From: Halanaerobiales bacterium
GTDB lineage: Bacteria > Bacillota > Halanaerobiia > Halanaerobiales > Halanaerobiaceae
DNA length: 64,000 bases
Assembly (NCBI GenBank): GCA_016278485.1
Contig: JADQBT010000010.1
Coordinates: 186,001 to 250,000 of the forward strand
Direction: 5' to 3'
Program-made: the position numbers and the translations under genes
Shown: piece by piece, positions 1-64,000 of the stretch
How the letters are laid out: each line of letters opens with the position of its first letter
Position numbering within the stretch: position 1 is the first letter of the stretch
Notes under the pieces: generated by a model
What the model was told of the DNA's origin: nothing
The model's database searches: none
Seen by the model: only the letters and a program-made list of their open reading frames with translations

Positions 1-730
1 TTTATTTTTTCTGATAATGATAACTGTTAATTTTCTTTCAATTTATTTGCCATTGAATGGCCGTTCTACTAAAGAAATTTCAGATATCTACCATACCCCA
101 TTCACACCTGCTGGGTTTACGTTTTCCATCTGGGGGATAATTTATTTACTGCTACTTGGTTTTGTTATTTACCAGGCGCATGGCTTATTTAAGCAAGATA
201 ATACCAGACCTATTGTGAAAACTGTAGGACCTTATTTCATTTTTAGCTCATTGGCCAATAGTCTTTGGATTTTTGCCTGGCACTATGACTACATACCTCT
301 AGCAATGGTTATCATGTTTATCCTTCTTAGTACGCTAATTATTATATATTTAAAAGTCAATAATCTAAAGATCAATAATTTTTGGACTAAAATACTAAGT
401 GTCATTCCCTTTAGTGTTTACCTTGGTTGGGTTACAATTGCAACACTTGCTAATCTATCTAGTTTATTAATCTATTTTAATGATAATTGGTCTTCACAAT
501 TTCTGACCATTTGGGCTGTGTTAATGATCATTACTGGGCTTTTAATTACTATTCTGATGGTCAAAAAAAGAAACGATATCTACTTTGCAGCAGTCGCAGT
601 GTGGGCCAATTATGGTATTCTCTCTGCCAGAATAAACGAATCACAATCAAATCAACCTGTAATAATTACAACTGGAGCTACTATATTATTAATTATTATT
701 ACTATCATTTTATTTTATAGAAAAAATTAA
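1..730 (+). CDS. TspO/MBR-like integral membrane protein, 5' end cut off
   Basis: A hydrophobic protein with about five membrane segments and the motif FTPAGFTFSIWGIIYLLLLG, which resembles TspO/MBR-related (tryptophan-rich sensory) membrane proteins. That family binds tetrapyrroles or other hydrophobic ligands; the role here is unknown. The first ATG is at 17, but the frame is open from base 2 and the residues after that ATG already look like the end of a first membrane helix, so the true start probably lies left of the window. The stop is at 728-730. It converges on the chemoreceptor gene. The family call rests on the W/G/P pattern of the first helices. Confidence 0.6.
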   Translation, partial: LFFLIMITVNFLSIYLPLNGRSTKEISDIYHTPFTPAGFTFSIWGIIYLLLLGFVIYQAHGLFKQDNTRPIVKTVGPYFIFSSLANSLWIFAWHYDYIPLAMVIMFILLSTLIIIYLKVNNLKINNFWTKILSVIPFSVYLGWVTIATLANLSSLLIYFNDNWSSQFLTIWAVLMIITGLLITILMVKKRNDIYFAAVAVWANYGILSARINESQSNQPVIITTGATILLIIITIILFYRKN

Positions 731-737
731 AATTCAA

Positions 738-778
738 GGGATAAGTCGATAGATTAAAGATAGTTATCAGCTTATCCC
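738..778. terminator. Weak bidirectional terminator between convergent genes
   Basis: An 8-bp inverted repeat, GGGATAAG (738-745) and CTTATCCC (771-778), with a 25-nt loop, sits between the stops of the TspO-like gene and the chemoreceptor gene. Neither side has a clean U-run, so termination may be inefficient. Confidence 0.35.
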
Positions 779-802
779 CATTTATTATATTATAATGATA
801 AT

Positions 803-2851
803 TTAGCTATTTAATTTAAACCGGTCAACTTCTCGAGCAAGATCATCTGCTATATCTGCTAACTGTCTTGATGATGAAACAATTTCTTCAGTTGCAGCTA
901 ACTGTTCTTGACTAGAAGCAGCAACTTCTTCAGAACTACCAGCCGCTTCTTCACTAACTGCAGTTACATCTCTCACAGCTTTCTCGACATGGTCACTGTT
1001 CGTACGCATCATATTAACATTATTAGCTACTTTTTCAACCAGTTCCACAAGTGAATTTGCCACAGTTTCAATTTCTCTAAATTGATTACCTGTTTCATCA
1101 ATTCTTGTTACACTAGCTTCAACTTGTTTTTCATTGGCAGCAACTTTTTCAACCGCAGTTTTAATATTATTTTGTATCTCTTTAATTAAACCTGCAATTT
1201 TCTCAGTCGCTCCACCAGTCTCTTCAGCTAATTCGCGTATCTCTTCAGCCACAACACTAAATCCACGCCCTGCTTCACCTGCTCTGGCAGCTTCAATCGC
1301 TGCATTTAAAGCAAGTAAATTCGTCTGGCCAGAAATATTATTGATCAATTCAACAATATCACCTATCTTATCTGATAGACTTCCAAGTCCATTAATTATT
1401 TCAGAAATCTCAGCTGTCTCATCTTTAACTTGATTAATTTGGCCAATAGAACTACTCAATGACTGATTACCTTGATCAATATTGCTCAGTACATTTTGGG
1501 CTGCCTCTGTCATTTCATTTGACATTCCATCTATATCGTCAATACTATCACTTAAATCTTCAACATAACGGGCTGTCTCATCCATCTGAGCAGACTGTTC
1601 TTCTGCACCAGAAGCAACATCTTGAATTGCATTACCCACCTGTTCAGCAGTCTCCCCTACTTGTTCACCTGATGCAACTAATTCTTCACTAGCTGCTGCT
1701 AGTTGTTCAGAGGTATTGGCAACCTGACTTATTATATTATTCAAATTAGCTTTCATATTATTGAGCGAAGTTGTTAATTCACCAATCTCATCATCCCTTT
1801 GATAAGAAATATCAGCTAATCTTAAATTACCCTGGGCAATCTCTCCGGCAAAATTAGATGCTTGTTTAATTGGATCAATAAATTTATTTGTCAAAATATA
1901 AATAATAATTGCTGCAACAAGTAGTGTAATTATGATAGTCAGCAGTATTCGAGAACGATAGTCATACAAAGCTTGCATAAATTCTGAAGTAGGCATTGAA
2001 GCTGCCATAATATAATTTTTATACTCTTTGAAATAATTTATTCTCTCTTCACCATCTAATGTGAATGTTATCTTGCCATTTTTTTGCTCAACAATCTGTT
2101 TGCCCCATTCATATTCAGATATATTTTTCCCAACCATCCCTGGGTCAGGATGTGAAATTACTTTTCCATTTGTATTTGTTATATAAATATATCCATTTTT
2201 CCCAAAATCCATGGATGATGCTATATTACTAATATCAATTTTATCGATTATTTCTTTTAGTTCTTCTGGTTTAACACCAATCTGTACAACTCCTGCTTTA
2301 TCTGTTCTCGCTACTCCTACATACTGAAATAATGTATTATCAGTACCTCTAAGTTGAGGTTCCTGGGCTAGTTCAAAATCTTTGTTTTCTAAACCTGCTA
2401 AGAAAGGTTTGGTCTGTTCTGAACTGTTGAAATCAAATCCAACAAAGCCCGGAATATTTGACCATTGGATAACTCCATTTTCATCAATGACATGAATTTC
2501 TGAGATATTCAAATAATCAACCATTTCATTGATTTTAGCTGTTAACTGACTTTCTGGCACATCTTGAATGGACCAGGCAATTGTTTTAGTTATTTTTATT
2601 AAATAATTGCTCAATGCTTTTTCAGTCATTTCCGCGTTTTCTTGTCTTTCAGTAATGATCTTTTCAATCTCTGCTAGTTTAGTTTTTCCCATCTGATCAA
2701 CTAATTCCAGCACCTCTTTTTTCTGTGTATTGTAACCTATAATGCCAGTAACTGCAGTAGCTATAATTAATATAATGACTGTTGGTAATAAAAACTTTGC
2801 TGCAATTGATTTCCAAAAACTAATTTTCTTCTTTTTCTTTTTCTTTTGCAT
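803..2851 (-). CDS. Methyl-accepting chemotaxis protein (dCache type)
   Basis: Transmembrane chemoreceptor, 682 aa. It starts with a run of lysines (residues 3-9), then TM1 (about 12-40), an external double-Cache-type sensor region (about 45-290), TM2 (301-320), a HAMP linker (about 322-375) and a cytoplasmic methyl-accepting coiled coil. The conserved hairpin tip, with [20 protein letters not shown] at about 504-523, binds CheA and CheW. The ligand cannot be read from sequence; dCache domains usually bind small organic molecules. The start is supported by AAAGGAG before the ATG. It lies 16 bp downstream of ygiQ and is probably cotranscribed. cheX lies at the far end of the window. Confidence 0.93.
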
Positions 2852-2867
2852 AATTATTATGCTCCTT

Positions 2868-4679
2868 TCACTTTGGTGGTACTAATGCTTGTTGCTGATA
2901 ACCAATCAAATCTTCTCTGCCTGCTTTTCGCAAAGCTTCTCTCACAATTGCATAATTGCACTTTTGATGGTATTGCAACAAAGCCCGTTGCATTTTCTTT
3001 TCTTTGCCACTTTTAGCAACATATACTTTTTTCATAGTTCGTGGATCATATTCGGAATAATACATTGTAGTTGAAAGAGTACCTGGTGTGGGATAAAAAT
3101 CTTGAACTTGCTCTGGATGATGATTAATATCACGCAGATACTCTGCTAACTCAATTGCATCTTCCAGTCTACTCCCTGGATGACTTGATATAAAATAAGG
3201 AATTAAATATTGTTCCATTTCTAACTCTTCGTTAATGTGATAAAACTTTTTCCTAAACTCCTCAAATACTTCATTCTTTGGCTTCCCCATGTACGCTAAA
3301 ACATTAGTAGAAACATGTTCAGGCGCTACTTTCAGTTGTCCACTAACGTGAAATTCACATAGTTCCTTAAAAAATGAATCATCTGTATCTGCCAAAACAT
3401 AATCAAATCTGATCCCTGAGCGAATAAAAACCTTTTTAACCCCGGGTAAATTACGTAGTTTTCTTAATAAAGAAAGATAATCACCATGATCAACTTTTAA
3501 TTTGGCACAAGGAGAAGGATAGAGACATTCTCTATTTTTACAGACTCCTTGATAGACTTGTTTTTCACAGCCTGTTTCTCGAAAGTTGGCAGTAGGTCCA
3601 CCTATATCATGGATATAGCCCTTAAAATCCGGGTCATTAATAATTTTTTTTGCTTCTGCAATAATCGACTCATGACTACGTGCAGTTACTCTACGTCCTT
3701 GATGAAATGTAAGCGCACAAAAAGAACATCCACCAAAACATCCACGCGAACTAACAATACTGAATTTTACCTCTTTAATGGCTGGAATACCACCCAGCTC
3801 TTCATAGCTGGGATGATAAGTTCTTTGATAGGGTAAACCATAAACATGATCAAGTTCTGATTGGTCAAGTGGCTCAGTTGGTTGATTTTGAACCAAATAG
3901 CGATCACCGTGTTGCTGGACAAGCACCTCTCCTCGAACTGGATCCTGTTCGAGATATTGGGTTTTAAATGCTTTTGCATATTCTTTTTTACTATTGGTCA
4001 CTGCTTGAAAACTAGGAATCTCTCTGGCACCATAAACGTCAGCTAAGTCATCCGCAACATAACAAGTACCTGGAATATGCTGGATATATTCAATATCCAG
4101 ACCATTAGCCATATTTTCGGCAATTTCAACAATCTGCTTTTCGCCCATTCCGTAAACTAATAGATCTGCTCTACTATCAAATAATAGTGAACGCCTCACC
4201 TTATTATCCCAGTAATCGTAATAGGCAAACCTTCTCAAACTTGCCTCAATACCACCAATAATAATAGGTTTTTCAGAAATCTCTTTAATTCGATTACAAT
4301 AAACTATTGTAGCTCTATCTGGACGATAACCTTTCTCTCCTCCAGGAGAATAATTATCATAATTACGTCTATGCTTACTCACTGTATAATGGTTAACCAT
4401 GGAATCCATATTTCCTGCTGTTACCAAAAAAGCATATTTAGGTTGGCCAAGTTTTATAAAATCTTGCTTACTCCGCCAATCTGGTTGGGCAATTATTCCA
4501 ACTTTGAAACCTAAATTTTCTAATAGACGTCCAATAATTGCAGTCCCAAAAGCAGGATGATCTACATAGGCGTCTCCTGAAACAATAATAAAGTCAAGTT
4601 CTGTCCAACCTCTTGCATCCATATCTTCTCTACTAGCAACTAAAAATTTACCTTTTTTAGATATTTTTTTACTTTTAAT
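2868..4679 (-). CDS. ygiQ: YgiQ family radical SAM protein, probable ATT start
   Basis: YgiQ/UPF0313 family radical SAM protein of unknown reaction. The 4Fe-4S cluster motif is [11 protein letters not shown] (cysteines 314, 318 and 321 from the proposed start), and the N-terminal [11 protein letters not shown] block is typical of the family. The first conventional start is ATG at 4622, but the family-conserved segment FL..SRE.M.ARGW begins upstream of it: in-frame codons before the ATG read KFLVASRED. No ATG, GTG or TTG lies in that stretch. AAGGAG at 4690-4695 is followed after about 10 nt by ATT at 4679, so I place the start there (603 aa). If ATT is not used, the gene is 2868-4622 (584 aa). 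Confidence 0.85.
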
Positions 4680-4715
4680 GATAAATCTTCTCCTTATTTT
4701 ACTAAAAGTTAATTT

Positions 4716-4724
4716 ATTATACCA
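4716..4724 (-). promoter_or_regulatory. Extended -10 promoter for ygiQ-MCP
   Basis: The minus strand reads TGGTATAAT: a perfect -10 with the extended TGn element. The -35 region is poor (TTTATT at 17 bp). It lies between the ygiQ start and the terminator of the neighbouring nucleotidase gene. Confidence 0.55.
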
Positions 4725-4734
4725 GAATTACTGG

Positions 4735-4780
4735 CTTGAATAAAGAAAAAAGACCCTAATCATATCAGATTAGAGTCTTT
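4735..4780 (-). terminator. Intrinsic terminator after the 5'-nucleotidase gene
   Basis: A 13-bp inverted repeat (arms 4749-4761 and 4768-4780, one mismatch) with a 6-nt loop. On the minus strand it is followed by a T-rich tract (TTTTTTCTTTATT). It lies 26 bp past the nucleotidase stop. Confidence 0.85.
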
Positions 4781-4805
4781 CTACTTAATTATTTATAGTT
4801 TTATC

Positions 4806-6323
4806 TTATTTTACTGTACTTATTCTTCCCATCTTTTCAGGAGAAACTGGTGAGTTATTAGAGATATATTCCATAACAATCTCTTCTAAGCCGCCTGCTT
4901 CTGTAACTATTGGAGCAGAAGCGAACATTGTATATCCATCTCCACCTGCTGCCATAAAATCATTAGTAGCAACTACATATTCTTGATCCATCTCTACCGG
5001 CTCACCGTTGACTGTAACTTTTACAACTCGTTCTCCAACAGGTTGCTCAGGGTTAAAAGTGAATTTAACACCGGAAACCTGTGGGAAAAGACCTTCATGA
5101 GCAGGATATTTAGAAACAGCATGTTCTAGTGCAGCCACTAATGTTTCACCATTAATTCTAATACTCATGGCTGTATTACCAAATGGTAAAACAGTAATTA
5201 CTTCACCTTTTGTTACTTTACCTTGATCAATAGAAGCTCTAATTCCACCACCATTTGTAATAGCAAGATCTGCAGCTAGTTTTTCTTTAATTGCATCTGC
5301 AATCATACTACCTAGATTCGTTTCACCTGTTCTAACATCTTCCCTTGCACCATTAAGCTCTACTGCAGTCTCACCTACTACCTGAGAAGTAATTTGTTCA
5401 TTTGCACTGCTTATACTATTTATTACTTTAGCTATAACGGGATCAGCTTCAACATCGGCAGCCATTTCTTTAGTAATTAAACGCGCTGATTTATTAGTTA
5501 GCTGACCATTCTCTACCGTAAATTCAACTACACCTAAATTCTTATCATACTCGCCAGCCATTGCAATCAATGTTCCATTAACCATGCGTCCATTTTCCAG
5601 AGCATCATGACTATGGCCATCTATGATAATATCTATTCCTGCAACCTCTTGGGCAACTCTTGCACTTGTATATTCAGTACCTGCGCTAAGTCCCAAGTGA
5701 GTTAAGCCAATAATAACATCAACCTTATTTTCTAACTCAGCTACCATATCTCTTGCTACCTCTACTGGACTAGCAAATACTAATCCTTCCACATTTTTAG
5801 GATGTGTTTTATAAGCAGTTTCAGGTGAGGCAAGACCAAAGATACCTACCTTTACTCCATCCATCTCTTTAATTAGATAATTCTCTGCTAGTTTGCTATC
5901 TGTGCCATCAGCATTTTTGAGATTTGCTGCTAAAAATGGATAACTAGCAATTGTATCTAGTTTTTTAAGTTGATTCTGACCATAATTAAAATCATGATTA
6001 CCTAAAGTTTGAGCATCTAATCCCATCACATTCATCAAATGAGCTATTGCTTCACCCTGATTAATATTAGCTATAACCTGACCGTGCAGAGTATCACCGG
6101 CATCCAAATATAAAACATTTTCAACTTCCTTTTCTCCCTGATCAATCAAAGATTTTACCTTAGCAAAACCAAGATTACCAGCATAACCATCCTCTACGAC
6201 TCTTGCATGCGTATCATTAGTATGATAAATTCTAAAATTAACTTCCTCTGCCATGACCATTACAGATAATGACAATACCATAATTAGTGTTAAAGTAACC
6301 GTTAATATCTTTCTTCTACACAC
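4806..6323 (-). CDS. Secreted 5'-nucleotidase / 2',3'-cyclic phosphodiesterase family
   Basis: A two-domain metallophosphoesterase that would remove phosphate from nucleotides outside the cytoplasm. It has a Sec signal peptide (RRK, hydrophobic core, cleavage near VMA-EE) without a lipobox cysteine, the metal motif HTNDTHARV just after it, LGNHDFNYG and GHSHD further on, and a C-terminal 5'-nucleotidase domain with NGGGIRASID and the FGNT block. No LPXTG or C-terminal anchor is visible, so the product is likely periplasmic. I prefer the GTG at 6323 (505 aa): the ATG at 6338 would place the GGAGGTGG ribosome site inside the gene, whereas that site sits about 8 nt before the GTG. It may feed nucleosides to the Nup-type importer seen later in the window. 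Confidence 0.9.
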   Translation of the reverse strand: MCRRKILTVTLTLIMVLSLSVMVMAEEVNFRIYHTNDTHARVVEDGYAGNLGFAKVKSLIDQGEKEVENVLYLDAGDTLHGQVIANINQGEAIAHLMNVMGLDAQTLGNHDFNYGQNQLKKLDTIASYPFLAANLKNADGTDSKLAENYLIKEMDGVKVGIFGLASPETAYKTHPKNVEGLVFASPVEVARDMVAELENKVDVIIGLTHLGLSAGTEYTSARVAQEVAGIDIIIDGHSHDALENGRMVNGTLIAMAGEYDKNLGVVEFTVENGQLTNKSARLITKEMAADVEADPVIAKVINSISSANEQITSQVVGETAVELNGAREDVRTGETNLGSMIADAIKEKLAADLAITNGGGIRASIDQGKVTKGEVITVLPFGNTAMSIRINGETLVAALEHAVSKYPAHEGLFPQVSGVKFTFNPEQPVGERVVKVTVNGEPVEMDQEYVVATNDFMAAGGDGYTMFASAPIVTEAGGLEEIVMEYISNNSPVSPEKMGRISTVK

Positions 6324-6500
6324 AAAACCCACCTCCATAATTAATTTTCTTCCTTACATTATTTATTAGTTAATTATTTAAAATTTCCTGCTTTAAAACA
6401 TGGATTTTTTCTGTTATTTTTTAGTGATAAAAAAACAGGATTTTTTGCGTAATCCATTGAATATGTTAAATATATGACTGAAAATAAAAGGAGTGACACA

Positions 6501-7412
6501 ATGAAAGAAGATATTACGGCAATAGCTGGTATTAAAGTTGGACATGCCAGCAATCAAGAAGCAGGAACTGGTTGTTCTGTAATTATTTGTGAAAGAGAAT
6601 TTATGACTGGAATTGATGTTAGAGGTGGTGGTCCAGGTACTAGAGAAACAGACCTTTTATCTCCACTGGCTGGTATGCAAAGAATTGATGCCTTACTTTT
6701 TACAGGCGGGAGTGCTTATGGACTTGATGCGGCAAGTGGGGTCATGGAATATTTAGAAGAAAATAATAAAGGATATGATGTGAATTTTGCCAAAGTACCA
6801 ATAGTGCCAGCTGCTGTGATCTTTGACCTGGGCTATAAAAGTGCAAAAATTAGACCAGATAAAGGGATGGGTTATCTTGCCTGTCAAAATGCTAATCATG
6901 CTACTCAACCGTCGGGAAGTATTGGAGCAGGAACAGGTGCAACTGTTGGTAAAATAATGGGCATGGAAAATGCAACAAAATCTGGGATTGGTCATAGCCT
7001 AATCCAGCTTGGTGACCTCCTAGTTGGAGCAATGGTCGTTGTAAATGCTTTTGGTGACATCTATGATTATCAGACCGGCCAAATTATTGCTGGGGCTAAA
7101 GATGATGCTAATAATTTTGTTTCTACTAAGAATATTTTTACCACTACACCAGACTTAAAAACTGGATTTAATAGAGAAAATACGACTATTGGAGCTGTTG
7201 TAACAAATGCCAGAATAGATAAAGCAGGTGCAGCCAAAGTCGCAGGTATGGCACAGGATGGCCTAGCTCGCACAATTAATCCTGTCCACACCATGTTAGA
7301 TGGAGACTCTATTTTCACCCTGGCTGCAGGTGATATTGATGCTGATATTAATCAACTCGGCATTCTCGCAGCGGAAGCTGTTGCAATTGCAATAATTAAT
7401 GCTGTACAATAA
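6501..7412 (+). CDS. P1 family (DmpA/NylC-type) peptidase
   Basis: Self-processing N-terminal nucleophile hydrolase of the DmpA/NylC family (aminopeptidases or amidases of varied specificity). Family blocks are DVRGGGPGTRETDLL, FTGGSAYGLDAASGV, GSIGAGTGATVGK and NTTIGAVVTNA. In the last, cleavage between Asn227 and Thr228 would free the catalytic threonine of the small subunit; this is inferred from the family. The ATG at 6501 has AAAGGAG 7 nt upstream. An in-frame ATG at 6474 has no ribosome site and is rejected. It is one of very few plus-strand genes here, and its stop lies 3 bp from the convergent M20 peptidase stop. The substrate is unknown. Confidence 0.87.
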   Translation: MKEDITAIAGIKVGHASNQEAGTGCSVIICEREFMTGIDVRGGGPGTRETDLLSPLAGMQRIDALLFTGGSAYGLDAASGVMEYLEENNKGYDVNFAKVPIVPAAVIFDLGYKSAKIRPDKGMGYLACQNANHATQPSGSIGAGTGATVGKIMGMENATKSGIGHSLIQLGDLLVGAMVVVNAFGDIYDYQTGQIIAGAKDDANNFVSTKNIFTTTPDLKTGFNRENTTIGAVVTNARIDKAGAAKVAGMAQDGLARTINPVHTMLDGDSIFTLAAGDIDADINQLGILAAEAVAIAIINAVQ

Positions 7413-7415
7413 TTG

Positions 7416-8567
7416 TTAATTTTCTTCTGCTAAACTATACAAAGTTCCTGCCAACAATGTTGCTCTTTCAGTCAAGGTTGCCACTTCTGCATATTCTTTC
7501 AAACTATGTGAATTACCACCAACTGGACCAAGGGCATCAATTGTTGGCACGCCCAGACCGCTTACATAATTGCCATCTGATGCACCACCGGTCTTTTTTT
7601 CACCTGGTTTACTAAGATTCATTCTTGCAGCTGTCTGACAAAATTTTGCATATAACTGTTCACTTGCTTTTGTCTTAGCTAATGGCATCCGATTTAACCC
7701 ACCTCTAATAGTTCCACTAGTACCAACAACCTGGCAACTATTAGCTACACTTCTAATCTTCTCATCCATAACTTTACCATCAATTTTTGTTTCAAAACGA
7801 AGATCAACTTTTGCCACTGCCTGATCAGCAATAATATTTGACCTTTCCCCTCCAGATATTACACCGACATTGACAGTAATCCCTTTTGCTAAATCAGTCA
7901 AATTGTGTAATGCCAATATTTTATGGGCCAGTTCCTCAATCGCACTACTACCTTTTTCAGGATCAGCACCTGAATGGGAGGCAACACCCTCAACAGTCAG
8001 TTCATAATCACCAACACCTTTGCGTTGGGTGACAACTGAACCATCAGATCTGCCCGGTTCTAGCACAAAACAATAATCAGCTACTGCCCCTTCTCTTTCT
8101 ATGATTGCTCTTGAGCTATGTGTCCCGATTTCTTCATCACCATTTAAAATAACTGTTAAGTTTGGTAGTTCAACTTCCAAATTGATAAGAGAGGCCAGAG
8201 TATGATATAAGATTACAATCCCACCTTTCATATCAGAAACACCAGGGCCATAGGCTCTGTCACCTTTAATTGTAAAAGGGCGCTCAGCAGCTGTCCCAGC
8301 AGCAAAGACAGTATCCAAATGACCTAGAAACAAAAAATTACCTTCCTTTTCACCTTTATATTTAGCAATTAGGTTATTCCCATACTCATCCTGCTCATCA
8401 ACTTCTATTTGAAAACCTAGTTCACTATATTTATCAGCATAATAATCAACCAGCTTATCAATTCCATTTTTATAATATGAGCCACTATCTGTATTTACTA
8501 GAAACTCAAGTTCTTCCAACATTTCAGCCTGTTTATTTCCTAAACAACTTTTTAACTTTTGGTACAA
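7416..8567 (-). CDS. M20 family metallopeptidase (carboxypeptidase G2-like)
   Basis: Cytoplasmic di-zinc peptidase or deacylase of the M20 family, 383 aa. Metal and catalytic motifs are all present: GHLDTVF, GPGVSDMKGG, NGDEEIG and, near the C-terminus, GGNSHS. The region with GVASHSGADPEKGSSA is the dimerisation-domain histidine segment seen in glutamate carboxypeptidase-like members. The start is TTG at 8567 with AGGAG 8 nt upstream. It follows the iron alcohol dehydrogenase gene by 16 bp, likely as one transcript. The substrate is not predictable beyond an N-acyl amino acid or small peptide. Confidence 0.88.
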   Translation of the reverse strand: MYQKLKSCLGNKQAEMLEELEFLVNTDSGSYYKNGIDKLVDYYADKYSELGFQIEVDEQDEYGNNLIAKYKGEKEGNFLFLGHLDTVFAAGTAAERPFTIKGDRAYGPGVSDMKGGIVILYHTLASLINLEVELPNLTVILNGDEEIGTHSSRAIIEREGAVADYCFVLEPGRSDGSVVTQRKGVGDYELTVEGVASHSGADPEKGSSAIEELAHKILALHNLTDLAKGITVNVGVISGGERSNIIADQAVAKVDLRFETKIDGKVMDEKIRSVANSCQVVGTSGTIRGGLNRMPLAKTKASEQLYAKFCQTAARMNLSKPGEKKTGGASDGNYVSGLGVPTIDALGPVGGNSHSLKEYAEVATLTERATLLAGTLYSLAEEN

Positions 8568-8583
8568 CTACTCCACTCCTATC

Positions 8584-9750
8584 CTATTTTAAAGCCAATT
8601 TATAAATATTTACTACATCCTCACTACTTAATTTGACAAAATTGCCTACTGGTCCCTGAGCTGTACATTTATCTGCCATTTCTTTTAAGCGGTCTGCTGG
8701 AATATCTAACTCAGCTAAAGTAACCGGTAAACCTATTGAAGCAAAAAATTCCCTTGTTTTTTTAATTCCTTGGCGAGCTGTCCATTCTAAATCTTTAAAA
8801 TCTGGATCTAGATCCCAAACCCTGACTGCAAACTGAGCAAATCTCTCTAGATCATGTTGATAAACATATTCCATCCAGGCGGGAAAAACAACTGCTAAAC
8901 CTGCACCATGGGCAACATCATATATCCCACTAAGTTCATGTTCTATCAAATGTGAAGACCAATCCTCTTCTCTCCCGGTGCCTAATAAACCATTATGAGC
9001 TATTGTACTTGCCCACATTACTTCTGCTCGAGCAGCGTAATTCTCATTTTCTTTAATTGCGAGAGGTGTATTTTTAATTACTGTCTTTAGTGTTGACTCT
9101 GCTAATCGATCTGTTAAATCTACATTTTCTGTATTAGTAAAATACCTTTCCATGACATGTGCCATAATATCTGCTGCTCCACAGGCAGTCTGATAATTAG
9201 GCAGAGTTGTAGTTAATTCTGGATTTAATATAGCAAATTTGGGTCTGATCAGACTACTACCAATACTTCTTTTGAGCTGACCGTCCATCTTTGTAACAAC
9301 TGCACCAGAACTTGATTCACTTCCAGCTGCCGGAATAGTTAATACAACTCCAACTGGAACTGCTTTGCTTATCTTTTCTTTTCCCAGGAAAAAGTCCCAG
9401 ACATCACCTGCATAAGGGACTCCCACAGCAATTGATTTAGCAGAATCTATTACACTGCCACCACCTACAGCCAGTATTAAATCAATATCTTCTTTACGGC
9501 ATATCTCAATACCTTCTTTAATCAAACCTAGGCGTGGGTTAGGTTTGACTCCCCCCAATTCTACTACTTCAACTCCAGCCTCTTTTAATGAGTTTATAAT
9601 GCCGTCATATGTACCAAATCTTTTTATACTGCCACCACCATAGTGTAATAAAACTTTATCAGCATATTTTTTTACTTCTTTACCTACTTTACTTTCTTGC
9701 TCTTTCCCAAAAATAATTTTAGTTTCATTCTGAAAATTAAAATTCAACAT
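8584..9750 (-). CDS. Iron-containing alcohol dehydrogenase (butanol dehydrogenase-like)
   Basis: Group III NAD(P)-dependent alcohol dehydrogenase, 388 aa, resembling clostridial butanol dehydrogenases and YqhD. It has the nucleotide-binding block LAVGGGSVIDSAKSIA, the PAAGSESSSGAV segment, and metal-ligand region histidines in ADIMAHVMERYF and YDVAHGAGLAVVFPAWM. It would reduce aldehydes during fermentation or detoxification. The ATG start is preceded by AAAGGAGG. It is first in a two-gene unit with the M20 peptidase; no functional link between the two is evident. Confidence 0.9.
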   Translation of the reverse strand: MLNFNFQNETKIIFGKEQESKVGKEVKKYADKVLLHYGGGSIKRFGTYDGIINSLKEAGVEVVELGGVKPNPRLGLIKEGIEICRKEDIDLILAVGGGSVIDSAKSIAVGVPYAGDVWDFFLGKEKISKAVPVGVVLTIPAAGSESSSGAVVTKMDGQLKRSIGSSLIRPKFAILNPELTTTLPNYQTACGAADIMAHVMERYFTNTENVDLTDRLAESTLKTVIKNTPLAIKENENYAARAEVMWASTIAHNGLLGTGREEDWSSHLIEHELSGIYDVAHGAGLAVVFPAWMEYVYQHDLERFAQFAVRVWDLDPDFKDLEWTARQGIKKTREFFASIGLPVTLAELDIPADRLKEMADKCTAQGPVGNFVKLSSEDVVNIYKLALK

Positions 9751-9770
9751 AAAATTTCCTCCTTTTTAAA

Positions 9771-9802
9771 CAAAAAAGGACCATCGGAAAAAGATGGCCC
9801 TT
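9771..9802 (-). terminator. Intrinsic terminator after phoU
   Basis: A 10-bp stem with one central mismatch (AAGGACCATC at 9776-9785 and GATGGCCCTT at 9793-9802), loop of 7. On the minus strand it is followed directly by TTTTTTG. It lies 16 bp past the phoU stop. Confidence 0.88.
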
Positions 9803-9817
9803 CAAGTTTAATTATAA

Positions 9818-10471
9818 TTAATATTTAACTCTTTTTCCGGTTGTAATGAAGATTGTCTCTTCACCAATATTTGTGGCATGATCGCCAACTCTTTCCAGAG
9901 ATTTTGCTACATTAATAAACTGAAAAACCTGGTTTGTTTTTTTCTTTCCTTCTTTTTTAGAAACTAATTTAATACCTCTATGATAGATTTGATCATAAAT
10001 ATTATCTGCTTTTTCGTCCATACGACAAGCAGCTTCTGCCATATCCGCATTCCTAGTTGTAAAAGACTCTAATACTACATCAAGCATATCTGTAACAATA
10101 TCAGCAAGTTCAGGGATCATGACAAGTGGTTCTAAAATCTTTTCTTTATTTAATTCTAAAATTATTTCTGCAATATTTGTAGCATGATCACCAATTCTTT
10201 CTAAGTCATTGGCAATCTTGACTAGGGAAAGTCCAAACCATGTATCACTGGCAAGCGGCTTTTCCATGGTAAACAAACGTGAAACCTCTTCCTCAATAGT
10301 AACCTGATAATTATCAAGCAAATCGTCTTGACCAATAATATCTCTGGCAGTATCTATATCTTTCTTTTCAAGAGCTTTAATAACTTTGTGCAACATCTCT
10401 TCTGCGATTTCACTCATGTCACTTATGTCGTTTAACAGCTGTTCACGTTTTTTTTCATAAACCTGACCCAT
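9818..10471 (-). CDS. phoU: PhoU phosphate-signalling regulator
   Basis: All-helical cytoplasmic protein, 217 aa, with the two PhoU repeats (about 8-100 and 118-205). Each repeat carries the acidic metal-binding pattern E/DRIGDHATNIAE (NDLERIGDHATNIAEI and KSLERVGDHATNIGEE). PhoU restrains phosphate uptake through PstSCAB and PhoR signalling. No pst or pho genes are in the window. It lies 107 bp downstream of purH, possibly read as the tail of the pur operon, and has its own terminator. Confidence 0.95.
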   Translation of the reverse strand: MGQVYEKKREQLLNDISDMSEIAEEMLHKVIKALEKKDIDTARDIIGQDDLLDNYQVTIEEEVSRLFTMEKPLASDTWFGLSLVKIANDLERIGDHATNIAEIILELNKEKILEPLVMIPELADIVTDMLDVVLESFTTRNADMAEAACRMDEKADNIYDQIYHRGIKLVSKKEGKKKTNQVFQFINVAKSLERVGDHATNIGEETIFITTGKRVKY

Positions 10472-10578
10472 ATGGATTATTCACTCTCCCCTTTAAGAAT
10501 TTAATCTTACTTAAATTATTCTTTACCAAGAAGAAAAATCCTGCATAAATCGTTCAAAAATCAAAATATCTTTTGTTG

Positions 10579-12144
10579 CTAATGTTTAAAATGTCTTATT
10601 CCGGTAAAGACCATACTTATTCCTGACTCATCACAGGCTGCAATAACCTGATCATCTCGAATGGAACCTCCTGGTTGTACAATTGCTTTAATTCCTGCCT
10701 GGGCTGCTTTTTCGATTGCATCTGGAAATGGAAAAAATGCATCAGAGGCCACAACACCGCCTTCTGCTCTAATGCCTGCTTTGTGACTTGCAATTTCCAT
10801 TGCATCTACCCTACTCATCTGACCTGCCCCCACTCCAATCAACATTTTTTCTTTAGCCATTACAATTGCATTAGATTTTACATGCTTAACTGTTTTCCAG
10901 GCAAAGAGCAAGTCTGCCAACTCTTCTGGGGATGGTCTCCGATCAGTAACTACTTCCAGATCAAAAACATCTATATTTGCTAAGTCTTTGGACTGGACTA
11001 ATAAACCACCAGCTACCTTTTTAAAGTTATATTTAGCCTTTCCAGGTTTTTCAAATAAATCAGCAATTTCCAACAATCTTATATTTCGCCAGCGTTTTTT
11101 TAAAATATCCAGAGCCTGATTGTGAAAAGATGTTGCGATCACAACTTCAATAAACTTGTTATCAGCAACCATTTCCCGGGCAGTATTTTCATCTACCTCT
11201 CTATTGAAAGCAATGATACTACCAAATGCTGATAATGGATCTCCTGCATGTGCTCTTAGAAAAGCTTCTCTTAGATTATCTCCCTCTGCTAAACCACATG
11301 GGTTAGCGTGTTTCATAACTACCGCTGCAGGACGATCAGGGAAATCTTTAATGATTTCAAGCGCAGCATTTGCATCATTAATATTATTAAATGATAACTC
11401 CTTACCAGCTAGCTGTACCGCTGTTGTAATTGATGACTCTTTTTTACCTTTTTCCTGATAAAAGGCAGCCTTCTGATGTGGATTCTCACCATATCTTAAA
11501 TCCATTTTTTTCTCGTAATTTATTAAAAAAGTTTCTGGAAAACTTTGCTCTTGCTCAATATTTTCACTCAAATATTCTTGAATAATAAAATCATAATCTG
11601 CCGTATGCCGAAAAGCCTTGTAAGCAAGCCTTCTTTTAAACTCAGCACTCAATGCTTCCCCAGCTTTAACTTTTGTTGCCAGATCATTATAATCAGTTGG
11701 ATCTACCACTACTGCTACATCTTGATGGTTTTTTGCTGCAGCTCTAATCATGGTCGGCCCACCAATATCAATATTTTCCATTGCCTCTGCCCTGCTTACT
11801 CCTGCTTGCGCAATAGTCTCTGCAAATGGATATAAGTTAGCAATTACCAGGTCAATCGTCTTTATATCATACTTTTTGAGTTCTGCTTGGTGTTCTGGAT
11901 TTTTCCTTAAAGCCAATAACCCGGCCTGGATCACAGGATGAAGTGTTTTAACACTGCCATCCAACATTTCAGGATAACCTGTTAATTCACTGACTTTTGT
12001 GACTTGAAGACCAGCTTGACTAATTTTTTGAGCAGTTCCACCTGTCGAGATTATTTCCACACCTGCTGCTTCTAAACTTTTTGCCAATTCTATAATTCCT
12101 GTTTTATCTGATACACTTATAAGTGCTCTTTTAATTATTGTCAT
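10579..12144 (-). CDS. purH: Bifunctional AICAR transformylase / IMP cyclohydrolase
   Basis: Performs the last two steps of IMP synthesis, 521 aa. The N-terminal IMP cyclohydrolase (MGS-like) domain covers about 1-195 (ALISVSDKTGI, STGGTA, GRVKTLHP-type block DGSVKTLHP). The C-terminal AICAR transformylase domain contains VMKHANPCG with its catalytic Lys-His pair. AAAGGAG precedes the ATG. It is the last gene of the pur operon, 25 bp after purN. purD and purK are absent, so GAR synthesis and any N5-CAIR synthetase must be encoded elsewhere. Confidence 0.97.
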   Translation of the reverse strand: MTIIKRALISVSDKTGIIELAKSLEAAGVEIISTGGTAQKISQAGLQVTKVSELTGYPEMLDGSVKTLHPVIQAGLLALRKNPEHQAELKKYDIKTIDLVIANLYPFAETIAQAGVSRAEAMENIDIGGPTMIRAAAKNHQDVAVVVDPTDYNDLATKVKAGEALSAEFKRRLAYKAFRHTADYDFIIQEYLSENIEQEQSFPETFLINYEKKMDLRYGENPHQKAAFYQEKGKKESSITTAVQLAGKELSFNNINDANAALEIIKDFPDRPAAVVMKHANPCGLAEGDNLREAFLRAHAGDPLSAFGSIIAFNREVDENTAREMVADNKFIEVVIATSFHNQALDILKKRWRNIRLLEIADLFEKPGKAKYNFKKVAGGLLVQSKDLANIDVFDLEVVTDRRPSPEELADLLFAWKTVKHVKSNAIVMAKEKMLIGVGAGQMSRVDAMEIASHKAGIRAEGGVVASDAFFPFPDAIEKAAQAGIKAIVQPGGSIRDDQVIAACDESGISMVFTGIRHFKH

Positions 12145-12169
12145 TTAGCAAAAACACTCCTTTAACTAA

Positions 12170-12781
12170 TTATTTAATGAAAACTTTACGTCCTTTTATC
12201 TCAATCCTATCTTCGGCAATTATTTTTATTATCTCTGGTAACAATTTATGTTCTTCTTTTAAAATTCTCTCACTTAGACTGGCAGGTGTATCATTTACCT
12301 TTACAGGTACCACTCTTTGGCTAATAATTGGCCCTGAATCAACCTCTTGATTAACAAAATGAACTGTACAACCACTATATTTCACTCCATAATCAACTGC
12401 CTGTTTTTGGGCATTAAGGCCTGGAAAAGCAGGTAATAAGGATGGGTGAATATTAATAATTTTAGCTGGATAATTTTTAATAAAATTTGGACTTAAAATT
12501 CGCATGAAACCAGCTAAGACAATTAATTCAATATTTTTTTCTTTTAAAAGTTCAAATATTTTTTTCTCGAAAGTGCCCTGGTCAGCAAATGCTTCTCTTT
12601 GCACAATATGATCTTCTAAACCATGTTTTTTGGCTCTCTGCAAGGCTTTAGCCTCTGGTTGGTCACTTATTACTAATTCTATCTTTGCAGGTAATTTACC
12701 TGCTTCAATCTTATTAATAATCGCCTGAAGGTTACTTCCCCTACCAGAAACCAGGACAGCTAGCTTTAGTTCATTTATCAA
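12170..12781 (-). CDS. purN: Phosphoribosylglycinamide formyltransferase
   Basis: Transfers formyl from 10-formyl-THF to GAR, 203 aa. It has the phosphate-binding VSGRGSN at the N-terminus and the active-site blocks [10 protein letters not shown] and [12 protein letters not shown]. The start is TTG at 12781, overlapping the purM TGA stop by 4 bp, with AAGGAG about 10 nt upstream, suggesting translational coupling. Confidence 0.96.
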
Positions 12782-13815
12782 GAAAATTCAACTCCTTTTT
12801 GACCAGCTTGAACTTCCCCAATTGAGCAAGCTTCTTCCCCAGATTCTTTAAGGAATTTAATGACCTGCTCGGCTGAATTTGCTTTCACTATCAATACAAG
12901 TCCAATTCCCATATTAAATGTTTTATACATTTCTTCTTTTGCTATTTGCCCAGCTTCTGCAATAAGTTTAAAAATTGGTAATTTAGGCCAACTCTTTTCA
13001 AAAAGAACTACTTTCTTTTTCTCTGGCAATATTCTTGGTATGTTTTCTACTAAACCTCCACCTGTAATATGAGCTATTCCACGCACTTTCTTATCTGAAT
13101 ATCTAGCTAATAAATTTAAGACTGATTTCACATAAATACGAGTTGGTCTAAGCAACTCTTCTCCCAATTTACAGCCTAACTCATTTATTTGCGTATCTAA
13201 TTGGTAGTTATTTTCTGCAAGTAATGCCTTTCTAACTAAAGAATAGCCATTACTGTGAATACCGGACGAAGAAAGTCCAATTACTTTGTCTCCAACTTCT
13301 ATCTCATTACCTGTAATTAATTTACTTTTATCTACAATGCCAACCGCAAAGCCGGCTAATTCATACTCTTCCTCTGCATAAAAATCTGGCATTTCTGCTG
13401 TTTCACCACCGATTAAAGCTGCCCCTGCTAATTTACAGCCGGCGGTAATTCCTTTAAGCAATTGACTATGTTTTGCTGGATTTAATTTACCTGTTGCCAA
13501 ATAATCAAGAAAAAATAATGGTTTTGCTCCTTGGGCCAGAATATCATTAACACACATTGCCACCAGATCAATTCCAATTGTATGATGTTTATCTAACATA
13601 AATGCAATTTTTAATTTTGTACCAACTCCATCAGTCCCAGATACTAGAACAGGCTCTTTAATACCAGAGAGATCCGGTTGAAAAAGACTACCAAAACTAC
13701 CCAGTCCGGTTAATACACCAGGCGTAAAAGTAGAAGCTGCATCAGACTTTATTTTTTCAATAAAATTATTTCCTGCTTTAATATCTACTCCAGCATCCTT
13801 ATAGCTGAGCCCCAT
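12778..13815 (-). CDS. purM: Phosphoribosylformylglycinamidine cyclo-ligase (AIR synthetase)
   Basis: ATP-dependent ring closure of FGAM to AIR, 345 aa. Typical blocks are [35 protein letters not shown] and [16 protein letters not shown]. The frame opens further upstream (13848), but AGGAGG at about 13822-13828 and the family N-terminus (MGLSYKDAG) fix the ATG at 13815. It overlaps the end of purF by 17 bp. Confidence 0.96.
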
Positions 13816-15268
13816 CTTCTTTTCCTCCTTTTTCTTCTTTAGTCTCATCTAACTCACCTTCTCCATTAACAAGTTCTTTTCCGACAGGATATTGACTATC
13901 AAAACAGGCTGTACAAAACCCGGTTTTTTCAAGTCCAACTGCTTTTAAAAGACCTTCTTTACTAAGATAGTGGAGTGAATCAGCCCCAATATATGATGCA
14001 ATATCAGAAATTTCCATCTGTCGTGCAATTAATTCCTGTCTCTTTGATGTATCTAAACCATAATAGCAGGAATCAGTTACTGGTGGAGAAGAAATTGCCA
14101 TATGCACTTCTTTGGCACCCGCCGCCCAGACACGATTAATAATCTGCTTACTAGTAGTTCCCCTTACAATTGAATCATCAATTAAGATAACTCTTTTCCC
14201 CGCAATGATCTGCCTAATAGGTGTTAATTTCAATCTTACACTCAAATCTCTAATTTTTTGTGTTGGCTGAATAAAAGTCCTGCCTACATATCTATTCCGC
14301 ATAATTCCTCTAGCATATTTGATGCCTGACTCTTCCGCAAAACCTAGCGCTGCTCCCAGACCTGATTCAGGAACAGGAATAACAAGATCAGCTTCGATAT
14401 TTGTTTCCTGAGCTAACATTCTCCCCATTGCTTCTCTAGTAAGTTGGACGTTTTTTCCGGCCATTACACTGTCTGGTCTCGCAAAATAGATAAATTCAAA
14501 TACACAAAAACTTTCTTTGCGCTGACTAGCATAGTGGAAACTTTTTACTCCTTCATCATTAATTACAACTAACTCGCCAGGTTCAATCTCTCTCACAAAT
14601 TCAGCATCCATTAATTCAAAGGCTGCTGTTTCACTAGATAAAACCCAGCCGCCTTCCATTTTACCCAGAACAAGTGGTCTAAAACCATGTGGATCTCTTG
14701 CACCAACCACCCCATTTTCTGTTAGGGCAACCAGACTGAAGGCACCACGCAATTGATGTAAACTCTGGACTAATGCATCTATCAAATTATCTTCAAATGA
14801 GCGAGCAACAAGATGAGCAATTACCTCTGTGTCAAGTGTAGAATGAAAGATAGAACCGTGACTTTCAAGATTATGGCGAAGCTCTTCGCCATTTATTAAA
14901 TTTCCATTATGGGCCAGAGCCAGATCTCCTTTAATGGAATTAATGAGCAATGGTTGTGCATTTACCGGTAAACTTGAACCTGTTGTTGAATAGCGAACAT
15001 GTCCAATAGCTGACTCACCTTTTAATTGCTTCAATAATTCAGCTGAAAAAACACTGTCAACCAAACCCATTCTTTTATGCAATTTAAATTCGCCCTGCTG
15101 ATTAATACAAATACCTGCACTTTCCTGACCTCTATGCTGTAATGCTAACAAGCCGAAATATGTCAAAGTTGCTACATCATGCCCCTGCTCACTGAAGACA
15201 GCAAAAACTCCACACTCTTCTTCCATTTTGTCTAGCTTTCCATTTCTGCAGGAATCGCATTCTGCCAT
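13799..15268 (-). CDS. purF: Amidophosphoribosyltransferase, Fe-S type
   Basis: First committed step of purine synthesis: PRPP plus glutamine to phosphoribosylamine. The N-terminal Ntn glutaminase domain has the nucleophile cysteine in [11 protein letters not shown], exposed after propeptide removal. The phosphoribosyltransferase domain has [14 protein letters not shown], the PRPP loop. Cysteines in [21 protein letters not shown] and FCTACF match the four 4Fe-4S ligands of the B. subtilis type. The start is uncertain: 15268 (GAGGAG upstream, 489 aa) or the ATG at 15226 just before EEECGVF. It overlaps purL. Confidence 0.96.
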
Positions 15269-17448
15269 TGCTTTTTCATCTCCTCAAGGTCAAGCTTAAT
15301 TAATCCATCTATTATAAATAACTTTTCTGGAATTACTGTTCCCAGAACTGTCATTGCTATCTCATTTTTGCAAGCAATATTTTGAATGTTATCCAAATTC
15401 TCTTTTTCTGTAGTAATGATTATTCTACTTTGTGTTTCACCAAATAATTCAGCTACTTTACTTATATCTGAGTCTGGAAGGTTAATCTTAATACCCAGTT
15501 CTTTTCTAAAAGTTGATTCTGCTAAGGCGACTGCCAGTCCACCTTCGGAACAATCATGAGCTGATTTGACAAAACCTTTTCTTATTGCAGTCAAACAAGT
15601 CTGCTGAACTCTTTTTTCATATTTAAGATTAATTTCAGGTATAGAGCCTTTTTCTTCACCCAAAATTTCTTTTAAATATTCTGTACCACCTAATTCTTCT
15701 TTAGTTTCACCAAGCAAAATAATTTGATCTCCAGCATCTTTAAAATCATGGGTTGTAACATCTTGCAAATCACGGATCAAACCCACCATCCCAATAATAG
15801 GAGTAGGGTAAATAGCTCCATCAGGGCTTTCATTATAAAAACTTACATTACCACCTGTAACAGGTGTTTCAAGCTCTAAACAAGCTTCACTAATACCCTG
15901 GGCCGCTTCTTCAAATTGCCAAAATACTTCTGGATCCATTGGATTACCAAAATTAAGGCCATCTGTAATTGCTAACGGTTCTCCTCCACTACAAACAATA
16001 TTTCTCGCCGCTTCCGCAACAGCTATTCTTCCCCCAACTTTGGGATTTAAATAACAGTAGCGACCGTTACAATCTGTAGTAAGCGCTAAACCCTTGTTTT
16101 TGCCTTTAATTCTTAAGACAGCTGCATCAGAACCTGGCAATACCAGAGTATTGTTCTGTACCTGTTGATCATATTGCTCATAGACCCATTTTTTACTAGC
16201 GATATTCGCAGAAGCTAATAATTTTAACAACACTTGATTGTAGTTTTTAGCTGCTGGATTAGCTTCAATCAACTTATTTATATCTAATTTTTCTATTTCA
16301 GTAAGGTAAGCTGGTCTACTTGAATCTCTTTGATAGACTGGTGCATCATCAGCAAGTGCTTTAGCTGGAACTTCAGCTATTATTTCTCCATCATGCAGAA
16401 CTCTAATCATACCATCAGCTGTCACCTTACCAATGACTGCTGCATGCAAACCATATTTAGCAAATATTTTTTCTACTAATTTTTCTTTACCTTTGCGAGG
16501 GACAACAAGCATTCTTTCTTGTGATTCTGATAAAAGCATCTCATAAGGAGTCATCCCTTCTTCTCGACAAGGAACTTTACTCATCTCCATTTCAATGCCT
16601 GCTCCACCGCGACCGGCCATCTCCGAAGAAGAACTAATTAAACCTGCTGCCCCCATGTCTTGGATCCCAACCAATACGCCACTCTTTATTAACTCCAAAC
16701 TTGCTTCTAGCAGGAGTTTTTCCATAAAAGGGTCTCCAACCTGTACAGCAGGTCTATCCTCTGCAGATTCATCTGTCAATTCATCTGAAGCAAAACTAGC
16801 TCCCTGAATACCATCCCTACCTGTTGCAGCTCCAACTACCATTACTGGATTTCCTTTTCCACTGGCAGTTCCTGTTGCAATATCATCATGTTCCATTAAG
16901 CCAACTGACATTGCATTGACTAAAGGATTACCTTGATAAGCTGCCGCAAAATTGACTTCACCACCCACAGTTGGAATTCCAATACTATTTCCATAACCGG
17001 CGATGCCAGCAACTACCTCTTTAAAAAGATATTTAACATGATTGTTATTCAAATTGCCAAAACGCAAAGAATTCAGCGAAGCTATTGGCCTGGCCCCCAT
17101 GGTAAAAATATCCCTAATAATTCCACCGACACCTGTCGCTGCACCCTGATATGGCTCAATTGCTGAAGGGTGATTATGACTCTCTATTTTAAATGAAATA
17201 GCTTGATTATCCCCAATGTCAATTATGCCTGCATTTTCACCTGGTCCTTGCAGTACTCTTTTACCTTCAGTAGGAAATTTTTTTAAAATAAGCTTTGAAT
17301 TTTTATAGCTGCAATGTTCTGACCACATTACTCCAAACATGCCAAGTTCAGTATAATTTGGCTTTCTTCCTAATCTAGCAACAATCATTTGATATTCTTC
17401 TGCTGTAAGTCCTTCTTTTTCCCAGACAGTTTCCTGATTATGCGCCAA
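15232..17448 (-). CDS. purL: Phosphoribosylformylglycinamidine synthase, PurL subunit
   Basis: Small-type FGAM synthetase synthetase subunit, about 738 aa (B. subtilis type), working with PurQ and PurS. Blocks include [33 protein letters not shown] and [15 protein letters not shown]. The frame has an ATG at 17505, but that would overlap purQ by 68 bp and add residues unlike the family. AGAGGTGG followed by TTG at 17448 gives the usual N-terminus ([14 protein letters not shown]) and an 11-bp overlap with purQ. Confidence 0.96.
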
Positions 17449-18139
17449 TTTTTCCACCTCTACTTTGCAAAAAATTAATGATTGAATCAAATATTTTTTT
17501 GCCATCTACATTTCCAAGTATTTCTTCAGCAGCCCGTTCGGGATGGGGCATTAGACCAAACACATTACCGGCTTTATTGGTTATTCCAGCAATATTATCA
17601 ATTGATCCATTTGGATTTTCAATCTCATCTTTATAGCGCAATACAATCTGATTATTTTTTTTAAGTTCTGCCAAACCCTTTTTATCAATAAAATAGTTTC
17701 CTTCTTGATGGGCAACAGGGATTCTTAAAATTTCAGCTTTTTTTGTCTGGTTAGTAAAAGGAGTCTCTGCATTTACAATTTCCAGCTCAACTGTTTTACA
17801 GATAAACTTAAGCGAATTATTCACTTTCATCGCACCTGCTAAGAGGCCTGCTTCAAGTAAAATTTGAAAGCCATTACAGATTCCGACTACAAGTCCACCT
17901 GCCTCTGCATAGTTAACTACTTCACCCATCATAGGTGCAAAACGTGCAATTGCTCCAGAGCGCAAGTAATCACCGTAAGAAAAACCACCTGGTAAAAATA
18001 TACAATCATATTTGCTCAAATCTTGTTTGGTATTATGCCAGAGCATATCTGTCTCGATATTATAGACTGAATTTGTTACCTGAAATATATCTTGATCACA
18101 ATTTGAACCTGGAAAAGTTATCACAGCAAACTTCATCAC
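17438..18139 (-). CDS. purQ: Phosphoribosylformylglycinamidine synthase, PurQ glutaminase
   Basis: Class I glutamine amidotransferase, 233 aa, supplying ammonia to PurL. The N-terminus is [15 protein letters not shown]. The nucleophile cysteine is in [11 protein letters not shown] and the catalytic His-Glu pair in LMPHPERA. It starts at the last base of the purS stop region; an adjacent second ATG (18136) is equally possible. Confidence 0.97.
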
Positions 18140-18396
18140 TATCCCACCTCACTAATATCAAAACTATATTCTTCAATAACAGGATTTGCTAATAAACGTT
18201 CACACATTTCTGTAACCTGTTCTGCTACTGCATCTTTTCCCTGTTCAGTCTCTATCTCTAATTCTAAATATTTACCAATACTTAGTTTTGACACATTTTG
18301 ATAGCCAAGACTCTGCAGACCATCTTCAACAGCTTGTCCCTGTGGATCCAGAATACTTTCTTTTAATTTAATTTCAATTTTTGTTTTCCATTTCAT
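18139..18396 (-). CDS. purS: Phosphoribosylformylglycinamidine synthase, PurS subunit
   Basis: Small bridging subunit of the PurSQL complex, 85 aa. The pattern (K..I.LK.SILDPQG.AV...L..LGY) is characteristic. It sits directly between purC and purQ with no spacer, the usual Firmicute order. Confidence 0.96.
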   Translation of the reverse strand: MKWKTKIEIKLKESILDPQGQAVEDGLQSLGYQNVSKLSIGKYLELEIETEQGKDAVAEQVTEMCERLLANPVIEEYSFDISEVG

Positions 18397-19116
18397 TTAT
18401 TTATTGTCACCATCCTGAATTCTTTTTAGTATCTCTTGATAAGCTGCTGTAACATTACCAAGATCTCTTCTAAATCTATCTTTATCAAGTTTTTCGCCTG
18501 TTTCAAGATCCCAGAAACGACAGGTATCTGGTGAAATCTCATCCCCAAGAATAACTTTTCCCGCCTTATTTTTACCAAATTCCAATTTGAAATCTATCAA
18601 GTCTATCTCTTTTTCCTGCAAAAAATCATATAAAATCTCATTAATTTGAAAAGCCAACCAACTCATTTCTTCCAATTCATCAACAGTAGCAAGCTCCAGT
18701 GAATCTATATGAAACTGATTGATCATTGGGTCACCCAATTCATCATTTTTATAATAAAATTCTAAAATAGGCTTCTTAAGCATTGTACCCTCTTTTAATC
18801 CAATTCTTTCTGCCAGACTTCCAGCTACTTTATTCCTCATTACAACTTCGACTGGAATAATTTCTAGCTTTTCAACTAACACCTCTTTAGCACTTATTCT
18901 TTTAATCTGATGATGGGGAATTTGATGTTTGGCTAACAGATCAAAAAAGATGATTGATATTTCATTATTTAAGACGCCTTTTTTATTAATCTCACCTTTC
19001 TTTTGACCATTAAATGCTGTTGCATCATCTTTAAATTCAACTATTAACTGTTCTGTAATATCTGTAGTAAAAATTTTTTTTGCTTTTCCTTCATAAATCA
19101 ACTCTAATTTTTTCAT
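18397..19116 (-). CDS. purC: SAICAR synthetase
   Basis: Phosphoribosylaminoimidazole-succinocarboxamide synthase, 239 aa, joining CAIR and aspartate. Blocks: YEGKAKKIF at the N-terminus, FKDDATAFNGQKKG, VVMRNKVAGS and DEISPDTCRFWD. The ATG overlaps the purB TGA by 4 bp (ATGA). Confidence 0.97.
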   Translation of the reverse strand: MKKLELIYEGKAKKIFTTDITEQLIVEFKDDATAFNGQKKGEINKKGVLNNEISIIFFDLLAKHQIPHHQIKRISAKEVLVEKLEIIPVEVVMRNKVAGSLAERIGLKEGTMLKKPILEFYYKNDELGDPMINQFHIDSLELATVDELEEMSWLAFQINEILYDFLQEKEIDLIDFKLEFGKNKAGKVILGDEISPDTCRFWDLETGEKLDKDRFRRDLGNVTAAYQEILKRIQDGDNK

Positions 19117-20516
19117 TTTATCCTCCCTAAATTGAGCTTCTCCTGCCAGCTAACTACAACATCTTCTGTTCTTTCCACTGCCTGTCCAATATATTTACCT
19201 GGTTCTCTTAAAATAGCACGTTGTTTTTTAGTGAACTTATCAAAATAACAATTAAGCTTATCATCATTTTCAGCAAGACTCTGTACTGATTTACCTGTTT
19301 TTTCTGCTTGCAAGGTAAGCTTTCTTACTGTTTCATGAGCAGCCGGATGCCCATAAGATGCCAGCAGGATATATAAAGGTTCCGCCAGAATTAAGTTTTT
19401 ATTTATATTTAAATTTTTTTCTATCTGCTGATGATTAACTGCAAATTTAGCAAAAACACGATTTAATCTACTAGTAGAAAGATATAGTCCGATTATTATA
19501 TCTGGTAAAAATCTGGCTGAAGCTGAATTTGTTAAATCTCGTTGGTGTTCTGATAGTTGATCTAAATAGACTGTTGTCATCCGAGGCATAATAGCCTTCC
19601 AGAGACTTTTTACGTTTTCATAATTTATGGGATTTCTTTTATGAGGCATTGTGGATGAACCAACTTGACCTTCCTCAAAATACTCACCCACTTCTGCAAT
19701 TTCTGTTCTCTGCAAATGACGCATGTCATCACTTAATGAAGCCAATACACTAAAAGTAGAGACCAAACTATGCATAAAATCAGTTAAAAACTCTGGTTCA
19801 ACTATCTGGGTTGAATGAGTAGCTGGACTAAGTCCTAGCTCTGCTAGAACTTCTTTTTCAAAATCGGCTGGATTAGAAAAAAACAAGCTGCTAGCATTAT
19901 ATGCTCCTACTGCTCCTGAAAACTTGCCCCGTAGCTGATTGGTGGCTTCTTTGACTGCTAAGATTCTTCCACCTAGCCTACTTACATATTCTGCTAAAGC
20001 AAAACCTAACGTGATTGGTACTGCATGCTGACCATGTGTTCTGCCAATCTGAATAGTCTTTTTCTCTGCTAAAGAAATTTGCATTAGTTTTTTTTCAAAT
20101 TCAATTAATTCTGGTAGAACAACTTCTTCGGTTACTTTTTTAAATCGCAGCATATTTGCAGTGTCTACAATATCAAAAGAAGTGGCAGTTAAATGCACAA
20201 ATGGTTTCACTTCAGGAGAAACTTTACGCTGAATTACATTGACCAGAGCTCGAATATTATGTCTGGTCTTTTTTTCTTCACAATATATTTCTTCTGAAGT
20301 TAACTCTGCTACTGCATACTCCACTTCTTTTAGATAATGATTTGGGCAAATTCCTCTATCCACAAGAACCTTTATTAAAGCTACCTCTACCCGAGCCTGA
20401 TATTTTATTTTTGCCTTTTCTGATAAGAATTTTTCTAATTTATCATACTCATTTTCTCGTAATGAATAGCGGTGATCAAAAGGGCTAAGATTAGAAAAAA
20501 TATCTCTAGAAATCAA
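19113..20516 (-). CDS. purB: Adenylosuccinate lyase
   Basis: Fumarase/aspartase superfamily lyase, 467 aa, acting on SAICAR and adenylosuccinate. The signature loop GSSTMPHKRNPINYENV carries the catalytic serine; the histidine blocks are TATSFDIVDTAN and IGRTHGQHAVP. The start is TTG at 20516, sharing TTGA with the purE stop and preceded by AGGAGG at 8 nt. Together with citrate lyase, which makes oxaloacetate, the window links to aspartate use at purB, purC and pyrB. Confidence 0.96.
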   Translation of the reverse strand: MISRDIFSNLSPFDHRYSLRENEYDKLEKFLSEKAKIKYQARVEVALIKVLVDRGICPNHYLKEVEYAVAELTSEEIYCEEKKTRHNIRALVNVIQRKVSPEVKPFVHLTATSFDIVDTANMLRFKKVTEEVVLPELIEFEKKLMQISLAEKKTIQIGRTHGQHAVPITLGFALAEYVSRLGGRILAVKEATNQLRGKFSGAVGAYNASSLFFSNPADFEKEVLAELGLSPATHSTQIVEPEFLTDFMHSLVSTFSVLASLSDDMRHLQRTEIAEVGEYFEEGQVGSSTMPHKRNPINYENVKSLWKAIMPRMTTVYLDQLSEHQRDLTNSASARFLPDIIIGLYLSTSRLNRVFAKFAVNHQQIEKNLNINKNLILAEPLYILLASYGHPAAHETVRKLTLQAEKTGKSVQSLAENDDKLNCYFDKFTKKQRAILREPGKYIGQAVERTEDVVVSWQEKLNLGRIK

Positions 20517-21037
20517 TTACTAGACCTCCTGTCAGCTAAATACTTATTATAACCTTTCTCCTCTAATTCCGCTGCTGTTTTCTGTACTTTACGAGCCATA
20601 TTTGTTTTATACTCTGCCAATTGTTCTCTGAGCTCTGGTTCTGCAAGAGCCAACATTTGCACAGCCAAAATAGCAGCATTTTTAGCTCCATCAAGTGCTA
20701 CTGTAGCCACTGGTACTCCGGCAGGCATCTGTACTACAGAATATAGAGAATCTGCGCCGCCCAGAGAAGAAGTTTTAATTGGTACTCCAATTACAGGTAG
20801 AGTTGTATAGGCTGCTAATATTCCCGCTAAGTGGGCTGCCTTTCCTGCTCCTGCAATAATAACTTGATACCCATCTCCAACTGCATTTTTTGCAAAATTT
20901 TCCGCAACACCTGGTGTTCTATGCGCAGAAATAACTGTCAACCGATATTCTACTGCAAACTCCTCTAATACTTCTGCCGTTTCTTTCATAATCATTAAAT
21001 CTGAATCACTTCCCATTACAATAGCAACTTTTTTCAA
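20513..21037 (-). CDS. purE: N5-carboxyaminoimidazole ribonucleotide mutase
   Basis: Class I/II PurE, 174 aa, first gene of the pur operon. It has the N-terminal MGSDSDL, the SAHRTP loop with the catalytic His, and the GAGKAAHLAG block. purK is not adjacent, so either a distant PurK supplies N5-CAIR or PurE works by the class II route on AIR directly. Sequence alone does not decide this. The start is TTG at 21037 with AAGGAG about 10 nt upstream; the leader upstream carries the tandem riboswitch. Confidence 0.95.
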   Translation of the reverse strand: MKKVAIVMGSDSDLMIMKETAEVLEEFAVEYRLTVISAHRTPGVAENFAKNAVGDGYQVIIAGAGKAAHLAGILAAYTTLPVIGVPIKTSSLGGADSLYSVVQMPAGVPVATVALDGAKNAAILAVQMLALAEPELREQLAEYKTNMARKVQKTAAELEEKGYNKYLADRRSSN

Positions 21038-21090
21038 AATTTAACATCTCCTTAATAATATAATGTGTCTAAATTTTATTTCATATAAAT

Positions 21091-21143
21091 AAAAAAACCC
21101 AGGTCGGAGAGACTCTACTTTGAGTAGAACCTCCCCGCCTGGG
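21091..21143 (-). terminator. Riboswitch-controlled intrinsic terminator of the pur leader
   Basis: A long stem (arms about 21121-21143 and 21098-21120; CCCAGG pairs with CCTGGG at the base) followed on the minus strand by seven Ts (21091-21097). Its 5' arm is the 3' end of the PRPP aptamer (GCCCAGGCGGGGAGG), so aptamer folding and terminator formation exclude each other. Confidence 0.92.
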
Positions 21144-21238
21144 CTTTTATCCCTTCGGTGTAATACTAATATCTAATATCTGTACCGCTTGGACCTGCCA
21201 GCTAAAAATGAGCTGCGGAAACCTAGGTACACTTCCCC
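21128..21238 (-). promoter_or_regulatory. PRPP riboswitch aptamer (ykkC subtype 2b)
   Basis: On the minus strand the region carries the ykkC-family landmarks in order: CTAGGTTTCCGC, a variable hairpin (CAGCTCATTTTTAGCTGG), GGTCCAAG, a second variable segment, then ACACCGAAGGGATAAAAG and GCCCAGGCGGGGAGG. This agrees closely with the PRPP riboswitches known upstream of purine genes in Thermoanaerobacter-type bacteria. PRPP binding is expected to prevent the overlapping terminator and turn the operon on. A ppGpp-type (2a) aptamer is the main alternative; the position after a guanine aptamer and before purE favours PRPP. Confidence 0.88.
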
Positions 21239-21305
21239 CATAGTCAGGTCATTTACGGTAACCTGGTAGAGACTTGTGGGCCATATTCCCACCGTTATAT
21301 GAGGT
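21235..21305 (-). promoter_or_regulatory. Guanine-class purine riboswitch aptamer
   Basis: Minus strand: P1 CCTC, the core ATATAA, P2 GTGGG/CCCAC, the core GTCTCTACC, P3 CAGGT/ACCTG with the loop CGTAAAT, then GACTATGG. The C in ACTATG is the specificity base for guanine/hypoxanthine; adenine aptamers have U there. The 3' strand of P1 (GGGG) runs directly into the 5' end of the PRPP aptamer. Confidence 0.95.
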
Positions 21306-21341
21306 CAATCTTTTTATATTTATTTGTCGAATTCAATTCAT

Positions 21342-21370
21342 ATAATACCAGAAGAGATTTTTAAAGTCAA
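21342..21370 (-). promoter_or_regulatory. Promoter of the pur operon
   Basis: Sigma-A type: TTGACT (21365-21370), 17-bp spacer, TATTAT (21342-21347). The -35 box begins 4 bp after the citXG stop codon. Transcription should start near 21335, about 30 nt before the guanine aptamer. Confidence 0.88.
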
Positions 21371-21373
21371 ATA

Positions 21374-22816
21374 CTATTTACTTGGTAATCTAAATAAAAT
21401 ATTCTTTAATTTATAAAAATATATAGAAACAATTAATAAATCTGCTGAACCACCTGGACTTAATTTATTTTCTTCCATATATTCTATCAACTTATTATAA
21501 TTGCATTTTCCTTTTTCAGTCTTAAATCCTCCCAAATCAAGAGTTTTTCGGGCTAAAGCTTTAATTTTTTTCAATTTGGAAATATTTCCTCTATATAAAA
21601 TATTAGTGTCATCTATTTTACTCATTAAAACTAATAATGTTTCAAGATAAGCTTTTTCCAAATTTTTATATTTATAAACCGCTTTCTTAAGTGCAGGTAA
21701 ACCATATTGAATAACTGAAGGGAAACCTGCTTCAGCTTCACCACGCGCACCATAAACTTTATAGCTCTTAAATACTTCTTCACCATGAGTATTTTCCAGT
21801 TTGCAAATTGACTTATTCTCTAATTCATTTTTTGTAATACCATTTAACCAATTAGCTGCAATCTCAGCAATATTATTGCTCAATAATTCCTCTCTTCCTT
21901 TTGGTTTAACAAAGAAATATCCTGTAGCAGCTGTAATAATTCCTAATGAAAAGATAACCCCCCGATGGGTGTTTACTCCTCCTGTAGATAAAAACATTTC
22001 TTCCTCTGCTTTTAGCCCTATCCCCTTCAATAATTCCATTGCCTGTTCGTTATTTGTATTGTTTTTAGCAATATACATTCCCTGTTTAGCAAACATCGAA
22101 AAAAAATTCTTTATTGCCTTTGCACTTTTTTTCATCATTAAATAATCCATGTCCTTATGGCTACCATTATTTAACTTATCAATTAACCCCGGTTTTGGAG
22201 ATGCTGATAATTCTTCCATTAATGCTTCATAAGCAATAATTTCAATTGATTTAATAAAATTTTCTTCAACAATTTTTTGCTTTTTTTGATAATTTTCCAT
22301 TTGCTTCTTCACATAATATTTCAACTCTTCATAAGAATGTTTCTGAAGTCTTCTACATAAATTTGCGTTAAGTTCACACAAATAGCATTTGCGCGCACTT
22401 AAACCTACTTTTTTTCTTGTAAGTGCTTCTCCCTTATAGTTGTATATATCTAAATCAAAAAATCGACCTAAATAATGATTTTCTTCAATATTAACTGTAA
22501 TTTTTTTCAAGTTTTGTGGATCTATTCTTGCTGCAATAAACTTTACAGGGCCGACTGAATTTTTGATCTTAATTTCCTTCAAACTAATAATATTATTTTT
22601 GAAAAAATTTATTTTTAATGCTCTAATTGATTCTTCAAATATTAATTTTACTATATTTCCATTTTTATTAGGACCAGGGTAATTAATTGTTATTGTTAAA
22701 AACGTAATATTACTTGCATCATATTTTGTTTCATTTAGCACATCATTGATAAATTTTTTTCTAAATATGATTCTTTCTTCTTTCTCTTTTAATAACTTCT
22801 GTATTATTTCATTCAT
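21374..22816 (-). CDS. citXG: CitX-CitG fusion: citrate lyase prosthetic-group synthesis and transfer
   Basis: A 480-aa fusion of two accessory enzymes. The N-terminal CitX domain (about 1-175; GRFFDLDIYN, RKVGLSARKCYLC, CRRLQKHSYEEL) transfers the phosphoribosyl-dephospho-CoA group to apo-CitD. The C-terminal CitG domain (about 190-480; SASPKPGLIDKLNNGSHKDMD, TGGVNTHRG, YGARGEAEAGFPS, LSPGGSADLL) makes the triphosphoribosyl-dephospho-CoA precursor. Last gene of the LacI operon, one base after citF. No terminator follows before the pur promoter. Confidence 0.92.
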   Translation of the reverse strand: MNEIIQKLLKEKEERIIFRKKFINDVLNETKYDASNITFLTITINYPGPNKNGNIVKLIFEESIRALKINFFKNNIISLKEIKIKNSVGPVKFIAARIDPQNLKKITVNIEENHYLGRFFDLDIYNYKGEALTRKKVGLSARKCYLCELNANLCRRLQKHSYEELKYYVKKQMENYQKKQKIVEENFIKSIEIIAYEALMEELSASPKPGLIDKLNNGSHKDMDYLMMKKSAKAIKNFFSMFAKQGMYIAKNNTNNEQAMELLKGIGLKAEEEMFLSTGGVNTHRGVIFSLGIITAATGYFFVKPKGREELLSNNIAEIAANWLNGITKNELENKSICKLENTHGEEVFKSYKVYGARGEAEAGFPSVIQYGLPALKKAVYKYKNLEKAYLETLLVLMSKIDDTNILYRGNISKLKKIKALARKTLDLGGFKTEKGKCNYNKLIEYMEENKLSPGGSADLLIVSIYFYKLKNILFRLPSK

Positions 22817-24277
22817 TTATAATTCTTCTCCATAAATTACATCTATTAAAGAACCATCACGATATTCAACAAGACCTACAACTTTACCAGTATGGTTAAC
22901 CTCTTCGGGTTTACCAGTTAGTTCAATGACTTCATCATAAATTCTATTAATTTTTTTCAAATTTATTTTTGAATTTGTTTTTAATTGATCTAACAAATCT
23001 TTTCGTGCTGGATTAACTGCTACACCTCTTTCAGTAACTAATATATCTATTGTATGGCCCGGAGTGACTATTGTTTTTACCTGCTCTGTAATACTTGGAA
23101 TTCTACCTCTGTATGATGGAGCTGTTACAATGCTTACTTTCGCTCCTGCTGCAGTATCACTATGTCCACCTATTGCTCCATAGAAATCACCATTAGCTGC
23201 TGTTAGAACATTTACATTAAAATTTAAATCGATTTCCAAAGCACTTAATACGACAAAATCAAGATAATTAACTAAAGCCCTTTTATTGAAAGGACTTGCA
23301 TATGTAACTGCATCTATTTCCTGATGATGAACATTATTTTTTAGGGATTCAATAGCATCTGGATGAAATGTTTGTGTATCATAAATTTTATTAAATAAAC
23401 CCTTTTTTAACATATTCACATGATCAGCTGTTACTCCACCAAGTAAAAAATTCCCCTTTATTTTTTTATTTATCATAAAATTTTCAATAAATGAATTAAC
23501 ACCTAAAGATATACTACCAGAACCTGTCTGCAATGAATAACCATCTTTAAAGTTTTCTAAACTTATAATAACCTCAGCTACTTGTCGTGCAATACTTAAG
23601 TCTCTCGTATTACTCTGTTGGCGTAATGAACCAGTAGCTATCTTATTTGACTCACCTATTTTATCAATTTGAACAATGTAATCAACATGTTTCTGTGGTA
23701 TAGAAACAATTTCTAAAGGTCTTGAAGCTATTTTTTCCACTACAGCAATTACTGTTTTAGCATAAGTTGCATCAACCTTTGCATATCCCAGTGAACCACA
23801 GATGGATTTACCTAAAACACCATTAATATTTCCAAATTGATCCGCAATAGAAGCTGCAATAAATGCTATATCAACTTTTATTCTACCGCTTGCAATTGCT
23901 GCCGCTCTACCACCATGAGAATAAAATACCACTGGATGATCCATTATACCTTTTTTAATTAATTTACCTAATTTTCCCCTCAAACCTGTTGTATAAATTT
24001 TATTTATTACACCATTTTTTATATGGTTTCCAAGTTTATGATGATTTCTTAAAGAAGTTACAACTAAAATTAAATCTTTTAATCCTTTTTCTGCTAGAAG
24101 ATCCATAACCATATTTAAAAGCAAATCACCATCACGATAATGATGGTGAAAAGATATTGTCATACCATCCTTTATTTCAGATCTTTCGATTGCTTCAGAG
24201 AGGTTTTTAAAAATAATTGACTCTTGGTTTTTTAGAATATCTTTTTTTTGGAAGAGATTATACCCATAATTATGCAT
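22817..24277 (-). CDS. citF: Citrate lyase alpha subunit (citrate:acyl-ACP transferase)
   Basis: Family I CoA-transferase-like subunit, 486 aa, that exchanges acetyl for citryl on the CitD prosthetic group. N-terminal block ITISFHHHYRDGD-like (TISFHHHYRDGD), plus YSHGGRAAAIASGRI and the C-terminal VTERGVAVNPAR. It is a little shorter than the roughly 500-510 aa enterobacterial proteins, with no obvious gap. Two bases separate it from citE. Confidence 0.94.
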   Translation of the reverse strand: MHNYGYNLFQKKDILKNQESIIFKNLSEAIERSEIKDGMTISFHHHYRDGDLLLNMVMDLLAEKGLKDLILVVTSLRNHHKLGNHIKNGVINKIYTTGLRGKLGKLIKKGIMDHPVVFYSHGGRAAAIASGRIKVDIAFIAASIADQFGNINGVLGKSICGSLGYAKVDATYAKTVIAVVEKIASRPLEIVSIPQKHVDYIVQIDKIGESNKIATGSLRQQSNTRDLSIARQVAEVIISLENFKDGYSLQTGSGSISLGVNSFIENFMINKKIKGNFLLGGVTADHVNMLKKGLFNKIYDTQTFHPDAIESLKNNVHHQEIDAVTYASPFNKRALVNYLDFVVLSALEIDLNFNVNVLTAANGDFYGAIGGHSDTAAGAKVSIVTAPSYRGRIPSITEQVKTIVTPGHTIDILVTERGVAVNPARKDLLDQLKTNSKINLKKINRIYDEVIELTGKPEEVNHTGKVVGLVEYRDGSLIDVIYGEEL

Positions 24278-24279
24278 TA

Positions 24280-25161
24280 TTACTTAATAACCTCCCTTTT
24301 TTCATATTTATTAATAATTTCTTTTGCCCTATTTAAAATTGGTAAATCAACCATTTTTCCTTTTACTGCAATTACACCTTTACCAAACTCTTCAGCTTGA
24401 CTAGCTTGCCTAACAATTTCCTTAGCATCTTCAATCTCTTCTTGCGATGGTGTGAAGACATGATTTACAATATCAACTTGCCGCGGATGAATTACTGCTT
24501 TGCCTGTAAATCCGAGTTCTTTACTTTGTAGTGTTTCTTTCTTTAAACCGTTCAAATCATTAAAATCACTAAAAACAGTATCTATTGCATTTATTTTATA
24601 TGCTGCTGCCACAAGAGCGATTTTGGATCTAGTTAAAAACAACTCTCTGCCTAAAGATGTTCTTTTTATTCCCATATCTGTTGTCAAATCTTCAGCTCCA
24701 AGTGTCAAGGCAGAAAGACGTTCAGAAGAAGCCACTATCTTTTCAAGATTGAGGACACCTTTTGCTGTCTCTATCATAGCCATGATTTCAATAAAACCTG
24801 GTTGCAAATTAGCTTTGCGTTCTAATTTAGTAATTAACTTGTCTATTTTTATAATTTGTTCTTTAGTTTCTATTTTTGGAATTCTAATTATATCTGGACC
24901 AATGGGGACAATTGACTTCAAATCTTTTAAGCCAAATTTAGAATCCAAAGAATTTATTCGAACGGCAATTTCAGTATTATTAAAATTTAAAGAATTTAAA
25001 GCTTCAATCAATAGCTCCCGTGCAGCATCTTTTTCAGAAATAGCTATTGAATCCTCTAAATCAAATAAGATAGTGTCAGCTCCATAAATAAAAGCATCTT
25101 GTATCATAGCAGGGTTATTTGCAGGTATATAGAGCATTGATCTTCTTAACTTGTTATTCAT
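24280..25161 (-). CDS. citE: Citrate lyase beta subunit (citryl-ACP lyase)
   Basis: HpcH/HpaI aldolase-type TIM barrel, 293 aa, splitting citryl-ACP into oxaloacetate and acetyl-ACP. Motifs: RRSMLYIPANNPAM at the N-terminus, ILFDLEDSIA with Mg ligands, IEIMAMIETAKGVLN and GAEDLTTDMG, and FTGKAVIHPRQ near the end. The ATG overlaps the end of citD by 8 bp. Malyl-CoA lyase-type CitE homologues look similar, but the neighbours fix the assignment. Confidence 0.94.
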   Translation of the reverse strand: MNNKLRRSMLYIPANNPAMIQDAFIYGADTILFDLEDSIAISEKDAARELLIEALNSLNFNNTEIAVRINSLDSKFGLKDLKSIVPIGPDIIRIPKIETKEQIIKIDKLITKLERKANLQPGFIEIMAMIETAKGVLNLEKIVASSERLSALTLGAEDLTTDMGIKRTSLGRELFLTRSKIALVAAAYKINAIDTVFSDFNDLNGLKKETLQSKELGFTGKAVIHPRQVDIVNHVFTPSQEEIEDAKEIVRQASQAEEFGKGVIAVKGKMVDLPILNRAKEIINKYEKREVIK

Positions 25162-25438
25162 TTAGAGAACACTCCTTAAGTGCCCGCAATATTGCTGTTT
25201 TAGTTCTTGCTCTAATTGCATAATCGAGTGCACCTTTATCATTAGCCATTACCTTTATATTTTCAATTTCAAACTCTTTAATTGTATCTCTAATTACTTT
25301 TTTAATCTTGCTTCCAAATAATTCTTCTACATCGCTTACTAGTTCAATTATAATTCCTTTTTCTTTAGCCGGACTTACAGTAATCATAATATCAGATGAT
25401 TCCATTGAGCCTGAACTTGCTGTTTTATTTATCTTCAT
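25154..25438 (-). CDS. citD: Citrate lyase acyl carrier protein (gamma subunit)
   Basis: 94-aa carrier protein. Numbered from the ATG at 25438 (GGAG 8 nt upstream), Ser14 in SMESSDIMITV sits where the phosphoribosyl-dephospho-CoA is attached in characterised CitD proteins. The frame extends to a GTG at 25447, which is less likely because the ribosome site would be lost. Confidence 0.93.
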   Translation of the reverse strand: MKINKTASSGSMESSDIMITVSPAKEKGIIIELVSDVEELFGSKIKKVIRDTIKEFEIENIKVMANDKGALDYAIRARTKTAILRALKECSLNE

Positions 25439-26465
25439 TCTGATCACTCCAAAACTTTAAATAATCCCAAGTTGTTCTGGATACTAAGCTCTTAATTTGA
25501 TCTAATTTATCTTCTTTTAATAACTTTCTTACTCTTGAGGCACTTATAGGAATACCTTTCATTTCAATTCGTTGAATTTCAATCAGATCGACTCCATATT
25601 GAGGTAAAATATTTTTTAACTGTTGATTATAAATTGCAGTGACAACTGAATTTGGTTCAGTTCCTACATATCTTCGCTTAATACCCAAACTTCTAGCAAA
25701 ATATTTACCAAATAAATGAGCGTCCAATTGAGCATACAACCTTATGCTTTCTTTCTCTTGATCTTCAGATAAAAAATATTTTGGAAATGTAGAATATGAA
25801 AGTATATAATTACCACTTGGTACTACAATAACATTGTCTTTACCGGCAACCACTTTTTGAAGTAAGTTGCGCCTCTCTTTTGCAGAAAATAAAGATTTAT
25901 CCTCAGAAAGTATAAAAATTATTACTAATTGATTATTTCTACTTGCTTTTTCTATTAAATAACTATGACCTTTAGTTACAGGATTACAGTTCATTACTAA
26001 CGAAGCAATTTTTCCTTGTTCATACTTTTTCTTTGCATTAAATGATGTAATCTTGCTATTTATTATGTTTATGTAATCTTCTATTTTAGATATACCATCT
26101 TCCAACAAAACTGGATATTTACCAACACCAACTAATTCATTAAATCCTAGATTTTCTAATAAAGGAACCTGATTTCGATGTGCATAAACAAAATAATTTT
26201 TTCTTTCACGCCTTATCAGAAATGCCTTTAAACGTGAGATAACAATACTCATTAATCCTTGTTTTTGATAATTTGGATCAACTGCAAGACATTTTATAAT
26301 ATTTCCATCTAATGAACCAGTAGCAACTAGTTTATTTTGTTCTTTAACTAGTAAAGTAATATCTAAATTTTTTTCTGGTTTGAGTCCAACTTTTCTTAAT
26401 AAAGCTTTCCAACTGTAATCATTATAATTAGGTTTAATAAAATTAATCTTAATATTCCACAACAT
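25425..26465 (-). CDS. citC: [Citrate (pro-3S)-lyase] ligase
   Basis: Acetylates the CitD prosthetic group with ATP and acetate to activate the lyase, 346 aa. It has an N-terminal GNAT-like domain (about 1-130; CLAVDPNYQKQGLMSIVI) and a C-terminal nucleotidyltransferase domain with NPVTKGHSYLIEKA (HxGH-type motif) and ISASRVRKLLKE. The ATG at 26465 has AGGTGG 5 nt upstream; the upstream GTG lies inside that site. First of the five cit genes, 22 bp after an ARH gene. Confidence 0.93.
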   Translation of the reverse strand: MLWNIKINFIKPNYNDYSWKALLRKVGLKPEKNLDITLLVKEQNKLVATGSLDGNIIKCLAVDPNYQKQGLMSIVISRLKAFLIRRERKNYFVYAHRNQVPLLENLGFNELVGVGKYPVLLEDGISKIEDYINIINSKITSFNAKKKYEQGKIASLVMNCNPVTKGHSYLIEKASRNNQLVIIFILSEDKSLFSAKERRNLLQKVVAGKDNVIVVPSGNYILSYSTFPKYFLSEDQEKESIRLYAQLDAHLFGKYFARSLGIKRRYVGTEPNSVVTAIYNQQLKNILPQYGVDLIEIQRIEMKGIPISASRVRKLLKEDKLDQIKSLVSRTTWDYLKFWSDQNEDK

Positions 26466-26487
26466 TTTAACCACCTGATTTTGTTAT

Positions 26488-27468
26488 CTAGATTAAAACA
26501 GATAAGTCTTTTGCTACTTCAATTAAATCTAAACTAGACGTAAATTCCAAACATGTACCAGTTGGAAACCTTGTTTTTTCCTTCCATCTTTCCGGTATTT
26601 TGTCCGCACCATTAATGGCTCCATTTAGAGCGCCCACTACTGCACCAATTGTATCTGCATCACGACCAAAATTACCCGCATATATTACACCTTTTTTAAA
26701 GTTTCCTTTCGACAATTTGAATAAAGCAAAAGCCTGAGAAATAGCTTCTGGTACTGCAGCCTTGTATTTAGTCCAAAGTTCTGTATGTAAAGGTGTCCAA
26801 GCACTTTCAAGAGAATCTGACTCTTCAACAATATTAAGAGCTTTTTCAAATGTATATCTAAACCAAGAATCCTCTGGAATAACCTGGCGTGCTGCATCAA
26901 TTATTTCTTCAACACTACCATTCACCATTGCAATAGATACTGCTGCCGCTACTGCCTGTGCACCCCAAATACCATCTCTCCAATGACTGATGGATGCATC
27001 TATCTTTGCCAGTTCAGCAGCTCTTGCCGGGTCTCCAGCACAAATAATTCCAACTGGTGCGATTCTCATAGCGGCACCATCACTCATATAATGTGAATTA
27101 TATTTTCCTGTCAAAGGAGGAGTTAAACCTCTTTTTAAATTCATAGCTGCTTCAATTTCACTAGCTCCTCCCCTATAATATTCATCCTGTGGAACTACAT
27201 ATTCTAGCCAAGCTTTTTTCACAGCCTCATTAGTAAGCAAACCCTTATTTTCAATTAATGTTAATGCTGTTAACAAACTAAATTCTGTGTCATCTGTACT
27301 CCAAGAATCATTTTCATCAAAATCCATTGTTATTCCGTATCTCTTATGATTTTTATCTGTACGAGAAGCATCTCCAAAAGAATCTCCAATTGCTTGCCCA
27401 ATTAAAGCTCCCAAAGATTTATCCAATTTAAGCTCTTTATTATTTTTAATATCTTCTTGAGTTATCAA
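26488..27468 (-). CDS. ADP-ribosylglycohydrolase family protein, short type (ARH copy 4 of operon)
   Basis: 326-aa protein of the ADP-ribosylglycohydrolase/DraG fold, a dinuclear Mg enzyme family that hydrolyses N- or O-glycosidic bonds at the ribosyl anomeric carbon. Metal motifs look intact: GQAIGDSFGD (N-terminus), STDDTE (Asp59, Asp60) and FGRDADTIGAVVGA (Asp270, Asp272). In an operon with a sugar importer and ribokinase, a small-molecule ribosyl hydrolase is more likely than a protein de-ADP-ribosylase; this is inference. E. coli YegU, beside a nucleoside transporter and sugar kinase, is a comparable case. Confidence 0.85.
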   Translation of the reverse strand: MITQEDIKNNKELKLDKSLGALIGQAIGDSFGDASRTDKNHKRYGITMDFDENDSWSTDDTEFSLLTALTLIENKGLLTNEAVKKAWLEYVVPQDEYYRGGASEIEAAMNLKRGLTPPLTGKYNSHYMSDGAAMRIAPVGIICAGDPARAAELAKIDASISHWRDGIWGAQAVAAAVSIAMVNGSVEEIIDAARQVIPEDSWFRYTFEKALNIVEESDSLESAWTPLHTELWTKYKAAVPEAISQAFALFKLSKGNFKKGVIYAGNFGRDADTIGAVVGALNGAINGADKIPERWKEKTRFPTGTCLEFTSSLDLIEVAKDLSVLI

Positions 27469-27492
27469 TTATTACACCTCATTTAAATGTCT

Positions 27493-28815
27493 TTAAATTA
27501 AGTTAATAGTTCTTTGCGCCAGTTCATCTATGTTCATGTTATCAAAACCTTTCAAACTACTTCTAACTCGATTTTGTAATGGGTCTATCCATTTTTTATT
27601 TATTTTGTCATAACCTAACAAAGTACCCATTATGGCACCTACAGTAGCACCATTACAATCGGTGTCCCATCCCCCCATAACTACATTAGTTATCGCTTTA
27701 CTATAATCATTATTTGAATAAATAATAGCTGCTACTAGTAGTGCTGCATTATTAATCGTATGTACCCAATTATAATCTCCATACTTATTATGCAATAAGT
27801 TAACGGCCTCTTCCCAGATAGAAGTCTTATTGGGTAAATCCAAAGAAAACCTGATTGCTTCTGCAAGTTTGCTTTCTTGCGGAATTCTTGATAAGCCTAT
27901 TTTTATAGCCTCTAAGGGATCATTTACCACAAAAGAGGAAGCTAAAACGGCGGCCACAAATAATGCACCATAAACTCCATTATTGCGATGTGTAAAAATT
28001 GCATCACGCCAAGCTAGTTCAACAGCCCTATCAGGATCTCCAGGTGACACCCATCCCCAAAGATCTGCTCTAATTTGTGCCCCAATCCATTCTTTATAAG
28101 GATTATAATATTCTCCAGCTTTTTCAACTGGTACAGAATTAAGAACATTTAAATAAGCCACTCTTTCAGCAGTAAAAAGCGACAAAACTGGCAAGCTCTC
28201 TAACCAACTTGTAGCTAACTCATCTAGGGTAAAATCAAACCCATATTTTTCGATAATATATAAGTTTAACATAGTGAAATTTATATCGTCATCTTCTGGC
28301 ATAGCAATTATATTTTCCTTTAAACTTTCTTTACCTCCATATTTATTCCAAGGATATTTTTTTAAAAATTTTGACGGTACATTTCTACCTGTAAAATAAT
28401 CATTCAAAGGCCAACAATTATTATAATGAAGTAATTCATTGATGGCCTCCCGATTCATTTTTTCTACTGGTTTACCAAGTAAACAACCGGCGATTCTTCC
28501 ATACCATCCTCCAAATATTTTGTTCTTTAATTCATCCTTATTTATGCTTTGATTTGGTGGTACATATGACCCTGTTATTTTTTTGAGCTTAGCTAATCCT
28601 ACAGATGCTTCATAAGTAAAATCCTTTTTTATATTTATTTCATTTAATTCACTTAGAATTTCAAAGGCTTTTCTTCTTAACACAATTAAGTCTTTAGTTG
28701 AACTCTTAAATAACTCCCATTTATTTTCAAATAATTCAACATCTACTCCTAAATTTTTTAACTCTTTAAAAGCATAATCAATTTTATCTTCAGGATTAAC
28801 ATAAGTTACCTTCAC
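27493..28815 (-). CDS. ADP-ribosylglycohydrolase family protein, long type (ARH copy 3)
   Basis: 440 aa with a roughly 95-residue N-terminal extension before the ARH core (KIFGGWYGRIAGCLLGKPVE at about 99-118). The acidic motif is EDDDINFT (174-181) and the C-terminal motif GGWDTDCNGATVGA (Asp384, Asp386). The Cys-Asn after DTD and the extension are shared with the distant ARH gene at 56667, so the two form a subfamily. The GTG start at 28815 has GGAGG 8 nt upstream; the upstream ATG codons would lie inside the previous gene. The extension resembles no domain I can name. Confidence 0.83.
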   Translation of the reverse strand: MKVTYVNPEDKIDYAFKELKNLGVDVELFENKWELFKSSTKDLIVLRRKAFEILSELNEINIKKDFTYEASVGLAKLKKITGSYVPPNQSINKDELKNKIFGGWYGRIAGCLLGKPVEKMNREAINELLHYNNCWPLNDYFTGRNVPSKFLKKYPWNKYGGKESLKENIIAMPEDDDINFTMLNLYIIEKYGFDFTLDELATSWLESLPVLSLFTAERVAYLNVLNSVPVEKAGEYYNPYKEWIGAQIRADLWGWVSPGDPDRAVELAWRDAIFTHRNNGVYGALFVAAVLASSFVVNDPLEAIKIGLSRIPQESKLAEAIRFSLDLPNKTSIWEEAVNLLHNKYGDYNWVHTINNAALLVAAIIYSNNDYSKAITNVVMGGWDTDCNGATVGAIMGTLLGYDKINKKWIDPLQNRVRSSLKGFDNMNIDELAQRTINLI

Positions 28816-29887
28816 TAGATTCACCTCCATTTTGAAAGGTGGTGTAATTATCTTCACCTAAAGAAGCAAGGTTGTTGATTAATTTGATATAATTTATATT
28901 TTTTAAATTAGGTATAGCAATACCCTTTAATTTTTCAACTTTGTTATACCAAATATTTGGAATTTCATTATCTCCCAGATATGCACCTAGAAGAGCTCCT
29001 ACCATTGCTGGAACAGAATCTGCAGTTCTTGCAAGTGAAGCGGAAGCAAATAAGGTCTCTGAAAAATTTTCAGAACCAGCTTTAAATAAAGCTAGCGCAA
29101 TAGGTAATGTTTCTGGTGCCGATGTTCCATAACTATATATATTTTCTATTAAATCATCTGCTAAAATAGGTACTAAAGAAAAAACATCAACATTAGATGC
29201 AATTTCCAAAGCTTTTATAGTATTTCGATGTAACCAACTTAACTCATCTATTTCTTTGAGCCCTACACTTATAGCTTCATCAATAGTTCCATCATCCACT
29301 AAAACTGAGATAATCGCTGCCAATGCTTTTGCTGCTTCCAATCCATCAAATGAATTTGTTACTTCTACTTCTTTTTGACAAGCTAAAGCAGCCTTTATGG
29401 GTTTTCCAGCTAATAATACACCATAAGGAATTGCGCGTGGACAACCAGAATCATCAAAATAATGTGGGTTGTCTTTACCTGTTATGGGTGGTACTTTCCC
29501 ACTTTTTAGATTTTTTATGGCAGATCTAATACTTATACTTCCTTTAATGTTATCTTCATTTTTGACTAATTGTCTCCAATTGTCTAAGATAATATTTTTG
29601 TCAGGTTGCTTTTGACATGAAATTATTAATTGTGCACTAAAACTTGCCCATTCAGTATCATCTGCTGGACCAATTTTAAAAGAGGACTGAGATCTATTTA
29701 GTGAAAAAGGAACCGACGGTCTAATAATTTTATGAATTTCTGCTTCATCTTCAATCTCTCTACGTAGTCTCCTTGTCCAATCTGGTAATAAGTGTCCTCT
29801 CTGAAAAAGAGCTGGCCAACTTATTGCATCCCCAACAGCTAAACCCAACATACAGCCTAGTGCTTTACTTCTATTATAGACCATCAT
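28796..29887 (-). CDS. ADP-ribosylglycohydrolase family protein with degenerate metal site (ARH copy 2)
   Basis: 363-aa short-type ARH protein. The N-terminal motifs are present (MLGLAVGDAISWPA; GPADDTEW, Asp76-Asp77), but the C-terminal motif reads LARTADSVPAMVGA: Thr288 (codon 29024-29026) replaces the first metal-binding Asp, while Asp290 remains. It also has an unusual insertion rich in Arg and Glu (about 35-65). It may be catalytically weak, have altered metal use, or act as a partner of its intact neighbours. It overlaps the preceding ARH gene by 14 bp with a good AAAGGGGGA ribosome site. Confidence 0.8.
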   Translation of the reverse strand: MMVYNRSKALGCMLGLAVGDAISWPALFQRGHLLPDWTRRLRREIEDEAEIHKIIRPSVPFSLNRSQSSFKIGPADDTEWASFSAQLIISCQKQPDKNIILDNWRQLVKNEDNIKGSISIRSAIKNLKSGKVPPITGKDNPHYFDDSGCPRAIPYGVLLAGKPIKAALACQKEVEVTNSFDGLEAAKALAAIISVLVDDGTIDEAISVGLKEIDELSWLHRNTIKALEIASNVDVFSLVPILADDLIENIYSYGTSAPETLPIALALFKAGSENFSETLFASASLARTADSVPAMVGALLGAYLGDNEIPNIWYNKVEKLKGIAIPNLKNINYIKLINNLASLGEDNYTTFQNGGESSEGNLC

Positions 29888-30857
29888 TATCCCCCTTTCG
29901 CTCCATTAATTTTTCTGTTATATCACCGATACTTAACCCCTTTACAGTCTTAATACAACTTCCCCGTGCAGGTGTAATTTTATCCTTCCAAGCAACAGGA
30001 ATTTTCTCTATTCCTTGAAAAGCACCAGCTATAGCACCAGTAATAGCGGCGTTAGTATCAGTATCACGGCCAATATTTACGCCTCCTAATACCGAATCAA
30101 CAAATGTGCATCTGGTAGATGCTAAGATTCCAAATGATAATCCCAAAGCTTCTGGAGCTAAATCTGCCCATGGATAACAATCGTATACTAATTCTTCGTA
30201 AAGTACAGGAAGTGCTTCTTTCATATTGCTAAATTGTTCACCAATTGAAATACCTTTTCTGACAGAACGATAAGTCCAGGAATCTTTTGAAATATGTTTT
30301 AGTGACTCAGTTAATATTTCTTGATAATCATTTGTTTTCATAGCTATAGAAATTGCTGCGGCTACAAGCCTTCCCCCCATAATCCCTTCTCCTGAGTGAC
30401 TTACTTGACCGTCAATTTCAGCAATTTCAGCAGCCCTATCTGGATGACCCCAAAAATATATTCCAAATGGTGCTACTCTCATTGCTAACCCATCACTCCA
30501 ACTGTGGATATGCTTGCCAGAAGATGGTGGACGCATGCCAGATCTTAAATTCTCTATTGTGGCCATTTCACTAAAACCTGCACCACTGAATCCTTCAGTT
30601 TGAACTGCAATTTTATCTAACCATTCTTTAGCAATTTTTTCTGATGTAATTTCTTTACCATATTTTAATAACAACCGTGCATTAAATAGTGCGTACTCTG
30701 TATCATCACTTACTGCCGCATCTTTTGAAATAAAGTCAGTAATATAACCATACTTATCTTGGATTTCATTATAAGTATTTCCTTCAACAGGCTGGCCGAG
30801 GGCATCGCCCACGGCCAATCCTATAAAAGCACCTAATGCTTTATTTATTTCATCCAT
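29874..30857 (-). CDS. ADP-ribosylglycohydrolase family protein, short type (ARH copy 1)
   Basis: 327 aa with the full ARH motif set: FIGLAVGDALGQPVEG near the N-terminus, VSDDTEY (Asp51, Asp52) and NIGRDTDTNAAITGA (Asp265, Asp267). It is the first of four ARH genes, 19 bp after the solute-binding-protein gene. The family fold is secure. The substrate is unknown, but context suggests the ribosyl compound brought in by the adjacent importer. Confidence 0.86.
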   Translation of the reverse strand: MDEINKALGAFIGLAVGDALGQPVEGNTYNEIQDKYGYITDFISKDAAVSDDTEYALFNARLLLKYGKEITSEKIAKEWLDKIAVQTEGFSGAGFSEMATIENLRSGMRPPSSGKHIHSWSDGLAMRVAPFGIYFWGHPDRAAEIAEIDGQVSHSGEGIMGGRLVAAAISIAMKTNDYQEILTESLKHISKDSWTYRSVRKGISIGEQFSNMKEALPVLYEELVYDCYPWADLAPEALGLSFGILASTRCTFVDSVLGGVNIGRDTDTNAAITGAIAGAFQGIEKIPVAWKDKITPARGSCIKTVKGLSIGDITEKLMERKGDNDGL

Positions 30858-30876
30858 AATTTATTTTAAACTCCCC

Positions 30877-32184
30877 TTAATCATAATAGCGCTCTAGTAC
30901 CCTATTTCCATCTCTCTCTAACTGTTCTGAAGCTCTTTTCAAATCAATTTCATCTTTAAGATATAGCTGGAATATTGGATTTCCTACTCTATTTTTCCAT
31001 TCTGTAAAACCAGGAATACTCTGCCATGGTCCTGCAATAAGATTTTCTGCTGACTTCAACGCAACATCCCATCCGTTTCCGGCATTAGTAAATTCAGGTA
31101 ATTCCATGGTAGATTTTCTAGTCGGCAACATCCAATCACCTTTAGCCAATCTTGCCATATTTTTAGTGCTTAAGAAGAATTCAATAAACTGCATTGCTTC
31201 TGGCTTATTTTTTGAATCAGATGGTATACTTAATGTCTGAGTTCCAACGCCTTGATCTTGAGTATCTGCTTTAATAGGTGGTATTACACCCCAATTGAAA
31301 TCATCTGAAGCATTAACTACTACTTGCTGGCGAGCCCAAACTCCAACATTAGGAATCATAGCATATTTTCCTGCTAAAAATCCTGGTATCATACTACTTC
31401 CAGACTGTCCAATACCACTAATAGGTGCTGTCTTTTCATCATATAACATTGCCTTATGATGAATCATTAATCTTTTTTCTGGCTGATTGACTTTTACTAC
31501 ATAATTTCCAGAATCATTTTTTTCAAAAAACTTTCCGCCAAATCCAACTGACAGACGTAAGAACTTTTTAGCAGGACTTTTTAAGCCTAAACCTGCTCCC
31601 CACTGATCTATATTTCCATCACCGTTAGTATCTTTAGTTAATCGTACAGCAGCTTCTCTAAGTTCTCCCCAACTCCAAGGATCTGCAGGAGTTGCTGGCT
31701 GAATCCCCGCCTCTTTAAATAAATCTTTATTATACAGTGTGATTTGGGATTCCCACAAGAACGGTACACCGTAGACACCTTCTCCATTTGTTTTAGTGGT
31801 TTTCCATGCCTCTTCAACAATATCATTCTTTAGATCATCTGACATGTACTTGCTTAAATCAGTTAAGTATCCTTTCTGAGCGAAACCAACAATTTCAGCT
31901 GATTCAAAGTGAAATACATCAGGTACGGTTTCTGTTTCAAAGGCTGTAATCATATAATCATAGATAGAACCCCATGTACCTTGTATATATTCCACTTGAA
32001 CGCCAGGATGTTCCTCATTCCATTCTTTTACAATTTCTTTATTTGCTTCGATAGATTGCTTCTGCCACGCCAAACTTACAAACTTAAGTTTAACAGGCTC
32101 TTCAGCACTCACAACACCAGCCGCCAATAATCCAAACAACAAACTCAAAAACACCATCATTGATAAAACTTTTCTCATTAACAT
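30877..32184 (-). CDS. ABC sugar-type solute-binding protein (CUT1)
   Basis: Extracellular solute-binding protein family 1, 435 aa. A Sec signal peptide ends near GVVSA-EEP with no lipobox cysteine, so the mature protein is probably free in a periplasm. Family features: NEEHPGVQVEYI, VPDVFHFES, the GVPFLWES segment and PEAMQFIEFFLS. It follows the two permease genes, a less usual order for CUT1 operons. The ligand is unknown; the neighbours argue for a ribosyl or riboside compound rather than an oligosaccharide. Confidence 0.87.
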   Translation of the reverse strand: MLMRKVLSMMVFLSLLFGLLAAGVVSAEEPVKLKFVSLAWQKQSIEANKEIVKEWNEEHPGVQVEYIQGTWGSIYDYMITAFETETVPDVFHFESAEIVGFAQKGYLTDLSKYMSDDLKNDIVEEAWKTTKTNGEGVYGVPFLWESQITLYNKDLFKEAGIQPATPADPWSWGELREAAVRLTKDTNGDGNIDQWGAGLGLKSPAKKFLRLSVGFGGKFFEKNDSGNYVVKVNQPEKRLMIHHKAMLYDEKTAPISGIGQSGSSMIPGFLAGKYAMIPNVGVWARQQVVVNASDDFNWGVIPPIKADTQDQGVGTQTLSIPSDSKNKPEAMQFIEFFLSTKNMARLAKGDWMLPTRKSTMELPEFTNAGNGWDVALKSAENLIAGPWQSIPGFTEWKNRVGNPIFQLYLKDEIDLKRASEQLERDGNRVLERYYD

Positions 32185-32200
32185 GACCTCCTAGAATTTA

Positions 32201-33037
32201 TTAGTATTTTACTGCTCCTTTGGTCAAACCTGATACAAGCCACTTTTGTAAGAAACCAAACAAAATTAAAGCTGGGATCGTAGCAATAAATGAAGCTGCT
32301 GCCAAAGGACCAAGTCTCACTACCCCTTCCATACCAGTAAATCTAGCTAGTTTAACTGGTAAAGTAAGAAGTTCGGGAGACTTAATTAAAACCAAAGCAA
32401 AGAAGAACTCATTCCATGCTGAAATAAATGCAAATAACGCGGTTGCAGATATTCCAGGTAATAAAAGAGGGAGTACAATTCTCCAAATTATTTGAAAACG
32501 ACTAGCACCATCAACTGCTGCTGCTTCCTCTAACTCTATTGGAATACCTTGCACATAACCTTGTAACATCATTAATACAAATGGTAAGGTCCATACAATG
32601 TATAATAAAGATAAACCTAAATGTGAATCTATCATTCCCAAGCTTTTTAGAATAAGGAAAAGGGGAATTATAATTAGTATAGCTGGAAAAAGTTGTGAAA
32701 CCAGCACCCAACCTATTACACCTTTATTAAGTTTTGTTCTATATCTTCCTAATGCATAAGCTGCTGGAACTGCAATCACAATTACGCCAACAGCAGCTAT
32801 TAGGCCAACTTTAGTACTATTTAAAACACTCTCAAATATTTGCTGTTCTTGAAACGCATTTATGTAATGTTGAAACACAATTTTCTTCGGAAACATAGTA
32901 GGAACCAATGACCTTATTTCAGATATTGGTTTTAATGAAATAGAAAACATCCAGAAAAGCGGAAAAGCTAAAAATAATAAATATAGTAGCAACAAAAAGT
33001 GTCTTAATATTGAACCAATTATATTCCTTGAATTCAT
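32201..33037 (-). CDS. ABC sugar permease, MalG-like
   Basis: Inner-membrane permease, 278 aa, six membrane segments, with the EAA loop (ELEEAAAVDGASRFQIIWRI) that contacts the ATPase. The ATG at 33037 is 8 nt after AAAGGTGG; two in-frame GTG codons upstream lie within that site. No ATPase gene is present in the operon, so a shared MsmX-type ATPase is expected. Confidence 0.9.
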   Translation of the reverse strand: MNSRNIIGSILRHFLLLLYLLFLAFPLFWMFSISLKPISEIRSLVPTMFPKKIVFQHYINAFQEQQIFESVLNSTKVGLIAAVGVIVIAVPAAYALGRYRTKLNKGVIGWVLVSQLFPAILIIIPLFLILKSLGMIDSHLGLSLLYIVWTLPFVLMMLQGYVQGIPIELEEAAAVDGASRFQIIWRIVLPLLLPGISATALFAFISAWNEFFFALVLIKSPELLTLPVKLARFTGMEGVVRLGPLAAASFIATIPALILFGFLQKWLVSGLTKGAVKY

Positions 33038-33054
33038 TAAAATCACCACCTTTA

Positions 33055-33936
33055 TTAATAATTTTTCATTCTATTACGCAAGTATACAAACATAAATACT
33101 GCGACAACTAAAACCATTACATTACCTAACGCAGCAGCATAACCTAGGTTCCCATATCTAAAACCTTCTTCGTAAGCTAGCAGGGATGGTATTCTTGTTA
33201 AACCTGCAGGCCCACCTTGGGTCAATACATATACAAGACCAAAAGAGTTAAAATTCCATATAAATCGCAATATAGTTATTGCTGTAATAATTGGTGCTAA
33301 TAAAGGCAATGTGATATAACGAAATGCTTGTAATTTACTAGTACCGTCTAAACTTCCAGCTTCATATAAATCTTCTGATATTGACTGTAACCCAGCCAAT
33401 ATAGTAATAGCTGCTTGAGGTAAGCCTCCCCATATACCTACAATAATTATGGAAGGAAGCACATAATCAAAACTAAACAAAAAATCAATTGGCTGATCAA
33501 TAATATTTAACTTCATTAAAAAATAATTAATAGCTCCTGTATCCGGATGATACATAAACTTCCACATAATCCCTCTAATAACTGGAGGCATTGCCCAAGG
33601 AATTAAAACCAAAACTCTTGCCCACGACCTAAATAAAATTTTACCATTTAACAATAAAGCTAATCCCAGGCCCAATAAAACTTGCCCTCCCGTTACTGCT
33701 ATTGTCCAAAGAAAACCCACTTTAAATGATTGCCAAAAATAACTATCCTGCATCATATATACATAATTTTCTATACCGTTAAAGTTAGCTTCAGTACCTA
33801 GGGTATAGTCTGTAAAACCCAAAAATATACCTCTCAAAAGTGGAAAAACAGAAAGAATCAATACAGGAATAAACGCAGGAAGAAGCAATTTAATTTGGTC
33901 AATTGTTTTATCGCCTACCATCCTATTTTCATACAT
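33055..33936 (-). CDS. ABC sugar permease, MalF-like
   Basis: Inner-membrane permease, 293 aa, about six segments, with the EAA-type loop DLYEAGSLDGTSKLQAFRYI. It pairs with the downstream MalG-like permease. The start has GAGGTG 5 nt upstream. It lies 2 bp after the ribokinase gene. Confidence 0.9.
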   Translation of the reverse strand: MYENRMVGDKTIDQIKLLLPAFIPVLILSVFPLLRGIFLGFTDYTLGTEANFNGIENYVYMMQDSYFWQSFKVGFLWTIAVTGGQVLLGLGLALLLNGKILFRSWARVLVLIPWAMPPVIRGIMWKFMYHPDTGAINYFLMKLNIIDQPIDFLFSFDYVLPSIIIVGIWGGLPQAAITILAGLQSISEDLYEAGSLDGTSKLQAFRYITLPLLAPIITAITILRFIWNFNSFGLVYVLTQGGPAGLTRIPSLLAYEEGFRYGNLGYAAALGNVMVLVVAVFMFVYLRNRMKNY

Positions 33937-33938
33937 TT

Positions 33939-34871
33939 TTACACCTCAAATTTTAAGTTAATAACATATTTTTTAGAAAATTCTTTTATATCTTTTAAGT
34001 TTGGAATAGAGCTTTGTGCACCAAATTTAGTCACAGAAAATGCTGCAGCCAAATTAGCAAATAATATTGCATTATTTAATTCATAACCTCTAGATAAAGC
34101 ACTACAAAAAGCTCCAACAAATGTATCCCCAGCTGCAGTCGAATCTACAACTTTGACTTTTATTGCTTTATAACCTTCTACTTTATTTGAACTATAATAT
34201 GTAACACCACCTGCGCCTTTCGTTAAAAGTATGTTTTTAACTCCTTTATTTAATAACCACTCTACTTGTTTATCTTCTGTTTCCAAATAACTTGGTGTTA
34301 AAAAATCGATTTCTAATTGATTTGGAACAATATAATCTATCTTTTCATATAAATGATAAGGTAATTTAACTGCAGGAGCTGGATCAAGGATAATTGTTAA
34401 ATTATACTGTACTCCTAATTCAATAGCCCTTATTGTTGTTTCAAGAGGTATTTCAAGTTGCAACAACAGATAATCCGATTTTTTAAATAACTCTTTTGTG
34501 TTATTAATGATTTCTGGAGTTAGTTCGCTATTTGCCCCACTATTTATAATTATTCTATTTTCACCATCATCTTCAACTAAAATAATGGCTACTCCTGTAC
34601 CAACTTTTTTTGTTTCTACAACGTCTAAATTTACACCATTTTTTAATAATTGCTCAGATAAAAGTTTACCATATTCATCTTTACCACATGCTCCAATAAA
34701 ACTTACATTACTATCAAGTTTAGCAGCCGCAACGGCCTGATTTGCCCCTTTGCCTCCAGGATATTTATTAAATGACTTTCCTAATAATGTTTCACCTGCT
34801 AAAGGCATCCGTTCTGTTTCAACCACAAGATCCATATTCATGCTACCAACTACAAGTATGTTATTATTCAT
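33939..34871 (-). CDS. rbsK: Ribokinase (PfkB family), first copy
   Basis: PfkB carbohydrate kinase, 310 aa, closest in pattern to ribokinase. N-terminal signature MNMDLVVETERMPLAGET and GGKGANQAVAAA; C-terminal signature DSTAAGDTFVGAF with the catalytic Asp. It would phosphorylate ribose released by the ARH enzymes to ribose 5-phosphate, one step from PRPP. The ATG at 34871 has GGAGG 6 nt upstream. A second ribokinase-like gene lies at 50328; the two proteins differ clearly, so they are not a recent duplication. Confidence 0.93.
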   Translation of the reverse strand: MNNNILVVGSMNMDLVVETERMPLAGETLLGKSFNKYPGGKGANQAVAAAKLDSNVSFIGACGKDEYGKLLSEQLLKNGVNLDVVETKKVGTGVAIILVEDDGENRIIINSGANSELTPEIINNTKELFKKSDYLLLQLEIPLETTIRAIELGVQYNLTIILDPAPAVKLPYHLYEKIDYIVPNQLEIDFLTPSYLETEDKQVEWLLNKGVKNILLTKGAGGVTYYSSNKVEGYKAIKVKVVDSTAAGDTFVGAFCSALSRGYELNNAILFANLAAAFSVTKFGAQSSIPNLKDIKEFSKKYVINLKFEV

Positions 34872-34887
34872 CACAAACCTCCAAACC

Positions 34888-35892
34888 TTAAAATCTCTTT
34901 ACTGATTTTCTAATTATTAGATCTGCTTTTAATATTTTGTCACTCTTTAAAATTTTAGACTTCTCTTCAATCATCTGCACCAATAAATCAACTGCCATTT
35001 CACCTAAAACATATTTAGGCTGTTTAATCGTAGTTAATTCCGGTCTGATAACGGAAGCTACATCGATATCATCATGGCCAACCACAGAAATATCTTCTGG
35101 TATCTGATAATCAGCAGAAAAAGCAGCACTGTAAGCGCCAATTGCCATTAAATCATTCGCTGCAAATACTGCAGTCGGTTTTTTAGGTAATTGTAATAAA
35201 TAATTCATTGCCTGCCAGCCACTATCCTTACTGTAATCACCATTTATTATTAATTTATCATTAACCTTTAAATCAGCCTTTTCTAAAGCTTGCTGATAAC
35301 CCGCCAGACGGTCGCGAGCGGTTGCCGTATGAAGATCACCCGTGATATGAGCAATCCTTTGGTGACCTGCATTAATTAAATATTCGACTATTTCAAATGA
35401 TGATTTTTTATTATCTATCATTACAGCTGGATAATCACTACCTGGTACAGAGCGGTCAATCTGAACTACAGGAAAATTTTTCTTTTGTAGCTTTTGCAAA
35501 AGTTCTCCATTACCCAGTGATAAAGAAACTATCAAACCATCAACCTGTTTACTACATAAAAGGTCAATTGCTTTTTTTTCATTTTCAGGATGATTATCTG
35601 TATTATAAAATATAACAGAATAACCTAATTTTTGTGCTTTATCTTCAATGGCACGGGCCACCTCTGGAAAAAACGGGTTACTAATATCTGGTATAATCAG
35701 ACCCAGAGTAAAGGTTCGCTGCATAACCAATCCTCTAGCAACTCCATTGGGATTATAGCCTAATTCATCAATAATTTCTAGAATTTTATCTCTTGTTTTC
35801 GGACTTACATCTGGCTTATTATTCAGCACACGAGACACAGTAGTGACTGAAACACCAGCTTGTTTTGCGACATCTTTAATAGTAACTGCCAT
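34888..35892 (-). CDS. LacI family transcriptional regulator
   Basis: 334 aa. Helix-turn-helix at the N-terminus (TIKDVAKQAGVSVTTVSRVL), hinge helix, then a periplasmic-binding-protein-like effector domain (about 60-330). The closest pattern is ribose/purine-type regulators (RbsR-like). First gene of the 14-gene operon and probably autoregulatory through the palindrome just upstream. The inducer is not readable from sequence. Confidence 0.93.
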   Translation of the reverse strand: MAVTIKDVAKQAGVSVTTVSRVLNNKPDVSPKTRDKILEIIDELGYNPNGVARGLVMQRTFTLGLIIPDISNPFFPEVARAIEDKAQKLGYSVIFYNTDNHPENEKKAIDLLCSKQVDGLIVSLSLGNGELLQKLQKKNFPVVQIDRSVPGSDYPAVMIDNKKSSFEIVEYLINAGHQRIAHITGDLHTATARDRLAGYQQALEKADLKVNDKLIINGDYSKDSGWQAMNYLLQLPKKPTAVFAANDLMAIGAYSAAFSADYQIPEDISVVGHDDIDVASVIRPELTTIKQPKYVLGEMAVDLLVQMIEEKSKILKSDKILKADLIIRKSVKRF

Positions 35893-35919
35893 AATAAAAC
35901 ACCATTCCTCTATTTTCGT

Positions 35920-35939
35920 AATCGTTGCCGGAAACGTTT
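35920..35939. promoter_or_regulatory. LacI-type operator
   Basis: A 20-bp near-palindrome with centre CCGG: AATCGTTGCC on one side and GGAAACGTTT on the other, two mismatched positions. Its CG-centred symmetry is typical of LacI-family operators. It begins 11 bp downstream of the -10 box and so covers the transcription start. Confidence 0.75.
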
Positions 35940-35950
35940 TCAGTAATTAT

Positions 35951-35979
35951 ATTATACAATATTCAAAATATTTAAGCAA
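35951..35979 (-). promoter_or_regulatory. Promoter of the LacI/ARH/cit operon
   Basis: TTGCTT (35974-35979), 17-bp spacer, TATAAT (35951-35956), followed directly by the LacI-type operator. Confidence 0.83.
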
Positions 35980-35988
35980 GCTTTAAAT

Positions 35989-36039
35989 CAAAAAAAATGC
36001 TGTTTGTTGTAGAAATCATAAATTCTTACAACAAACAGC
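35989..36039 (-). terminator. Intrinsic terminator of the pyr operon
   Basis: A strong stem: GCTGTTTGTTGT (35999-36010) pairs with ACAACAAACAGC (36028-36039), extended inward by GAA/TTC. On the minus strand a run of eight or nine Ts follows. It separates pyrR from the LacI promoter. The plus-strand side is also T-rich, so it could act in both directions. Confidence 0.92.
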
Positions 36040-36113
36040 TCTGTTTTATTTTTTTCTTTATTAAATTGTTATAGGTCTTCTCTATTCAATTAACTATTTT
36101 TGGATAATATTCT

Positions 36114-36665
36114 TTATTCCTTATCAAACAACAAGACTGAATCATTTCCATCTGTTTCAGCAAATTTGACCTTAACAACTTCTGATAAAGATGTAGGAAT
36201 ATTTTTTCCAACAAAATCCGCTCTTATCGGAAGTTCTCTATGACCTCTATCTATCATAATAGCAAGCTGAATCTGTTGTGGTCTACCTAGATCAATCAGC
36301 GCATCAAGTGCTGCTCTTACAGACCTACCTGTAAATAAAACATCATCAACAAGTACTACTTTTTTATCATTAATATCACATGGAATTTCGGTTCGATGAA
36401 CAATAGGTTGCTCAGATTTTTTGGAAAGGTCATCTCGATAAAGTGTAATATCTAAGCTACCAGTCATTATCTCCACATTCTCAAATTCTTTTATTTTTGC
36501 AGCAATTCTTTCTGCCATAGGAATTCCTCTTGTTCTAATACCAACCAATAGCAAATCTTCAGTTCCCTTGTTCTTCTCCAAAATTTCATGGGCAATTCTA
36601 ATGATAGCCCTTCTTATGCCATCTGCATCAATTACTTCTTTTTTAACTTTCATTTCTTCTTTCAT
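36114..36665 (-). CDS. pyrR: PyrR: pyr mRNA-binding attenuation protein / uracil phosphoribosyltransferase
   Basis: 183 aa. The PRPP-binding loop [21 protein letters not shown] is diagnostic, with the dimer-interface [14 protein letters not shown] block. With UMP bound it stabilises the anti-antiterminator of the pyr leader and shuts off the operon. Here it is the last pyr gene rather than the first, and its target is the leader upstream of pyrB. The ATG at 36653 is an alternative start. Confidence 0.96.
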
Positions 36666-36700
36666 ATAATTAAATTTGCCTCCCTTTTCCTATAAATAAT

Positions 36701-37276
36701 TTATGCTATATTTCTACTGCCAGGTTTTACTAGCGGAGTCCCTTTTGTGCAATAGGGACAGTCAGTTGCTTCGAAACTACTTATTATTAATTGAACTGCA
36801 CTATAGATTGGGATACCAAGATCCACCTTCCCACCTGTTCTATCTACGATACAGCTCACACCGATAACATTAGCACCAGCTCTTTCAATTAAATTTTTAG
36901 TTTCCAGAACTGATTTGCCAGTAGTTATAACATCCTCGGTAATCAAAACACGATCTTCATTCCTTATTTCAAATCCTCTTCTAATCTTCAGTTGCTTGTC
37001 TTTTCTTTCCACAAAAATTGATTCCTTATTTAATTGTCGCCCCATCTCATAAGAGACGATAACTCCACCCATGGCCGGTCCAACTAAAAGATCTATCTCT
37101 AAATCTTTTAGTTGTTTAACTACATTTCTAAGAACTAATTCTGCATAATGAGGATAACGTAAGACCTGAGCACACTGGACATATCTATTACTATGTTTAC
37201 CTGACGAGAGCAAAAAATGTCCTTCCAGCAATGCCCCTGATTCCTTTAAAATACCTAGAATATCTTCTCTATTCAT
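36701..37276 (-). CDS. pyrE: Orotate phosphoribosyltransferase
   Basis: 191 aa. The PRPP loop VLITEDVITTGKSVLE and GPAMGGVIVSYE are clear. The C-terminus has CPYCTKGTPLVKPGSR, a two-cysteine tail seen in the Thermus/Clostridium PyrE subgroup. It converts orotate and PRPP to OMP. AAGGAG precedes the start. Confidence 0.95.
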   Translation of the reverse strand: MNREDILGILKESGALLEGHFLLSSGKHSNRYVQCAQVLRYPHYAELVLRNVVKQLKDLEIDLLVGPAMGGVIVSYEMGRQLNKESIFVERKDKQLKIRRGFEIRNEDRVLITEDVITTGKSVLETKNLIERAGANVIGVSCIVDRTGGKVDLGIPIYSAVQLIISSFEATDCPYCTKGTPLVKPGSRNIA

Positions 37277-37292
37277 CCTTGTAATCCTCTCC

Positions 37293-38210
37293 TTATATAA
37301 TGCCTCTAATTTGGTTAATAGACTCTATTTTATTTTTTTCAAAATAATTATTAAGTCCCTTCAGTATTTCGAGTCCAGCCCTGGGGTTAATAAAATTGGC
37401 AGTACCAATCTGGACTAGACTGGCCCCAGCCATGATATATTCAACTGCATCCTGCCAGCTGCTTATTCCGCCTACCCCCATCACAGGAATCTCAACAGCC
37501 TGACAGACTTCATGAACCATCCTTAGTGCAATTGGCTTGATAGCAGGTCCGGATAGGCCAGCATAAATATTTTCAAAGACTGGTTTTTTTGCCTCAATAT
37601 CAATTGCCATAGCTTTAAAAGTATTAACCAGAGATAGACCATCTGCCCCAGCTCCTTGACATGCAAGGGCAACTTCAGAAATATTTCTGGCCTGGGGTGA
37701 TAATTTGACGACTAGTGGTAAGTCAGTAATCTTTCTAATTTCTCTGGTGATTTTAGCTGCAGTCTTTGCCTTGATACCAAAAGACATCCCACCTTTTTTT
37801 AAATTAGGACAGGAGATATTAAGTTCAATCATATCTACCTTTAGTTCTGAAACTATCTTAACAGTTTCTATATAATCTTCTAAAGTAGATCCACCAATAT
37901 TTACGATATTAACCAGATCTATTTTTTCTAAAAAATCAAGTTCTTGCTCTATAAATTTTCTGATACCAGGGTTTTCTAAACCGATACTATTCATAATTCC
38001 AGCTGGAGTCTCCCAAATTCTAGTACCAACATTGCCAGACCTCTGCCTCAGAGTTAATCCTTTAGTACTTAACCCTCCCAGGAGTTCAATATTATAAACA
38101 TCATTAAGCTCCTGACCAAAACCAGCTGTTCCTGATGAAAGGATAATTGGGTTTTTAAAATTAACCCCGGCAAAATCAACTCTTAATTGATCATTAAACT
38201 TATTCATCAT
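37293..38210 (-). CDS. pyrD: Dihydroorotate dehydrogenase B, catalytic subunit
   Basis: FMN-dependent class 1B enzyme, 305 aa, which needs PyrK to pass electrons to NAD. Blocks: [28 protein letters not shown] (catalytic Cys) and [20 protein letters not shown]. The ATG at 38210 (doubled ATGATG) has GAGGAAG 8 nt upstream and overlaps the pyrK stop; the frame upstream to 38240 lies inside pyrK. Confidence 0.95.
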
Positions 38211-38904
38211 AGATATCACTTCCTCGAAAAACTGGTCCATCTTTACAGACCTTGATATTACCTTTTCTACTTTTGCAGGTGCAAACTAAGCAAGTTCCCA
38301 TCCCACAAGCCATCCTTTTTTCAATCGATAGATAAACCTTAGCTTTACTACCTTCTGTTTTACGGATTAATGCTTGCATCATCGCATCCGGCCCACAGGT
38401 CAAGATATAATCATACTGGTCAACCTCTATTCTTTCAGTTATTAATCCACCAATATCAATAACTAATCTATCGGCTATTTTATTAAACTCATTTTTTAAA
38501 AAGGCTCTTTTTTGAAAACCAAGGTAGATATCTAATTTTTCTAAACCTTTTTGCTGCTTTAAAGTCTGACCCGCCAGGTAAAGGGGGGCTGCGCCCATTC
38601 CTCCTCCAAGCAAAGCAACCCTTCCTTTTACTAAGGGAAAACCATTACCATAAGGCCCAACTAACTTAATTTCTTCCTTTGGATTTAACTTACTAAAAAT
38701 AGTAGTCCCTTTTCCTTTTACCTGATAAAGAAAACTAATGCTGTTTTCTTCCAAACTGTAAATACTTAAGGGTCTTGAGAGCACAGGATCTTTATCCCAG
38801 GCTCTAATCATATAAAACTGGCCCATCTTCCCTTGGAATTGACCCCTTACTTTCATTAGATAGATACCACGACTAAGTTGAACATTAGAAATTATTTCAG
38901 CCAT
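38200..38904 (-). CDS. pyrK: Dihydroorotate dehydrogenase B, electron transfer subunit
   Basis: 234 aa FAD and 2Fe-2S protein. FAD-binding [13 protein letters not shown]-binding [14 protein letters not shown], and C-terminal cluster cysteines in [11 protein letters not shown] followed by VCKDGPVF. It overlaps the pyrF end by 13 bp and the pyrD start by 11 bp. Confidence 0.95.
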
Positions 38905-39749
38905 TGTAGTATATCTTCTTTCATCTTGAGAACCTGTTCTCTGCTTACTTGAGCAAAATTTTCACTTTCATCTACTCCCTGATGTGCTGTAATAATTCCT
39001 CGGGATGAATTAACAACTGCACAGATCTCATCCTGGAGAATCCGCGCGAGATCTTGACCGGTTCCACCCTGAGCACCATAACCAGGAATCAAGTAAAAAG
39101 TGTCAGCAGTATTATTTTTGATCTCCATGAATTCCTGGGGATAGGTTAATCCAACTACTCCACCAATTAAACTGTAACCTGCTTCACCTTTAAACTCCTG
39201 GCCCCATTCTTTAATTTTTCTGGCAACATGAAGATATAGGGGTTCATCCTCTACTATTAGATCCTGAAAATCTTCTGAGCCGGGATTTGAAGTTCGCATC
39301 AAGACAAATAAACCCTTTTCTCCCCTATTTAGGTATTTAAAATATGGTTTTATCGCATCTCTACCCAAATAGGGATTTACTGTGATAAAATCAGCCTCAA
39401 AATCACCTGAAAAATGAGCTTCGGCATATAGTTCTGCTGTTGAAGAAATATCTCCTCGTTTAATATCTGCTATTACTATTTTCCCATTTTTTCTAATATA
39501 TTTTAGTGTTTTTGCATAAGCAATCAGACCTGCCAGGCCAAGTGCTTCATAACAGGCAATCTGTAATTTGTAACAGGCTACATCATCCAAAGTAGCATCA
39601 ATAATCTTACGATTAAATTCAAATATCTTCTCTTCAAGCTTCAGATTAGCTTGTTTAATATATTCCGGCAAGTATTCTAAGCGTGTATCTAGACCGACAC
39701 AAATAGGACCTTTTTTAACTGCTTCCTGATATAGTCTATCAATTATCAA
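38892..39749 (-). CDS. pyrF: Orotidine 5'-phosphate decarboxylase (type 2)
   Basis: 285 aa, longer than the roughly 230-aa type 1 enzymes. The type 2 pattern has CVGLDTRLEYLP at the start, the catalytic VIADIKRGDISSTAELYAEA, and YLIPGYGAQGG near the end. The start is TTG at 39749 with AAGGAG upstream. Confidence 0.95.
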   Translation of the reverse strand: MIIDRLYQEAVKKGPICVGLDTRLEYLPEYIKQANLKLEEKIFEFNRKIIDATLDDVACYKLQIACYEALGLAGLIAYAKTLKYIRKNGKIVIADIKRGDISSTAELYAEAHFSGDFEADFITVNPYLGRDAIKPYFKYLNRGEKGLFVLMRTSNPGSEDFQDLIVEDEPLYLHVARKIKEWGQEFKGEAGYSLIGGVVGLTYPQEFMEIKNNTADTFYLIPGYGAQGGTGQDLARILQDEICAVVNSSRGIITAHQGVDESENFAQVSREQVLKMKEDILQWLK

Positions 39750-39762
39750 GTGAATTCACTCC

Positions 39763-40941
39763 TTAGTTTAGATAGAGAATTTGGCCTGCACGAATTGTCA
39801 TTTTGACCTTCCCCTGTACTATCTCTCCCGCAAAGGGGCTATTTTTACCTTTTGATAAAAAACCAGTTGGTCTAATCTCATATTTTTCTGTTGGGTCTAC
39901 CAACACCACATCTCCCTTAAACCCCTCTTTAATTAGACCAGATTTGCGTCCCAATAGCTTGGCTGGATTATAGCTCATAACTCGACTCAAAAACTGTAAA
40001 TCAAGTCCATAGTCTAAAAAAACTGTATTTACTAAAGAGAAAGCAATTTCAATTGAAGAAATCCCCGGTGCACCATGTTTTTTATCCAGCTCAGTATGTG
40101 GAGCATGATCAGTTGCTATAATATCAATATATCCACGTTTTAGCCCTACAATCAGTGCCTCTACATCCTCGGCAGTTCGGAAAGGAGGATTAACCTTGTA
40201 GTTTAATCCATAGGCATATAGGTGGTGTGGTGTTACTTCACCACTGAAGCAAAGCCCCTTATCCTTATATCTTTTAATTAACTGCAGTGTTTTAGCTTTA
40301 CTAATATGGCAGATATGCAACTTTCCGCCGTTTTCTTTTAGTAGATTTAGATCTCTTTTTACAATCTCAACCTCTGGCTGAGAGTGAGTCATAATCATAA
40401 AGTCTTTTTCCTCAGAAAGACGTAAAGACTTTTCCATAAATTTTTCATCTAAAATAGTTTTGCCATCATCTGAAAAGAGCTTTGTAAAATTAAGCATCTC
40501 ATCAATATTGACCGTTTCCTTCCCCCTTAAGCCTTTGCTCAGGCTAGAGATCTGATAGATATCACAGAGGTTCAATTTTTTGGACTTAGTTTGAATATAC
40601 TCGATTATATCTTTACTATCACAGCAAGGAGAAGTATTTGCCATGGTGCATAAAGACGTATATCCCCCTTTAAGGGCAGCCCTCTGACCTGATACCAGAT
40701 CTTCTTGCTGAGTATCGCCCGGATCTCGAAGATGGGTATGCATGTCTACAAAAGATGGCATTAATGTTAAGCCTTTCCCATCTATGATCTGAATGCTTTC
40801 TTTTATCAGTCTTTCTTCTAATCCAGGCGGAATTTTTCTTCCAGAGATTACATTTATAATATATCCATCTTTTATTAAGACATGACCCGCTGTCTTTTTC
40901 TCTGCATCAGTGATTTCAACATTTTTAATCAATAGATTAAT
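39763..40941 (-). CDS. pyrC: Dihydroorotase, probable ATT start
   Basis: Zinc amidohydrolase closing carbamoyl aspartate, about 392 aa. Metal motifs: DMHTHLRDPGD, MTHSQPE, HICHISKA and ATDHAPHT. The frame reaches an ATG at 41031, but that start would lie 77 bp inside pyrI and add residues unlike the family. AAGGAG at 40951-40956 is followed after 9 nt by ATT (40941), giving the expected N-terminus NLLIKNVEI. The nearest conventional codon is TTG at 40932, with 18 nt spacing. Function is sure; the start is not. Confidence 0.92.
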   Translation of the reverse strand: MNLLIKNVEITDAEKKTAGHVLIKDGYIINVISGRKIPPGLEERLIKESIQIIDGKGLTLMPSFVDMHTHLRDPGDTQQEDLVSGQRAALKGGYTSLCTMANTSPCCDSKDIIEYIQTKSKKLNLCDIYQISSLSKGLRGKETVNIDEMLNFTKLFSDDGKTILDEKFMEKSLRLSEEKDFMIMTHSQPEVEIVKRDLNLLKENGGKLHICHISKAKTLQLIKRYKDKGLCFSGEVTPHHLYAYGLNYKVNPPFRTAEDVEALIVGLKRGYIDIIATDHAPHTELDKKHGAPGISSIEIAFSLVNTVFLDYGLDLQFLSRVMSYNPAKLLGRKSGLIKEGFKGDVVLVDPTEKYEIRPTGFLSKGKNSPFAGEIVQGKVKMTIRAGQILYLN

Positions 40942-40954
40942 TTTTAACCACTCC

Positions 40955-41377
40955 TTACAGGGTTGTCCAAGAGTCACAGAATTCACACTTATACTTCTTA
41001 TTCCCTGAATCGACCAGAGTAAATTCAACATTTTCTATATTTTCAATTGTAGAAACACAAGCAGGGTTCTTACAGCTAAGTGTTCCTTTAACCTTATCAG
41101 GTAATGGAACAGCAATCTTTCTAACTATATTTCCCTCTTCGATAATATTGACAGTTGTATCTGGGGCAATAATTCCCAGAATATCCAGGTTTAAATCTAT
41201 TTCATTTTCAATCTTAATTAAGTCTTTGCTATTCATTTTATCTGACATTACATTTTTGAGAAGGGCTACTGAATGTTCAGCCCGGTGTAATTTTAATTCC
41301 TTAAAAATCTTATAACCACTGCCTGCTTTAATATGATCAATAACTATTCCTTTTTTGATAATATTTACATTAAGCAT
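40955..41377 (-). CDS. pyrI: Aspartate carbamoyltransferase regulatory subunit
   Basis: 140 aa. The N-terminal allosteric domain ([10 protein letters not shown], nucleotide-binding) is followed by a C-terminal zinc domain with four cysteines (CKNPAC and CEFC). It binds nucleotides and holds the catalytic trimers together. It overlaps pyrB by 8 bp. The presence of PyrI means ATCase is allosterically regulated here, unlike the B. subtilis enzyme. Confidence 0.95.
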
Positions 41378-42293
41378 CTATCTCTACCCCCAATAATTTC
41401 ATTATTAGAGCCATTCTAACAAACATTCCATAACGGGCCTGATCAAAATAGACTGCCCTTGGGTCAGCATCAACCTCTTCGGAAATCTCACTCACTCTAG
41501 GCAAGGGATGCATAACTATCATCTCTTTTTTTGCTTTATTGAGTTTCTTTTTATCCAGTATATAGCTATCCCTTAAGCGTAAATATTCTTCTTCACTGAT
41601 AAATCTTTCTCGCTGAACTCGGGTCATATAGAGAATATCAAGCTCTGGAAGCACTTCTGTTAATTCAGTGGTCTCAAAATATGATTTTTGCTCTAATTCA
41701 GCTTTGATATACTCAGGAATTAATAATTCAGGTGGGGAGATAAAATAGAATTCTACACCATGGTAACGCGACATAGCTTTAACTAAAGAGTGAACAGTTC
41801 TACCAAATTTAAGATCACCACATAATCCAATTTTGAGATTTAAAAAATTGTTTTTGAGCAGATAGATTGTTAAGAGATCAGTCAGGGTCTGAGTTGGGTG
41901 TTGGTGACCTCCATCTCCAGCATTAATAACAGGAAAGTTAGCATACTTGGAAGCGAGTTTTGGAGCTCCTTCTTTTGGATGGCGCATCACAGCGATATCT
42001 GCATAACAACCAATAGTCTTAATAGTATCACCAATACTCTCGCCTTTGGATACTGATGAACTACTGGCCTCTGAGAAGCCAATTACTTGTCCTCCCAATC
42101 TGTACATGGCTGCTTCAAAGCTAAGTCTAGTTCTGGTAGAGGGCTCATAAAATAATGAACCCAAAATTTTACCCTTACAGACTTCTTTAAAAGCAGCAGG
42201 TGTTTCAACAATTTCTTCACTTAATTCAAAAATCTCTTGCAATTCTTCCAGCGATAAATCACCTGGCTCAATTAAACTTCTTCCTTTTAACAT
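41370..42293 (-). CDS. pyrB: Aspartate carbamoyltransferase catalytic subunit
   Basis: 307 aa. The carbamoyl-phosphate site is [14 protein letters not shown], with the HPTQTLTDL block and the C-terminal HPLPRVSEI. First gene of pyrBICFKDER; genes for carbamoyl phosphate synthase are not in the window. The start is ATG with AGGGAGG upstream, next to a PyrR-like hairpin. Confidence 0.97.
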
Positions 42294-42300
42294 CTTTTTT

Positions 42301-42336
42301 CCTCCCTTTTTAGCCTCTCTGGACCAAGATTAAAGG
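42301..42336 (-). promoter_or_regulatory. Second PyrR binding-loop-like hairpin, next to the pyrB ribosome site
   Basis: The minus strand reads GGTCCAGAGAGGCT (42312-42325), matching the PyrR binding-loop consensus ARUCCNGNGAGGYU at 13 of 14 positions. It is flanked by CCTTT and AAAGG that can close a lower stem. The 3' side reaches into the GGGAGG ribosome site (42301-42306), so binding could block translation of pyrB. Confidence 0.7.
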
Positions 42337-42351
42337 TAAAATAATTGTCTG

Positions 42352-42391
42352 GACAAAAAAATAACCTTTCCTACTAGAGAACGGAAAGGTT
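42352..42391 (-). terminator. pyr attenuator terminator
   Basis: AACCTTTCC (42383-42391 on the minus strand) pairs with GGAAAGGTT (42363-42371) and is followed by TATTTTTTT. It lies between the pyr promoter and pyrB, about 60 bp before the start codon. Confidence 0.92.
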
Positions 42392-42464
42392 TAATTGCAA
42401 AGGTATGAGCTAGAAATAATTTTATCTAGCATTTTTTAATACCTTCCCGGTCTCTCAGTACCAG
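42376..42464 (-). promoter_or_regulatory. pyr attenuator: antiterminator and first PyrR-loop hairpin
   Basis: Two mutually exclusive folds can be read. Antiterminator: the RNA at 42455-42441 (AGAGACCGGGAAGGU) pairs with 42390-42376 (ACCUUUCCGUUCUCU), 14 of 15 positions counting one G-U pair, and captures the 5' arm of the terminator. Anti-antiterminator: CUGGU and ACCGG (42464-42447) close a hairpin whose loop holds CUGAGAG, matching the PyrR CNGNGAG core. This is the standard order of a PyrR attenuator. Confidence 0.78.
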
Positions 42465-42488
42465 TTTAAAAGTATCTAAACTATTGCT

Positions 42489-42517
42489 ATTATATACTTA
42501 AATTTTTATATTGTCAA
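42489..42517 (-). promoter_or_regulatory. Consensus promoter of the pyr operon
   Basis: TTGACA (42512-42517), 17-bp spacer, TATAAT (42489-42494): a perfect sigma-A promoter. The -35 box begins 17 bp past the fucI stop codon. The transcript has a leader of about 190 nt. Confidence 0.93.
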
Positions 42518-42534
42518 AAATAATTAACTTAATC

Positions 42535-44316
42535 TTAATCATAAAGTGCGCCCAAATTATCACATGCTCTAAAATCTGCACCTTCTAAATCATTCGTGCC
42601 AAAAGCCTTCCAATAGTCAGGCCTATATATTCTATTATCTGAAATATTATGCATATTCACAGGAATTCTCAGCATTGAAGCTAGAGTTATCAATTTATCA
42701 CCAATATGTCCATAACTTATAGCGCCATGATTCGCTCCCCAACTATTCATTACCGTATAGACATCTTTAAAACTCCCTTTACCAGTAAGGATTGGGGCAA
42801 ACCAGGTGGTCGGCCAGGTTGGGTCTGTTCTTTGATCTAATACCCGATGCACTTCTTCCGGTAAAGTAATCGAATAACCTTCCGCTATTTGCAACACAGG
42901 ACCCAGACCATCAATAATATTTATCCTTGACATTGTTAAAGGCATGCCACCTTCTGTAACAAACTGCGATGAGAATCCTCCACCCCTAAAATATTCTAAA
43001 TTTGCAGGGCGCCAGGTAGTTGCTTTCAGGCAATCTTTAATATCTGTTTCAGTAAGTTCCCAGTATGGTTTCATAACTGGATTACCATCTTTTTTTTGCT
43101 GACCTGTACCATCCAGGGTTGCTGAACCAGAATTAATAAGATGAATTATTCCATGTTCTGCCCTACCATTCAATTCATAATTGGTGACCCTCTGAACAGC
43201 TTCTGGACTCCAGTAAGTACGAACATCTGCAAAAATCTGAGCAGTATTTGTTAATAGATGACCAAAAAGCATTGGTACAGCATTTAAACTGTCATTTTCA
43301 GTTGCCATAACAAATGGTTCTCTTTTTCCATTCCAATCAAATGAAGAATTTAAAATTGCCTCCATAAAATCTCCATTAGGAAAATGATCTGTCCACTGGC
43401 GCTGCCCCTGGAAACCTGCTGTGATAGCATTATGTCCCAACGCTTCCTCTCCTAAAATAGTTTTGCCAAATTTTTCGTTTCCAATCATTAGATCTCGAGC
43501 AATTAAAGTCATTTTAACGACAAATTCCCATTTTTTATCCTTTTCTTCTCTGCTTAGCTGTATTTTTTCGGGATTGTTATCTTTGCCTTCAATACAATTT
43601 TCTTTAACCCACTCTATTGCCTTTTGATATTCCTTTTCATCATAGATATTTTCATTAATTCTACGAGTTATTTCTGACATATCTACATATTCATTTCTCA
43701 TGCCAAGGTATTTTTGAAAAAATCTCTCTTTTACCATCGACCCAGCAATTCCCATTGATACTGAACCAATTGATAAATAAGATTTATTTTTTATTGTAGC
43801 AACAGCTAATCCTGCTTTTGCAAATAATAATAGTTTTTCTTTTACATCTTCGGGAATTGTTTCATCTTCAAGATCCTGTACATCTCTTCCGTAGATGCCA
43901 AAGGCAGGTAAACCTTTCTGATTATGCGCAGCCAGTACTGCACTCAGATAAACGGCTCCTGGTCTTTCAGTTCCATTAAATCCCCAGATAGCTTTAGGAA
44001 TATGAGGATCCATATCCATTGTTTCAGAACCATAACACCAACAGGGTGTAACAGTAAGGGAAACCCCTACACCTTCTTTAATAAATTTTTCTGCGGTCTG
44101 AGCTGCCTCGGCTACTCCACCGATACATCTATCTGCAATTACACATTTTAACGGTTCTCCACTGGCATGTCTTATATTTTTCTCTAAGAATTTTTTTGCT
44201 TTCCTGGCCATCTTCATTGTTTGAGCTTCCAGTGATTCTCTTATTCCTTTGCGTCGACCATCTATTGCTGGTCTTATACCTATTTTAGGCAACTCACCAA
44301 CTAATCTGTTCCCCAT
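42535..44316 (-). CDS. fucI: L-fucose isomerase (may act on D-arabinose)
   Basis: 593-aa aldose-ketose isomerase of the FucI type. N-terminal [21 protein letters not shown], then [16 protein letters not shown] and the metal-binding [20 protein letters not shown]. FucI enzymes convert L-fucose to L-fuculose and D-arabinose to D-ribulose. With no fuculokinase or fuculose-phosphate aldolase nearby but ribose-type genes and an FGGY kinase, the D-arabinose or D-ribulose role is plausible; this is inference. Last gene of the GntR operon; no terminator follows before the pyr promoter. Confidence 0.92.
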
Positions 44317-44340
44317 TTTTTTACCCCCCTAAACGAAATA

Positions 44341-45351
44341 TCATTTAAGTAAAATCATAGTTTTAATTGTTTCATTATTTAAGGCATTTTCAAAAGCTGT
44401 CTGTACATCCTTAAGCAGATATTCATCGAGTACAAAGTCACTATATTTAATGATATTATTTTCTATCAACTTTAAAGCCTCTGGATAGAATCTGTTAGGT
44501 ATAGCATGAGTAGCCCTGATCTGTAATTTTTTAAAATGAATATCATTATAATTTAAAGTTACATTTTGACTTCCATCAAAACTAAAGCCAATATAAGTAA
44601 TAATTCCCCCAAATCTAGTAATTTCAACTGCATCCTTGAGTGTATATGGTGGAGCAGTTATTAAAACTCTATCCAGTTGAAGTCCCTCATTCATACAAAA
44701 TTCTACTACATCTTCATTATCAACCTCTATAATGCTGTCAACACCTATTTTTTGGGCCAGCGCAAATCTTTTTACACTATGGCTGTGTCCAGTAAGATAG
44801 ATACTATTGACCCCTATATGTTCAGCAACTGCAGCAGCCATTAAACCAATTGGGCCTGGTCCAAAAATCATAATATCCTGCCCTTCTTTTACCTGGGCAG
44901 TCTCAAGCATTTCAAGAGCAACTGTAAGCGGCTCAGCTAATGCCGCTTCTTTATAGGAAAGCTCTTTAAAAGGATAGACACTTCTCGCCGGAACAGCAAC
45001 ATACTCCTGAAAACTTATTTTCTCTTCCATTAATAAATTGTACATATCCTGGCAGAACTCTGGTTGGCCATTTTTACAGAATCGACAGACTCCACAATTT
45101 GTTGCATTATCGATAACTACCTTATCTCCAACTTTTATATGGCCTGCTTTAGAATTATTTTCAACAACTTTCCCAGTTATTTCATGGCCTAAATAGTGGT
45201 CAAATGCTTCTTTTTTACTGAATATATGTAAATCTGTCCCACATATTCCACCTGCCATAATTTTTACTACCACTTCTCCTGCCTGGGGCTCCGGCTTTGC
45301 AATATTGACAAGTTCCAGTTTTTTTAGAGAAGTCATCCTCACAGCCTTCAT
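44341..45351 (-). CDS. Zinc-dependent medium-chain alcohol/polyol dehydrogenase
   Basis: 336-aa MDR-family dehydrogenase. Catalytic zinc region GGICGTDLHIF and GHEITGKVV; structural zinc cysteines CGVCRFCKNGQPEFC; Rossmann motif GPGPIGLMAA. It resembles sorbitol, threonine and L-iditol dehydrogenases. In this operon it probably oxidises a sugar alcohol or reduces a keto sugar. AAGGAGG precedes the ATG. Confidence 0.87.
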   Translation of the reverse strand: MKAVRMTSLKKLELVNIAKPEPQAGEVVVKIMAGGICGTDLHIFSKKEAFDHYLGHEITGKVVENNSKAGHIKVGDKVVIDNATNCGVCRFCKNGQPEFCQDMYNLLMEEKISFQEYVAVPARSVYPFKELSYKEAALAEPLTVALEMLETAQVKEGQDIMIFGPGPIGLMAAAVAEHIGVNSIYLTGHSHSVKRFALAQKIGVDSIIEVDNEDVVEFCMNEGLQLDRVLITAPPYTLKDAVEITRFGGIITYIGFSFDGSQNVTLNYNDIHFKKLQIRATHAIPNRFYPEALKLIENNIIKYSDFVLDEYLLKDVQTAFENALNNETIKTMILLK

Positions 45352-45372
45352 AAACTTAAAACCTCCTTCTGA

Positions 45373-46047
45373 TTAGCTTTTTAAATCAGCTTCAATACTC
45401 AAAGTATTGTATTCTCTTAACCAATCTTCTTCAAACATTTCAATAGCTTTATCAGTTAGAAAGTGGGTATGGGCTTGAACTAATATTTCAGGACTCAAAG
45501 TTATTGACTCAATACCCAACTTTAATAGTTCTTTGACCTGATTAGCATTTTTTATGCTTGCAGCAATAATTTTACTTGAATAACCTGCAGCATCAATAGT
45601 CTTCTTTATCTCTTCTACCAGTTTTACGCCGGATTGTTCGATTTTATCTAACCTGCTAACATAAGGAGCAATATATTTTGCTCCACACTTTGCTGCTGCC
45701 AGTGCTTGTGAAACTCCAAAAACAGCTGTTGCAGTAATATCTATTTCTTCTGTATCAATTTTTTTAATCGCTGCCAGTCCTACCTTACTAACAGGTATTT
45801 TTACTATTATTCTCTCAGAGAAAGAATGTAATTTTAATGTTTCTTCAATAATATCTTTTTCACTATTTGCTAGTACCTGTACATGGACTCTACCATCGCA
45901 TACTGTAAGGATTTCTTCGATTAAACTAAACAATCTTTTTCTTTCTAATGATACTAAGGAAGGATTGATAGTAACTCCATCAATTGGAAGCCAGTTTATT
46001 AATTCTTTTATTTTTGTTAAATTCCCACTATCAATATAATACTCCAT
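45373..46047 (-). CDS. Fructose-6-phosphate aldolase-like transaldolase family protein
   Basis: 224-aa short transaldolase-type TIM barrel. Blocks GVTINPSLV, IIVKIPVSKVGLAAI (with the Schiff-base lysine in VKIP), YIAPYVSRLDKI and SIKNANQVKEL match fructose-6-phosphate aldolase rather than long transaldolases. It could split fructose 6-phosphate into dihydroxyacetone and glyceraldehyde 3-phosphate, or act on another ketose phosphate. It sits two genes from hxlB, whose product would be fructose 6-phosphate. Confidence 0.83.
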   Translation of the reverse strand: MEYYIDSGNLTKIKELINWLPIDGVTINPSLVSLERKRLFSLIEEILTVCDGRVHVQVLANSEKDIIEETLKLHSFSERIIVKIPVSKVGLAAIKKIDTEEIDITATAVFGVSQALAAAKCGAKYIAPYVSRLDKIEQSGVKLVEEIKKTIDAAGYSSKIIAASIKNANQVKELLKLGIESITLSPEILVQAHTHFLTDKAIEMFEEDWLREYNTLSIEADLKS

Positions 46048-46075
46048 AATTATCCCCCATTTCTTTTAACGAATC

Positions 46076-46576
46076 CTATCCTTTATAGAACATATCTCTT
46101 CTCTCAGCATTTTCAATATCTTTAATTCTTTTTTTATAGAATTCGGGCATCTTTAAACCGTCCTTTTCAAACCAGGCATACGGATCAGTTCCTGCAACCA
46201 GAACGATGTTTCCCCAAGGGTTGTAGTCACCGGTTCTAATAATTGCTTTTGCCTCATATGCAATTTCGTTCATGATTCGCTCATGGGGTATTGCTTCAAG
46301 TTCAGAGTCCTTAAATATCTCCTGCAAATTTTTATATAATGGTTGATTGTTTGAAATGACATCTTCAGCAAACATCACTTTTTCACTGATAAACTCTTCT
46401 GTTATTATTTTTAAAACAGTCGGCAAGTCTGGTAAGCCTTTTTTTATAGCAAGGTCAACACAATCAGCATCCTCAGGTATTGGGAATCCTGCATCTGATA
46501 CAATCAATTTCTGTCCATGACCCATACCTGCAATAATTCTGCTTATCTCACGGTTTAAAATTCCTTTTCGTTTCAT
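46076..46576 (-). CDS. rbsD: D-ribose pyranase (RbsD/FucU family) with C-terminal extension
   Basis: 166 aa against about 130-140 for typical RbsD/FucU. The core has MGHGQKLIVSDAGFPIP with the catalytic His and Asp, and RTGDYNPWGNIVLVAG. About 25 extra residues (from PYAWF on, rich in Lys and Glu) follow. It interconverts pyranose and furanose anomers so that a kinase can use the sugar. TAGGAGG precedes the ATG. Confidence 0.88.
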   Translation of the reverse strand: MKRKGILNREISRIIAGMGHGQKLIVSDAGFPIPEDADCVDLAIKKGLPDLPTVLKIITEEFISEKVMFAEDVISNNQPLYKNLQEIFKDSELEAIPHERIMNEIAYEAKAIIRTGDYNPWGNIVLVAGTDPYAWFEKDGLKMPEFYKKRIKDIENAERRDMFYKG

Positions 46577-46593
46577 AATGAATCCTCCTAAAA

Positions 46594-47133
46594 TTATTCT
46601 AGATTTGTATGACGCTCATCCATCTCTTGATGAGAAGTTCCTTTAATAGATTGAAGATAGCCCGAAAAACTGTCTAATACAATGAGTAAAGACTGCTCAA
46701 ATAAAGTTCCCCCATATTGAACAGTAAGACTGTTTGTTTTAGAAGTAGGAATTAATAAATACTCATCTGAAATTTTTACTAAATCTGAGTTTTTCTCAGC
46801 AGTAAATGCTATTACATCAGCTTTTACTTTTTGAGCTGTTTCACAATCCATTAATACTTTTCTTGTTTTTCCAGAACCAGAACAAGCTATTAAGAGATCA
46901 TTCTCACCAATGGCTGGGGTTGTCGCATCCCCAACCACAAACGCAGTATAACCTAAATGGGTTAATCTCATGGCGAACATTTTTGCAACTAACCCTGAAC
47001 GACCCTGACCTGTAATATAAATTTTTTCTGTAAAATTAATATAACTGCCAATCTTATTAAAATCATTCTCTGTCAATTTTTTAACAGCACTTTCGATCTC
47101 TTTTATTATTTCAACTGGAGAAAGGGGACTCAT
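46594..47133 (-). CDS. hxlB: 6-phospho-3-hexuloisomerase
   Basis: SIS-domain sugar-phosphate isomerase, about 179 aa. ITGQGRSGLVAKMFAMRLTH, VVGDATTPAIG and IACSGSGKT match the PHI subgroup. PHI converts D-arabino-3-hexulose 6-phosphate to fructose 6-phosphate. The ATG at 47133 starts 1 bp after the stop of the aldo-keto reductase; a GTG at 47142 is an alternative. hxlA lies upstream, separated by the reductase gene. Confidence 0.87.
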   Translation of the reverse strand: MSPLSPVEIIKEIESAVKKLTENDFNKIGSYINFTEKIYITGQGRSGLVAKMFAMRLTHLGYTAFVVGDATTPAIGENDLLIACSGSGKTRKVLMDCETAQKVKADVIAFTAEKNSDLVKISDEYLLIPTSKTNSLTVQYGGTLFEQSLLIVLDSFSGYLQSIKGTSHQEMDERHTNLE

Positions 47134-47134
47134 A

Positions 47135-48106
47135 TCATTCACAACATCTTTTAATTAATTGATCAACTTCTGCTAATAACTCAGTATCTGGAGTCCAATC
47201 TAAAGTTGCCACATTTTCTCTTACTTCTTTTTCACTAATTGAAGAAGCAATGATAGTAGTAATTGCTTTTTGACTAATTAGCCAGTGCATTACAAGCTGC
47301 ACCATAGGTTTTTTTGACCTGGCAGCTATATTACTTAATTCTTCCGCAAACTTAAGATTATTTTTGAGTTTCTTTCCACGAAGCTGCGGATTGGCACAAC
47401 GCATATCTCCTCTTTCTACTTTTTCCATAGAAAAACCATCTGTTAATAATCCCTGACATAGAGGACTATAAGGAATCACCCCGATATTGTTTTCTTCACA
47501 ATAGGGTAAGATTTCTGATTCTGTACGATATGTAAGAGGAAGTCCATGATAACTATCTGCATTTCTTTCAATCATATTAAATAAAACTTGATTACTTACT
47601 ACTTCAACATATTTACTGGCTTCTTCCAATAAAGGAATCGAAAAATTACTTACACCTATATTCCTGATTTTTCCTTGTTCTTTTAATTCGGCTAAAGTTG
47701 TCATTGTCTCTTTAAGAGGAGTATTCGGATCTGGCCAGTGGATTTGATAGAGATCAACATAATCTGTATTTAATCTTGAAAGACTAATCTCGATCTCCTC
47801 TAAAATACTTTCACGGGTAAGATTACGCTTTATATTTTTCTCATCATCCCAGCGCAAACCACATTTTGTTGCAATAAAGACATCTTTCCGCTGCTGACCA
47901 AGCGCTTTTCCCAGTACTTTTTCTGCATGACCAAACCCATAGACAGGGGCAACATCAAAAAAATTTATACCACATTTAATGGCTTCTCTCATTGCCCTAA
48001 TTGATTTTTCATCATTGGTTCCAGTCCAATCATTACCAGCTGCCCAACAGCCGAAGCCAATTACGGAAACATTCATCCCAGAATTGCCTAATTCTTTATA
48101 ATTCAT
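47135..48106 (-). CDS. Aldo/keto reductase
   Basis: 323-aa TIM-barrel NAD(P)H oxidoreductase. The catalytic Asp and Tyr lie in FDVAPVYGFG, Lys in IATKCG and His in LYQIHWPD; IASSIS near the C-terminus contacts the cofactor. It resembles the AKR branch acting on sugars and keto acids. Placed between hxlA and hxlB, it probably acts on a sugar intermediate of the operon. AAGGAGG precedes the ATG. Confidence 0.88.
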   Translation of the reverse strand: MNYKELGNSGMNVSVIGFGCWAAGNDWTGTNDEKSIRAMREAIKCGINFFDVAPVYGFGHAEKVLGKALGQQRKDVFIATKCGLRWDDEKNIKRNLTRESILEEIEISLSRLNTDYVDLYQIHWPDPNTPLKETMTTLAELKEQGKIRNIGVSNFSIPLLEEASKYVEVVSNQVLFNMIERNADSYHGLPLTYRTESEILPYCEENNIGVIPYSPLCQGLLTDGFSMEKVERGDMRCANPQLRGKKLKNNLKFAEELSNIAARSKKPMVQLVMHWLISQKAITTIIASSISEKEVRENVATLDWTPDTELLAEVDQLIKRCCE

Positions 48107-48121
48107 AACTTAATCCTCCTT

Positions 48122-48748
48122 TTATTGATAAGCACTAATAATCTTATTTATTTTTTTGATAGTATGGACGGGATCTTTACTGGTAGTAATTGCTGAACCT
48201 ATCACTAAAATATCAACTCCATAACTCAAAATTAGAAGCAAATTGTTGGGATTTATTCCACCAGCCACTGCTACTTTAATATTAGAATCTATTAAGCTAC
48301 GATCAACTAGTTCTCTATTTGCTTTACCAGTAAGATCACTGGGCCGATGCAGACATATTTGCTGACATCCTAATTTGTACAATTGTTTTACTCTCTGAAC
48401 CTTATTTGGAACATCAATTAGATCTACCATTATTTTACCGCTATAATTACTTGTAGTTTGTTGGGCACCAATAAAAGTCTGGTCACTACAACCACCAAGT
48501 ACTGTAATTATATCTGCTCCTTTTTCAAAAAAAACTTCTGCCTCCATTTGACCTGCATCAACTATTTTACTATCAGCAAGTATTTCTTTCTCTGCATATT
48601 TCTCTTTAAATCTTGTTATTATATCGGCTCCATGTCTCATTAATAATGGGGTACCCAGTTCTATTATATCTATATAATCACCTAATGACTTTAATAAGCA
48701 GTGGGCCTTGCCAATACTTATATCATCAAGAGCTAACTGAATTTTCAT
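48122..48748 (-). CDS. hxlA: 3-hexulose-6-phosphate synthase / 3-keto-L-gulonate-6-phosphate decarboxylase family
   Basis: 208-aa orotidine-decarboxylase-fold barrel. IELGTPLLMRHG, ILADSKIVDAGQMEAE with the Mg ligands, and GADIITVLGG read more like HPS than UlaD-type decarboxylases. HPS joins ribulose 5-phosphate and formaldehyde, or runs in reverse. The nearby PHI supports HPS. GGGGAGAGG precedes the ATG. Confidence 0.83.
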   Translation of the reverse strand: MKIQLALDDISIGKAHCLLKSLGDYIDIIELGTPLLMRHGADIITRFKEKYAEKEILADSKIVDAGQMEAEVFFEKGADIITVLGGCSDQTFIGAQQTTSNYSGKIMVDLIDVPNKVQRVKQLYKLGCQQICLHRPSDLTGKANRELVDRSLIDSNIKVAVAGGINPNNLLLILSYGVDILVIGSAITTSKDPVHTIKKINKIISAYQ

Positions 48749-48770
48749 TTAACCTCTCCCCTCAAAGTTT

Positions 48771-50297
48771 TTAATTAAATTGAGCCAGTTTATCATAGAT
48801 CTCTACAAGAGCATTATAGGTTTCTTTATATAATGGATAAAATTTTTCATATTTAGAAACATTTCCTAGATCCGGTTTCTGAACATCGATTACGGGATTT
48901 AATTTTTCCGCCACTTCGATATTTTTAAATATACCAACCCCTACACCACCAACAACTGCCGCACCTAAAGATGTAGCCTCTTCTAAAATTTTCGGCATTA
49001 AAACTTCTTTATTATAAATATCAGCCATAATTTTTCTCCAGAGAAGACCTTTTGCTCCTCCCCCAATAACTCTTATTTTAGAAAAGTTAATTTTATTATC
49101 AAAAGTCTCACTGATAATCTTGAGGTTATAGGTTACCCCTTCCAGAACTGATCTAATGATATCTTTGCGATTATGCCTTATGGTTAAACCTACAAACGCA
49201 CCCTTAGCATTGGGATTCCAGTGAGGGCTTCTTTCACCTAATAAATAAGGCAAAAATATTAACTGCTTAGCAGTCGGCTCTGATCCACCTGCAGATAAAT
49301 TCATTAATTCATAAGGACTGACATCAATTTTATTGGCAGCATTTTGTTCTGATAGACAGATGTTTTCTTTGAGCCAATTATAAGATGCCCCGGCAGCTTG
49401 CATTGTACCACAGGGCATAAACATATCAGGATGAACATGTATCCAGTTGAAAGTTTTTCTTTCAGGATCAAGAATTGGTTTTTTTGTGGCTAAAGCGATC
49501 CAGGAAGATGAGCCGATATAATTATACGCATTTCCTTCTCTGACAACACCTGCTCCCACACTTGCTGCAGGACCGTCTCCACAACCAATAACTACAGGTG
49601 TCCCCTCTTTGAGACCAATTTCATCAGCAACTTTTTTTGTTACCTCACCTACTATATCAAACGATTTATGGATCTCCGGCAATTTATCATAACTCAAACC
49701 AGCCACTTCCATAATTTCAGGTGCCCATTTTTTCTTTGTAATATCTAATAAATTCATTCCAGAAGCATCAGAATAATCAGTAACAAATTTCCCGGTTAGT
49801 TGATTAACAATATAATCTTTGGCATGAACAAACTTATAGGTGTTTTTATATATATCGGGTTCATTTTCTTTAATCCAAATTATTTTTTCAACTGAATAAG
49901 TTGGACTAATTTTATGCCCTGTAATTTGATATACTTTTTCTTCACCGAGCTCTTCCTTTAACTTTTCTGCCTGTTTTATACTTCTCTGATCAGCCCAGAT
50001 AATTGATTTTCTAAGTGGTTTTCCTTTCTTATCTAGAGGTAAACAACCCATCATCTGACCACTAAAACTTATTACAGCTACTTCTTCCTTATTAATATTA
50101 CTGCCGTTGATTAATTTTTGGGTAGATTCACATACAGCATCCCACCAATCATTTGGATTCTGCTCTGCCCAGTTAACTTCAGGGTAATACGTTTTATATC
50201 CAGAGAATTTACTATTTAATAATTTTCCTGTTTCAGCATAAAGTGTTGCTTTATTCCCAGTTGTTCCAAAATCATGGGCAATAATGTATTTTGCCAC
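48771..50297 (-). CDS. FGGY carbohydrate kinase (xylulokinase-like)
   Basis: 508 aa, two actin-like domains. AHDFGTTGNKATLY at the N-terminus binds ATP phosphates; IIWADQRS, GCGDGPAASVGAG and VIGGGAKGLLWRKIMADIYN are the xylulokinase-type FGGY blocks. It probably phosphorylates a keto sugar such as xylulose or ribulose. With FucI and RbsD, ribulose is a good candidate; this is inference. GTG start with GAGGTG upstream. Confidence 0.88.
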   Translation of the reverse strand: MAKYIIAHDFGTTGNKATLYAETGKLLNSKFSGYKTYYPEVNWAEQNPNDWWDAVCESTQKLINGSNINKEEVAVISFSGQMMGCLPLDKKGKPLRKSIIWADQRSIKQAEKLKEELGEEKVYQITGHKISPTYSVEKIIWIKENEPDIYKNTYKFVHAKDYIVNQLTGKFVTDYSDASGMNLLDITKKKWAPEIMEVAGLSYDKLPEIHKSFDIVGEVTKKVADEIGLKEGTPVVIGCGDGPAASVGAGVVREGNAYNYIGSSSWIALATKKPILDPERKTFNWIHVHPDMFMPCGTMQAAGASYNWLKENICLSEQNAANKIDVSPYELMNLSAGGSEPTAKQLIFLPYLLGERSPHWNPNAKGAFVGLTIRHNRKDIIRSVLEGVTYNLKIISETFDNKINFSKIRVIGGGAKGLLWRKIMADIYNKEVLMPKILEEATSLGAAVVGGVGVGIFKNIEVAEKLNPVIDVQKPDLGNVSKYEKFYPLYKETYNALVEIYDKLAQFN

Positions 50298-50327
50298 TCT
50301 TTTTCACCTCTCAATCACTTAACAAAT

Positions 50328-51245
50328 TTAAATTATACTCTTTCCATATTCTTCTTTTGTATAGAACGATTTTTGTGTTCCCACGTTTAAGGTAGATAAA
50401 GCTGCATAACGATTTGCTGCTTTCATAGCTTCCTTAATATCATTTTTTTCAGCATAAAAAGTTGCAAAGCTACCGATAAAAGCATCTCCTGCTCCAGTAG
50501 TATCTTTTGGTTTAACTTTAAATGCTGGGATTAACTCTACTTCATTTTTAGTAACCAGAAAAGAACCTTTAGCTCCCATCGTTACAATTATAGTAGCTAA
50601 TTCTTTGCTTAATAATGACTTTGCAGCTTCTTCTATTTCTTCAATTGTATTTACAGCCATACCAGTAATCGTTTGTAATTCAGTCTCATTGGGAATAAAT
50701 ACACTTGTCTTCTTTACATAGTTAAAATCTAATTCAGCTGCTGGAGCCGGGTTAAGTATTACTGGAACATTATTTTGATATCCAAACTCTATAGCATGAT
50801 AGACGGTTTCTAACGGCACTTCTAATTGCAATAAAATAAAATCACTATCTTTAATTTTACTGGCAGCTTTATCTATATCCTCTGGTTTTAAATGACCGTT
50901 AGCACCTTTCACAATTAATATTCTGTTTTTTCCTTCCCTATCAACAAAGATTGGAGCTACACCACTAGTTGTGTCAGCTACTGTTTCTACAAAAGTAGTA
51001 TCAATACCATAACTTGCAAAATTTTTCATAACCTCTCTTCCAAAAATGCCGTCACCAACTTTTGTTAACATAATTACATTAGCTCCCATTTTGTTTGCTG
51101 CTATAGCCTGATTTGCACCTTTCCCACCAAATCCAAGATCAAAATTTGGCGCCTCAATAGTCTCTCCCTCGCAGGGCATCCGTTCGATATTTGTAATAAG
51201 ATCCATCATATTACTACCAATAACTGTAATTTTTGGTTTTCTCAA
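50328..51245 (-). CDS. rbsK: Ribokinase (PfkB family), second copy
   Basis: 305 aa, the usual ribokinase length. N-terminal NMMDLITNIERMPCEGETIE and GGKGANQAIAAN; C-terminal DTTGAGDAFIGSF. The TTG start at 51245 has GGGGTG 6 nt upstream. The frame upstream to 51293 overlaps rbsC and adds a family-foreign N-terminus, so it is rejected. Confidence 0.92.
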   Translation of the reverse strand: MRKPKITVIGSNMMDLITNIERMPCEGETIEAPNFDLGFGGKGANQAIAANKMGANVIMLTKVGDGIFGREVMKNFASYGIDTTFVETVADTTSGVAPIFVDREGKNRILIVKGANGHLKPEDIDKAASKIKDSDFILLQLEVPLETVYHAIEFGYQNNVPVILNPAPAAELDFNYVKKTSVFIPNETELQTITGMAVNTIEEIEEAAKSLLSKELATIIVTMGAKGSFLVTKNEVELIPAFKVKPKDTTGAGDAFIGSFATFYAEKNDIKEAMKAANRYAALSTLNVGTQKSFYTKEEYGKSII

Positions 51246-51258
51246 TTGTAACACCCCA

Positions 51259-52221
51259 TTATTTTTTGCGTATTTGATCAAATAGAACGGCAACTACTAT
51301 TAATATGCCTGTAGCTATCCTTAACCAGAATGGGTCAACACCTAAAAGATTGCCCCCATTTCTAAGGGTTGCCATAATAAATGCACCTATAACAGTACCA
51401 ATAATAGTACCTTCTGCACCACTTAGACTGGCACCACCAATAACAACTGCTGCAATTGCATCTAACTCATAACTTAATCCAGAAGTTGGAATACCAGAAG
51501 ATAGGCGGGATGTAAGCATAATTCCTGCTACACCAGATAAGAAAGCATTTAACATATAGATTGCATAATAATTTAATCTCATATTGATTCCAGATAACCT
51601 TGCAACTTCATCACTACTACCAATTGTATAAATACTTCTACCAAAACGTGTTCTAGTCAAAATAAAGTGTGAGATAATCGCAACAACGATTAAGACAACA
51701 AATAAAACTGGTAAGCCAACTAATTCAAGTTGTGCAAATTGAATAAATGATGCCGGTAAACCAGTAATAATCTGACCTCCACTAAGCATCAAAGCTATCC
51801 CCCGGGCCACACTCATCATACCAAGAGTTGCAATAAAAGGGGGCACATTCCCTTCATATATAAATATCCCTGATACCAACCCCATACTTGCCGTAATTAA
51901 CAATGTTAAAAGAACAGCAAGAAAAATCGGAACCCCATTAACCATAAGCAGACTGACAATTACCCCACTTACCCCAACAATCGAACCTACAGATAAGTCA
52001 ATTCCAGCTGATATAATAACAAAAGTCATACCTGCAGCCACTACAGCTATAACTGCTGTTTGTCTTACTAAATTGAAAATATTATTATATGTCAAAAAAT
52101 ATGGACTCAAGAAAGTTAAAGCTCCCCACATCACAAATAAAACTATAAATAAAGTTGCTTTTGAGAAATTCTTTTTTATAATGTTTTTGATATTAAATTT
52201 TTCTGCAACTGTGTTATTCAC
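51259..52221 (-). CDS. rbsC: Ribose-type ABC transporter permease
   Basis: 320 aa, BPD_transp_2 family permease with eight to ten membrane segments. Family markers: ISAGIDLSVGSIVG, GNVPPFIATLGMMSVARGIALM and AVVIGGASLSGAEGTIIGT. It works with RbsA and RbsB. The start is GTG with AAAGGAGGG upstream. Confidence 0.92.
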   Translation of the reverse strand: MNNTVAEKFNIKNIIKKNFSKATLFIVLFVMWGALTFLSPYFLTYNNIFNLVRQTAVIAVVAAGMTFVIISAGIDLSVGSIVGVSGVIVSLLMVNGVPIFLAVLLTLLITASMGLVSGIFIYEGNVPPFIATLGMMSVARGIALMLSGGQIITGLPASFIQFAQLELVGLPVLFVVLIVVAIISHFILTRTRFGRSIYTIGSSDEVARLSGINMRLNYYAIYMLNAFLSGVAGIMLTSRLSSGIPTSGLSYELDAIAAVVIGGASLSGAEGTIIGTVIGAFIMATLRNGGNLLGVDPFWLRIATGILIVVAVLFDQIRKK

Positions 52222-52258
52222 TTTTAAAACACCCTCCTTTTACTATTAACTATACTAT

Positions 52259-53755
52259 TTAAACAGTCGCTAATTGTAATAATTTTTCTTGTGTTGCTTC
52301 ATTTCGGTCAAGAATTCCTGTAATTTTACCTTCAGAAATAACTGCTATACGATCACATACACCTAATAACTCTGGCAGATAAGATGAAATAAAAATTATT
52401 CCTTTTTTTTCTGCTAATAAACTGGCCATTAATCTATAAATTTCTTTTTTTGCTCCTATATCAATACCAACAGTTGATTCATCAAACAACAAAATATTTG
52501 CATGGATATTTAGCCATTTAGCTATTACTACCTTTTGCTGATTTCCTCCACTTAAATATTTCACCTGTTGATAACGAGAAGGTGTCTTAATATCTAGATC
52601 CTTAATATTTTGTTCAGTAAGTTTTGCTTCTGCCCTATTATTAAGAATGCCATATTTACTGCTATACTTCGAACTTACTAAAGTGCAATTATCCTGCACA
52701 GAAAGAGGTAGTGCCAACCCCTGGGTTTGACGGTCCTCAGGAATAAGTCCAACTCCTTTATTAATAGCATTTATTGGTGCTCTTAAATTAATAGTCTTAT
52801 TTTTTATCTCTATTTTTCCAGAATCGATTCGGTCTGCTCCAAAAATAGTACGGACTAATTCAGTTCTCCCTGCTCCTACTAAACCAAAAAAACCTAAAAT
52901 TTCTCCCTCTCGCAGTGTAAATGAAGCATTTTTGACCCGATTACCACTATTAAGATTTTCAACCTTTAGCAGAACCTCACCTTTTTCAAATTCTTCTTTA
53001 TAATATAATTGACCCAATTCTCTCCCAACCATCATGTTAATAATTTCATCTTCGGTCACATTTTTTACATTTTTGGTATCAATATAGCTTCCATCTCTAA
53101 GTACTGTAACTCGATCACAAACTTCAAATACTTCATCGAGTCTATGGTTTACATAAATAATTGAAACATTTTTTTCTTTTAAATCTAACATAGTCTTGTG
53201 CAGCTCTTTTGTTTCTTCTTCAGCCAATAATGCAGTCGGCTCATCAAAAATTATTATTTTAGCATTTCTTGATAATGCTCTAGCAATTGCAACCATTTCC
53301 TGCTGAACTATTGTTAAATCGTCTACTCTAGCTCTGGGATCAATATTATTCAGATTTAAATTTTTTAAAATCTTTCTAGTCTCTTTAAACATTCTTTTCC
53401 AATCAACCATACCATGCTTAGTCGGTTGCTGACCCAAAAAGATATTTTCTCCAACAGTAAGTTCTTTAGCAAGCATCATATGTTGGTAAACAGCAGATAA
53501 ACCATGGTTTTCAGCAACAATTGGATTTGTAATGTTGACCTTTTTACCATTTAAAAAAATATCTCCGCTTCCTTGATCTTTCTGGAGAACCCCCATCAGT
53601 ATTTTAAGTAGAGTTGATTTACCTGCACCATTTTCTCCTACAAGCCCATGTATCTCTCCTCTTTTGATTTTTAAATTTACACTGCTTAAAGCTTGCACAC
53701 CAGGAAATGTTTTATTTATATTTTCCATTTTTACTACAAAATCCGATTTATCCAA
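52259..53755 (-). CDS. rbsA: Ribose-type ABC transporter ATPase (two-domain)
   Basis: 498 aa with two fused ABC domains. The first has Walker A GENGAGKSTLL and Walker B IIFDEPTA; the second has the degenerate GLVGAGRTELV, the signature LSGGNQQKV and LLFDEST. The TTG at 53755 lies 7 nt after AAAGGAGG; an upstream in-frame TTG at 53773 would put that site inside the gene. Confidence 0.93.
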   Translation of the reverse strand: MDKSDFVVKMENINKTFPGVQALSSVNLKIKRGEIHGLVGENGAGKSTLLKILMGVLQKDQGSGDIFLNGKKVNITNPIVAENHGLSAVYQHMMLAKELTVGENIFLGQQPTKHGMVDWKRMFKETRKILKNLNLNNIDPRARVDDLTIVQQEMVAIARALSRNAKIIIFDEPTALLAEEETKELHKTMLDLKEKNVSIIYVNHRLDEVFEVCDRVTVLRDGSYIDTKNVKNVTEDEIINMMVGRELGQLYYKEEFEKGEVLLKVENLNSGNRVKNASFTLREGEILGFFGLVGAGRTELVRTIFGADRIDSGKIEIKNKTINLRAPINAINKGVGLIPEDRQTQGLALPLSVQDNCTLVSSKYSSKYGILNNRAEAKLTEQNIKDLDIKTPSRYQQVKYLSGGNQQKVVIAKWLNIHANILLFDESTVGIDIGAKKEIYRLMASLLAEKKGIIFISSYLPELLGVCDRIAVISEGKITGILDRNEATQEKLLQLATV

Positions 53756-53787
53756 TTCTATTCCTCCTTTCAAAAATATCTGTATTT

Positions 53788-54450
53788 TTATATTTCATTA
53801 ACTATTTTCACTCCTGAACTTGAACCAATTCTGGTTGCACCTGCTTCTCTCATTTTTAAGTAATCTTCTAAAGTTCTTATTCCTCCTGATGCCTTGACAC
53901 AGAGTCTATCTCCAACTGTTTGTTTCATTAATTTCACATCTTCAATTCTGGCTCCAGCAGGCCCAAACCCAGTTGATGTCTTAATATAATCTACTCCATC
54001 GATATCCATACAGATCTCTGCTAGCTTTACAATTTCATCGTTATTTAAATAACAGGTTTCAAAGATTACCTTACAGATCATCTTGTTAGTTTGTTCTGCT
54101 ACTGCAGCAATATCTTTTTTTACATAGTCCCACCTGCCATCTTTAACAGCACTAACATTGACCATCATGTCAACCTCAGTTGCACCTTTATTAATAGCAT
54201 CTTTTGTTTCTTCTACTTTAATTTTAGTAGTTGTATAACCTAGAGGAAATCCAATAGCAACATCAACTTTTATATCTGTATTTTTTAGCTCCTGAGAAGC
54301 TAATTCTACAAAATAGGGTGCAATGGCAACTGAAGCAAAGTTATATTCTTTAGCCTCTGCACACAACTTACGAATATCAGCTAGTCTGCCGTCTGAATTT
54401 AAAAAAGTATGGTCAATTGATTTTGCAATCTCTTCTTTGTTGTAACGCAT
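53788..54450 (-). CDS. deoC: Deoxyribose-phosphate aldolase
   Basis: 220 aa. Cleaves 2-deoxyribose 5-phosphate to acetaldehyde and glyceraldehyde 3-phosphate. The Schiff-base lysine is in DYIKTSTGFGPAGA, and VDVAIGFPLG is conserved. Its place right after the binding protein suggests that the importer also serves deoxyribose, or that the aldolase acts on another sugar phosphate here. Confidence 0.94.
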   Translation of the reverse strand: MRYNKEEIAKSIDHTFLNSDGRLADIRKLCAEAKEYNFASVAIAPYFVELASQELKNTDIKVDVAIGFPLGYTTTKIKVEETKDAINKGATEVDMMVNVSAVKDGRWDYVKKDIAAVAEQTNKMICKVIFETCYLNNDEIVKLAEICMDIDGVDYIKTSTGFGPAGARIEDVKLMKQTVGDRLCVKASGGIRTLEDYLKMREAGATRIGSSSGVKIVNEI

Positions 54451-54478
54451 AATTTTCCTCCCTATCCTTTTATAAATT

Positions 54479-54512
54479 ACCGCCCCTCAAATTCTATATA
54501 TTGAAGGGCGGT
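54479..54512 (-). other. Intercistronic stem-loop between rbsB and deoC
   Basis: ACCGCCC (54479-54485) pairs with GGGCGGT (54506-54512), extended by TCAA/TTGA. On the minus strand no U-run follows, so it is more likely an mRNA-stabilising or processing hairpin, or a partial attenuator that raises rbsB over downstream genes. Confidence 0.65.
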
Positions 54513-54538
54513 CATTAATAATATTTTATTTATTTTTT

Positions 54539-55546
54539 CTATTCAGCAAGAATAGCCTCTGCTCTTTTTTCTGGGAAGAGAAGTTGCTGAATCTCATCAG
54601 AATTCATATTTTCACGAGTAACAGCAGTAACACCAGTATCTACATAAGCTGGGAGTTCTTTCCCCTCAAGTGCATCAACTGCAGACATGACACCTTTATA
54701 ACCCATACCAAATGGATCTTGGACTATCAGGGCGTCAATACTTCCTTCCTCTAGTGATCTTACTTCTTCTTCATCTGCATCAAAAGCTACTACAGGTAAT
54801 GTTTCACTTAGATCCCTTTCGGAAATAGCTCTTGCTACACCATCACCAGTATGATTATTGTCTGCAAAAAATCCAACTAAGCCATCAGGATTACTTGTAA
54901 TAATATCCTGAGCAGCTGCCAATGCTTCTGGAATGCGATTATTAACATATCTAGTTTCTAGAATCTCTAAACCAGGTGCATATTCTCCTATACCCTGCTT
55001 AAATCCTTCATCTCTATCTGTAAGAACCTGAACACCAGCCATTGCGCTAATTAATCCTACTTTTCCTGATTCCAGAGTCTCTCCATTAGCTTCAATAAAC
55101 TCAACTAATTTTTTTGCAGCTAACTTTCCTCCTACTACGTTATCTGTTGCTAAATGTGAATGAACTTTGTCTGTATTAACTTTATTATCTATTGTAATAA
55201 TTTTTATTCCCATATCATATGCTCTATTAATTGCAGGAACAGTAGCATCAGAACTTGTTGATGCAATTACAATTGCATCAGGCCTTCTGGTAATAACATT
55301 TTCCAAAATAGAAACCTGTTCAGCAATATCTGCTTCAGAGGTTGGACCATATTTTTTAATAGTTAAGTTATCAAACTTCTTATCAGCAGTTTCTGCACCA
55401 GTAAATACTTTCTGCCAAAAACCAGAGTCAGTTGCCTTAACAATTACCGCGATATCATAATTTTGTGCAAGTGCAACTGTACTAAGACAAACAGATAAAA
55501 TTAAAACTAGACTAAGCACATAGAACATTTTCGTCTTAATCATCAT
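54539..55546 (-). CDS. rbsB: Ribose-type ABC solute-binding protein
   Basis: 335 aa, periplasmic-binding-protein type I (Peripla_BP_4). The Sec signal peptide ends near VALA-QNY and lacks a lipobox cysteine. ADIAEQVSILENVITRRPDAI and AAMAGVQVLTDRDEGFKQGI-like segments match ribose and galactose binding proteins. First transport gene after the GntR regulator. Confidence 0.9.
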   Translation of the reverse strand: MMIKTKMFYVLSLVLILSVCLSTVALAQNYDIAVIVKATDSGFWQKVFTGAETADKKFDNLTIKKYGPTSEADIAEQVSILENVITRRPDAIVIASTSSDATVPAINRAYDMGIKIITIDNKVNTDKVHSHLATDNVVGGKLAAKKLVEFIEANGETLESGKVGLISAMAGVQVLTDRDEGFKQGIGEYAPGLEILETRYVNNRIPEALAAAQDIITSNPDGLVGFFADNNHTGDGVARAISERDLSETLPVVAFDADEEEVRSLEEGSIDALIVQDPFGMGYKGVMSAVDALEGKELPAYVDTGVTAVTRENMNSDEIQQLLFPEKRAEAILAE

Positions 55547-55629
55547 AAATTTTTCCTCCTTTTATAGAACCTATTATACGCCAACAAAAACAACTAGCCT
55601 GTTTATCCCCCCTTTTACTAACTAATTTC

Positions 55630-55658
55630 ACAGTACTCTAAAAATTAAAGAATACTGT
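55630..55658. promoter_or_regulatory. Inverted repeat upstream of rbsB
   Basis: ACAGTACTCT and AGAATACTGT arms (one mismatch) separated by about 9 AT-rich bases, in the 210-bp gap between the GntR gene and rbsB. A TATAAT box follows near 55572-55577 on the minus strand with a poor -35. It could be a regulator site or a hairpin ending the gntR transcript; no U-run is present. Confidence 0.4.
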
Positions 55659-55756
55659 AAAAGTAAATTTAATTAAAAACCCAAATATTTATAATAGAAG
55701 ATATTTTCAAAAAATTTAAAAGAAACTTTGTCTATTATCCTAGTAAATTATTAGTT

Positions 55757-56515
55757 TTATCTTTCTATTTCAACGAATATTTTACCATAGTTACCCCTGA
55801 ACCTGGACTCAAAAAAGTCAAAAGGCTCTTTTTCTTTTGATAATGAAATAGTCTCAATTATCTGGATAGGACTATTCTTTTTTTGTTCCAATAACTTACT
55901 GTCATACTCATCAGCTAAACCTGGATAAAACATTACTTTAGATTTACCAAGTTCAATATTGTATCTACCTGAAATAGTTTTATAAAGAGACTTGTCTTCT
56001 AAATCTATATTCTCAAGACCTGGAAATAATTTCTCTGGCAAATAATTAGTTATAATTACAATTGGATCCTGGTTAATAATTCTCAATCTCCTTATTTTAA
56101 TTACTCTTTCCTCTCTGGATATATTTAAATTTTCACTAATTATCTTATTTGGTTCGATAATATCTACATTTAAAATTTTTGTTTTTGGAGTAAACCCTTT
56201 TTTAATGAGCCAGTCATAATATGTCACGATATCTTGAATTGAACCATAATTAAATTTTGGAGACTGCACAAAAGTTCCTTTTCCCTTAACCTTTTTTAGT
56301 ACACCCTCATTGACTAATTCTCTTATTGCCTGGCGGATTGTAGTTCGACTTACATCAAAATATTCGCAGAGCTCTCTTTCTGAAAGTATTGGCTCACCCT
56401 GATCAAATAAATTATCATCTATTGCTTCTTTGAGACTAAGTTTAATTTGGTAATACAATGGAACAGGACTTTCTTTATCTATACTAAAGCTAATATCATT
56501 ATATGTCATATGCAT
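55757..56515 (-). CDS. GntR family regulator (HutC/UTRA type)
   Basis: 252 aa. N-terminal winged helix with PLYYQIKLSLKEAI, LSERELCEYFDVSRTTIRQA and KGKGTFV; C-terminal UTRA effector domain from about 95 on. These usually repress and are released by a sugar phosphate. It heads the ribose-type operon on the same strand. GGAGG lies 6 nt before the ATG; a second ATG follows two codons later. Confidence 0.92.
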   Translation of the reverse strand: MHMTYNDISFSIDKESPVPLYYQIKLSLKEAIDDNLFDQGEPILSERELCEYFDVSRTTIRQAIRELVNEGVLKKVKGKGTFVQSPKFNYGSIQDIVTYYDWLIKKGFTPKTKILNVDIIEPNKIISENLNISREERVIKIRRLRIINQDPIVIITNYLPEKLFPGLENIDLEDKSLYKTISGRYNIELGKSKVMFYPGLADEYDSKLLEQKKNSPIQIIETISLSKEKEPFDFFESRFRGNYGKIFVEIER

Positions 56516-56532
56516 GGCAGCCTCCGATTATA

Positions 56533-56554
56533 TGTAATCATGTAATGATGTAAT
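56533..56554. promoter_or_regulatory. Tandem TGTAAT repeats before the GntR gene
   Basis: Three copies of TGTAAT start at 56533, 56541 and 56549, exactly 8 bp apart, and end in the palindrome GTAATTAC. On the minus strand they lie just upstream of a TATAAT (56527-56532) and 18 bp from the start codon. They fit an autoregulatory operator. Because TATAAT is so close to the ribosome site, the real promoter may lie further upstream. Confidence 0.45.
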
Positions 56555-56666
56555 TACCAGTTAATTTTATACTTCGTTATTGAACAAAAAAATCCTTTTA
56601 TTTTTTTAAAAATTTTCAAAAAATTATAATTTTTAATTAATCGGTAGTTTATTAATAATATTTATC

Positions 56667-58052
56667 TTAATCTACTGGAGTTACACGTCTTGTCCATTCA
56701 GCTAACCATTTAATTGAAATATCTTCAAACCCAGGCAGATAGGTCTGCAATCTATCAGCAAATGGTTCTGTCCACTTGCTTGGAATAGCACTCGGGTTCA
56801 TCACACCTATAATTGAACCGACTTCCCCAGCATTACAATCTACATCCATTCCACAATCTGCCAGAATACGCATTGCTTTCTCAAAACTATTATCACAATA
56901 ATAAAGTGAATAGACTACCGCTACTAAATTCGGATAGGTATGTATCCAATTATATTTCTTTAACTGTTCTGCGGTAGCTTGCCAGGCAGTACGGTGGTCT
57001 TCCTCTTTAATCGCGTTTTCCATAGCCAACTGCATGAAATAGTAAAATTCACTATTTACAGGTAAGTATGCTGCTGATTTTTCTAAAATAGTTTTCGTAT
57101 CTTGATAGACAAAAGCCAGAGCCGTCATTACAGCAGAATGGATCTCACCATAAACACCATTTTTCTCATGAGAAACGATCCCATCCAGATAGGCAAAACG
57201 AGCAGCTTGCATCGGTTTACCAGGAGCTACAAAACCACAAACCATACCTCTCATTTGTGCCCCAATCCACTCAGAAAAAAAGTTATCAAAATTACCAGAA
57301 AGTGGTGGATAAAGTCCTTTTTTGAAATTTTCAAGTGCTATATATTCTGCTGACCAACCAAAAGGAATCAGTTCTAACCATTTATCTGCAATTTCATCAG
57401 CGGTTAAGTCTTTTCCTCTTCCTTCAAGTGCAGCTAAAAATGCAATTTGAAAAGTAATATCATCATTATAGGTTTCTGGTTCTCTGACATAATAATTTAA
57501 TTTATCTCCATATACTTCATTAATAGCCTCACCTGTATAACCTTCTAGAGCAGTTCCATATGCACCTCCTGCAATCTGGCCGTACCAGCCCCCTAATACT
57601 TTCCGTTCTAGATCTTTTGCGGATAACTTTGGCTCTGCAAATGGTTCCGGATATGGCATTGCAGCTTTGATCTCATTCCAGTTAACAGGATTATCATAAC
57701 TCCAATAACTATGATTATCATTGATAGGGGCTTCTCTTAAAGCTTTTCTTAATCTAGCCGAAATTACTTCTAACCTGCGATAATTTTTATCTTTACAGGC
57801 TTGAATACCTCTCGGAATTAAAGCTTCTGCTTCTTGAACATTATATCCTCTATTTGACCAGGCCTGGACCATCTCAATATATAGTGATTCAGGCGCTCTG
57901 GAGCCAGGCACCTTGCTGTCCCATAGCATTGCTAGCATTTTATCTCTAGCTGCCTGCATTTCGTTAAAACCTGACCAATCACTCTCTTCTTCCTTAAAAT
58001 CAACTGGTATCGCATTTCTTCTCTTTTCTTGTTCATACTGCCAAGCTTTCAT
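56667..58052 (-). CDS. ADP-ribosylglycohydrolase family protein, long type (fifth ARH in window)
   Basis: 461 aa. A roughly 150-residue N-terminal region rich in Trp and charged residues precedes the ARH core (VLGGWYGQIAGGAYG at about 152-166). Acidic motif YNDDITFQ (Asp197, Asp198); C-terminal motif GMDVDCNAGEVGSIIG (Asp403, Asp405). It shares the long form and the DxDCN signature with the gene at 27493. It overlaps the nucleoside-type permease by 20 bp, which ties it to import of a ribosyl compound, perhaps as a nucleoside hydrolase-like enzyme. Confidence 0.84.
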   Translation of the reverse strand: MKAWQYEQEKRRNAIPVDFKEEESDWSGFNEMQAARDKMLAMLWDSKVPGSRAPESLYIEMVQAWSNRGYNVQEAEALIPRGIQACKDKNYRRLEVISARLRKALREAPINDNHSYWSYDNPVNWNEIKAAMPYPEPFAEPKLSAKDLERKVLGGWYGQIAGGAYGTALEGYTGEAINEVYGDKLNYYVREPETYNDDITFQIAFLAALEGRGKDLTADEIADKWLELIPFGWSAEYIALENFKKGLYPPLSGNFDNFFSEWIGAQMRGMVCGFVAPGKPMQAARFAYLDGIVSHEKNGVYGEIHSAVMTALAFVYQDTKTILEKSAAYLPVNSEFYYFMQLAMENAIKEEDHRTAWQATAEQLKKYNWIHTYPNLVAVVYSLYYCDNSFEKAMRILADCGMDVDCNAGEVGSIIGVMNPSAIPSKWTEPFADRLQTYLPGFEDISIKWLAEWTRRVTPVD

Positions 58053-58950
58053 TTGGTTTTTCCTCCTTCGGTCTTTTCTCTTTTGAATAAAAGTATAGAG
58101 CTACTAAAGTAGCAAGATAAGGCACCATCTGAGTAATCTGAGAGGGTATCATAGTACCCTGCAATGTTAGACCAAGCCCATCAAAGAATCCAAACAATAA
58201 TGACATCATTAATAACCCAAGTGGACGACCCCTGGTTAAAATAATAACCGCTAGAGCAATCCAGCCTCTCCCATTTGACATATTTTCAGCAAATAAAGTT
58301 ACATATCCTAAGGAAAGAAATACTCCACCCAGACCTGATAAAACCCCAGATAATATGATGGAGATACTTTTAATCTGATCAGAATTAATTCCAACAGAAT
58401 CAACTGTCTGATCATCCTCACCTGTGGCTCGTAGACGTAGACCAAACTTTGTCTTATAAATATGAATCTCTACTAAAATAGCTAGCAACAATGCTAGATA
58501 AACAATAAATGGGTAGCCACTCAACAACTTACCCAGTACAGGAATTTGATCAATGATAGGAATCTCCCAGGAAGGAATGCCAATAATCTTGCTGGAAGTA
58601 AAAGCTCCTTTTACACTAAAAATTTGTCTTAACAGATAGGTTGTGCCACCCAAAGCAAACATATTGAGAGCAATACCCGTTACAAACTCATCTGTTTTCA
58701 TATAAACTGCAAAAAAAACAAATATTAATGCTGCCAATAATCCCCCACCAACACCTGCCAGCAGACCAATAAGCCAGGAACCACTTAAGTAACTGCCTAA
58801 TACAGCAAAAAAAGCACCAATTAACATCATGCCTTCCATAGCAATATTAAATATATTTGCATAATATGTATAGGTTCCACCTAGGCTGGCCAAAAGTATA
58901 GGTGTAGCTGCTAACATAGTTGATCTTATTAATTCAATTAGTAGTTTCAT
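58033..58950 (-). CDS. Nucleoside-type ABC permease (NupQ-like)
   Basis: 305 aa, BPD_transp_2 family, about nine membrane segments. YANIFNIAMEGMMLIGAFFAV is the hallmark of the BMP-associated simple-sugar/nucleoside permeases (NupQ/YufQ). It overlaps the preceding permease by 17 bp and the ARH gene by 20 bp. Confidence 0.9.
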   Translation of the reverse strand: MKLLIELIRSTMLAATPILLASLGGTYTYYANIFNIAMEGMMLIGAFFAVLGSYLSGSWLIGLLAGVGGGLLAALIFVFFAVYMKTDEFVTGIALNMFALGGTTYLLRQIFSVKGAFTSSKIIGIPSWEIPIIDQIPVLGKLLSGYPFIVYLALLLAILVEIHIYKTKFGLRLRATGEDDQTVDSVGINSDQIKSISIILSGVLSGLGGVFLSLGYVTLFAENMSNGRGWIALAVIILTRGRPLGLLMMSLLFGFFDGLGLTLQGTMIPSQITQMVPYLATLVALYFYSKEKRPKEEKPNESLAV

Positions 58951-60007
58951 CAGCCTGCCCCTCCTCTTTTGATTTAATTCCCCGTAATTTAAAGTACATT
59001 TTCAAACGGTTAAATAATAGGTGGGCAGATTCACGACTAGCCACGACAAATAGTACTGTGATTGCCTGTAAAACCAATACAAATTCCAGCGGTACGGAAG
59101 TCTCTAGCTCCATACCCATCGCCCCAGTCTGTAACATGGCAAAAAAGAGCGCATAAAGTCCAGTTCCAATCACTCCATTATTTGCTACAACTGCAACCAT
59201 AACTCCATCCCAACCATAATTTGCTCCTATACCTTTTAAAAATCTATGCTGGACTCCGCCCATAATCAACATTGCTCCCGCTAGAGATGCAAGTGCTCCA
59301 CTAAGTAGCATAACTTTTAAATAATTACTATTAATTTTCACCCCACCAGTCCGAGCAAAAAGATCATTCTGACCCATCACTTTCCACTCATAACCCATTT
59401 TGGTATGGTTCCAAATGAAATATATAACAACAAGTATAATTAAAGCCAAAATGAAAGAAAAATCAAGCCCAGAAAAGTTTGGAAACCAAGCAGATCTATT
59501 GATCGCTTCTGTCATAGGTGAAAACATTTTCTTGTCCAGCAAAGGACCTGTAATTAAATATAATGTGAAGAATTGAGCAATAAAATTCAACATTAAAGTT
59601 GTAATAAACTCATCCATGCCAAACTTCAATTTCAAAAAAGCAGCAATTCCGGCATATAAGGCACCTGCCAGCAGAGCTATTAAAATCAGCGTTGGCAGCA
59701 TAATAACTGGTGGTAAATTCAAAAAAAGACCAGCTACTGTTACACTAATCGCTCCTATCAAAAATTGTCCTACTTGACCTAGATTTACTGCCCCACTACC
59801 AAAAGCTATCGCCGCAGAAAGACCTGTTAAAATTAAAGGAGCAGCTTTATTTAATGTGCTAAAAAGAGAAAATCGAGAAAAAAGACTATAATTTAATAAC
59901 TGCTTATAACTTTCTAAAGCCGGATAATTCTGTAACTTTAATATTATGAGACCAATCAAAAAAGCAATTAATATCCCGATTAAACTTGTAATAATCTGTT
60001 TTTTCAT
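58934..60007 (-). CDS. Nucleoside-type ABC permease (NupP-like)
   Basis: 357 aa with multiple membrane segments; AIAFGSGAVNLGQVGQFLIG and FGMDEFITTLMLNFIAQ match the NupP/YufP partner. The ATG overlaps the end of the ATPase gene by 4 bp. Confidence 0.9.
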   Translation of the reverse strand: MKKQIITSLIGILIAFLIGLIILKLQNYPALESYKQLLNYSLFSRFSLFSTLNKAAPLILTGLSAAIAFGSGAVNLGQVGQFLIGAISVTVAGLFLNLPPVIMLPTLILIALLAGALYAGIAAFLKLKFGMDEFITTLMLNFIAQFFTLYLITGPLLDKKMFSPMTEAINRSAWFPNFSGLDFSFILALIILVVIYFIWNHTKMGYEWKVMGQNDLFARTGGVKINSNYLKVMLLSGALASLAGAMLIMGGVQHRFLKGIGANYGWDGVMVAVVANNGVIGTGLYALFFAMLQTGAMGMELETSVPLEFVLVLQAITVLFVVASRESAHLLFNRLKMYFKLRGIKSKEEGQADETTN

Positions 60008-61545
60008 CTGATCTCATCCCTTCTAGCACCAAGCATATATTCCCCAATTTCTTCTTTATCAGTAGCTTCTGGCAACTTTTCAGCTGTAATTCGACCTTGA
60101 TGAATTACAACCAGCCTATCAGCAAGACTGAATAATTCATCCAGATCAGCGGAAATCAAAAGTATTGCAGTACCCTGATCCCTACTTTTTATAATTTGTT
60201 GCTGAATAAATTCAATTGAACCTACATCTAATCCTCGCGTTGGATTATCGAGTAATATAAAATCTGTTGCCATCGCAAATTCTCGTCCAACAATCAATTT
60301 TTGCTGGTTTCCACCAGATAATGAAGAAATTTTAGCTGCTGGTCCAGAGCTTAGGACTTGATAATCATCAATAATCTCTCTAGTCAGATCCCGGGATGCT
60401 TTTTTGTTCAGCAAGTAATCAAACTTACCAGTTAATCTAGTATTGATCTGGTGATGAGTCATAATTGTATTTTCAATTAAACTGAGCGCCTGAGCACTAC
60501 CTGTATTTTTTCTGTCCTGTGGTACATAAGCTAATAACTTTCTGCGTTCTAAAATAGATAATTTTTTCAAACTATTATTATTAATAATTATCTCACCTTG
60601 GTAATTATCAATTAAACCACTTATTACCTGAACAAGTTCAAATTGTCCATTCCCTTCTACGCCAGCAATACCAACTATTTCTCCTGCTCTAATAGTAAAA
60701 TTCAACTTGTCTAAGCGTTTCTTTTTATGATTATCAATAAAACTTAAATCTTTTATCTGACAGATAATATCAGCCGGCTGTGCTGCTTCTTTCTCAATTG
60801 AAAACACAACATCCCGACCCACCATTGCTCTAGCTAGATCTGCTTTGCTTAAACCTTCATTTGTCATAGTTGCAACCTTTTTACCTTGTCGCATAACTGT
60901 AACACTATCCGCTAATTCAAGTACTTCATTAAGTTTATGACTAATAAAAATGATAGTTTTCCCTGCTTTTTTTAAACTTTTTAAACGGGCAAATAATTCT
61001 TCAATCTCCTGAGGCGTTAATACAGCTGTTGGCTCATCCAATATTAAGATATCCACATCTCTATAAAGTAGTTTCAATATCTCAACTTTCTGCCTTGCTG
61101 CTACAGAAATATCTTCTATTCGATCATCTGGATTAAGTTTAAGCTGATAATTGTCAATAATTTTCTGAACCCTTTTTTTAGACTCTTTTTGTTTTAAAAG
61201 TCCAAACTTAGCAGTTGGCTCGACACCCAGAATCACATTTTCATAGATTGTATATTTATGAATAAGCATAAATTCTTGATGAACCATCCCAATACCAGCT
61301 TGCACAGCCTCCCGGGGAGATTTAAAATCAATTTTTTTATTATCTAAATAAATAGAGCCACTATTAAATGGAATCATTCCATATAAAACTTTCATCAACG
61401 TCGATTTCCCGGCTCCATTCTCACCAATTAAAGCATGAATCTCACCTTCTTTGATAATAAGATCTACCTGGTTAACAGCTAAAGTTTCAGGTGGATAAAT
61501 TTTCACTAAATTTTTTATTTCGATTAATTCTTTAGGCATAGCCAA
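60004..61545 (-). CDS. Nucleoside-type ABC ATPase (NupO-like, two-domain)
   Basis: 513 aa, two ABC modules. The first has GENGAGKSTLMK and ILILDEPTAVL; the second has GVEGNGQFELV, LSGGNQQKLI and LLDNPTRGLDVG, a pattern typical of the NupO/YufO branch. The start is TTG at 61545 (AGAGGTG 4-6 nt upstream) or the ATG at 61539. Confidence 0.91.
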   Translation of the reverse strand: MAMPKELIEIKNLVKIYPPETLAVNQVDLIIKEGEIHALIGENGAGKSTLMKVLYGMIPFNSGSIYLDNKKIDFKSPREAVQAGIGMVHQEFMLIHKYTIYENVILGVEPTAKFGLLKQKESKKRVQKIIDNYQLKLNPDDRIEDISVAARQKVEILKLLYRDVDILILDEPTAVLTPQEIEELFARLKSLKKAGKTIIFISHKLNEVLELADSVTVMRQGKKVATMTNEGLSKADLARAMVGRDVVFSIEKEAAQPADIICQIKDLSFIDNHKKKRLDKLNFTIRAGEIVGIAGVEGNGQFELVQVISGLIDNYQGEIIINNNSLKKLSILERRKLLAYVPQDRKNTGSAQALSLIENTIMTHHQINTRLTGKFDYLLNKKASRDLTREIIDDYQVLSSGPAAKISSLSGGNQQKLIVGREFAMATDFILLDNPTRGLDVGSIEFIQQQIIKSRDQGTAILLISADLDELFSLADRLVVIHQGRITAEKLPEATDKEEIGEYMLGARRDEIR

Positions 61546-61564
61546 GATACACCTCTTTTCAACT

Positions 61565-61594
61565 AATAAAAAGCAAAGAGGGGAAACCCCCTCT
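61565..61594 (-). terminator. Partial terminator between the BMP-type binding protein and the ATPase
   Basis: AGAGGGG (61577-61583) pairs with CCCCTCT (61588-61594), extended by one G-C pair, with a small loop. On the minus strand it is followed by TTTGCTTTTT. It lies inside the operon, 30 bp after the binding-protein stop, so it probably limits transcription of downstream genes rather than ending the operon. Confidence 0.7.
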
Positions 61595-61624
61595 CTGTTA
61601 TATTTATATTTAATTATACACTAT

Positions 61625-62632
61625 TTACTCATAAGATTTAATTTCAATTTTACCAGCCATTACTTCTTCTCTAATCTTATTAACACGATCAAGTATTTCC
61701 TGGGAAAGGATTGCTCTAGTATGCTCATCAATAGCTAAACCAACGCCACCTTCTGCTAGACCATATCTTAATACTTCACCCTGCTTAAAGGAGCCTTCTA
61801 CAATCGTTTGATAAACATTATATATTGCATCTCCCACATTTTTAAGATCAGAAGTAACTACATGGCCCGGTTGAATGCCATTTTGATTTGAGTCAACCCC
61901 AATAGCATAAAGATCATTTTCAGCCGCAGCTTCAAGAACACCTGCACCAGTTAAAGAAGCAATCTGGAAGACAATATCAGCACCCTGTGAATATAGCTGA
62001 TTAGCTGCCTGTTTACCTTTTACAGGATCTGTCCAGGTCCCTGCATAAATAGTTTTAACTTCTATTTCAGGATCAATATATTTTGCACCTTGCTCATAGC
62101 CATAGATAAAAGCATTTACAACAGGATCTTCATCTCCACCAACAGCCCCAATAACCTTTTTAGCATTTACTCCAGGAATAGAGGTATTTTTAGTAACGAT
62201 ACCTGCAACGATACCTGACATAAAAGCTCCTTCTTCTTCAATAAAGTCTATACTTGTTATTGTTTCTTGACTATTTGTGACTACTGTATCAATATTAACA
62301 AATATTTTATCTGGATACATATCTGCATACTGTTTTAATAGATCTTCAAATCCATAAGAAATAACAAAAATTACATCAGCATTCCATTGAATTGCAGACT
62401 GTAAAGACTGCTGATATTTTGCTGGATCAAAATTACATTCGATTGTTGTTGTCTTGATGCCATACTCTTCCTCAATCTTTTCAATACCAGCCTGACCCGA
62501 ATCATAAAATGACTGATCACCAAGTCCACCATTAATAATATAAGCTACTCGCTGCGGTGTAGCAGCCATAGCAACCATCGAAAAGGCTAACAAACCGACC
62601 AGTAGAGTTAAAATAAAAATACTTCTTTTCAT
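61625..62632 (-). CDS. BMP family nucleoside-type solute-binding protein
   Basis: 335 aa, Bmp/PnrA-type binding protein. The signal peptide ends near MVAMA-ATP without a lipobox, unlike the usual BMP lipoproteins. Blocks: YIINGGLGDQSFYDSGQAGI, VIFVISYGFEDLL, VGAVGGDEDPVVNAFIYGYEQG and AIGVDSNQNGIQPGHVVTS. The family binds purine nucleosides (PnrA, BmpA, NupN). First gene of the five-gene import-ARH operon. Confidence 0.91.
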   Translation of the reverse strand: MKRSIFILTLLVGLLAFSMVAMAATPQRVAYIINGGLGDQSFYDSGQAGIEKIEEEYGIKTTTIECNFDPAKYQQSLQSAIQWNADVIFVISYGFEDLLKQYADMYPDKIFVNIDTVVTNSQETITSIDFIEEEGAFMSGIVAGIVTKNTSIPGVNAKKVIGAVGGDEDPVVNAFIYGYEQGAKYIDPEIEVKTIYAGTWTDPVKGKQAANQLYSQGADIVFQIASLTGAGVLEAAAENDLYAIGVDSNQNGIQPGHVVTSDLKNVGDAIYNVYQTIVEGSFKQGEVLRYGLAEGGVGLAIDEHTRAILSQEILDRVNKIREEVMAGKIEIKSYE

Positions 62633-62689
62633 TTAAACAACCCCTCTTGACTATTTTGATAATTTCTCAATCTTATTTTATCAAATAAT

Positions 62690-62729
62690 CAAACAAATTG
62701 CATTTATAATTATTACTAAAATTTGTTTG
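62690..62729 (-). terminator. AT-rich hairpin after cheX
   Basis: CAAACAAATT (62690-62699) pairs perfectly with AATTTGTTTG (62720-62729) across a 20-nt loop, 11 bp past the cheX stop. Downstream on the minus strand is ATTATTTG rather than a clean U-run. It could instead be an operator for the BMP operon. Confidence 0.4.
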
Positions 62730-62739
62730 TAAACTAATT

Positions 62740-63201
62740 TTAATTTTCTCTAATAGAAATATTTAAATCGAAATCTCCCATAGAAGTATGTAAAGGTACA
62801 TACAGAACCTGATCTGTAGCTGTGGAGATAGTTTTACTAGCTCCAATAATAATTTGTGGTGGCACAATATCACAATCATAGTTATTTTCTGAAAAATTAG
62901 CCATCGCATTCCCGCTAATAATATTTGCCAACTCACCAATAGCTGATGTAACAAATTTGTCTAGTTCTTTCATCTCCATACCTGCCATTTCTTCCACCAT
63001 TGCAAGCGCCATTTCTTCTGAAAAACTAAACAAAATAGTACCCTCTAATTCACCTGTAACTCCAATATTAATATTGGCCTTTTTGGTTGAAACAAAAGCT
63101 TCTCTAACTGCCAATTGACCTTTTTCCACATTAAGATTTAACATGCTTTTTAATACATTTGTGGTAGCCTGATAGATAGGGTTTAGATAATCTGCTTTCA
63201 T
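62740..63201 (-). CDS. cheX: CheX-type CheY-P phosphatase
   Basis: 153 aa, CheC/CheX/FliY family. The single active-site signature reads SAIGELANIISGNAM, with Glu90 and Asn93 (ExxN) expected to dephosphorylate CheY-P. Only one such motif, so CheX rather than CheC. It overlaps the hemerythrin stop by 1 bp. Confidence 0.87.
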   Translation of the reverse strand: MKADYLNPIYQATTNVLKSMLNLNVEKGQLAVREAFVSTKKANINIGVTGELEGTILFSFSEEMALAMVEEMAGMEMKELDKFVTSAIGELANIISGNAMANFSENNYDCDIVPPQIIIGASKTISTATDQVLYVPLHTSMGDFDLNISIREN

Positions 63202-63617
63202 TATTTATCATCCCCTTTTGTTATGTAATCAGCTAATTTCTGGTCCTCGCCTGTGACATGGCTAATCAACCAGGTCAATAATCTGCCGCTAAATTCCTGT
63301 AAAAGATCATCATCATTAGGATTTTTAGAAAATTCTTCTGCAAATTCTCCAACTTCTGTTTTAAACTCTTCATGTATTTGATGATGTTCTTTTCTTTTGG
63401 GGTAATTATATTTCTTCTGAATAGCCTCTTCTGAATCAAAATGTGTAACTACATATTCACCCATAAAGGTCAACGTTTTTTCAATCTCTTCCTGCCTGGT
63501 AGCCTTGTCGGCATCTCCTCTGACAACCTGCAAAAATTTATGTAACCTTTTAAACAATTCTTCATGTTGTCTGTCAACTGCTTCAACACCTAACTTATAA
63601 CTGTCTTTCCACAGCAT
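63201..63617 (-). CDS. Bacteriohemerythrin
   Basis: 138-aa O2-binding di-iron protein. All ligands are present: His18, His59, Glu63, His78, His82, His120 and Asp125 (the His59-Glu63 pair in VVTHFDSEEA, the last pair in SHVTGED). In an anaerobe it may store or sense oxygen. Coupling to cheX suggests a role in aerotactic signalling; this is inference. Confidence 0.93.
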   Translation of the reverse strand: MLWKDSYKLGVEAVDRQHEELFKRLHKFLQVVRGDADKATRQEEIEKTLTFMGEYVVTHFDSEEAIQKKYNYPKRKEHHQIHEEFKTEVGEFAEEFSKNPNDDDLLQEFSGRLLTWLISHVTGEDQKLADYITKGDDK

Positions 63618-63681
63618 TTACATCATTCCCCTCTTCTTAAGATTATTAGTGCTTTTTAGTTGTTTTTTGCTAATATATTAC

Positions 63682-63710
63682 ATTATATCAGTAGTAGTAA
63701 TCTTTATCAA
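63682..63710 (-). promoter_or_regulatory. Promoter of the hemerythrin-cheX operon
   Basis: TTGATA (63705-63710), 17-bp spacer, TATAAT (63682-63687), about 65 bp before the hemerythrin start codon. Confidence 0.83.
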
Positions 63711-63768
63711 TAAATTTAAAAAAGAATACTCAATGATTAATAAGCAATTAGACATTTACTGTAGTAAA

Positions 63769-63797
63769 TTGACAAATAGTAGGGTAAGTAATAAAAT
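63769..63797 (+). promoter_or_regulatory. Promoter of the plus-strand gene at the right edge
   Basis: TTGACA (63769-63774), 17-bp spacer, TAAAAT (63792-63797), 34 bp before the ATG at 63832. Divergent from the hemerythrin promoter. Confidence 0.82.
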
Positions 63798-63831
63798 TAA
63801 ATTATCAAATATTTCTAAAAGGAGGTTGCAG

Positions 63832-64000
63832 ATGGATTTTGAAAAGATTAATTTAGATAATAGGATTGGACCTCTAAATTTTAAATTAAATCAACGTTCA
63901 AAAGGTAATACAAAAAAAAATAATTTTATGAATCACAAGAATAAAATTTCAGAACCTGAACTTAAAACAAGTAATCTCCTTTCTTCCGAATTAAAAAGTT
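63832..64000 (+). CDS. Unknown protein, 3' end cut off
   Basis: Start of a reading frame with AAAGGAGG 7 nt before the ATG and a good promoter, open to the window edge (56 codons). The visible part (MDFEKINLDNRIGPLNF and on) is hydrophilic, rich in Asn, Lys and Ser, with no signal peptide or membrane segment. I do not recognise it. The low complexity suggests a disordered N-terminal region of a larger protein. Confidence 0.7.
   Translation, partial: MDFEKINLDNRIGPLNFKLNQRSKGNTKKNNFMNHKNKISEPELKTSNLLSSELKS

Follow-up and report, generated by a model that had tools for sequence, protein, structure and literature searches.

The leader of the purine operon in this Halanaerobiales bacterium raises the question of which ligands its two abutting RNA domains sense, and of how both of them could act on a single terminator. 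In the 64,000-nt stretch analysed here (the window), the leader (21370-21091) is flanked by a CitX-CitG fusion gene (citXG, end 21374) and purE (start 21037), and every riboswitch part is located on the minus strand (Table 1). With high confidence, the purE operon is controlled by this leader acting as a tandem guanine-PRPP riboswitch whose aptamers share a single terminator and probably exclude each other by strand exchange. A first-pass annotation had already placed such a tandem before the pur genes, without naming the strand, and this assignment is borne out by the matches to RF00167 and to a PRPP model, by the markers C49 and G96, by the purine operon itself and by the overlap of the terminator with the second aptamer. 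Its gapless adjacency of the two aptamers and its use of the PRPP aptamer 3′ end as a terminator arm likewise hold, the hairpin beginning inside the aptamer.

Table 1. Features of the purine operon leader and its operon, in window coordinates.
Feature	Position	Strand	Basis
Promoter-like site: -35 TTGACT (21370-21365), 17-nt spacer with TG, -10 TATTAT (21347-21342)	21342..21370	-	Consensus match only
Guanine (purine) aptamer with flanks as model-matched; core 21304-21236	21221..21322	-	RF00167, 88.6 bits (cut-off 37), E 8.7e-15
Guanine P1 5′ strand (A)	21298..21304	-	Fold
Guanine P1 3′ strand (B), common to extended P0	21236..21242	-	Fold and tandem comparison
PRPP (ykkC-2b) aptamer as matched by held-out model R1	21122..21240	-	85.0 bits, E 2.5e-23
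P0 5′ strand (GGAA)	21233..21236	-	Fold
P0 3′ strand (UUCU)	21126..21129	-	Fold
Proposed P0 extension 5′ strand (UGGG), within guanine P1 3′ strand	21237..21240	-	Fold and comparison
Proposed P0 extension 3′ strand (CUCA), in segment C	21121..21124	-	4 pairs, -3.5 kcal/mol here
Intrinsic terminator: hairpin from about 21144, U tract 21097-21091	21091..21144	-	Fold
purE, first gene of the operon	20513..21037	-	TIGR01162, 201.6 bits, over cut-off
Operon remainder: purB, purC, 85-aa ORF at the purS place, purQ, purL, purF, purM, purN, purH	10579..20516	-	NCBIfam

The first aptamer was recognized with the covariance model of the purine family (RF00167), a search proposed in the first-pass annotation; the alignment is full length and above the gathering score. 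It was the sole Rfam match at gathering level within the window, and in the whole genome RF00167 and RF00442 matched once each, both at the pur leader. As read from the RF00167 alignment, the window carries U22, U51 and C74 (xpt numbering) and has no insertions in J2-3. This combination is the marker rule given for guanine-I aptamers (PMC9295807), and the first aptamer is probably a guanine sensor, judging from the guanine binding of published relatives.

The class of the second aptamer had to be read differently, because the Rfam 15 search of the window yielded no PRPP-named match, and a model (R1) was therefore constructed from 27 PRPP aptamers at loci not labelled Halanaerobiia (27 of 28 thinned sequences; L076, truncated at the locus end, was omitted). 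R1 matched only this aptamer in the window, so that the PRPP model hit on which the first-pass annotation had staked its reading was obtained with the purpose-built model and not with a named Rfam family. The Guanidine-I model (RF00442) resembles the aptamer in fold and aligned on it as a whole (21237-21134) under relaxed thresholds, but the score of 61.4 bits lies under the gathering score of 63, the marker position carries C instead of A and a P0 helix is present, which places the aptamer outside that class. According to PMC6031431, PRPP aptamers are distinguished from guanidine-I aptamers by a pyrimidine at position 49 in place of A, and from ppGpp aptamers by G at position 96, which is >97% conserved in PRPP aptamers and is another base in ppGpp aptamers. 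With positions transferred from the Thermoanaerobacter mathranii RNA by motif and spacing, the window has C49 and G96, with A103 G104 G105 in register. Position 96 was located from the spacing between it and the A103 G104 G105 motif, for which no other fitting register was found, and position 49, whose pattern read-out is unreliable in 32 of the 121 loci compared, was used for the window alone, where the RF00442 alignment agrees. A5 G6, A103 G104 G105 and the P0 helix formed from the paired ends are all present, and A101 is replaced by G, a purine being permitted there under the rule in PMC6031431. These features support assignment to the PRPP (ykkC-2b) class, with PRPP binding expected from published relatives.

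In 61 genomes, a guanidine-I-type match was found in 36 (42 matches), a purine aptamer in 47 and an R1 match in 47, and all 42 RF00442 matches lie directly behind a guanine aptamer P1. Scanning named genomes with a sequence pattern added at least 119 stretches, including Halanaerobium, Orenia, Desulfosporosinus, Priestia megaterium and Tissierella; 12 of these lie outside the compared set, some being chance pattern matches in unrelated sequence. Among the listed pattern matches, three are in MAGs labelled Aminicenantes, Desulfovibrio and Kofleriaceae. No aptamer was recognized around the Aminicenantes- or Kofleriaceae-labelled stretches, and the Desulfovibrio-labelled stretch resembles a PRPP singlet that is possibly a binning error. 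Conservation in the at least 119 pattern loci, G96 included, is partly by construction, because the PRPP 3′ motif is partly included in the scan pattern. The 42 RF00442 loci and the R1-search regions are independent of the pattern, although 31 of the 42 passed a similar anchor motif, and strands B and C lie outside both the pattern and the anchor motif. The anchor-motif set comprised 142 rows with 10 misses and 124 distinct sequences, or 122 after two were lost in re-anchoring; sorting by eye moved five loci from tandem to singlet and eight to tandem and dropped L154, which resulted in 79 tandems and 42 singlets. Twenty-nine of 60 relative loci were missing from the anchor set, and all of these except L175, L176 and L177 (26 loci) were recovered. 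Two tandem riboswitches per genome were observed in G025, G028, G031, G033, G035 and G037, which belong to one family (f7).

At the junction the two aptamers abut directly, with guanine P1 ending and PRPP P0 beginning at the same base, 21236. Pair 3 of P0 is A-U in 85 of the 121 loci and G-C in 35; among the 79 tandems, 34 have G-C at pair 3 and 33 have G-U at pair 4 (A-U and G-C in most others). An alternative layout in which a spacer separates the aptamers, suggested by 11 loci where the R1 match begins 42 to 112 nt after the guanine match, was rejected because the PRPP 5′ end directly follows guanine P1 and the extra length lies in the P1b loop. Insertions in this loop of the PRPP aptamer were observed in L162-L172 and also in L057, L133 and L154; the insertion gaps are 42 to 112 nt, many are AT-rich and some consist of a 7-base unit, and they leave the junction undisturbed. 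They are possibly small mobile elements tolerated in the aptamer loop.

Downstream, the terminator folded alone reaches -35.2 kcal/mol, and its 5′ arm is built from the 3′ portion of the PRPP aptamer and P0; the call is made from fold and sequence reading, because a simple terminator scan of the region reported none. Upstream, the good promoter described in the first-pass annotation corresponds to a site with 10 of 12 consensus matches. It is graded as plausible only, because the region holds six such sites against 2.7 in shuffles. Three bases separate the citXG stop codon from this promoter-like site (window 21342-21376). No terminator was reported between them by the scan that also missed the downstream terminator, and any transcription continuing past the citrate lyase operon would run into the riboswitch and be subject to its control.

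Purine synthesis genes up to IMP follow the tandem riboswitch. The products of purE, purC, purQ, purL, purF, purM, purN and purH scored over the NCBIfam cut-offs, purB was slightly under its cut-off (306.8 of 326.2 bits), and the purS-like ORF of 85 codons (18139-18396) was assigned by place only. purD lies outside the operon, on another contig and 3′ of a purA-like gene (L180, G000:C13:25462-26727), and no Rfam matches were found in 4.3 kb around that locus. At 31 loci of the 61-genome set, most of which extend only about 1.5 kb downstream, the first downstream gene found is purD in 19, purE in six, purB in one and none of the set in five; many relatives, unlike the window's genome, have purD as the first gene after the tandem riboswitch.

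The ligand binding, switching and gate logic proposed for this RNA are drawn from published work on relatives. On the one hand, guanine binding would hold the A:B pairing that makes up P1 in the first aptamer; formation of P1 would leave the 3′ segment of the PRPP aptamer free to serve as the terminator 5′ arm, turning expression OFF. On the other hand, PRPP binding would hold P0 of the second aptamer, lengthened by pairing between strand B and the immediately downstream strand C, and the terminator arm would then be locked in the aptamer and P0, turning expression ON. Strand B would be available to one helix at a time, either P1 or the extended P0, and this competition together with the locking of the terminator arm would leave the operon mainly off at high guanine and low PRPP. 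The locus has the adjacent aptamers and single shared terminator by which IMPLY gates are recognized. In such a gate PRPP is expected to override guanine, and the published IMPLY truth table includes ON with neither ligand (PMC5912903). In our energy model the leader terminates by default (-84.4 with P1 forced vs -57.4 with the PRPP state forced; -52.0 vs -43.1 before the terminator arm is made), which is consistent with OFF in the absence of PRPP; ON with neither ligand is not predicted. Such models leave out tertiary contacts, ligand and timing. The PRPP state in the energy model is predicted to need both ligand and tertiary contacts.

If strand B has to alternate between partners A and C as the switch changes state, B and C should covary between lineages. 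Seven bases of B were compared with 12 bases behind P0 at 105 tandem loci, which gave 64 distinct pairs. The mean B:C energy was -4.16 kcal/mol, compared with -3.37 (sd 0.14) when C was permuted, where no permutation among 20,000 matched the observed value, and with -1.90 for shuffled C. Related sequences are non-independent in these statistics, and taking one pair per B type (14 types; -4.32 vs -2.93 kcal/mol, mean p 0.0008) reduces but does not remove the effect of kinship. Examples are UACGAGG with UUCGUA (L003), UACGGGG with ACCGUA (L141, L156), UACAGCC with GUUGU (L062), UACGGGU with ACUUGUA (L171) and UAUGAGG with CUCAUA (L010). Against strand exchange, only three base pairs are formed in 16 of the 64 distinct pairs, those of Desulfosporosinus are mostly GAG with CUC, L034 is weak (-1.0), and the window's own helix is short. 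The corresponding stretch of singlets is also complementary (-3.61 vs -1.95 shuffled) yet not beyond permutation; 1083 of 5000 permutations were as good, which counts against extended-P0 covariation outside tandems. The covarying strands thus support, across lineages, a probable mutual exclusion of the aptamers by strand exchange. We lean, with modest confidence, towards an IMPLY gate based on an exchange among three strands that selection has maintained in tandem lineages, in which the 3′ side of guanine P1 would pick either its upstream partner or a downstream mimic of that partner situated close to the top of the hairpin of the terminator. If this is true, the covariation would fix the gate mechanism, which is called unestablished in the literature consulted (the consulted part of the 2022 review, PMC9481103, describes the structural changes in the tandem gate as still to be established), and each species' guanine-to-PRPP balance would be set by how strong its competing helices are.

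The same tandem riboswitch could also achieve exclusion by crowding of the junction (steric clash) alone, with B:C pairing incidental, an alternative put forward in PMC5912903 and favoured by the close spacing of the P1 stems, which lie 4 to 6 nt apart in 79 tandems (41 loci with 4 nt, 35 with 5 nt and three with 6 nt). We consider this unlikely, given that crowding alone would not require the covariation of B with C found between tandem lineages, and that the singlet stretch, although likewise complementary, stays within the permutation range. Stand-alone guanine riboswitches usually possess their own terminator, and the leader might on that ground be viewed as a series of two riboswitches that act independently through separate expression platforms (a NOT-A-AND-B gate). 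The shared base 21236 leaves no room for separate platforms, however, and the 11 apparent spacers fall inside the P1b loop with the junction unchanged, which makes the serial arrangement exceedingly improbable.

It is also very unlikely, to a lesser degree, that the second aptamer reads another ykkC-2 ligand, either ppGpp (2a) or a nucleoside diphosphate (ADP/CDP, 2c). The ykkC-2 subtypes have most of their consensus in common and the guanidine-I model alone cannot separate them; the class comparison for the window covered the guanidine-I and PRPP models. G96, however, argues by the published rule (PMC6031431) against ppGpp, whose binding the first-pass annotation had named as the finding that would overturn its assignment; de novo purine genes lie downstream and a guanine aptamer adjoins the second aptamer. 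2c RNAs accompany NUDIX or HAD-like hydrolases, and the gene context argues against ADP/CDP.

Tandem guanine-PRPP riboswitches, their IMPLY logic and their purine genes have already been published (PMC5912903), and the present locus is a further ordinary case of this class. By 2022, 192 cases had been counted. It resembles the tandems of Sherlock et al. 2018 (PMC5912903; review PMC9481103) in the order and contact of the aptamers, the single shared terminator over the PRPP aptamer and the de novo purine genes, and differs from them in nothing of kind; its P0 is GGAA/UUCU, and its spacing is 4 nt as against the 5 to 7 called typical in PMC5912903. With the T. mathranii tandem (6CK5; Knappenberger et al. 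2018, PMC6031431) it shares the P0 helix, the contact residues and the predicted exclusion between P0 and guanine P1. Knappenberger et al. predicted this mutual exclusion from one structure in T. mathranii, whereas here it is read from covariation over many loci, and the consulted part of Sherlock et al. (PMC5912903) leaves alternative pairing versus crowding undecided. The idea of strand exchange thus precedes this analysis, and the comparative support across lineages is what is added. No title on the exclusion mechanism was found among the later literature searched, where subscription papers are poorly covered, and such work may exist. The covarying strand pair makes the exclusion of the aptamers amenable to a simple mutational test, and natural B:C pairs of differing strength provide a series in which the guanine/PRPP balance should shift predictably.

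The first-pass annotation had further suggested that neighbouring operons supply ribose 5-phosphate, the precursor of PRPP. Upstream, and in the same direction, lie citXG, citF, citE and citC, four ADP-ribosylglycohydrolase genes, and genes for a solute-binding protein, two permeases and a PfkB kinase (citF and the permeases being identified by reading translations), and beyond the kinase lies a pyr operon, named by translations. In a synteny set of 120 loci, of which 105 included 1.2 kb or more of upstream sequence, the citXG/F/E/C genes, four hydrolases, binding protein and kinase were found upstream of the riboswitch at none of the 119 other loci and are the window's own. The genes for PRPP synthetase are on other contigs. 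The ribose 5-phosphate link was dropped on the synteny result, and a contribution of the neighbouring genes to PRPP supply is not supported. The four ADP-ribosylglycohydrolase-family genes are consecutive (window 26488-30857) and stand with the sugar ABC transporter, the PfkB kinase and a LacI-type regulator (by translation), and a fifth gene of this family (by translation; 56667-58052) lies beside another ABC transporter (56667-62632). These clusters may form a pathway for ribosylated compounds.

Follow-up and report, generated by a model that had tools for sequence, protein, structure and literature searches.

An array of four divergent ADP-ribosylhydrolase-fold genes in a putative catabolic operon with citrate-lyase-type genes

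The usual annotation of proteins with the ADP-ribosylhydrolase (ARH)/DraG fold is protein ADP-ribosylhydrolase, and the view that streptomycetes have a lively ADP-ribosylation metabolism rests partly on how many proteins of this fold they contain. In Streptomyces coelicolor, SCO2028-2031 have been filed as putative ADP-ribosylhydrolases or DraG homologues (PMC9411070, PMC5087735). ARH genes are also already known from small sets in which they stand with a ribokinase and a transporter, as in yegTUV of E. coli (PMC10819704) and in a staphylococcal ARH-permease-ribokinase set (PMC3637587). Here we describe a locus in which four ARH genes, A to D, stand in tandem in one operon, within the 64-kb stretch of DNA that was analysed as a whole (the window). 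In the searchable literature, which leaves out most subscription journals, we found no paper that treats a multi-ARH array as a pathway, ties such an array to citrate-lyase-type genes or describes a degenerate member such as B.

The ARH genes and their operon

All genes of the operon lie on the minus strand. ARH A (29874..30857; 327 aa, PF03747 205 bits) is a short form with a complete catalytic metal motif, ARH B (28796..29887; 363 aa, 130 bits) has a degenerate metal site, ARH C (27493..28815; 440 aa, GTG start, 169 bits) is a long form and ARH D (26488..27468; 326 aa, 187 bits) is again short. The gathering score of PF03747 is 26.2, and all four proteins are far over this threshold. A and B overlap by 14 bp, B and C overlap by 20 bp, and a gap of 24 bp separates C from D. 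Pairwise identities were 18-37% (A-D 37, B-D 31, A-B 28, A-C 26, C-D 25 and B-C 18%). ARH C carries a helical N-terminal extension of about 95 residues, the segment EWIGAQIR and the segment GWDTDCNG with its DTDCN motif. The predicted structures of B (pLDDT 79.7, pTM 0.84) and C (pLDDT 76.5, pTM 0.77) are all-helical ARH folds whose best PDB matches are ARH3, MJ1187 and DraG (ARH3 and MJ1187 for B). The open reading frames, PF03747 scores, identities and C extension thus confirmed the original prediction that the locus holds four consecutive, divergent ARH paralogues of two structural types. The genome contains exactly five ARH genes, every one of them inside the window; the fifth, ARH E (56667-58052; 461 aa), lies in a neighbouring operon downstream of a PnrA/BMP-type nucleoside ABC transporter.

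The original prediction stopped at D and missed the cit half of the operon, which provides the main clue to the aglycone; citC begins only 13 bp downstream of D. With gaps of at most 24 bp, a single operon of 14 genes reads LacI, ribokinase, permF, permG, binding protein, A-B-C-D and citC-D-E-F-XG. Its first gene encodes a LacI-family regulator (34888..35892) whose nearest models are RbsR and PurR, both scoring under their cut-offs. Just upstream, at about 35927-35940, is a LacI-type operator-like sequence, TGAAAACGTTTCCG, and CG-centred palindromes are also found upstream of homologous cassettes in an Aquiluna metagenome-assembled genome (MAG) (AGGAAACGTTTCCT) and in G257, a genome from a distant order of the same phylum (TGGAAACGTTTGCA). 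Promoter and terminator scans did no better than on shuffled sequence. The PfkB-family ribokinase (33939..34874) scored 345.9 bits with TIGR02152 (cut-off 299.65), and its nearest solved structures are ribokinases. The importer genes are permF, a MalF-type ABC sugar permease (33055..33936), permG, a MalG-type ABC sugar permease (32201..33049), and a CUT1-type extracellular solute-binding protein (30877..32184; PF01547) whose nearest solved relatives, all distant, bind arabino-, malto- and other oligosaccharides. ARH, PfkB kinase and importer together make up a complete riboside set of the yegTUV kind.

Downstream of the ARH genes is an equally complete citrate-lyase set (CitF, CitE, CitD, CitC, CitX and CitG). 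It consists of citC, the [citrate (pro-3S)-lyase] ligase (25425..26474; TIGR00124 280 bits, cut-off 262.1), citD, an acyl-carrier subunit of the citrate-lyase type (25160..25438), citE, the lyase subunit (24280..25161; TIGR01588 340 bits, under the equivalog cut-off of 443.4), citF, the transferase subunit (22817..24277; TIGR01584 594.5 bits, cut-off 501.45), with no second citF found in the genome, and a citX-citG fusion for synthesis and attachment of the prosthetic group (21374..22816; TIGR03125 273.6 bits, cut-off 272.3; TIGR03124 125.1 bits, cut-off 105.25).

Phylogeny, selection and the metal site of B

Two trees of ARH proteins were built, a quick tree of 116 rows and a careful tree of 61 rows. 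In both, A, B, C, D and X, a fifth ARH type that takes the place of D in some lineages, each formed one clade, with careful-tree support ranging from 95/89 to 100/100 (A 95/89, B 100/99, D 100/99). A, B and D are ancient relatives of one another and form one clade, separated from every other ARH with a support of 96 in the quick tree and from the C rows with 100/100 in the careful one. ARH C falls within a widespread clade of long forms, most of the others being single genes that often stand near PfkB, LacI or ABC genes. An AU test rejected the joining of the four window copies (p = 2e-47) and that of A, B and D alone (p = 1e-7); together with the trees this rules out recent tandem duplication. 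Among Streptomyces orthologues the median dN/dS was 0.09 for A, 0.14 for B, 0.20 for X and 0.32 for C.

The original prediction held that the four genes are too different for a recent tandem duplication, and their separate clades and the AU result bear this out. In the tree that it proposed as a check, every copy formed a separate clade whose place in the operon is conserved, and the outcome that it named as telling against it, four closest relatives under relaxed selection, was not seen: the AU test rejected their grouping, and Streptomyces A, B and C evolve under purifying selection. Its view of their mutual relatedness needs one correction, since A, B and D are related anciently and C comes from a different, long-form clade.

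The metal motif was scored as the Glu flap residue, (T)DD and the DxD(T/S/C) metal ligands, with ARH3 Glu41 and Asp314 and DraG Glu28 and Asp243 as equivalents. ARH A retained the Glu and every Asp ligand in 12/12 orthologues. The motif of X is complete, and that of C is kept with Asp replacing the Thr ligand. ARH D kept all Asp ligands and showed no Glu41 equivalent in 4/4 orthologues, the alignment at this short loop being uncertain. The equivalent of the flap Glu (ARH3 Glu41, DraG Glu28) was missing from B in all 12 orthologues. In the column of ARH3 Asp314, each of the 104 non-B rows has Asp and each of the 12 B rows has V, T, A, S or R. The C-terminal motif of the window copy, on which the original prediction was silent, reads ARTADS, not GRDADT. 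The N-terminal DD of B is also gone in G257 and Aquiluna. In ARH3, Asp314 holds MgB, and its loss lowers ADP-ribose binding 44-fold (PMC8141533), while Glu41 is central in the proposed mechanism (PMC8319183).

B is under purifying selection, as measured in Streptomyces, though its catalytic residues are lost, which makes it a candidate pseudoenzyme partner. In the simplest reading, B is probably the non-catalytic partner of A, and A, with its intact motif, is probably the core hydrolase. The alternative, that all four ARHs are active on different substrates and that B uses another catalytic arrangement, could draw on the strong conservation of B (dN/dS 0.14), on its own invariant residues (DNPH, DD and R) and on the finding that the site of ARH3 D314A stays nearly native (PMC8141533). 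We consider it quite unlikely, as neither the Glu nor the first C-terminal Asp survives in B in any of the 12 genomes, as the N-terminal DD of B is gone in two lineages, and as A and B co-occur in every case seen, with no A lacking a B among 229 genomes. The original prediction suggested that each copy probably has its own substrate; at least for B, given the residues lost in all 12 genomes, the role of a non-catalytic partner is the better reading.

Recurrence of the array and its lyase partners

The array is old, recurring from salt-loving anaerobes to streptomycetes. The identical 14-gene order was found in G017, a complete genome from another family of the same order, with identities to the window copies of 65% for A, 50% for B, 57% for C and 71% for D; its citD is 58% identical. 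More distant genomes carry variants. G257 reads PfkB-LacI-ABC-A-B-X-C-citF-citE/D. In G358, from another distant order of the phylum, LacI-ABC-D-B-A is followed by AtuA and DUF4387 genes, with neither citrate lyase nor ribokinase beside the array. The Aquiluna MAG has LacI-ABC-A-B-X-PfkB and Nonomuraea gerenzanensis has LacI-ABC-A-B-X-C-PfkB, and no lyase was seen adjoining the array in either. The window permF is 80% identical to that of G017, 55-58% to those of G257 and G358 and 50% to that of Nonomuraea. A plasmid search gave as its sole match the 11.85-Mb 'plasmid I' of N. gerenzanensis, a chromosome judging by that length, and a contig search with B alone gave one locus.

Seven streptomycete-like genomes, recognised as large genomes with gltB and trp/lgt neighbours identified via N-terminal sequence, all carry A-B-X-C and, downstream of it, genes for a family III CoA transferase and a CitE-like lyase; in five of the seven the ribokinase stands between the array and this pair, and the Streptomyces ribokinase likewise scores above the TIGR02152 cut-off. 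No importer stands alongside these clusters, suggesting that the substrate there may be intracellular. Taken over all its occurrences, in another halanaerobial family, two distant orders of the phylum and 9 Actinomycetota, the array usually comes with a ribokinase and often with an importer. SCO2028-2031 of S. coelicolor are probably the same A-B-X-C array, given that the array lies near trpCXBA (SCO2038 is trpX; PMC5036795) and that these genes appear in the published list of DraG homologues. Four of the eight ARH/DraG-fold proteins of S. coelicolor would probably belong to a small-molecule pathway.

These comparisons bear on the conventional assignment, by which the ARHs would resemble DraG, ARH1 and ARH3 in having ADP-ribosylated proteins or nucleic acids as substrates and would stand in a sugar operon only incidentally. 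All of them belong to PF03747 and have the ARH fold, A retains each catalytic residue, and the probable orthologues SCO2028-2031 are filed under that function (PMC9411070, PMC5087735). However, the curated models for such enzymes scored far below their thresholds (DraG TIGR02662 at most 71.5 bits vs 337; Tri1 NF041672 53.9 vs 490), and the DraG-like GNG(S/A)xMR segment is replaced by SDGxAMR in A and D, FDD in B, EWIGAxIR in C and NCGAAMY in X. The conserved partners are an importer, a ribokinase and lyases, and neither SCO2028 nor SCO2030 acted on U-alpha-ADPr, which is a single substrate (PMC13036486). We therefore regard this assignment as improbable. The importer, ribokinase, LacI operator and recruited lyases favour small-molecule glycoside cleavage over protein de-ADP-ribosylation, as the original prediction had argued from the sugar-operon context.

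The citF gene scored over its cut-off in only 29 of 398 genomes of the phylum. Four phylum genomes have a strong B, and in three of them citF lies immediately downstream of the array; the whole cit set follows D in two, and citF comes straight after C in the third. Presence of citF in three of the four has P = 0.0013, a value that counts genome-level presence alone, and its adjacency to the array makes chance far less likely than that. In a CitEF tree the window pairs with G017 (100/100), and the sister of G257 is G277 (100/100). These supported branches force two changes, which rules out a single shared origin of CitEF in the ARH operons; the array has acquired citrate-lyase-type genes on at least two separate occasions. 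The CitEF genes of G277 stand beside a methylaspartate ammonia-lyase and a class I fumarase-type hydratase, the setting of a citramalate lyase in the methylaspartate pathway. The CitE equivalog cut-off was unhelpful for telling citrate from citramalate lyase, because CitE proteins beside several other citF genes score below it too, and it is weak evidence of substrate.

The streptomycete CitE-like protein best matched the model of RipC, a lyase of itaconate degradation, at a score under the cut-off of that model. Together with the CoA transferase III, this protein could carry out on free CoA the reaction that citrate lyase performs on an acyl carrier. AtuA and DUF4387 genes, present in G358, G233 and G035, are perhaps a third recruited lyase system. 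AtuA is annotated as an acetate lyase of terpene degradation (PMC4847356), and in Prevotella it stands beside methylaspartate ammonia-lyase (PMC10434189). We keep this pair as a lead only, since the AtuA family is common (49/189 genomes) and its function is annotated only. Taken together, the lyase partners suggest an aglycone of the citramalate, citrate or malate type.

The recurrent lyases also weigh on the possibility that the ARHs serve mixed ordinary modified nucleosides and that citrate lyase is an unrelated neighbour joined by chance. Sets of ARH, ribokinase and nucleoside transporter do recur, for example as yegTUV (PMC10819704) and in staphylococci (PMC3637587), ARH E lies behind a PnrA-type transporter in the same window, and at one further locus (L043) a C-type ARH stands with PfkB and a gene whose N-terminus resembles nucleoside hydrolase. 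Yet chance is an inadequate explanation for cit-type genes recruited at least two times and for the CoA transferase III and CitE-like pair in 7/7 streptomycete-like genomes, and none of the simple nucleoside operons seen contained A, B, D or X. We judge this account unlikely. Another explanation looks to the prosthetic group of citrate lyase. This group, 2'-(5''-phosphoribosyl)-3'-dephospho-CoA, contains a ribosyl-ribose linkage like the one in poly(ADP-ribose), and the ARHs would serve to edit or recycle it; citC, citD and citXG do share the operon. We rejected this explanation as highly improbable, since neither citXG nor citD stands near the array in the streptomycete-like genomes, G358, Nonomuraea or Aquiluna and since the cassette also contains an importer and a ribokinase.

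A candidate pathway and its relation to known systems

Our preferred reading, held with moderate confidence, is that the operon is controlled by its LacI regulator and serves to break down an imported ribosyl-type glycoside with a citramalate- or citrate-like acid as aglycone. Import, ribose as a product, the acid aglycone, an A-B complex and the order of the steps are all inferred here. The CUT1-type ABC transporter would import the conjugate, its uptake being regulated via the LacI-type operator. The ARH-fold enzymes would use a two-Mg2+ site to split the glycosidic bonds of a furanose, ribose being the likeliest one, with B as a non-catalytic partner that may shape the active site or complex of A, and with C and D (X in other lineages) perhaps taking further linkages, anomers or intermediates. 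The ribokinase would convert ribose to ribose 5-phosphate, and the freed citramalate-, citrate- or malate-type acid (a 2-hydroxy acid with a CH2-COOH arm) would be cleaved to acetate and a 2-oxo acid by the citrate/citramalate-lyase-type enzyme. Ribose is proposed because of the ribokinase, which exceeds the TIGR02152 cut-off in both the window and Streptomyces; the oligosaccharides bound by the solved relatives of the binding protein mean that the sugar may not be ribose, and a larger glycoside is possible. We know of no natural ribose-citramalate or ribose-citrate conjugate that fits the operon.

A wider proposal, which we advance tentatively and consider somewhat short of probable, is that the array marks an undescribed pathway, present in two or more phyla, by which a ribosyl citramalate/citrate-type conjugate is broken down; in this pathway a catalytic ARH would be obligately hetero-oligomeric with a degenerate paralogue, and the acid would pass to independently recruited lyases. 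The putative ribose conjugate would then be common enough for distant bacteria to keep a route of 7-14 genes for using it. The conserved cassette offers a testable route to new ARH chemistry and to a probable ARH pseudoenzyme partner.

Among described systems, E. coli yegTUV is similar in combining an ARH (YegU), a PfkB kinase (YegV) and an importer with a sugar-type regulator, YegW/GgaR (PMC10819704), but it has a single ARH and no lyase and has been proposed as linked to ADP-glucose and glycogen (PMC10819704). SCO2028-2031, probably A-B-X-C beside the trp/gltB region as in the seven streptomycete-like genomes, differ from the window in having X for D and no importer alongside; in the literature searched they are not described as a unit or tied to the ribokinase, CoA-transferase and CitE-like genes. 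DraG, ARH1 and ARH3 share the fold, and A, C and X share their two-metal motif, whereas the window ARHs fall under the equivalog cut-offs, have an altered GNGxxMR segment and stand in a sugar-catabolic context. Like B, human ARH2, which is apparently inactive (PMC9738213), is without catalytic residues. The cit genes resemble citrate or citramalate lyase loci in forming a full set with CitF, CitC, CitX and CitG over curated cut-offs. No citrate transporter was recognised in the operon. The set differs from those loci in that CitE is under the citrate-lyase cut-off and in that its genes are attached to a glycoside operon.

Operons and boundaries in the window

A strong inverted repeat followed by a run of T residues (GCTGTTTGTTGTA...TACAACAAACAGC-T8) was found at about 35983-36045, between the LacI gene and the upstream pyr-type genes, and is likely the terminator that divides the pyr-type operon from the LacI-led operon. 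A neighbouring ribose-type operon (45373-55546) encodes an RbsB/A/C-like ABC transporter, a second PfkB kinase and an FGGY kinase, together with a DeoC-like aldolase, an OMPdecase/HUMPS-family (HPS-like) protein, an aldo/keto reductase, a SIS protein, an RbsD-like protein and a transaldolase-like protein. This gene mix looks like an uncharacterised route for a pentose or nucleoside. The second ARH operon (55757-62632) carries a PnrA/BMP-type nucleoside ABC transporter followed by the long-form ARH E (461 aa), with a GntR regulator located downstream.

ARH genes in other operon settings

Other genomes place ARH genes in different company. In L038 (G035:C211, 2950-8002), an Rbs-type ABC operon contains an ARH, a PfkB kinase and a gene similar at its N-terminal end to ureidoglycolate lyase (AllA); the substrate here is possibly a riboside of a purine breakdown product. 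In L043 (G015:C3, 5423-12977), a putative nucleoside hydrolase, assigned from N-terminal sequence, shares a single operon with LacI, a CUT1 ABC transporter, a C-type (long-form) ARH and PfkB. The ARH gene of L041 (G032:C78, 251-5496) adjoins genes resembling an enolase-family sugar-acid dehydratase, a KDPG-type aldolase and a sugar-acid kinase, likewise recognised from their N-termini, which suggests that some ARHs act on sugar-acid glycosides.

Loci with citrate-lyase-type or AtuA-DUF4387 genes

Citrate-lyase-type genes also occur in methylaspartate operons with glutamate mutase parts and methylaspartate ammonia-lyase (L171 of G188, 858-7699; L169 of G277, 2725-10776). The citF model labels these lyases citrate lyase; they are probably citramalate lyases. 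In L037 (G035:C110) and L076 (G233:C4) the AtuA-DUF4387 pair lies next to ABC genes and to ARH genes 700-703 aa long, an arrangement that we regard as another array variant, its ARHs being of the D type or of type X, the form that takes D's place in other lineages.
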